From Myxococcota bacterium (lineage in GTDB: Bacteria > Myxococcota_C > UBA6777): a stretch of DNA of 26,624 nucleotides. Position 1 is the stretch's first letter, and every line of letters starts with the position of its first letter. The notes beneath the pieces were generated by a model. That model saw only the letters and a program-made list of their open reading frames with translations. It did no database searches and was not told where the DNA came from. This document shows positions 1 to 26,624 of this stretch, in pieces. The stretch spans positions 1 through 26,624 of the forward strand of contig JAKLKB010000094.1 in the NCBI GenBank assembly GCA_023150835.1, read 5' to 3'. The position numbers and the translations under genes are program-made.

Positions 1-971
1 CCAAAAAGGCCGTAGCTTACATTTTCCAAAATACCTTTCCAATCGCCTTCTTTGTAGCATCCGCTTGGGGTGAGTGGATCTGTATAAGGCAGAGAACAAA
101 ATCCCGCACTCGGCGAGAACAATGGGCGATTCGTTGCATCTTTCTGAAGGTTTTGGATATCCACTTGGATGACGATACCGCCGATGATGCTTAATAATCC
201 GACTCCAGCGACAACGGCACCTGATATCAGCAAAGCACGTGAACCGCTTTGGCGCGCAACCCGCTCCTGTTCAAATTGGAGATAAGCCCCTTCAACACGC
301 TGAAAGATCAGCGAAAGTTTCTTTTGCGTTTTTTTGATCTGGCGCTTGTTTTGAGCGGCGTCTTCTTGGACGGCCTTAAGCTTTTGGATCGCTCCCATCG
401 ACTTTGCAAGCCGCGCTTGCAATAAACGCATATCTTTTTGATTTTGCTTGGCAAAACGCAACAACGCGATGTAGATCTTGGCGCTTTGGATGGTGCCTTC
501 TAAGTCGCGTTCGAGGCTAAGCGAGGCTTGAAGTTGAAGTTGCCCGCGAATATTCGACTGTTCCGCCATCTGTTGATAAAGCAGATTGTAGCGTTTGAGA
601 TAGGCGTGTGCCTTCTGTAAAGCTTCGACAGCCACCGCGTAAGATTGTGTGTGCGCGTCAAAATGTGACGGCGACTCGAACGTCCCGATATCACGAACGG
701 GTGGGAGTTTGCCTTTGTATTGATAAAACTTCGACCACATCATCCACAGCCAAAGCCGATACATCTGTTGCTTTTCAGGTTCCATCGCGCCGCGTTCGCT
801 CAAAAAAGCCTGTTCCATCCGCTCGATCGCACGTTGCCATTGTTGCATCTCTCCAAGAGCAAGAGCCTCACGGGCCATCAGCAAAAAAGACGCTGTCTTT
901 TGATCCTTTGCCGCTGCCCACGCCAACGAAGAACACAACCACAAGAGCAGTCCAAAGCCCAAAATACGCAT
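1..971 (-). CDS. Exported coiled-coil protein with one C-terminal-side membrane segment, partial (runs off left edge)
   Basis: The minus-strand frame is open from ATG 971 to the window edge (323 codons seen, no stop). The protein begins with a signal-peptide-like stretch (residues 1-20, positive then hydrophobic, ending SSLAWAA). A helical Gln/Glu/Lys-rich region with coiled-coil character follows (about 110-240). Next comes a Gly/Val/Ile-rich membrane segment (about 246-270), and then a segment with two cysteines (292, 305). A GAGG and a GGTGA lie just upstream of the ATG. It is third in the same direction after the OPT transporter and the lipoprotein, so it may share their transcript. I do not recognise the family. 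The layout (export signal, helical repeats, late membrane segment) fits an envelope protein, which is inference. Confidence 0.75.
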   Translation of the reverse strand, partial: MRILGFGLLLWLCSSLAWAAAKDQKTASFLLMAREALALGEMQQWQRAIERMEQAFLSERGAMEPEKQQMYRLWLWMMWSKFYQYKGKLPPVRDIGTFESPSHFDAHTQSYAVAVEALQKAHAYLKRYNLLYQQMAEQSNIRGQLQLQASLSLERDLEGTIQSAKIYIALLRFAKQNQKDMRLLQARLAKSMGAIQKLKAVQEDAAQNKRQIKKTQKKLSLIFQRVEGAYLQFEQERVARQSGSRALLISGAVVAGVGLLSIIGGIVIQVDIQNLQKDATNRPLFSPSAGFCSLPYTDPLTPSGCYKEGDWKGILENVSYGLF

Positions 972-985
972 CTTCACCAAACCTC

Positions 986-1049
986 ACTTGCTCTGTTCGT
1001 CGTTACGAACGCACGATACTTGCTCTATCCGTCGCTACGCACACACGAT
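986..1049. repeat. Two-copy 32-bp tandem repeat between minus-strand genes
   Basis: Copies at 986-1017 and 1018-1049 both start ACTTGCTCT and end CACGAT, with a handful of differences inside. They lie between the lipoprotein stop and the start of the left-edge gene, directly upstream of that gene. No function is visible. The rest of the 972-1128 gap is A/C-rich, without an obvious hairpin. Confidence 0.75.
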
Positions 1050-1128
1050 GCACAACGCAACATACACCAAGATCCACAAAAAAAGAAACGCCCTCCTCCG
1101 AGAAAAAACAACACACACAAGCGATCCT

Positions 1129-1878
1129 TTAAGGGCGGGGAGAAGAGGTCGAAGGCTTCGTGGAAGAAGAGATCGAAGACGGGCGAGTCGATAAGGAAGG
1201 CCTCGGCAAGGGGCGCAGCGATGAGGGGGTGGTCTGTGGTTTTTTGCTGTTTGTCATGGCCGATGGATGTAGGGTTTCAAACGGCATCGGTCGAGAGTAC
1301 AAAGAAAGATCCGCGTCGAATTGATAACAATCGCGGATCATCCGTAGAGATTGGGCTGCAAGAACACAACGCACCCGTCTTCGGCGGTTCTCAGGGCTTT
1401 CTTTTTTAGAAGAGGCCAATTTTTTTGACGGAGCCGCTATCTTCGAAGCATCGGACCTTTGTGATGTAGGCGTTGCCTTCGAAGCCTCGAACCTTTTTGG
1501 CGAAGCGGCTCCATTCGAAGCGTCGGGCTTTTGTGACGAGGCCGTGGTGTGGGCTGCATCAGTTTTTTTCTTTGGAGGCTCCGTCGTCTCGACAGTACAG
1601 AGCGCAAGAGCGCGCTGCTTGCCTTGTTTTGAACGCAAACGCTTTTGTTCCTCCTCCAACACATCCGCTTGTTTTTTTTGGGCTTTGGTGGCCTTTGGAG
1701 ATGCAGCTTGCAAAAGAGCCGACTGTGCTTCTTTTTCAACGATACGCAAGATATGTTCGTAAGTTTTGCTACACAACAACGAAGGATGCGAGGGATTCTT
1801 CTTTTTCCCACAAGCCACAAGCACAAAAGCAAGGAAAAAAACAAATCCCAAAGAACCCACACGGACAAAGGACGACAT
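1129..1878 (-). CDS. Small lipoprotein with 12-residue internal repeats
   Basis: The start is ATG 1878, not the upstream in-frame ATG at 2028, because AGGAG lies just before it and because the protein then begins with a lipoprotein signal (hydrophobic 9-21, lipobox LVAC with Cys23). Mature residues are lysine-rich. About residues 130-180 form four imperfect 12-residue repeats with the pattern S-S-Q-K/R-x-D-A-S, visible in the DNA as degenerate 36-bp units at about 1400-1560. Two late cysteines flank the segment VLAAQSLRMIRDC. The C-terminus is Pro/Ser-rich and probably disordered. It is likely anchored to a membrane, possibly the outer membrane. It starts 60 nt after the OPT gene ends and reads the same way, so co-transcription is likely. 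No family recognised, and the function is unknown. Confidence 0.75.
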   Translation of the reverse strand: MSSFVRVGSLGFVFFLAFVLVACGKKKNPSHPSLLCSKTYEHILRIVEKEAQSALLQAASPKATKAQKKQADVLEEEQKRLRSKQGKQRALALCTVETTEPPKKKTDAAHTTASSQKPDASNGAASPKRFEASKATPTSQRSDASKIAAPSKKLASSKKESPENRRRRVRCVLAAQSLRMIRDCYQFDADLSLYSRPMPFETLHPSAMTNSKKPQTTPSSLRPLPRPSLSTRPSSISSSTKPSTSSPRP

Positions 1879-1937
1879 CAACGATCTCCTTATCGACCGA
1901 ATAGAAAAGTTTCGATATCCAGAACAGACCGCATTCT

Positions 1938-3941
1938 TTACAGCTTGATAAAAGCCAAGATCATCCCTGTGATGCTTTCTCCTGCGATCACACCCGCAGC
2001 AAGGACGATAAGGAACCGTTCGGACCACTTAGGAGCCAAACGAGAGATCGCCAAAGCGATGATCCCGCCAAAGAAAAAAGACATCGAGTAAAACGCAGGG
2101 ATCACAAACGCCAAGCCGATACTCGCAGGGCTGGGAACCCATGTTTTGAGATGTTTCGGCAAAACTTTTTCCAAGACAGCCAAGATCATCCCCGCTACTC
2201 CGGCATAAAAGATCGCAACAAGACTTCCGGGAGGCATATTGCTCAGGCCCTTTTTGAAGACCTCTGCAACCGCCATCCACTGCGCGACAGCGGGCGCGGC
2301 CCATTCTTCCGTCATCAACATACCCTTTGGATCGGGGATCAACAACAAATAGGCAGCAGATCCCGCAAGCGCCCCCGACAAGACACCAAAAAACTGCGCA
2401 ATGGCCTGATAACGCGGCGAAGCGCCGATCAGCGCACCTGTCTTCAAGTCATGCAAAAGATCCGCACATTGGCTGGCTGCCCCACCCGTCACACCCGCTG
2501 CCATCAGGTTCGCGCTGACGTTGCCCGGGTCCAACACACCGAAAGTTAGCTGCGTCACTTTACCCATCGGCCCAACGGGTGTAATGCCCGTCTCCCCGGA
2601 AACGCGGCCTGCAACCACCGCAAGCAAAAAGCTCAACAACACACCAAACGTCGCGATGCCCGTCCCGATGCCAAACAACCAGCTCTGGCAGATCACCGAC
2701 ATCGCCAAAGTGACGACCAAGCCTGATAAAAACCAAGCACGCGGTACATCGTGTGAAGCCCCCCTATCTTGAACCTCTTGATCCGACCGACGTCCGCCTT
2801 GAAACACCGCCAACACCGAGCGCCAAGAAAAAGCAAACGAAGTCAACGCTGCGACCACCATCATCGAAACTCCCGGCCACAGCAACCACTTCAACATCGG
2901 TCCATAAAACGAGGCACTCGGATCAACGACGGTCACAAGACCCCACGGATCAAGCGCACGCATCGGATACGCCACAAATCCAGCCTCCACCGCATAAGGG
3001 CCCACAACCGTCCAAGCAACCACCGCCCCAAGCAAGATCGAAACACACGCCCGCAGACCGATCAACATCCCCACCGCGACCATCATCGTGCTCGGATCAA
3101 AAGCAAAAGATACCTGCGAAAAAGACAACGAAGAGATCCCCGCAGCTTGCATCTTTGCCCCCACAGGAAAAGACCCAAACATCGGGAGATTTTTGATCTT
3201 CCAGATCGCCACCGCGATCTTTGCAAGCGAAGCTGCCAACGCCCCACCCAACAGCATCTTGACGCGCTGCATAGCCTCGTCACCGCGAGCATACATCTGT
3301 TTGAGCGTTTCTGCCGTCGCAATCCCACTAGGGAAGGGCAGTTTGTCGACCACCAACATTTGACGCCGCAAACCGATCGCCACCACCACCCCCACGCAGG
3401 CCACCGAAAACACCCACACCGAAAGGATCGTCCAAGAAAAGCTCTGCCCTGTCATGATCGTCAACGCAGGGATCGGCGCAACCAAACCCGCAGACGAGAT
3501 CATCGCAGCACTCGAAGCTGCCGTCTGGTTGACGTTGTTTTCGTAGATATTCCATTCACGCGAACCCGTTAGACTCGAAAAAGCTTGCCAAAAACCGTAG
3601 CTCAAAAGAGCCGCAGTTACCGACATATTGAAGCCCCAGCCGATCTTCAAACCGCTATAGATATTGCACAACGACAACAACGCACCGATAAACATCCCTG
3701 TAGCGATCGCACGCACCGTAAGTTGCGGGGTGGACAAATCCAGCGGAGGGAACGTGGTTTCTGCAACGACAGCGCTTTGCTCAGAGGCAGACCGCAGCGT
3801 TGGTGTTTGTGAGTTGCTCTCTTGTTTAGGATGGCTGGTCTGTTTCTTCGGACGAGCAGAAGGCGGTATTTGCGATGCGTTCGCTCTCGGCTTATTTTTT
3901 TTGGGCTTCTTCGTCAAAATCTTTTCCTCCGTGTTGTCCAT
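1938..3941 (-). CDS. OPT-family oligopeptide transporter
   Basis: This is a polytopic inner-membrane protein of the OPT family, which takes up oligopeptides or metal chelates with protons. Diagnostic stretches are LCNIYSGLKIGWGFNMSV near the first helix, the SSAGLVAPIPALTIMTG region, and the late GVTGGAASQCADLLHDLKTG segment followed by GASPRYQ. A hydrophilic Lys/Pro/Ser-rich tail of about 80 residues precedes the first helix. The start is uncertain. ATG 3941 has only AAGG one base away. TTG 3917 has a perfect GGAGG (3926-3930) at 8-nt spacing and would shorten the protein by 8 residues. The longest possible start (4049) lies inside a tandem repeat and upstream of a candidate promoter, so I rejected it. 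The substrate cannot be read from sequence. Confidence 0.88.
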   Translation of the reverse strand: MDNTEEKILTKKPKKNKPRANASQIPPSARPKKQTSHPKQESNSQTPTLRSASEQSAVVAETTFPPLDLSTPQLTVRAIATGMFIGALLSLCNIYSGLKIGWGFNMSVTAALLSYGFWQAFSSLTGSREWNIYENNVNQTAASSAAMISSAGLVAPIPALTIMTGQSFSWTILSVWVFSVACVGVVVAIGLRRQMLVVDKLPFPSGIATAETLKQMYARGDEAMQRVKMLLGGALAASLAKIAVAIWKIKNLPMFGSFPVGAKMQAAGISSLSFSQVSFAFDPSTMMVAVGMLIGLRACVSILLGAVVAWTVVGPYAVEAGFVAYPMRALDPWGLVTVVDPSASFYGPMLKWLLWPGVSMMVVAALTSFAFSWRSVLAVFQGGRRSDQEVQDRGASHDVPRAWFLSGLVVTLAMSVICQSWLFGIGTGIATFGVLLSFLLAVVAGRVSGETGITPVGPMGKVTQLTFGVLDPGNVSANLMAAGVTGGAASQCADLLHDLKTGALIGASPRYQAIAQFFGVLSGALAGSAAYLLLIPDPKGMLMTEEWAAPAVAQWMAVAEVFKKGLSNMPPGSLVAIFYAGVAGMILAVLEKVLPKHLKTWVPSPASIGLAFVIPAFYSMSFFFGGIIALAISRLAPKWSERFLIVLAAGVIAGESITGMILAFIKL
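3915..3930 (-). promoter_or_regulatory. Strong ribosome binding site in front of alternative TTG start of OPT gene
   Basis: On the minus strand GGAGG (3930-3926) is followed by an 8-nt spacer and TTG (3917-3915) in the OPT frame. The upstream ATG at 3941 lacks a well-placed site. Translation may therefore begin at the TTG. Confidence 0.5.
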
Positions 3942-3980
3942 GCCTTCGACAAGATCGAAAGTAAAAACCAAAGCCTCACG

Positions 3981-4009
3981 GATATACACAACCCACCCTT
4001 CTAACGCAA
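3981..4009 (-). promoter_or_regulatory. Candidate sigma-70-type promoter for the OPT operon
   Basis: On the minus strand TTGCGT (4009-4004) and TATATC (3986-3981) are 17 bp apart, with the OPT ATG about 40 nt downstream of the -10. The -35 hexamer is the edge of the last unit of the 20-bp tandem array. The hexamers are only partly consensus. Confidence 0.35.
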
Positions 4010-4120
4010 GCATCACACAAGAGACGCAAGCGTCACACAAGAGACGCAAGCATCACACAAGAGACGCAAGCATCACACAAGAGACGCAAGCATCACACAA
4101 GAGACGCAAGCATCACACAG
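4004..4120. repeat. 20-bp tandem repeat array, about 5.8 copies, upstream of OPT gene
   Basis: Units start at 4004, 4024, 4044, 4064, 4084 and 4104 (the last is partial). The plus-strand unit is ACGCAAGCATCACACAAGAG. All units are identical except one G for A in the second unit. The array abuts the candidate -35 of the OPT promoter. It is open in some frames but has no ribosome binding site or codon character, so I treat it as non-coding. Confidence 0.95.
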
Positions 4121-4159
4121 CACCAACCCAACAAAGAAACAAAGTCCGTGTTCGCTGTG

Positions 4160-4262
4160 CTTCAAGCGGCTGCGTCGTTTGATTGAAAAACGACTGTTCT
4201 CCCCATCAATACGGGGTCAAGGGAGCCGCGCTCCCTTGCGGGGTGTGGGGCAGCGCCCCACA
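4160..4262 (+). repeat. Three-stem dispersed repeat, copy 1
   Basis: This is one of three copies in the window (also 13044-13145 and 18081-18184). Copy 1 has an outer TTCAA/TTGAA stem, then CAAGGGAGC-CGC-GCTCCCTTG (4218-4238), then TGTGGGGC-AGC-GCCCCACA (4244-4262). It lies between the SirB1-like gene end and the OPT upstream region. It resembles bacterial REP/BIME-type palindromic units. The hairpins could also act on RNA in the 3' region of the SirB1-like gene. Confidence 0.85.
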
Positions 4263-4298
4263 GGCGTTAGGCTAAGCGGAGGAAAGCCCCCCACCCCG

Positions 4299-4322
4299 CC
4301 CTCCCCCGTGAACAGGGGAGGG
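4299..4322. other. GC-rich hairpin, CCCTCCCC / GGGGAGGG
   Basis: An 8-bp perfect inverted repeat (4299-4306 and 4315-4322) with an 8-nt loop follows copy 1 of the dispersed repeat and precedes a 16-bp tandem array. On the minus strand it lies about 90 nt past the SirB1-like stop. There is no T-run, so it is not a classical terminator. Confidence 0.6.
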
Positions 4323-4332
4323 AGCGAAAGTC

Positions 4333-4389
4333 AAAACCATCCACCCACAAAACCATCCACCCACAAAACCATCCACCCACAAAACCATT
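4333..4389. repeat. 16-bp tandem repeat, about 3.5 copies
   Basis: The unit AAAACCATCCACCCAC is repeated at 4333, 4349 and 4365, with a partial copy at 4381. It lies just downstream of the SirB1-like gene on the minus strand. No coding sense seen. Confidence 0.9.
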
Positions 4390-4409
4390 CAAGAGCGCAA
4401 GTCCTGACA

Positions 4410-5279
4410 TCAATTCATCGAGTGTTTCTGATGATATAGCGATGTAAGATGGTACGTAGCGAGTTGTGCTTCTTTGGTGTTGGGGTAGCGTTGGGAAAGA
4501 AGTTCTGCGTCTTCGAGAGCTTGATCGATGTAGCCGAAGCGTTCGGCGATCTGCATACAAGCCATTAAAGCTGTCGGTTCGTGCGATGTCAGCGACCAAA
4601 GAAAGCGATGGATGCGATAAAAAGGGATCACCTCTTGTTGCTTTAAGTACGCATAACTCAGATTGCGCAAGATCCGCTCCAAGATATTGCGCGTGGGAGT
4701 GACATCAAGAAAGCGTTCCTCCCAGAAGGCCCGTCCGTGTGAGAGCGAGCGGAAACGCTCTTTGCATTCTTCACGAGACAGGATCTCTCCACCATGAAAC
4801 GCATCAACAAAAACGCCCTTCTCTCCGCCCACCCGAACAAGAAAATGCCCCGGCATACCGACGCCTTCGACACGAAAACCTGCGCGCTGCCCTACTTCCA
4901 TCCACACCACCCCAAGCGATATCGGCAGCCCTCGACGGCGCAAGATCACACGCGAGATATAGCTATTTTGGGGCTGATGATACGACTCGGTGTCTCCTTG
5001 AAGATCCATCTCTTCGACCAACACGCGACGCAAGACTTCGGCTTGTGCATGGGGTTGAGCGCACTCCTCGGTCATCTGCACACGTTCTCCCCAAGCCGCA
5101 AGCTGTTCCAAACACACGGAACGATCCGAAGCATCGGCACGTTCCAAATACAACAACGCCTCAAGCAGTGCGTGTTGCAAAGTCGCCTTCAAAAACGACG
5201 CCAGCGCTTTATCGTCCGCTGGCGACCACAAGACATCTTCCGAGACTTCGCGGATCATCGGTTTTTCTTCCTTCGCCAT
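4410..5279 (-). CDS. SirB1-family transglutaminase-like protein with TPR tail
   Basis: The 289-residue product has the SirB1/transglutaminase-like core: the GLPISLGVVWMEVGQRAGF segment (117-135), then VEGVGMPGHFLVRV with His145, then VDAFHGGEILS with Asp159. A C-terminal TPR-like stretch follows (about 203-285, including ALEDAELLSQRYPNTKEAQ). SirB1-family proteins carry a papain/transglutaminase-like fold whose catalytic Cys is not always kept. The activity here is unknown. The start is ATG 5279, where the conserved sequence begins, but its site is poor. ATG 5258, with AAGGA about 10 nt upstream, is an equally good choice. The frame is open up to 5681 without family-like sequence. The gene is divergent from the HAD gene. 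Confidence 0.85.
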   Translation of the reverse strand: MAKEEKPMIREVSEDVLWSPADDKALASFLKATLQHALLEALLYLERADASDRSVCLEQLAAWGERVQMTEECAQPHAQAEVLRRVLVEEMDLQGDTESYHQPQNSYISRVILRRRGLPISLGVVWMEVGQRAGFRVEGVGMPGHFLVRVGGEKGVFVDAFHGGEILSREECKERFRSLSHGRAFWEERFLDVTPTRNILERILRNLSYAYLKQQEVIPFYRIHRFLWSLTSHEPTALMACMQIAERFGYIDQALEDAELLSQRYPNTKEAQLATYHLTSLYHQKHSMN

Positions 5280-5438
5280 CCTGCCAAAACAGCCACCCAC
5301 ACGCCACGACCCCAAAACGTTCACGCCAAAACGCTGGCCGTCTAAGCGCGATGTTTTCCTGCTTTTGTGACGCGAAGACAAGCCACTTAGCCCACAGCAC
5401 AGCAACATGGGATGCGACAAGACCGAAGACAAGGAACC

Positions 5439-5467
5439 TTGACAAAGCATTGCGCGCAAGGTATTCA
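5439..5467 (+). promoter_or_regulatory. Candidate sigma-70-type promoter for the lipid operon
   Basis: A perfect -35 TTGACA (5439-5444) is followed by a 17-bp spacer and TATTCA (5462-5467). It lies in the 345-nt divergent gap between the SirB1-like and HAD genes, about 160 nt before the HAD ATG. The rest of that gap shows nothing else that I can support. Confidence 0.5.
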
Positions 5468-5624
5468 CGCAACGAAATTTCGCTTCGGATGGAGGGCAAA
5501 ACAGTTTGCTTTTCCCCGAAGGTTGGGCGATTTCATCAGGAACCATCAGAAGCGCCCTCTCATCCTGCGTGCGATGGATCGGGGGGAAAGCCGCGATCAC
5601 AAGAGAAAGAAGAGAGAGCAGAGG

Positions 5625-6302
5625 ATGTCCGCAAGCTATTTTGACGTCGATGGGACGTTGGTTCGCACCAACCTGATCCACCCAACGCTGTATTACCTAC
5701 GCGCCCAAGCCAACCCCATCAAATCCTTCAAAATGCTTGCACGCGCCTTTTCTCGCGGACCCGCGATGGCCCTTGCAGAACTTCGAGATCGGCGTCTGTT
5801 TAACGAGATGCTCTATGCCTCTTTTGAAGGCATGACCGAAGATCGTTTGCGCCTCTTTTCCGAAGAGATCCACGAAGAGGTGTTAAAGCCACAACTTTAC
5901 AAAGGTGCGCGAGATCTGATCCAGCGCAGCCTCGACAAAGGACACGAAGTCGTCCTTATATCGGGCGCTTTAGAAGTCGTACTCGAACACTTTGCCAAAG
6001 AAGTCGGCGCGCAGACGATCATCGCCAACCGCCTCGAAGTCAAAAACCACCGATTGACGGGAAAAATGTTGCGTCCAATTGTTGCAGGCCCAGAAAAGGC
6101 TCTCTTAATCCGACAACACGCAGCAGAAAAAGGATACGATCTCAACCACTGCAACGCGTATTCGGATTCTTACTCGGATGTGCCGATGCTGTCAGTGGTC
6201 GGTCACCCTGCCGCCGTCAATCCAGATGCAAAGCTCAAACAACTTGCGTTGGCCTACCAGTGGCCGATCGTTGATCTCGACGCAGGTAACGAGCGCAACT
6301 AA
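5625..6302 (+). CDS. HAD-superfamily phosphatase, subfamily IB (SerB/PgpC-like)
   Basis: The 225-residue product has all HAD motifs. FDVDGT lies at residues 6-11, with nucleophile Asp7 and Asp9. The motif II Ser is in VLISGA (about 110-115). A Lys sits in GPEKALL (about 155). The acidic pair is in YSDSYSDVPML (about 179-189). The spacing and the phrase GHPAAVNPDAKL match the HAD-IB group, which includes phosphoserine and phosphatidylglycerophosphate phosphatases. The start ATG 5625 is chosen because motif I follows at once, although its ribosome site (GAGG) is very close. The gene is first in the lipid operon, so dephosphorylation of a phospholipid or glycerol-phosphate intermediate is the likeliest role (inference). 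The gap to the next gene (6303-6385) holds a weak GGATCGA/TCGATCC inverted repeat. Confidence 0.88.
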   Translation: MSASYFDVDGTLVRTNLIHPTLYYLRAQANPIKSFKMLARAFSRGPAMALAELRDRRLFNEMLYASFEGMTEDRLRLFSEEIHEEVLKPQLYKGARDLIQRSLDKGHEVVLISGALEVVLEHFAKEVGAQTIIANRLEVKNHRLTGKMLRPIVAGPEKALLIRQHAAEKGYDLNHCNAYSDSYSDVPMLSVVGHPAAVNPDAKLKQLALAYQWPIVDLDAGNERN

Positions 6303-6385
6303 CCCTCTTCACTTCGGATCGATCGCCCTCCCCTCCTTGGAGGCTCGATCCCTGCAACGCGAATGTTGAAACAAGGCCAATCCCC

Positions 6386-7963
6386 ATGATCAATCACCCC
6401 TCTGTTTCTTATATCGACAACCACTCTGTTCCTCGTGTGATCTTCGCTGGGACACGCCTGATCGAAGTAGACCTTCCGGTTGGAACCCGCGTGATCTACC
6501 CCAATCCACCGCTTGAACCGCTCAAAGACGTCGATGCAGCCATCCGCTACGCGATCAACCACCCCCACAACGCAGAGCCGTTGTATGCACGCTTAAAGCC
6601 CGGAATGAAGGTCTTTATCGCGGTCGACGATATCTCGCTCTCGCTGCCTCCGATGAAACAACCCGATGTGCGAGAGCGCATCTTACACATCGTTCTCGCC
6701 TTGCTTGCAGATTACGGCATCGACGATATCGAGATATGCGTCGCAACTTCGTTTCACCGCCGCATGACCGCTGCAGAAGTCCGTCACATGGTCGGAGACA
6801 AGATCTTCAAAGCATATTGGCCTGATCGGCTCTACAACCATGATGCCGAAGACAAGGACAATATGGAGTACCTTGGAACAACCGATCATGGCGAAGAAGT
6901 CGAACTTAACAAACGCGCCGTTCAATCGGACTTGATCATCTACGTGAACCTCAACTTTGTGCCGATGGATGGGGGACACAAATCGGTGAGCGTCGGTCTG
7001 TGCGGATACCGCAGCCTCAAAGCACACCACAATCCCAAAGTCATGCGCAAGTGCCATAGCTATATGGACCCCGCCTCTTCCGAGCTCAACACCAGCGTCG
7101 AGCGGATGGGCAAACTCGCGAACAAACATCTCAATGTTTTTACGATCGAAACCACCGTCAATACGAAGATGTTTGATGATCCGCTTTCCTTTTTGATGAA
7201 ACAAGAAGACCGCTGGAACAGCGCCGAGCGCTTTGGATGCAAAGCGATGATCAAAACACTCGATGCCTTGCCTCAAATGGCGCGACAAAAGATCTTTGAG
7301 CGCGTCCACGCTCCCTACGGTGTGACGGGCGTTAACGCAGGCGAGACTGAGGCCACGCACAAAAAAACCCTCAAACGCGGCTTTGAACAGTTCTCCGTCC
7401 CCGTACAAGGACAGGCCGATATCTTGGTTTCAGGCATACCATACATCTCCCCTTACAACGTCAACGCCTACCTCAATCCGCTGCTTGTGACGGTCATGGC
7501 CGAAGGCTACCTCTTTAATATGTACCGAGGAAAGCCGCTATTGAAAAAAGGCGGAACCATGATCATCACCCACCCTTGTACAGACTACTTCGATCATGCG
7601 CAACACGCCCCATACATCGAGTTTGTCCACCGCCTACTCCCTCAAACACGCGATGCCATGAAGCTGCATCACATGGAAGAAGACTTTGCTTCTAACCCCG
7701 CCTACATCGAGATGTATCGACGCGGACAAGCCTATCACCCCGCGCATCCGTTCTTTATGTGGTACTGGGGCGAAGCAGGACGCCAACACCGAGGCCGTGT
7801 GATCGTCGTAGGAGCCGACAATAGCTACATCCCGGAGCTACTTGGTTACGAAACAGCCAACAGCATGCACGAAGCCCTTGAGATGGCCCAAGATACCGCG
7901 CCGCCCTCTCCACAGATCACACTACTCCACGTCCCGCCTATCTTGATCGCGGATGTGACCTGA
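6386..7963 (+). CDS. LarA-like (DUF2088) protein
   Basis: The 525-residue product belongs to the lactate-racemase LarA superfamily. A VDD-containing loop lies at about residues 79-89 (DDISLSLPPMK). ATSFHRRMTAAEVRHMVGD (about 118-136) corresponds to the family GTHRPMT region. NHDAEDKDNMEYLGTT follows, then MDGGHKSVSVGLCGYR (about 194-209), whose Lys corresponds to the cofactor-binding position, then HHNP. In LarA these regions hold a nickel-pincer nucleotide and the substrate. Here the usual DDxTR motif reads DDISL, so the Arg is missing and lactate racemization is doubtful. The protein is also longer than LarA (about 425 residues). No larB, larC or larE is nearby. It lies between the HAD phosphatase and the lipid fusion gene. 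AAGG sits upstream of the ATG. The stop codon lies inside a 30-bp repeat array. Confidence 0.82.
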   Translation: MINHPSVSYIDNHSVPRVIFAGTRLIEVDLPVGTRVIYPNPPLEPLKDVDAAIRYAINHPHNAEPLYARLKPGMKVFIAVDDISLSLPPMKQPDVRERILHIVLALLADYGIDDIEICVATSFHRRMTAAEVRHMVGDKIFKAYWPDRLYNHDAEDKDNMEYLGTTDHGEEVELNKRAVQSDLIIYVNLNFVPMDGGHKSVSVGLCGYRSLKAHHNPKVMRKCHSYMDPASSELNTSVERMGKLANKHLNVFTIETTVNTKMFDDPLSFLMKQEDRWNSAERFGCKAMIKTLDALPQMARQKIFERVHAPYGVTGVNAGETEATHKKTLKRGFEQFSVPVQGQADILVSGIPYISPYNVNAYLNPLLVTVMAEGYLFNMYRGKPLLKKGGTMIITHPCTDYFDHAQHAPYIEFVHRLLPQTRDAMKLHHMEEDFASNPAYIEMYRRGQAYHPAHPFFMWYWGEAGRQHRGRVIVVGADNSYIPELLGYETANSMHEALEMAQDTAPPSPQITLLHVPPILIADVT

Positions 7964-8153
7964 TCGACCTCGATCGTCGCAGATACGGCATGATCGACAT
8001 CGAGCATCGCAGATGTGACCTGATCGACCTCAAGCATCGCAGATGTGACATGATCGACCTCAAGCATCGCAGATGTGACCTGATCGACCTTGAGCATCAC
8101 AGATGTGACCTGATCGACCTTGAGCATCACAGATGTGACCTGATCGGCCTCGA
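7943..8153. repeat. 30-bp tandem repeat array that begins inside the end of the LarA-like gene
   Basis: Full units lie at 7961, 7991, 8021, 8051, 8081 and 8111, with partial copies at 7943-7960 and 8141-8153. Each begins TGATCGACCT or close to it and ends AGATGTGACC or close to it. The first partial unit encodes the last residues of the LarA-like protein (LIADVT) and the stop falls at the unit boundary. The unit is 10 codons, so several frames stay open (for example 7990-8259), but none has a convincing start. The remainder of the gap to 8242 holds only the ribosome site of the next gene. Confidence 0.95.
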
Positions 8154-8242
8154 CGCAAAACCTCGCAAGCAGTCCCAACAACACACAAACAAGATACCTA
8201 CGCCGCGCCCGACACAAGCGGCATTTGCTGACGGTGATTTCG

Positions 8243-11200
8243 ATGAAGACAAAACATAGCCAGCCTCTCCCCATCAAAACGACGCCCTCCACCCCGTCGT
8301 TCGAGCTTCAAAACAACGAAACCCTCGATGTAGAGGCAACGTTCCGAGGAAAAAACATCGTTGTCGTCGGAGGAACAGGCTTTTTGGGGAAAGTTTGGGT
8401 GTCGATGTTGCTTCATCGCTACCCTGATATCGGGCGTTTGTATCTGATGGTGCGCGCACGTCCTCATCTTTCCTCCGAGCAACGCTTTTGGCGCGAGATC
8501 GCCTCTTCCGAAGTCTTTCGGCCCCTACGCGAAAAGTACCAAGACAAAGCAGACGCTTTTCTCAAAGCAAAGATCCTCCCGATCGACGGCGATGTGTCGA
8601 AGCCCCGATGCGGGATCTCGCAAGAGCTTCAAGATGAACTACGCAGCCAAGCCCATGTCGTCGTGAACGTCGCGGGTGTTGTGGACTTCAATCCTCCCAT
8701 CGACGAAGCCCTTCATGTCAACTGTTTTGGTGTGATCCACTTGATCGAACTGTGCCGAACGCTCGGCGATCTGCCGCTTTTGCACACCAGCACTTGTTAT
8801 GTCGCAGGCAACCGAGACGGCAATATCCCCGAGATCGATCCGCGCAGCTTTCCCTTCCCCTACTGCGAAAAGATCGACCCAACACACTGGGATCCCGAAC
8901 GCGAGATCCAAGAAGGGCACCGGCTGACCGATCACGCAAAGCGCGAAGCCAGCGAGGCCTACCGTGAGTCCGAGTTTTTGACCACCGCCAAGGAAAACCT
9001 CAACCGCAAAGGCGAACCTTGCCGTGGTCCCGCACTTCAAGACGAGTTCGAACGCATCAAAAAGAAATTCATCGAAGAGATGCTCAGCGACGAAGGCGGA
9101 AAACGTGCGAATCACTGGGGCTGGACAAACACTTACACTTACAGCAAAAGCATCGGCGAACAGCTTTTGATGCAATCAGGATTGCGCGCCACCATCGTTC
9201 GGCCTTCGATCGTCGAGTCTTGCGTCGAGTATCCTTTTCCCGGATGGAACGAAGGGATCAACACTTCTGCGCCGCTAATCTACATCATCGTGCATGGTGG
9301 AGCGACGATCTTCCCCGGTCGTTGGGACGTGATCCTCGATATCATCCCCAACGATATGGTCTGTGCAGGGATGATCTTTGCACTCGCTGCATTGATCGCC
9401 AACAAGCACAAGCCGGTCTATCAGTTGGCCTCAGGCGACACCAACCCTTTGATCATGAACCGCTCCATCGAATTATGCTCTCTTTACAAACATCGGATGC
9501 TGCGTAAAAAACCGCTGAGTAGTCCGCTACAACAGGCCATCCAATCCCTCTACGGTTCAGAAGGTGTGTCTGTCGATGATTTCGAGCGCTACGGGGTTCC
9601 CGCTTACAGTCGATGGGCCAAAGGGCTCTCCAAGATCACCCGAGAAGTCGGCAAGATCCCGGGTCTTGGCTTCTTGCGCGGTAGTGCAAAGCAGCTTGAA
9701 CAAGCGTCGATCTCGTTGAAAAAGACGGCAGGGATCTTCAAAACGTTTATGCCGTTTATCTACGATCGGCGCTATCGTTTTGAAACCCGCAACACCCGAG
9801 AGCTTTATGCGATGCTCACACCACAAGATCGCGCCAAACTGCCTTGGACACCCGAAGCGATCGACTGGTACAATTACTTTCTCGACACCCATATCCCCGG
9901 CCTCGAAAATTGGGTCCGCCCGCTGATCGAAGACAAGCTGCGCAAGACACTCAAGCCACTGCGCGCACATGCCGATCTTGTCGCCATGATCGATGAAGTC
10001 GTAGACGATAACCCCTACGGTGTAGCCTTTCAAAAGCTCGTCGACGGGCGTCTCGAATCTGTGATGTACCGAGAATTTCGCGCCAGCGCACGCCGCATCG
10101 CAGGGATGCTCCAAGCCGAAGGCATCACACGCGGCGATCGTGTCTTGCTTGCGGGAGCCAACAGCCCGACGTGGCCGATCGCTTATTTTGGTATCCTTTA
10201 CGCGGGAGCCACGGCTGTTCCGCTCGATCCCGACCTCGGAGCCGAACGCCTCCACACTCTCTTTCAATCTTCCAAAGCCCGCTTTGCGATCTGGGATCAA
10301 GCCTTTTATCGGGATGCTGGACACGTCCTCGTCGGAAATGGCGTGCAACCCGACCATCCGCCCGTCCCCTTCTTGCTTTTTGAAGATATCGAACAAAACA
10401 AACTTCCCGATCATCCTTACCAAGACGTGACGATCGATCCCGAAGATATCGCCAGCTTGATCTTTACCAGCGGCACAACGGGCCAGCCCAAGGGCGTGAT
10501 GCTGACGCATACCAACTTCACCAAGATCCGCGCCTCCCTTGTTCCGCTGTTTCCGCTCAAACACCACGACAGCGCCCTTTCTTTGTTGCCGCTCCATCAC
10601 ACCTTTGAGTTCACTTGCGGCCTCTTGCTTCCGCTCTCTTGCGGTGCGCGCATCACTTATCTCGAAGAACTCAACGGCGACAACCTGATCACTGCACTCA
10701 AAGAAGCCCAAGTGACGGCTCTTGTCGGCGTTCCTGCCCTCTGGCAACTGCTCGCCAAACGCCTGCGTTCTCGCATCAAAGAACGTGGCGCTTTGCTCGA
10801 AAACCTATTTGACAACCTGCTCCAATTCAACCGCAGCATCGGAAAGATGACGGGGATCGATCTCGGAAAAACGCTGTTTGCCCCGATCCATGCGCAGCTT
10901 GGTGGACATCTGCGTTACTTGATCTCTGGCGGAGCAGCCCTGCCCAAAGAAACGCAAGAACTCTTTAACGGCCTTGGTCTCCATCTTGCCGAAGGATACG
11001 GCCTGACCGAAGCCGCTCCTGTTCTCACCGTCGCCAAAGGCGGCCCCAACGAAAAGCTCGGACACGTCGGAAAACCCATCCCGGGCGTCGAAGTGCGCAT
11101 CCACGATCCAAACAACGAAGGTATCGGCGAGATCATCGCACGCGGCCCAAACGTCATGGCTGGCTACGCCGACAATCCCGAAGCCACCGCTGCGGTCCTT

Positions 11201-13015
11201 GATCAAGACGGCTGGCTCCATACAGGCGACATCGGAAAGTTCGATCACAAGGGGCGTTTGACCATCGTGGGGCGTTCCAAAGAAGTGATCATCACCAGCA
11301 ACGGAGAGAACGTCTATCCCGACGATCTCGAAGACATGATCGGCCTTCCTCGATCCATCAAAGAACTCGTCGTACTCGGCATCAGCGACGAGAGAAACAC
11401 CGAAAAAGTTGCGATCATGGCCGTCCCTGCGTATGGAAAAGAAGCAGACGACCCATCGTTCACCTACGAACAAGCCCTTCTCAAGGCCCGAACCGATCTC
11501 CATGACCGCTTCAAAAAACTGCCTTCTCACAGCCGCCCAAGCGTCATCCACTTCCAACCCGAAGCACTACCGCGCACCGCCTCACGCAAAGTCAAGCGCA
11601 AAGAAGTCCGCGCATTGCTCGAAAAGATGGAGGCTCAACACGAGATCCAAGGCATCGAGACAACGGGCGAGATCTCCACGCAACTGATCAAAACGGTGGC
11701 GCGCCTCGCTGGCATCTCTTCGGAAAAGATCAAAGCAGAGACGCGCCTTGCTGCCGATCTCGGCCTTGACTCCTTGATGATGGGTGAGCTCCACGCCGAA
11801 CTGGAAAGGATGCTCGATCGCCGCATCAAAGCCGACGAACTCTCTTCTTACGAAACCATCGACGAGATCCAACGTTATCTTCAACGTACAGCAGGCGAAC
11901 AGATCAGCCTCCACAACAGCGCCGATGTCTGGCTTGAAGAAGAGGCCGAAGACCACGACAAAAACACCACGCCCCCGATCCTTCCCCGCGTCGTCCAAGA
12001 CACCGTGAAAGATGTCCTACGCAACGTACAAGAAAGCTTTTACACAAGCGTCATGGACACCAAAGTGTACGGACGCGCCAACATCCCGCACAACCGCCCC
12101 ACCCTGATCGCAGCCAACCACGCAAGCCACCTTGATACGGGCCTTGTTCGCACAGCCCTCGGCTCCTACGGCGATCAACTCGTCACTCTCGGCGCACAAG
12201 ATTATTTCTTCAAAGACGATCTCCGCCGCTTCTACTTTGAAAACTTTACCAACGTCGTTCCCGTCGATCGCAAGGGCGGTTTTGACAAAAGCCTTGAGGC
12301 AGCTCGCAACGTCCTACGCGAGGGCAAGACGCTGTTGATCTTCCCCGAAGGAACCCGCAGCAAAGACGGCTCCATCGCTGCGTTTAAACCGGGCATCGGC
12401 TATCTCGCCCAAGAATTCGACCTCGATATCCTCCCGATCTACCTGAGCGGAACGTACCAAAGTATGCCCAAAGGCCGCGCCGTACCGACCAAACGCAAAC
12501 TGCGTGCTTATATCGGCGCTCCCCTCGATATCGAACAACTCAAAGCCCTCGTCCAAGGTCGCGAGATCCCCGAAGCTTCGCGCATCCTTACACACATCAT
12601 CCAAACGGCGATCGAACACTTGCGCGATAAAAAGCGCTTCGATCTCGCCGCCTACGAGATCCCCAAAACCAAAGAAAAAGAAGACAAACCCGAAGATATC
12701 GTCCCTGCTCTGTTTGCTTACCTCAAAGATCGCTTTAACCAAAAAGAAGTCGAAGAACCTCTCTGCTTCTACTTCACCCTCGGCGAAGATGCCCAAAGCA
12801 AGTGGAGTATCGAGATCGGCAAACAAAGCTGCGCGATCCATCCCGGCAAACCCTCCCAAGGTGCCGCCGATTGCGTCCTCAAGACCTCTCCCGAGATCTT
12901 CCGACAGATCGTCAAAGAGTCCTATGTTCCCGATCCCGATATGTTCTTTTCTGGACAGATCAAATCCAACAATCCTTTCTTACTCCAACACTTCGTTCGG
13001 ATCTTTAACCTGTAG
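8243..13015 (+). CDS. Five-domain lipid enzyme: fatty acyl reductase / AMP-ligase / ACP / PlsC acyltransferase / SCP2 (ElbD-like)
   Basis: The 1590-residue fusion has five domains in order. (1) An NADPH-dependent fatty acyl reductase (about 30-430) with GGTGFLG at 43-49 and catalytic YTYSK at 298-302. (2) An acyl-AMP ligase (about 570-1125) with IFTSGTTGQPKG near 742, EGYGLTEAAP near 917, LHTGDIGKF near 992 and the C-terminal Lys in TASRKVKRKEV. (3) An acyl carrier domain (about 1130-1215) with the phosphopantetheine Ser in GLDSL. (4) A PlsC-type acyltransferase (about 1260-1470) with NHASHLD and FPEGTRS. (5) An SCP2-like sterol/lipid carrier domain (about 1485-1590). All signature residues are present. 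The start is ATG 8243, with GGTGAT before it, rather than TTG 8225. The architecture resembles myxobacterial ElbD of ether-lipid synthesis. I recall that comparison and have not aligned the proteins. The likely product is a reduced or ether-type glycerolipid. Confidence 0.92.
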   Translation: MKTKHSQPLPIKTTPSTPSFELQNNETLDVEATFRGKNIVVVGGTGFLGKVWVSMLLHRYPDIGRLYLMVRARPHLSSEQRFWREIASSEVFRPLREKYQDKADAFLKAKILPIDGDVSKPRCGISQELQDELRSQAHVVVNVAGVVDFNPPIDEALHVNCFGVIHLIELCRTLGDLPLLHTSTCYVAGNRDGNIPEIDPRSFPFPYCEKIDPTHWDPEREIQEGHRLTDHAKREASEAYRESEFLTTAKENLNRKGEPCRGPALQDEFERIKKKFIEEMLSDEGGKRANHWGWTNTYTYSKSIGEQLLMQSGLRATIVRPSIVESCVEYPFPGWNEGINTSAPLIYIIVHGGATIFPGRWDVILDIIPNDMVCAGMIFALAALIANKHKPVYQLASGDTNPLIMNRSIELCSLYKHRMLRKKPLSSPLQQAIQSLYGSEGVSVDDFERYGVPAYSRWAKGLSKITREVGKIPGLGFLRGSAKQLEQASISLKKTAGIFKTFMPFIYDRRYRFETRNTRELYAMLTPQDRAKLPWTPEAIDWYNYFLDTHIPGLENWVRPLIEDKLRKTLKPLRAHADLVAMIDEVVDDNPYGVAFQKLVDGRLESVMYREFRASARRIAGMLQAEGITRGDRVLLAGANSPTWPIAYFGILYAGATAVPLDPDLGAERLHTLFQSSKARFAIWDQAFYRDAGHVLVGNGVQPDHPPVPFLLFEDIEQNKLPDHPYQDVTIDPEDIASLIFTSGTTGQPKGVMLTHTNFTKIRASLVPLFPLKHHDSALSLLPLHHTFEFTCGLLLPLSCGARITYLEELNGDNLITALKEAQVTALVGVPALWQLLAKRLRSRIKERGALLENLFDNLLQFNRSIGKMTGIDLGKTLFAPIHAQLGGHLRYLISGGAALPKETQELFNGLGLHLAEGYGLTEAAPVLTVAKGGPNEKLGHVGKPIPGVEVRIHDPNNEGIGEIIARGPNVMAGYADNPEATAAVLDQDGWLHTGDIGKFDHKGRLTIVGRSKEVIITSNGENVYPDDLEDMIGLPRSIKELVVLGISDERNTEKVAIMAVPAYGKEADDPSFTYEQALLKARTDLHDRFKKLPSHSRPSVIHFQPEALPRTASRKVKRKEVRALLEKMEAQHEIQGIETTGEISTQLIKTVARLAGISSEKIKAETRLAADLGLDSLMMGELHAELERMLDRRIKADELSSYETIDEIQRYLQRTAGEQISLHNSADVWLEEEAEDHDKNTTPPILPRVVQDTVKDVLRNVQESFYTSVMDTKVYGRANIPHNRPTLIAANHASHLDTGLVRTALGSYGDQLVTLGAQDYFFKDDLRRFYFENFTNVVPVDRKGGFDKSLEAARNVLREGKTLLIFPEGTRSKDGSIAAFKPGIGYLAQEFDLDILPIYLSGTYQSMPKGRAVPTKRKLRAYIGAPLDIEQLKALVQGREIPEASRILTHIIQTAIEHLRDKKRFDLAAYEIPKTKEKEDKPEDIVPALFAYLKDRFNQKEVEEPLCFYFTLGEDAQSKWSIEIGKQSCAIHPGKPSQGAADCVLKTSPEIFRQIVKESYVPDPDMFFSGQIKSNNPFLLQHFVRIFNL

Positions 13016-13043
13016 ATGGGACCTACACGATTGGGTTTGTTTT

Positions 13044-13145
13044 GCGGGGTTTGACCCCACACCCCACAAGGGAGCACGGCTCCCTTGACCCCGTGTTTGG
13101 CGAACAGAGCAAAGTTTTTCAACCCAGCAGCTCTGTCGCTTGAAG
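13044..13145 (-). repeat. Three-stem dispersed repeat, copy 2
   Basis: This is the inverted copy, 28 nt after the stop of the lipid fusion gene. On the minus strand it reads CTTCAAGCG, then CAAGGGAGC-CGT-GCTCCCTTG, then TGTGGGGT-CAA-ACCCCGCA. The last stem differs from copies 1 and 3 by a paired change (C with G replaced by T with A) plus one G-T pair. It sits inside the operon between the fusion and the SDR gene. Confidence 0.85.
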
Positions 13146-13184
13146 CGACACGAACACCGCTTTTTTGATAGTTGCGTCACTCCT

Positions 13185-13302
13185 ATAGGACTTACGCAGC
13201 TCGATACGAAAAAGGCCCATGTTCGGGCGCGGGCGGTTCGCGAACCGCCCCTACAACGGGTTGATTCTTCACGCTTTCCCTCTTCCACTGCGTAACTCCT
13301 AT
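13185..13302. mobile_element. MITE-like element, 118 bp, with 15-bp terminal inverted repeats
   Basis: The left end ATAGGACTTACGCAG (13185-13199) and the right end CTGCGTAACTCCTAT (13288-13302) are inverted repeats matching at 14 of 15 positions. A perfect 20-bp palindrome, GGGCGGTTCGCGAACCGCCC, lies inside at 13231-13250. There is no coding capacity. A CCT is found on both outer edges and may be a short target duplication. It sits 27 nt upstream of the SDR start, whose ribosome site lies outside the element. Non-autonomous mobility is inferred from structure only. Confidence 0.6.
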
Positions 13303-13329
13303 CCTACTGTAAAGAAAGGGATACGACGG

Positions 13330-14430
13330 ATGGCAACCTACTTCGTCACAGGAGCGACAGGCTTTTTGGGCGCGCATCTTGTGGATGCGCTGCTTGCTGC
13401 GGGGCATCAAGTGATCGCTCTTGTGCGCCAACCTCACCCACCACTCACCCAAAAAGGCGTACATACCGTCCTTGGCGATATCCTCGATATCGAAAGCGTC
13501 CGCGCTGCACTACGAACGCTATCCGCCCCATTCGACGGACTTTTTCACGCAGCAGGAAAAGTCTCCCGCGATCCTGACGATACACTCGCGATGACCCGCA
13601 TGAACCACCACGGCACACGCAATACACTCAAGGCCGCCAAAGAAGCCGGCATCCCTCGCGTCGTCCATCTCAGCACTTCAGGAACCGTCGCCATCCGAGA
13701 AAAGCCCTCCCCCCTGCCCAACGAGACCTCCCCCACTCCACTCAAACTGCTTGGTCGACTTCCCTATTACCGCTCCAAACTCTATGCAGAAGAAGACGCC
13801 CTACGCATGAATACTCCCGATTTTGCGGTGGTATCGCTGAATCCCTCTCTTCTGCTTGGCCCGGGCGATATCACAGGAGCCTCCACCAAAGAAGTCCGCC
13901 TCTTCCTCGAAGAAAAGATCCCCGCCCTGCCCTCGGGTGGTCTGTCTTTTGTCGATGTTCGCGATGTCGCCGATATCGCGGTAAGCGCGATCGAAAAAGC
14001 CCGCCCCGGGCAACGCTATCTGCTCGGTGGAGCCAATATGACCTTCGCGGACTTTTTTGGCCGCCTCGAACGCGTCTCAGGGATCAAAGCCCCCACTCTC
14101 CCGATGCCCAAAGACGCCCTCCTTTCCGACCTCAGCCATCGCCTTTTCAAACGAGCCTCCGAAGCTCTCGGCCACAAGATCCATGTCCTCGACAGCGAGA
14201 TCGATCAATCCCGTTATTTCTGGTATCTTGACGATACCCGCGCCCGCAAAGAACTCGACTTCAAAACCCGCGAACCCATGCAAACCCTTTACGACACGGT
14301 ACAGGATCTTCGCACACGCGGCATCGTCTGGCCCACAGACGACACACCTTCCCTCGATACCAACGCTTGGCAAGACGACCTGCTTTCCGCCTCATGGCTG
14401 CGACAGATCCAAGGCAAAACCGCTCCATGA
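13330..14430 (+). CDS. Extended SDR / NAD-dependent epimerase-dehydratase-type oxidoreductase
   Basis: The 366-residue product opens with MATYFVTGATGFLGAHL, the Rossmann GxxGxxG motif of extended SDRs (TGATGFLG, residues 7-14). Asp44 in LGDILD and the HLSTSGTVA strand follow. The catalytic YxxxK is YYRSK (about 141-145). The family includes dihydroflavonol-4-reductase-like and sterol-dehydrogenase-like enzymes that act on NAD(P)H-dependent alcohols or ketones. The substrate cannot be read. The start ATG 13330 has AAAGGGA about 9 nt upstream and puts the dinucleotide fold at the N-terminus. The frame is open from 13219, but that part overlaps the MITE-like element. The stop overlaps the next start in ATGA, so the two are translationally coupled. 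In the operon it may reduce a keto-intermediate of the lipid product. Confidence 0.87.
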   Translation: MATYFVTGATGFLGAHLVDALLAAGHQVIALVRQPHPPLTQKGVHTVLGDILDIESVRAALRTLSAPFDGLFHAAGKVSRDPDDTLAMTRMNHHGTRNTLKAAKEAGIPRVVHLSTSGTVAIREKPSPLPNETSPTPLKLLGRLPYYRSKLYAEEDALRMNTPDFAVVSLNPSLLLGPGDITGASTKEVRLFLEEKIPALPSGGLSFVDVRDVADIAVSAIEKARPGQRYLLGGANMTFADFFGRLERVSGIKAPTLPMPKDALLSDLSHRLFKRASEALGHKIHVLDSEIDQSRYFWYLDDTRARKELDFKTREPMQTLYDTVQDLRTRGIVWPTDDTPSLDTNAWQDDLLSASWLRQIQGKTAP

Positions 14431-15380
14431 AAACCGCACTGATTATTAACCCGCAGTCAGGGGGAGGACGGACGCTTCGTCTCTGGCCGCAACTTGAACC
14501 CATGATCCGTCACTTTTTACCCGATGCAACGCCCCTTTGGACCGAGCAGATCGGACACGCTTGCACACTTGCCCAACAAGCCGCTTTTGAAGGTGCGGAT
14601 CTTGTGATCGCCGTCGGCGGTGACGGCACACTCAACGAAGTCGTCAACGGCTTAATGCGACACCAAAGCGAGGCCATACGTACCAAAACACCGGATCTGG
14701 GGCTTTTTCCACAGGGTACAGGCGGCGATTTTCGCCGTTCGCTTGGCCTCGATCCGACACCCGCCAGCTATCTCCAACGCCTCGCTCAGCCACGCACACG
14801 CAACCTCGATATCGGCAATCTGCGTTTTCTCGATCACGAAGGCACCCCAACGCAACGATATTTTGTCAACGTCGCCTCGGTCGGGCTGGGCGGACTGGTC
14901 GATCAGCAGATCCAGCACACACGCAGCTCCAATGCCCAACGTGCCTACCTCGCCGCTTCCTTGCATGCGCTTCGAGACAACGTCTTGGCTCCGCTTCACA
15001 TCGAGATCGCAGCACCACACGCCCCGACGACGCGCACCCAACAGCAACTACACTCTCGCAATCTGGCGATCTGCAATGCCCGATTCTTCGGCGGCGGGAT
15101 GCAGATCGCTCCCCATGCACGACCTGATGACGGGCTTTTTGATGTCGTCAACTTTGCCCACCCTTCCCGCCTTCATCTCATCCCCTTGCTCCCCTCCCTC
15201 TACGAGGGCAAACACCTCACACGGGCGCACGTCCAATCTTTTCGTGCTGCCGACCTCCACATCACACTCGCTGATCCCGACCTCGCCGATCGCGTCCTCC
15301 TTGATGTGGACGGTGAGGCCCTTGGCCGCCTCCCCCTTCGCGTCGAAATGATACCTTCCGCCCTTCGCTTGCGCCTTTGA
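14427..15380 (+). CDS. Diacylglycerol kinase-family lipid kinase (YegS/DagK-like)
   Basis: The 317-residue product has the DAGK catalytic domain. NPQSGGGRT lies at residues 8-16. AVGGDGTLNEVVNGL, the nucleotide-binding GGDGT loop, lies at about 61-75. FPQGTGGDFRRSLGL lies at about 94-108. A C-terminal beta-sandwich follows, with DDGLFDVVNFAHPS and the terminal DVDGEALGRLPLRVE typical of the family. Members phosphorylate diacylglycerol, sphingosine-like or other lipid alcohols using ATP at the inner membrane. It overlaps the SDR gene by 4 nt and ends the operon. A kinase for a lipid alcohol or diglyceride made upstream fits the setting (inference). It converges on the receptor gene with 32 nt between the stops and no visible terminator hairpin. 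Confidence 0.92.
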   Translation: MKTALIINPQSGGGRTLRLWPQLEPMIRHFLPDATPLWTEQIGHACTLAQQAAFEGADLVIAVGGDGTLNEVVNGLMRHQSEAIRTKTPDLGLFPQGTGGDFRRSLGLDPTPASYLQRLAQPRTRNLDIGNLRFLDHEGTPTQRYFVNVASVGLGGLVDQQIQHTRSSNAQRAYLAASLHALRDNVLAPLHIEIAAPHAPTTRTQQQLHSRNLAICNARFFGGGMQIAPHARPDDGLFDVVNFAHPSRLHLIPLLPSLYEGKHLTRAHVQSFRAADLHITLADPDLADRVLLDVDGEALGRLPLRVEMIPSALRLRL

Positions 15381-15412
15381 TCACCCAAAAAACACAAGCC
15401 CCACTCTCGCCG

Positions 15413-17959
15413 CTAATACTTCAAGCGCGCCCACAGCATCATATCGAATTTTTCTTGGGGATAGAGCAACACGTTGTTCGCGTCGTAGTTATCGCGATTT
15501 AGAAGATTACTCAAACGCAAGATCAGATCGAGATGCCCAAAGATCCGCTGCACTTGGAAAGTAAAGTAAGACTGAATAAACCAAGGCGTCTCCAACGCAG
15601 GATCGTCTGCCGCCGTCCAGTTCGGCACAGTCTGCCCTCCCGGAAGTGTCCCTGTCATGGTAAAGGCGATCGCTGGAGTCTTTTTGGGACTCGCCACCGT
15701 CATCCCCAATGAAAAGACCAGATCGATGGGCTTGAGGCGCAGCTTGTAAGACGCCATCAAGTTCGCCGTCAACCACGCCGCATAATCGGGGGCTTGGAAG
15801 AACTTGGTTTCTCCGTTCGCTTGGGTGTTTTGGAAGAACACCCCGAAACTGGCACGCACATTCAAACCACGCACAAAAAACAAGCGTAGCTCGGCTTCTC
15901 CGCCGTAAGTGTAAAGATCCCCTTCGTTGGCTTTTTGACGAAAGGCTGCGGTCGGATCAGGCCGTTGTGACTCAGGAAAGCTTTCGGCAGATTCAAGCGG
16001 GTCTCCTGCTTTCCGCACAGCGTAAGCGATGAGGTTTCGGAAATAAGAAAAATACCCGTTGAGGCTGACCGCCATCACGTTTCGGCGCGACCAACCCAAC
16101 TGAAGCTCCCCAGTATGCACGCTCTCAGGTGCCACCTTTGGATTCCCGTAAAAGTTATTCTTGCGATAAAAATACAGATCGTGAAACGACGGCGCTTTGA
16201 AGGCGTTGCCGTAGAGCAGCTTGGTATAAAAACCACCCCCCGGCGTCAAAACCACCGCAGCACGGGGCGTTGCCACAAACCCATACCGTTGGTCGTAGTC
16301 GACACGCCCCCCTAAAGTAAACTCCACAAACTGCCCCACTTTGTATTGTAGTTGCAAAAAGCCGCTGGCATGGATGTTATCGAAAAACGGATCGCTGATC
16401 TTGTCGGCTTGCCAAACCTCGGGAAAGTAAAATCGCAAGAGGTTCACGTACTCGAAATCAAAACCGACCGTCGCAGAAAGCCCCCGAACGATCTGCGCGC
16501 TCAACTGCCCGCCCGCTTCGACACGCACATCACGCGCTGCCAGCTTCACAATTCGACGCTTCGTCGGATCGAATGCCTGTTCCTCGTATTGTGCGCCATC
16601 AATAAACTGATAATGATCAAACGACGACCACAACACCAACTGCCCCCAAGAACCCAACAACGTTGCCCACGCAAGACGCACAAAGTGCCGATCTGTCGAA
16701 AGACGTGTATCGTCCCCGTCGAGATTGCTAAAGCTACTCATCGGCCCCGTCGGATCATAGCGGCTTTGGTGATAAGTTAAGTTCCAACCCCGCCAAGTGA
16801 TCTGCGTAAAGAAATTTTGCGAGTAACTTCGATCTCCCAACGGGATGTGGCGGATCGGAGTGCCTCCCTTCAAGTTCAAAAACTCGTAGATCGGAGCCAA
16901 GATCGGGCTACGGTTCTCGTTCACCATCGAAAAAGAGGCCCGAAAATTCAAGCCGCCAAAGACTTCTTGCCCGCCCTGTAACGTCAAAAAGCTGCTTTGA
17001 CTCAGAGGACTCCCGCCGATCGTTCCTGACAAGCCCTTGAGATCCGTTCCTGTCTTGGTGATGATGTTGATCACGCCGCTAAGAGCGTTTGCGCCCCAAA
17101 GAGCCGAACCCGGGCCTCGGATGATCTCGATCCGCTTGATGTTGTCGATGCTAACCCAAGATGAATTGATATAGTTCCGAAAGAACTGCCGCCATGCCAT
17201 GATATGACCGTCCAACAACACCACGATCTTCTCTCCATAAGAGATCCGTGGATTGACGCCCCGCATCCCGATATCCGGCCAGTGACCGTTGTTATTGATA
17301 TCGATCCCCACCACATAACGCATCAAGTCCAGCAAAGAACGATGCCCGCTGTCTCGGATATCCGCCTCCGTAATAACCGTCACCACCGCAGGCGCACTTT
17401 GGATGCGTTCTTCTTTCCTCGATGCTGTAAAGACTTTGCCTTCTTCTTCGCCGAATTCCTCTTCGTCTGTGCTTGGTGCTGTCGGCGCATCTCCCGCGAT
17501 AGTTGGTGCATCCCCCACCGTAATCTGAGAGGGCGATGCTTCGGACGCAAACAACGCCACAGGTTTTTTGTTGACGTCCACCCCCCGCACATAATACTCC
17601 ATCGCAGGCTTACGGACTTGGATACTCTCCAAGATCATCCGATAGCGATCTCCCCCAAACAACGTCATCCGCGAGCAAAGATAACGCACCTCGCCTTTTC
17701 GTCGAAAGCAAAAAGACACCTCGTCGAGATCATCGTTGTTCGTGATCTGCCCCTCCAGCACATAGCGCGTCCCCGCCTGTAGTCGTTGCGGAGGCTTGTG
17801 AACAAAAGCCAATTTCTCGGCTTTCCCTTCAGCGGATGCTGTTTTCCCCGCAAATAGCGCCATACAAACAACCATAGACGCCCACACTCCCACAAAACAG
17901 GCCCCGTTTTTCAAGAGAGATCCCAAGATAGCTCTTTCCCACTCAAACGCTCGGTGCAT
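15413..17959 (-). CDS. TonB-dependent outer-membrane receptor with N-terminal Ig-like domain
   Basis: The 848-residue product has a signal peptide (1-43, ending TASA). A beta-rich domain of about 100 residues follows (46-148, Cys84 and Cys95), then an acidic linker (150-175, DEEEFGEEEG). Next comes a plug domain (about 184-300) with SAPAVVTVITEADIRDSG, GMRGVNPR, EIIRGPGSALWGANALSGVI and INIITKTG. A 22-strand-type barrel follows, ending in MLWARLKY with the usual aromatic last residue. The family imports siderophores, cobalamin or similar ligands with TonB energy. No ligand or tonB/exbBD genes are nearby. GGGAG is well placed before ATG 17959. The pre-plug domain is neither the common STN nor a plain carboxypeptidase-like domain as far as I can judge. 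A -10-like TACAAT (minus strand, 18013-18008) lies upstream with a weak -35. Confidence 0.93.
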   Translation of the reverse strand: MHRAFEWERAILGSLLKNGACFVGVWASMVVCMALFAGKTASAEGKAEKLAFVHKPPQRLQAGTRYVLEGQITNNDDLDEVSFCFRRKGEVRYLCSRMTLFGGDRYRMILESIQVRKPAMEYYVRGVDVNKKPVALFASEASPSQITVGDAPTIAGDAPTAPSTDEEEFGEEEGKVFTASRKEERIQSAPAVVTVITEADIRDSGHRSLLDLMRYVVGIDINNNGHWPDIGMRGVNPRISYGEKIVVLLDGHIMAWRQFFRNYINSSWVSIDNIKRIEIIRGPGSALWGANALSGVINIITKTGTDLKGLSGTIGGSPLSQSSFLTLQGGQEVFGGLNFRASFSMVNENRSPILAPIYEFLNLKGGTPIRHIPLGDRSYSQNFFTQITWRGWNLTYHQSRYDPTGPMSSFSNLDGDDTRLSTDRHFVRLAWATLLGSWGQLVLWSSFDHYQFIDGAQYEEQAFDPTKRRIVKLAARDVRVEAGGQLSAQIVRGLSATVGFDFEYVNLLRFYFPEVWQADKISDPFFDNIHASGFLQLQYKVGQFVEFTLGGRVDYDQRYGFVATPRAAVVLTPGGGFYTKLLYGNAFKAPSFHDLYFYRKNNFYGNPKVAPESVHTGELQLGWSRRNVMAVSLNGYFSYFRNLIAYAVRKAGDPLESAESFPESQRPDPTAAFRQKANEGDLYTYGGEAELRLFFVRGLNVRASFGVFFQNTQANGETKFFQAPDYAAWLTANLMASYKLRLKPIDLVFSLGMTVASPKKTPAIAFTMTGTLPGGQTVPNWTAADDPALETPWFIQSYFTFQVQRIFGHLDLILRLSNLLNRDNYDANNVLLYPQEKFDMMLWARLKY

Positions 17960-18080
17960 CAGCTTCTCCCTCTTTTGCGATTAGGCAATTGCACAAACCA
18001 ACACCCCATTGTACGACGACGTCTCTCGCGTTCTATCGCTTCGGCCTCACGCGATGGCCAAAAAAAGCCGTCTTCGCGCC

Positions 18081-18184
18081 GTTTCAAGCGACAGAGTTGC
18101 CAGTTTGAAAAACGTATGTTTTCTTCGCCAACGCGGGGTCAAGGGAGCCGCGCTCCCTTGTGGGGTGTGGGGCAACGCCCCACA
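18081..18184 (+). repeat. Three-stem dispersed repeat, copy 3
   Basis: It has the same order of stems as copy 1: TTTCAA/TTGAAA, CAAGGGAGC-CGC-GCTCCCTTG, TGTGGGGC-AAC-GCCCCACA. It lies in the 396-nt gap between the divergent receptor and BtpA-like genes. An 18-bp direct repeat (18021-18038 and 18200-18217, GTCTCTCG...TTCTATCG, 16 of 18 matching) flanks it. The remainder of the gap (18218-18355) is A-rich and holds only the ribosome site of the next gene. Confidence 0.85.
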
Positions 18185-18355
18185 ACACCATCCGACTGCG
18201 TCTCTCGTTTTCTATCGAACTCGAATCAAAAACGGTTTTAGCACGAATCACACACCGTAGACAACGAGTTTTTTCTGCTCGTCTTGCCAAAGACAAAAAA
18301 GAAAGATACACAAAGAACCACTCCACACCTCTTCATTCTGCCAAAGGATATCGAG

Positions 18356-19267
18356 ATGCCCCAACAAAAGATCCCCACGCCACCCCACAACAACAACGAC
18401 GCCGCTGCCTCCAAGAGCGCGGAACTTACAAGCCCGCTGCTCCAACGCCCGCTCCCTCCACGCCATCACGCCAAACTTAAAACCTACCTGCTCGGGATGT
18501 TGCATCTCCCACGTCTACTCGAAGGCCCCGCAGCCCTGCCGATGCGCCAGATCGTTCAACGAGCCATCATAGACGCACAGATCCTCACCGATGCTGGTTT
18601 CGACGCCCTGATCATCGAGAACTTTGGCGACACTCCTTTTTACCCCGATCAAGTCCCTCCCCACACTGTCTCCGCGATCACACGCGTTGCCTGTGCTGTT
18701 CAAGACGCCCTCCATCAACGCCATGCGTCTCCCCCTCACCTCGGGATCAATGTTTTGCGCAACGATGCTGTCGCGGCCCTTTCGATCGCTGCGGCGAGCG
18801 ATGCAGCGTTTGTACGCATCAACGTCCACAGCGGAGCCATGATCACCGATCAAGGTATCATCGAAGGAAAAGCTCACATCACCCTACGCCTTCGCCAACA
18901 GATCGCCCCCAACGTACGGATACTCGCCGATATCCGAGTCAAACATGCCGCGCCTATCGCTCCGCGCTTACCTGCCGACGAAGCCCTCGATACATGGCAA
19001 CGCGCCCATGCCGATGGCATCGTCCTTTCAGGCTCACACACAGGCTCTCCCACCAACCCCCGAACCCTCCAAGAACTCCGCGAAGCACTCCCCGAATGCC
19101 CCCTTTACATCGGCTCGGGCGCAACCATCGAACAACTGCCCAACCTCCTCCCCCATGCTACGGGGCTTATCGTTGGGACATCGCTCAAATACAACGGCAT
19201 CTCCACCGAAGCCGTCGATCCCCAACGAGCCGAAGCCTTTGTGCGCGCTGTCCACAACCACCCATAA
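18356..19267 (+). CDS. BtpA/SgcQ-family TIM-barrel protein
   Basis: The 303-residue product carries the family signature almost throughout: LLGMLHLPRLLEGP (about 46-59), AGFDALIIENFGDTPFYPD, GINVLRNDAVAALSIAAAS, AAFVRINVHSGAMITDQG, RILADIRVKHAAPI, then ADGIVLSGSHTGSPT and LYIGSGATIEQLP near the end. The family is named for cyanobacterial BtpA, needed for photosystem I accumulation, and E. coli SgcQ. The chemistry is unknown and members occur in non-photosynthetic bacteria. The first 40 residues are hydrophilic and not conserved-looking. The start ATG 18356 has AAAGGAT 8 nt before it. The upstream in-frame ATG at 18284 is less likely. The gene is divergent from the receptor and not obviously in an operon. 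Confidence 0.88.
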   Translation: MPQQKIPTPPHNNNDAAASKSAELTSPLLQRPLPPRHHAKLKTYLLGMLHLPRLLEGPAALPMRQIVQRAIIDAQILTDAGFDALIIENFGDTPFYPDQVPPHTVSAITRVACAVQDALHQRHASPPHLGINVLRNDAVAALSIAAASDAAFVRINVHSGAMITDQGIIEGKAHITLRLRQQIAPNVRILADIRVKHAAPIAPRLPADEALDTWQRAHADGIVLSGSHTGSPTNPRTLQELREALPECPLYIGSGATIEQLPNLLPHATGLIVGTSLKYNGISTEAVDPQRAEAFVRAVHNHP

Positions 19268-19280
19268 CCCGATCAATCCG

Positions 19281-19641
19281 CCTGTTTTGGCACCACCGAC
19301 CACCCAAAAAACCTGTCATCCGCCTGTTTTGGCACCACCGACCACCCAAATAACCTGTCATCAGCTTGTTTTGGCACCACCGACCACCCAAATAACCTGT
19401 CATCAGCTTGTTTTGGCACCACCGACCACCCCAAAGGACCTGTCATCCGCTTGTTTTGGCACCACCGACCACCCAAATAGCCTGTCATCCGCTTGTTTTG
19501 GCACCACCGACCACCCAAATAGCCTGTCATCAGCTTGTTTTGGCACCACCGACCACCCAAATAACCTGTCATCCGCTTGTTTTGGCACCACCGACCACCC
19601 AAATAACCTGTCATCAGCTTGTTTTGGCACCACCGACCACC
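19281..19641. repeat. 42-bp tandem repeat array, nine copies
   Basis: Copies start at 19281, 19323, 19365, 19407, 19450, 19492, 19534, 19576 and 19618. The unit contains TTTTGGCACCACCGACCACC followed by a CCTGTCATC(A/C)GC joint. The fourth unit is 43 bp, which shifts the frame. Because 42 is a multiple of three, long ORFs run through it on both strands (for example minus 19273-19704), but the frameshift and lack of ribosome sites argue against coding. There are no unique spacers, so it is not CRISPR. It fills most of the gap between the BtpA-like and nuclease-like genes. Confidence 0.95.
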
Positions 19642-19721
19642 GCTGCGACGCTTGCGCTTTTCGTGCATTTGTGGAAACGTCACCCACCCACCCAAGCCAC
19701 CCAAGCATGGAGGCCTCTGTC

Positions 19722-20651
19722 ATGACATCCAACATCATCGAAGTCGTCCCCTTACGCTACGATGTCGCTTTCAAAAAAGCCTTCGGCCAAGTCGATGTCT
19801 TTAACGCCTTTGTCCGCGACGTCCTCGACATCGAATTTGAAGTCGATGAGGTGATCCAAGAGTACAGCTACCACGAGCAGATCGGTCGCGTAAAGCTCAA
19901 GTACAACCTGTTCGCCGAAGACAAACAACGCCGCGTCATCGTTGAAGTTCAACATGCTTACGAGTCCGATTTTTTCGACCGCTTTCTTTATTACCACCTC
20001 GTAGGCATGATCGAACAAGTCCACAACTTCCGTGACTACCGCTTCCAAAAGACCGTCTACACCATCGTCCTTCTCACCAGTCTCCCCAAAGATACCGAAC
20101 GCCTCTTTGGCACACTCAACGTCTCGTTCCAATCCATCGACGAATACCAACACGAACATCGCCTCTTTCCCCACCGCCTGATCTTCCTCAACCCCAACCT
20201 TCTCAACGAACGCATCTCTCCCAATGTCCGCCTCTGGCTTCAAGCCGTCCAAGACTCCCTCGATAACTCTGTCGATCTTTCCGCCTATCAACAGCACCCC
20301 ACCCTCCAACGCGCCTTCCTCTCTGTCCAAAAGCAAGCCTTCTCCCCCGAAGACTTCGCAAAGCTGAAAGACGAAGCCGCTTGGGAACTCACCAAACAAC
20401 TCAGCCGCGAAGAAGGCCACAAAGAAGGCCGCGAAGAAGGCCGCGAAGAAGGCCGCGAAGAAGGCCGCGAAGAAGGCCGCAAAGAAGGCCACAAAGAAGT
20501 CGCCAAAAACCTACTCGCCCAACACCTCCCACACAACCTGATCGCCAACGCCACCGGTCTTTCCCTCCAAGAGATCGCCGATCTCGCACCTTCCACTTCG
20601 CCTCCGCCGCCCCCCACAAAAACCACGTCCTCCCGCAAGAAAAAAACCTAA
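19722..20651 (+). CDS. PD-(D/E)XK nuclease-family (Rpn/transposase-like) protein
   Basis: The 309-residue product has the fold of Rpn / PDDEXK-type proteins often annotated as recombination-promoting nucleases or transposases. An N-terminal RYDVAFKKAFG block is followed by the core KYNLFAEDKQRRVIVEVQH (about 60-78), then DFFDRFLYYH. E-x-Q is the expected catalytic end of the motif. At the expected upstream Asp I read Asn (AAC at 19905-19907), so catalysis may be lost. The C-terminal part (about 228-262) is a run of (R/K/H)EEG units, common in this family and probably helical. ATG 19722 has GGAGG at 8-nt spacing, which decides the start over ATG 19707 and over the much longer open frame that runs through the 42-bp array. 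It converges on the TPR gene with 12 nt between the stops. Activity on host DNA is unproven. Confidence 0.85.
   Translation: MTSNIIEVVPLRYDVAFKKAFGQVDVFNAFVRDVLDIEFEVDEVIQEYSYHEQIGRVKLKYNLFAEDKQRRVIVEVQHAYESDFFDRFLYYHLVGMIEQVHNFRDYRFQKTVYTIVLLTSLPKDTERLFGTLNVSFQSIDEYQHEHRLFPHRLIFLNPNLLNERISPNVRLWLQAVQDSLDNSVDLSAYQQHPTLQRAFLSVQKQAFSPEDFAKLKDEAAWELTKQLSREEGHKEGREEGREEGREEGREEGRKEGHKEVAKNLLAQHLPHNLIANATGLSLQEIADLAPSTSPPPPPTKTTSSRKKKT
20405..20500 (+). repeat. 12-bp coding tandem repeat in the nuclease-like gene
   Basis: About eight units of GAAGGCCGCGAA (two end units have AC or CA variants) encode the EEGR/EEGH stretch. Such an array can gain or lose units of four residues without changing frame. 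Confidence 0.9.
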
Positions 20652-20663
20652 GCCATCGAGAAC

Positions 20664-21845
20664 TTACGCACTTTTCAACGCCTCGATCAAGCGCCCAGCT
20701 TCTTCGTAAGAGGCCGATCCTTTGGGACTGATCGATTGCACCTGTTGGGCGAGATCACTTGCTTCTTTGGGCTGGCTTTGCAGAGCATGACAAAGAGCGA
20801 GATTCAACAACGGCTCTGGGCGCTGTGGGGCGAGGCGTTGTGCTTGGCACAAACAACCCATCGCTTCTTCGTAGCGATGCAAGTGCAACCACAACTGCCC
20901 GAGGCCATTGTGAGCTTGCCATGCCCGAGGTTCGCGGCGGATCGCCGAAAGATAGAAATCTTCGGCATCTTCGGCTTTTTGCAACACTTGGTACACCTCA
21001 CCGAGATGAAAGTGGACCTCCCAACGTTCTGGCTCCATCGCCAAGGCATCCAAAAAAGCCTGTTCGGCTTGTTCAAACCGCCCCAACATCAACAAACATC
21101 GGCCCTGCAACAAGATATCCGAATGGTTCCCCCGCGATCTCCTGAGAGCCTCCGCTTGTTCCAAAGCAAGCGCGGGCTGTTGAGAAGCAAGAAACATCTC
21201 ATACAAGCGTTCTCGCAATCCTTCGGGATCAGCGACGACTTGCGCGCCTTCCTGATACAGCTTGATCGCTTGATCCAGCTTGCCTGCCTGTTGCAAGACG
21301 GCTCCCAACTGAAGATACGTCCCCAAACGACGGGGGTCGCGCAGCAGAGCTTCTGTCCAAACGCGGATCGCCTCACCTTTTCGGCCTTTGTCGAGCCATA
21401 GCTGCCCCAAAACATCGTAATGCGGCAGATGATCGGGATCCAAAGCAACACAGCGACGGGCAGCTTCGATCGCGTCTTCTTGCCGCTCTACCGAACGATA
21501 CGCCAAGGCAAGGTTGGCGTAGATCAACGCCAATCCCGGGGCCAAAGCTCGCGCACGTTCCAACACCTCTACCGCTTCATCTGGCTTTCCGCGCCTCAAA
21601 CACAATAGCCCTTCCAAGGCTATCGCTTCGGCATCTTCGGGATCAGCCTCCAACAAGACCCGCAGATGGATCTCTGCATCGTGCGGCTGCTGCTGGATCA
21701 AGGCGATCCGCGCCAAACAACGACGCGCTTCTTGCCAATCTTCGGGCGTCTGCAACGCACACAAAAAATACGTCTTGGCTTCCGCCAAAGCCCCTCGCTG
21801 GAGTGCGATCTGCCCCATCTCCAGCGCACTTTCATCTGCTTTCAT
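20664..21845 (-). CDS. Tetratricopeptide-repeat protein
   Basis: The 393-residue product is almost entirely TPR helices, about ten units. Clear ones are LAEAKTYFLCALQTPEDWQ, PDEAVEVLERARALAP, QEDAIEAARRCVALDPDH, LDQAIKLYQEGAQ, FEQAEQAFLDALAMEPERW and YEEAMGCLCQAQRLAPQRP. There is no signal peptide or membrane segment, so it is probably a cytoplasmic scaffold. Partners are unknown. ATG 21845 has AAGGA 8 nt upstream and fits better than the in-frame ATG at 21896. It is divergent from the next gene across a 103-nt gap, where I see no clear promoter. Confidence 0.88.
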   Translation of the reverse strand: MKADESALEMGQIALQRGALAEAKTYFLCALQTPEDWQEARRCLARIALIQQQPHDAEIHLRVLLEADPEDAEAIALEGLLCLRRGKPDEAVEVLERARALAPGLALIYANLALAYRSVERQEDAIEAARRCVALDPDHLPHYDVLGQLWLDKGRKGEAIRVWTEALLRDPRRLGTYLQLGAVLQQAGKLDQAIKLYQEGAQVVADPEGLRERLYEMFLASQQPALALEQAEALRRSRGNHSDILLQGRCLLMLGRFEQAEQAFLDALAMEPERWEVHFHLGEVYQVLQKAEDAEDFYLSAIRREPRAWQAHNGLGQLWLHLHRYEEAMGCLCQAQRLAPQRPEPLLNLALCHALQSQPKEASDLAQQVQSISPKGSASYEEAGRLIEALKSA

Positions 21846-21948
21846 GCTTTCTTCCTTTCCACCCAAATCGAAAAAACAACGAACCCTCAAAAACAACGTG
21901 CGTCAAGATGCCTCTTTCGCCCCAAACCACCCTCCCAAGGAGTACACG

Positions 21949-22524
21949 ATGGCTGTTTTCATCCGACACAAAAGCACAAACCCTGCATCGCTCCTCAAAC
22001 GCCTACCCAAGGCCCAGATCATTGACGTCACCTCGAAAGGCGGATCACCTTGGGTACGTTTTAGTCCGTTCTATCCGCTTGGCGATATCCCTGTTCCTTT
22101 CTCAACAGGCCATACCAGCCGATCTGTCGAAGGGATCTGGCAAGCCCTCAAGGTCTTTGAACACCGCGACGTCGATCCCCACAAACTCACGATCACGGAC
22201 ATGAAGGGACTCAAGCGCACTGTCCGCAGTTTTGGCGCAGTCCTCGGACATCGCAACGGACTTCACGGCAACGAACTCTTGCCCTACATCAAGGCACGAT
22301 ACACGATCTACCTTCCGACTTATCGGTGGGCACTCGATCACAAACTCCAAACAGAAGTCGCCGCCCTGCTCGATATCATGCAACACCATGATCTTGTACT
22401 CCTTGATTACGAAACCAACGAAGATATCGACGATCCACGCAAACCGCTTTCCCACGCAGGGCTGATCAAACGCTACCTCGAAAACACATGGCCGATCTCC
22501 GACGCCCCCTCTACAGCGCAATAA
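21949..22524 (+). CDS. Conserved hypothetical protein (possible DUF6939 family)
   Basis: The 191-residue soluble product begins at ATG 21949, with AAGGAG 6 nt before it. Conserved-looking stretches are VRFSPFYPLGDIPVPFS, TSRSVEGIWQALKVFE, LKRTVRSFGAVLGHRNG and YTIYLPTYRWALDHKL, and near the end VLLDYETNEDIDDPRKPLSHA. I believe these match a domain of unknown function annotated as DUF6939, from memory only. The phrase around FSPFYP ... SVEGIWQALKVF also recalls NADAR-type ADP-ribose-binding proteins (F-x-x-F-Y-P ... E-x-x-x-Q-A-x-K), which is speculation. It is followed by a 31-bp repeat array and appears to stand alone. Confidence 0.78.
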   Translation: MAVFIRHKSTNPASLLKRLPKAQIIDVTSKGGSPWVRFSPFYPLGDIPVPFSTGHTSRSVEGIWQALKVFEHRDVDPHKLTITDMKGLKRTVRSFGAVLGHRNGLHGNELLPYIKARYTIYLPTYRWALDHKLQTEVAALLDIMQHHDLVLLDYETNEDIDDPRKPLSHAGLIKRYLENTWPISDAPSTAQ

Positions 22525-22529
22525 CCGCC

Positions 22530-22690
22530 TTTTCACAACGCGGCTCCCGCAATATCCGCCTCCTCAAAACGCGGCTCCCGCAATATCCGCCTCCTCAAAA
22601 CGCGGCTCCCGCAATATCCGCCTTCTCAAAACGCGGCTCCTATATGACCGATGCCTTTTCACAACGCGGCTCCCGAAGCACCCGCCTTCT
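22530..22690. repeat. 31-bp tandem repeat array, about five copies
   Basis: The block CGCGGCTCCC recurs at 22539, 22570, 22601, 22632 and 22665. The first four are spaced exactly 31 bp and the last 33 bp. Between them lie AATATCCGCC and (T/C)TCAAAA or TTTCACAA joints. It sits between the conserved hypothetical stop and the symporter promoter. Confidence 0.92.
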
Positions 22691-22736
22691 AACAGCCCCT
22701 CCCCGATGCGTCAAGTCACTCCGGTGAACTGTAAGG

Positions 22737-22764
22737 TTGCAACCCGCGCCGAGATCGGTATACT
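22737..22764 (+). promoter_or_regulatory. Candidate sigma-70-type promoter for the symporter gene
   Basis: TTGCAA (22737-22742) and TATACT (22759-22764) are separated by 16 bp. The predicted leader to the symporter ATG is about 230 nt and holds a 12-bp palindrome (GGCGATATCGCC, 22780-22791) and a short ORF. The hexamers are close to consensus. Confidence 0.5.
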
Positions 22765-22825
22765 CCCCTAATTTTGGCTGGCGATATCGCCCGAAACAAC
22801 CGCCTAACACGAGGGAGGCTTTTTG

Positions 22826-22918
22826 ATGAACGGAGCCCAGCGAGATCACTGGACAACCACGGCTCCGCTTCCCCGTCAACCCCAAGCACCCCTTCCCACC
22901 AAGCCCCATGCCCGATAA
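22826..22918 (+). CDS. Possible 30-codon leader peptide upstream of the symporter
   Basis: ATG 22826 follows GGGAGG at 7-nt spacing, the best ribosome site in this leader. The 30-residue product begins MNGAQRDHW and is proline-rich in its second half (seven Pro). It stops at TAA 22916-22918, 85 nt before the symporter ATG and in another frame. Proline-rich leaders can slow ribosomes, so an attenuation or coupling role is possible. With no homologues seen, coding is unproven. Confidence 0.35.
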   Translation: MNGAQRDHWTTTAPLPRQPQAPLPTKPHAR

Positions 22919-23003
22919 CATACCCTTCACTTGCGTTATGGCGAAAATCTCCGCACCCAGCGCAACCCGCTCGGCGCTAAACCACGAAACGACGGACAAT
23001 TCG

Positions 23004-24803
23004 ATGAAACGAACCTACGCATGGCTCCTTTGTTGGTTGATGCTTTTTCTGCCCTTCGCCGCTTCGGCAAAGCCGACTCCACCGCCCGTTCCGCCAAGCC
23101 AAGGCGCTTCGCGCCCCACCGCACCTCGACAAACGCCTCCATTCCAACGCTTGGCCTCCCCCAACACCCCAGCCCAAAAAGCCTACACGCAACCCGGCCC
23201 TGCACCCCAAGCCGTTTCCCAACAAAACTTTGTGATCGTCGGCTTTGCTCGGATCGTTCAAACCCTCGAACTGATCGTCTTTTTCTCGATCTTTGGATTT
23301 CCCTTGATCGTTCTCGTACTCGTCAGCGGCGCGCTTTACTTTACCTTCCAATTGCGCTTCATCAACCTCTTTGGGTTCAAACACGCCATCGACATCGTGC
23401 GCGGAAAATATGATAACCCCGAAGACAAGGGCGAGATCTCTCACTTCCAAGCCCTGAACGCCGCACTCAGCGCAACTGTCGGCCTTGGCAACATCGCAGG
23501 CGTCGCACTGGCTGTAGGCATGGGTGGCCCCGGGGCCGTCTTTTGGATGCTGTTTATCGCTTTCTTCGGGATGACCGCCAAGTTTGTCGAGTGCATGATG
23601 GCGCAATCTTATCGGCACATCGATGAAAACGGACACGTTCGCGGCGGCCCGATGTACTACCTCTCCGAAGGTCTCGAAAAATACGGTTACTCGACCCTTG
23701 GAAAATTTCTCAGCGTGTTTTTTGCGATCTGCATCATCGGTGGAGCTTTTGGCGGCGGAAATATGTTCCAAAGCAACCAATCTTACGAGATCGTCGCCGA
23801 TCAAATCCCCTTTTTCCAAGGCAGAGCATGGCTGTTTGGACTCGCACTTGCGGGACTTGTCGCGTTGGTTGTTCTTGGAGGGATCAAGCGCATCGGCGCA
23901 GCCGCATCCGCCATCGTCCCGTTTATGGTTGTGCTGTACATCTTCACAAGCCTCTACATCATCTTGGCCCATGCAGATCGTATCCCCAGCATGATCCGCT
24001 TGATTGTCTCTTCTGCTTTCCAAGGCGAAGCCATCTTTGGAGGCTTTTTGGGAGCGATGGTTGCGGGCTTTCGACGTGCGGCCTTCTCCAACGAAGCCGG
24101 CATCGGCTCCGCCGCCATCGCTCACTCCGCCGCCAAAACCGATCAACCCGCACGCGAAGGCTTTGTTGCTCTCCTTGAACCCTTCATCGACACTGTCGTG
24201 ATCTGCATGATGACCGCTTGCGTGATCCTGATCACTGCCCCCGAAAACGTCTCTCTCAAAAAGCTCCGTTCTTCCCAACACAAGGTCTACAACGCCAAGC
24301 TGCGACTGGAATCTCTCAAAAAACAAGCTGCAACACTCGCCCCTACCGACAAAACCGCCGCCGCTGCTTTCCAACAACGCGAACGCATCGCCTTATCCGC
24401 CCTCCAAAACGCCGAAGCCGAACACAAACAACACCAAAAAGGAACAGAACTCACCAGCCGCGCTTTTGAAAGCGTCGTGCCTTGGTTTCCTTACCTGCTC
24501 GCGCTCGCGGTGTTTTTGTTCGCTTATTCCACCATGATCTCGTGGAGCTACTACGGCGAGCAAGGATGGGAATTTTTGTTCGGTGCGCGATCGATCTCGA
24601 TCTATCGTTTGCTTTTTCTCGGAGCCGTTGTCCTCGGTAGCGTCAGCCGAATCGGCGTTGTCCTCGACTTCAGCGATATGATGATCCTGCTTTGCGCCTT
24701 TCCCAATATGATCGGGCTTTTTCTGATGCGAAAAGAGGTCAAAGCCAAGGTGGACGACTACTGGAAAAAATACAAAAACAACGAATTCAAAACGTTTCGC
24801 TAA
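23004..24803 (+). CDS. AGCS-family sodium:alanine/glycine symporter
   Basis: The 599-residue polytopic membrane protein shows AGCS signatures: FQALNAALSATVGLGNIAGVALAV (about 145-168), GPGAVFWM, FVECMMAQ, GGPMYYLSEG, GGAFGGGNMFQSNQ, VAGFRRAAFSNEAGIGSAAIAHSAA and WSYYGEQGWEFLFG. The family imports alanine, glycine or similar amino acids with sodium. Two parts are unusual. The N-terminus is a signal-peptide-like helix (1-21) followed by about 50 Pro/Ala/Gln-rich residues. About 65 charged, coiled-coil-like residues (about 413-477) interrupt the loop before the usual LTSRAFES segment. ATG 23004 is chosen because the export signal begins there; its ribosome site is weak. The in-frame ATG at 22908 is possible. 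The stop is 10 nt from that of the convergent small gene. Confidence 0.93.
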   Translation: MKRTYAWLLCWLMLFLPFAASAKPTPPPVPPSQGASRPTAPRQTPPFQRLASPNTPAQKAYTQPGPAPQAVSQQNFVIVGFARIVQTLELIVFFSIFGFPLIVLVLVSGALYFTFQLRFINLFGFKHAIDIVRGKYDNPEDKGEISHFQALNAALSATVGLGNIAGVALAVGMGGPGAVFWMLFIAFFGMTAKFVECMMAQSYRHIDENGHVRGGPMYYLSEGLEKYGYSTLGKFLSVFFAICIIGGAFGGGNMFQSNQSYEIVADQIPFFQGRAWLFGLALAGLVALVVLGGIKRIGAAASAIVPFMVVLYIFTSLYIILAHADRIPSMIRLIVSSAFQGEAIFGGFLGAMVAGFRRAAFSNEAGIGSAAIAHSAAKTDQPAREGFVALLEPFIDTVVICMMTACVILITAPENVSLKKLRSSQHKVYNAKLRLESLKKQAATLAPTDKTAAAAFQQRERIALSALQNAEAEHKQHQKGTELTSRAFESVVPWFPYLLALAVFLFAYSTMISWSYYGEQGWEFLFGARSISIYRLLFLGAVVLGSVSRIGVVLDFSDMMILLCAFPNMIGLFLMRKEVKAKVDDYWKKYKNNEFKTFR

Positions 24804-24813
24804 AACAACGCGA

Positions 24814-25143
24814 TCAGATGGCGGTCATCTGCTCGAATCCACCGACAAAACGTTCGGACGGCAACAGATGCGGACGCGAGATTGTCGTTGTGACGGACGT
24901 TTCGGGCAGCGATCCTTGCGTTTGAAGGGCGCTCACGCGTACATCATCCTCGTGAAAGCGCGAGCGGGTCGTTTTCGAGGGATCGCAGCCTTCGTCGAAA
25001 CGTGCGCGGCGTGTTCCACCGTTGGCTTGGACAGGGTCGCCCTGAGACGCTCCAAAACGAGAAGCACCCCCTTGAAGCTTGCAAAGCATCAATTGTTGTT
25101 GGCGTGCGGTGCGTTGGTGTTGGAGAAGTGGCAATTGGTTCAT
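24814..25143 (-). CDS. Small hypothetical protein (109 residues)
   Basis: On the minus strand ATG 25143 follows AGGAGGT at 6-nt spacing, one of the best ribosome sites in the window. The product is hydrophilic, rich in Gln, Arg, Gly and Ser, without signal peptide or membrane segment. It begins MNQLPLLQHQ and contains a Thr-rich SVTTTISRPH near the end. The in-frame ATG at 25209 is less likely. I recognise no family. The coding call rests on the open frame and the site. A CCTCGT/ACGAGG hairpin lies just upstream of the ribosome site. Confidence 0.55.
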   Translation of the reverse strand: MNQLPLLQHQRTARQQQLMLCKLQGGASRFGASQGDPVQANGGTRRARFDEGCDPSKTTRSRFHEDDVRVSALQTQGSLPETSVTTTISRPHLLPSERFVGGFEQMTAI

Positions 25144-25163
25144 GGCGGGACCTCCTATACAAG

Positions 25164-25194
25164 CCTCGTGATCAAGCCCAACGAGGACTTTTTT
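25164..25194 (+). terminator. Possible intrinsic terminator (plus strand)
   Basis: CCTCGT (25164-25169), an 11-nt loop, ACGAGG (25181-25186), then AC and six T. It could end symporter transcripts after they cross the small minus-strand gene. Read on the minus strand, the same hairpin lies directly before that gene's ribosome site. The stem is short, so confidence is limited. Confidence 0.35.
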
Positions 25195-25346
25195 GTGATG
25201 AGATAGCAAAATTGTTTTGGATAAGCTGGAACATTTCGCACAAACTCAGCAGGGCAGATCATGCCCACTCTTTCCTTTGGAAGCATTGCAGCATCAAAAG
25301 AACCGCAAGCAACGCACCATAAACGAAGCAGAAAAATGCACGAGTG

Positions 25347-25404
25347 TTTACCCTCGCGATAACACCCTCACGCCGTTTACCCTCGCGATAACACCCTCAC
25401 GCCG
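25347..25404. repeat. Perfect 29-bp tandem duplication
   Basis: Copies at 25347-25375 and 25376-25404 are identical, starting GTTTACCCTCGCGATAACAC. They lie in the 568-nt gap between the small minus-strand gene and the last gene. The stretch 25195-25346 shows nothing that I can support. Confidence 0.95.
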
Positions 25405-25504
25405 GATTGTCGACAGCAAGCAATGAAAGGACGTTGCGCATCGTTGATTCAGGCGAATGCGAAAGGATGGCCGCTTTTTTAGAACGTTCAAAAAGAGGAT
25501 CTCC

Positions 25505-25534
25505 TTGACGGTCTGCTGCTTGCGTCTCTATACT
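25505..25534 (+). promoter_or_regulatory. Candidate sigma-70-type promoter for the right-edge gene
   Basis: TTGACG (25505-25510) and TATACT (25529-25534) are separated by 18 bp, both close to consensus. The first good ORF starts about 180 nt downstream, leaving a long leader. Confidence 0.55.
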
Positions 25535-25602
25535 CACAACCCACAACATAAACCCAAATCATCCACAAAAGCAAAATGCAACCTTGTTCCTTTTCTTTGA
25601 TG

Positions 25603-25627
25603 GGCGGATGAAGCCTAGCTTTCCGCC
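25603..25627 (+). other. Hairpin in the leader of the right-edge gene
   Basis: GGCGGA (25603-25608), a TG bulge, AAGC, loop CTA, GCTT and TCCGCC (25622-25627) form a 10-bp stem with one bulge. It lies about 65 nt past the predicted transcription start and 84 nt before the ATG. It is not followed by a T-run, so it is a leader structure rather than a terminator. Confidence 0.45.
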
Positions 25628-25711
25628 AACCAAAAAGGCCGATACCTCTCTTCTTTCCTATCACAAACGCATCACGAAACTTTTTTCTCCACCCATCACC
25701 CGAGCGGGATC

Positions 25712-26624
25712 ATGACCCCAAAAACCAAAGAAAACGAAACGCTTTCTCCCCTTTCCACCTCTCTGTCTTTTGGCTTGATTCAGCCCCTGCAAGCGTGGAA
25801 AGACGTGATCCGCAGTCGTGCGTTTTCTTTGCTGTATCGGCTTTTTGTGCGTTTTTTACTGATCTCCACCTTTCTTGCGAGCGCCTACTTCATGGGGTGG
25901 ACAGAACGCGATCAAGAATCCTTGGGCTGGCTGTTGGCGCGCTTGATGATCTTCCCCTTGCTTGGGCTTGGTTTGTGGCTTTATGCTCGTCAGATCCAGA
26001 TGCCTCCCCAGCTTTTGCGCTGGATCATGTTGGCTCCTCTTGGGTTTTTTGTGGATACGCTTCGTCACCTCGCGGTTTGGTGGATCACCTTGATCGCCTT
26101 TCTTGCGATCGGTGTAGGCAGTTTGCTGTTTCATGCGCGCTTTGACAAAACACTCCAACGCGCTCAGCGCTTCCGCCAAACCGCCCTCGATATCACCATC
26201 TTGCTGGTGATCCTTTCCCAACTCTTCTTACCCCGAAAGATCTTTGCCGCCCTGATGGCCTTTATACCGCTCGTTGCGTTGATCGTCTTCTACAACTTCA
26301 TCCTCGAACGCGATCGCCTCATGCGCGCCAAAGCCCTCGAACTCCGCGATCCACCCCGTTGGTTGCTCCGCGCCAACCGCCTGATCCCCTCCAGCACCTA
26401 CCTCTTTTTGCTCCTACCCGCCTTTCTCTTCGCCGAAGCCATCCTCTTCCAAGCCTTTGACCAAACTTTTCAAAACGAGCGCATCCTCCAAACCAGCCGC
26501 ACCAAACGACACCGCAATCCCGCTACAGCCTCTTCTGCCTCCTCCCTCCCCCCCAAGCCACACCGCAAACCCCCTACAGCCTCTTCTGCACCCTCCGCAC
26601 CCTCCCTCCCCTCCGCACCCTCCC
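25712..26624 (+). CDS. Polytopic membrane protein, partial (runs off right edge)
   Basis: The frame is open from ATG 25712 to the window end (304 codons). After a short polar N-terminus, several hydrophobic helices can be seen: RFLLISTFLASAYFMGW, LMIFPLLGLGLWLY, VWWITLIAFLAIGVGSLLF, LDITILLVILSQLF, ALMAFIPLVALIVFYNFIL and TYLFLLLPAFLFAEAILF. A positively charged tail follows that turns into Ala/Pro/Ser-rich low-complexity sequence, built from repeats of CACCCTCC-type units at about 26560-26624. I recognise no family. It resembles the membrane anchor of a larger protein whose remainder is beyond the window (inference). The ribosome site is weak. Confidence 0.7.
   Translation, partial: MTPKTKENETLSPLSTSLSFGLIQPLQAWKDVIRSRAFSLLYRLFVRFLLISTFLASAYFMGWTERDQESLGWLLARLMIFPLLGLGLWLYARQIQMPPQLLRWIMLAPLGFFVDTLRHLAVWWITLIAFLAIGVGSLLFHARFDKTLQRAQRFRQTALDITILLVILSQLFLPRKIFAALMAFIPLVALIVFYNFILERDRLMRAKALELRDPPRWLLRANRLIPSSTYLFLLLPAFLFAEAILFQAFDQTFQNERILQTSRTKRHRNPATASSASSLPPKPHRKPPTASSAPSAPSLPSAPS

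Follow-up and report, generated by a model that had tools for sequence, protein, structure and literature searches.

The window analysed here (the whole stretch of DNA, 26,624 nucleotides long) carries a divergent elb ether-lipid cluster from outside the Myxococcaceae. As judged by sequence comparison, its elb membership is firm, because the large fusion protein is ElbD-like and its neighbours match those of elbB-C-D-E in identity, order and strand. We consider it probable that the locus is an elbB-C-D-E cluster supplemented with a lipid kinase and an SCP2 tail, and that it works as proposed below, including an ElbC that uses the nickel-pincer nucleotide (NPN). From the gene identities, synteny, co-occurrence and residue conservation observed for the cluster, we infer an NPN-dependent step in ether-lipid synthesis. 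The more specific assignment, in which ElbC would be an NPN-dependent hydride-transfer enzyme catalysing a required and unrecognised step of bacterial ether-lipid biosynthesis, e.g., at the C2 alcohol or ketone of alkyl-glycerol-phosphate, is put forward tentatively, with somewhat less than even confidence.

Five co-directional open reading frames, all on the + strand, were confirmed in the locus, and Pfam and NCBIfam searches supported the preliminary description of a HAD phosphatase, a LarA-like protein, a fusion, an SDR and a lipid kinase. The elbB homologue (5625..6302) encodes a HAD-IB phosphatase of 225 aa with the DVDGT motif (TIGR01490, 144 bits, cut-off 98); its likely start is ATG 5625 rather than 5412 or 5439, and the orthologues begin at about the same point. 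It is followed by the elbC homologue (6386..7963; 525 aa), which encodes a LarA-like protein of the single-histidine NPN type, by the elbD homologue (8243..13015; 1590 aa from ATG 8243), whose Pfam domains identify a reductase-ligase-ACP-acyltransferase-SCP2 fusion, and by the elbE homologue (13330..14430; 366 aa), an extended SDR according to Pfam and NCBIfam with the motifs GATGFLG and YxxxK. The last gene (14427..15380) encodes a YegS/diacylglycerol-kinase-like lipid kinase with the GGDGT motif (TIGR00147, 136 bits, cut-off 119), and from its likely start at 14427 it overlaps the SDR frame by 4 bases (ATGA). The gaps between the five genes are, in order, 83, 279, 314 and -4 bases, so that a single transcript for all of them is plausible. 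The TTGACA promoter previously proposed ahead of the cluster is not supported: the hexamer is rarer than expected in the whole window (6 copies versus 14 expected), and no acceptable -10 box was found for the copy at 5439. An elbA gene (SDR) in first position was not found upstream, where a divergent transglutaminase-like gene lies instead. As M. xanthus can make ether lipids without elbA (PMC9131029), and many orthologous loci in the flank comparison also showed no elbA, this gene was not counted as cluster-defining.

Residues of the fusion are numbered from the TTG-start ORF, whose residue 1 lies at 8225, while ATG 8243 is the likely start. The domain search revealed, all on the + strand, an N-terminal fatty acyl reductase (FAR; NAD_binding_4, residues 48-381, 8366..9367), a sub-threshold 'Sterile' C-terminal match after it (residues 499-562, 9719-9910), an AMP-binding acyl ligase domain (10040..11635; Pfam AMP-binding spans residues 606-981, and the NCBIfam ligase models extend to about residue 1137), an ACP (phosphopantetheine) domain (PP-binding, residues 1153-1219, 11681..11881, GLDSL) and a PlsC-type acyltransferase domain (Acyltransferase, residues 1280-1407, 12062..12445, HASHLD and FPEGTR). 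The order FAR, acyl ligase, ACP, acyltransferase is that of ElbD, the motifs GGTGFLG, YxxxK, TSGTTGxPKG, DSL, HxxxxD and FPEGTR are present, and the search gave no polyketide or wax-ester match for the fusion. Myxococcaceae ElbD has the identical domain order and shares about 40% identity with the fusion over about 1,440 residues; together with the neighbours and their order, this bears out the likeness to ElbD noted in the preliminary description.

Unlike Myxococcaceae ElbD, the window's homologue bears a C-terminal tail (12650..13012, + strand) which, on the basis of its profile and predicted fold, is probably an SCP2 domain. The window's own tail alone scored 17 bits, under the Pfam cut-off of 21.3; seven of eight homologous tails matched SCP2 (best 2.3e-5), the tail profile matched the SCP2 of human MFE-2 at 7.9e-5, and the predicted tail fold (pLDDT 87) resembles SCP2 and alkylsulfatase SCP2 domains. 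The earlier proposal that the fusion activates, tethers, reduces and transfers a fatty chain without release can be kept only as a possibility: two relatives of the fusion have no ACP domain, and in vitro, ligase and ACP activity of ElbD was detected, while neither a reductase product nor acyltransferase activity was seen (PMC9131029).

In each of the 18 Myxococcaceae loci whose flanks were complete, the HAD, LarA-like, ElbD and SDR genes follow one another in this order on one strand, with the elbE orthologue directly 3' of elbD, and the cluster members there belong to the same NCBIfam families as those of the window. The same order was present in two named records (L010 and L014) and in another seven loci from Myxococcota (L114-L117, L122-L124), and it agrees with the published elbB-C-D-E (PMC9131029). 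At these loci, homologues of the fusion keep the neighbours whose absence would have spoken against the preliminary description. The YegS kinase occupies the same place in G001/G021, G003 (where ElbC lies apart from the cluster) and G130, and is not found in the Myxococcaceae loci. Compared with elb of Myxococcaceae, two additions are present, the SCP2 tail and the lipid kinase.

In the elb cluster, elbC has been listed with an 'unknown function'. The window's ElbC is a single-histidine LarA homologue, scoring 808 bits against NF052592 (cut-off 740; most Myxococcaceae ElbC score 801-849) and 135 bits for the Lar_N domain (PF09861). NF052592 comprises LarAH14/15/16, named 'NPN-dependent hydroxyacid isomerase'; the name makes no mention of elb or ether lipids, and the LarAH papers examined report no substrate for these ElbC-type members. 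One LarAH14 protein, from Frankia, was assayed and proved inactive on the substrates offered (PMC7583248). By both profile and predicted fold (TM 0.77/0.83 versus 9q3k), ElbC is nearest to the single-His LarAHs LarA_Sp and LarA_Bw (PDB 9q3k, 9q3j; PMC12611868), the closest solved sequences, at about 20% identity. Residues D82, H124, N190, K199 and H215 of ElbC are invariant across 19 sequences, and K199, H215, H124 and D82 are equivalent to the NPN-binding Lys184, the nickel histidine His200, the catalytic His108 and the ribose-binding Asp72 of LarA. The equivalent of LarA Arg75 (NPN phosphate/carboxylate) is not kept, L85 standing at a position that is variable in the 19 sequences, and in place of the second catalytic His174 there is no His, with the invariant N190 nearby. 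As both equivalents are missing, ElbC is not a canonical racemase, and it groups with the single-His branch. LarA_Sp and LarA_Bw, like ElbC, keep the first catalytic His, the NPN-lysine and the ribose Asp, and have an Asn that coincides with the second-His position or is one residue away from it (in the sequence alignment, ElbC Asn190 is shifted by one residue relative to the Asn in LarA_Bw). They carry a Lys in place of R75, whereas ElbC is variable there, and their gene context is sugar metabolism (PMC12611868), whereas that of ElbC is ether lipid. The preliminary description did not recognise the LarA-like protein as the counterpart of ElbC, and this correspondence is the most informative part of the locus.

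For the window's own lineage, five genomes were found, three of them above 90% completeness, and a phylum-wide sample of 154 Myxococcota genomes was used instead. Both ElbD and ElbC were present in 118 of these, ElbC alone in two and neither in 34, while no genome carried ElbD alone; in 28 of the 118 genomes ElbC is not adjacent to ElbD, yet both are kept. LarC, which builds the NPN, was detected in 118 of 120 ElbC-bearing genomes versus 24 of 34 (71%) without ElbC; the sampled genomes share descent, and Fisher p-values for such co-occurrence overstate independence. ElbC was the sole Lar_N protein in 18 of the 22 ElbC-bearing genomes checked. The reduced 2.7 Mb genome G027 keeps LarC with ElbC as its only Lar_N protein, and G066, the only Myxococcaceae genome that has neither ElbC nor ElbD, is also without LarC. 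The larB and larC genes are adjacent in the window's genome (G000), and larB lies near larC in G062. The co-occurrence of ElbC and ElbD suggests that ether-lipid synthesis may include a nickel-dependent step.

In M. xanthus, ether-lipid formation depends on ElbD and probably on ElbE. Among myxobacteria the route through ElbD predominates, and the conversion of fatty acid to alkyl ether lipid is described as a series of unknown steps (PMC9131029). In the proposed pathway, the ligase domain of ElbD would activate a fatty acid and load it onto either CoA or the ACP of the same protein, the reductase domain would yield a fatty aldehyde or alcohol, the PlsC domain would acylate a glycerol-phosphate or DHAP acceptor, and the SCP2 tail may shield or hand over the greasy chain. 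The ether bond would arise through acyl-for-alkyl exchange, plausibly by one of the two AGPS-like flavoproteins encoded in G000. Their best matches are the solved ADPS structures 2uuu/4bby at about 192-252 bits, far weaker than the 557 bits reached by the G048 protein, and one of the two genes adjoins a glycerol-3-phosphate-oxidase-like gene. ElbE would reduce the ketone arising from the exchange, and ElbB would dephosphorylate to neutral alkylglycerols, which the YegS kinase may re-phosphorylate. ElbC, with NPN made with LarB/LarC, would transfer a hydride at a secondary alcohol or a ketone within the glycerol or hydroxyacid moiety. The CarF/PEDS1 desaturase (PF10520) was absent from G000 (93% complete) and from seven other genomes, and present in two Myxococcaceae, G048 and G062; since it is absent here, the product is likely an alkyl ether lipid rather than a plasmalogen.

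Because the R75 position is variable and the second catalytic His is gone, ElbC may bind NPN in another way or fail to bind it, and its LarA fold could serve as a scaffold or bind another nucleotide, with LarC retained for other reasons. LarC in the majority of ElbC-less genomes would fit this reading, as would G031 and G156, which have ElbC and no detectable LarC, but both are fragmented assemblies. Given also that the NPN-lysine, the nickel histidine, the ribose aspartate and the first catalytic histidine are invariant, and that ElbC is the sole Lar_N protein in most LarC-keeping genomes, G027 included, we regard an NPN-free ElbC as rather unlikely.

The full elbB-C-D-E synteny and the two AGPS-like proteins also argue against another fatty-alcohol-derived lipid in this lineage, i.e., a wax ester, alkyl-glycolipid or remodelled phospholipid. 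No ether lipids were seen in a Verrucomicrobia genus that carries ElbD homologues (PMC11868695), and the added kinase and SCP2 tail and the missing CarF show that the pathway has diverged; however, no wax synthase domain was found within or beside the cluster, and such a product appears improbable. The AMP-binding, ACP and reductase domains also look like a minimal NRPS-like module, but a polyketide/NRPS-like assembly line with incidental neighbours is scarcely credible, as the best scores belong to fatty-acyl ligase models, the acyltransferase is of the PlsC type and the neighbours are conserved across Myxococcota. elbD homologues were called NRPS-like in a BGC survey (PMC9426513), but this is merely a label for the ElbD family itself.

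An ElbC that acts as such an NPN-dependent hydride-transfer enzyme in a required step would explain why LarC is kept in nearly all ElbD-bearing Myxococcota with ElbC usually the sole Lar_N protein. Present in every sampled ElbD-bearing Myxococcota genome, with LarC retained, ElbC is a concrete candidate for the missing ether-lipid step, and an orphan group of nickel-cofactor proteins would gain a possible function. To our knowledge, no lipid-pathway role of the nickel-pincer cofactor was known before, and this one, if true, would be the first. The literature search returned no paper joining ElbC with LarA or NPN with ether lipids; an earlier mention is possible.

The M. xanthus elbA-elbE operon (Lorenzen et al. 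2014, as presented in PMC9131029) has elbB (HAD), elbC, elbD (FAR-ACS-ACP-AT) and elbE (SDR) in the order and direction seen in the window. The window differs from it by having no elbA upstream, an SCP2 tail on ElbD, a YegS kinase after elbE, wider gaps between elbC, elbD and elbE, and a genome without CarF. The reductase, acyltransferase and SDR functions of the mammalian peroxisomal ether-lipid pathway (FAR1, GNPAT, AGPS, alkyl-DHAP reductase) all have counterparts in the cluster, and AGPS-like proteins are encoded elsewhere in the genome. In contrast to the mammalian pathway, the reductase and acyltransferase are fused with the ligase, ACP and SCP2 domains, and the LarA-like protein has no known mammalian counterpart. 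Outside the Myxococcaceae the cluster is rebuilt, as the SCP2 tail, the added kinase and the relatives lacking an ACP domain show.

The window spans the entire contig G000:C29 of the draft genome. As the preliminary description stated, its five clustered genes all read one way, and open reading frames and domain matches placed them on the forward strand: a HAD-IB phosphatase (elbB, 5625–6302), a LarA-like protein (elbC, 6386–7963), the reductase-ligase-ACP-PlsC-SCP2 fusion of 1590 residues (elbD, 8243–13015), an extended SDR (elbE, 13330–14430) and a YegS-type lipid kinase (14427–15380), the first coordinate being the likely start in each case. The kinase gene overlaps the SDR gene by ATGA. 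On the two sides of the cluster lie a transglutaminase-like gene, read divergently, and a TonB receptor gene, read convergently. The reductase, ligase, ACP and PlsC motifs are intact in the fusion, which is 96% identical to its counterpart in the nearest named relative, the MAG 'Myxococcota bacterium KLAP109'. The TTGACA promoter proposed ahead of the cluster was not supported. Outside the cluster, at 18284–20651, a BtpA-family ORF overlaps the start of a PD-(D/E)XK transposase-family ORF.

The M. xanthus operon has the order elbA (SDR), elbB (HAD), elbC (unknown function), elbD (FAR-ACS-ACP-AT) and elbE (SDR) (PMC9131029). In the family to which a named Myxococcaceae MAG belongs, 54 of 58 genomes carried ElbD, and the HAD, LarA-like, ElbD and SDR genes occurred in identical order on a single strand in all 18 Myxococcaceae loci with full flanks (L058–L075), some of which carry a further SDR upstream, at the expected place of elbA. 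The same order was found in loci L010, L014, L114–L117, L122, L123 and L124. Because this gene order and the NCBIfam families of the proteins are common to the window and the Myxococcaceae loci, the window holds elbB-C-D-E, the name ElbC following from gene position. What was observed earlier is mostly confirmed, and the interpretation proposed with it, a likeness of the fusion to ElbD and an ether-lipid product, is supported. The cluster type is already known, while its variant architecture is new; the phylum-level group of the window comprises only five of the sampled genomes, all of one family, and the variant thus comes from a sparsely sampled lineage.

Unlike the ElbD of Myxococcaceae, which lacks the SCP2 tail (the match ends near residue 1475), the window ElbD carries it, and so do those of genomes G001, G003, G022, G026, G118, G130 and G156. 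The earlier naming of the SCP2 domain is correct, with its support coming from homologues: the Pfam SCP2 model matched seven of eight related tails, and the tail profile matched SCP2 of human MFE-2. The fold predicted for the tail also resembles SCP2 domains. The ElbD orthologues of G026 (L014:10001–14416) and G118 (L121:10409–14965) keep SCP2 in uninterrupted frames but lack the ACP domain. A strict scheme in which the chain is loaded on ACP and stays bound therefore cannot be general, and the suggested tethering without release is only a possibility; SCP2 or CoA possibly takes the place of the tether in the ACP-less proteins. A YegS kinase immediately 3' of elbE was found only in G001/G021, G003 and G130 among the loci examined.

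ElbC scored above the cut-off of NF052592 (LarAH14/15/16), and among solved structures it is nearest to 9q2u/9q3k and 9q3j, LarA homologues with a single histidine, both in profile comparison and in fold (TM 0.77 and 0.71). Asp72, His108, Lys184 and His200 of lactate racemase correspond to D82, H124, K199 and H215, which are invariant in 19 orthologues, as is N190, near the site of the absent second catalytic histidine, whereas Arg75 corresponds to a variable position. For one-histidine homologues, a different hydride-mediated reaction has been proposed as possible (PMC7583248). None of the papers searched linked the nickel-pincer nucleotide (NPN) with ether lipids, and by this search the assignment of elbC as a putative NPN-type protein is new and testable.

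Among 154 Myxococcota genomes (requested completeness of at least 90%), 120 carried ElbC and 118 carried ElbD, and every one of these 118 also has ElbC; 34 have neither. ElbC immediately precedes ElbD in 90 of the 118 genomes and lies apart from it in 28, in 26 of these on other contigs, some likely through assembly breaks, with both genes retained. Among them are reduced genomes of 2.1–2.7 Mb, with HAD and ElbC on one contig and ElbD and SDR on another. The family member G003 retains HAD-ElbD-SDR-kinase together and ElbC on a separate contig, away from the cluster (G003:C35 and G003:C49). LarC accompanied ElbC in 118 of 120 genomes, versus 24 of the 34 without it, and G066, the Myxococcaceae genome without ElbC and ElbD, also lacks LarC. 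A check of 25 genomes for Lar_N proteins of every kind found ElbC in 22 (the 22 include G001 and G021, probably one assembly) and no other such protein in 18 of these. On these counts, which are uncorrected for relatedness, NPN use by ElbC is the simplest reading but is not proved. G042 and G080 have ElbC and LarC and no full ElbD, which could reflect assembly gaps or a separate role of ElbC. The larB gene adjoins larC in the window genome and lies near it in G062; the former pair (L109:8192–9979) adjoins a gene resembling the myxosortase-dependent metalloprotease family.

M. xanthus needs ElbD, and probably ElbE, to make ether lipids, and both ligase and ACP activity have been shown for its ElbD (PMC9131029). 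In the putative pathway, the ElbD reductase and PlsC domains would provide a fatty alcohol and an acceptor bearing an acyl chain, an AGPS-like enzyme would exchange acyl for alkyl, and ElbE would reduce the ketone. Dephosphorylation by ElbB might be followed by rephosphorylation by the YegS kinase, and the SCP2 tail may shield the chain. Hydride transfer by ElbC-NPN would be the most interesting of these steps and is the least certain.

CarF is absent from the window genome, and its ether lipids are therefore expected to be of the alkyl and not the vinyl type. The genome encodes two AGPS-like proteins outside the window, both farther from solved ADPS than the protein of G048. In L127 (G000:C223), at 2319–5681, one of them, a flavoprotein, stands beside a glycerol-3-phosphate dehydrogenase/oxidase-like gene and is a candidate for ether-bond formation with DHAP supplied from the adjoining gene. 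In L126 (G000:C160), at 687–4019, the second has a malonyl-type acyltransferase and a FabA-like dehydratase as neighbours, polyketide-like surroundings that are unusual for a relative of alkyl-DHAP synthase.
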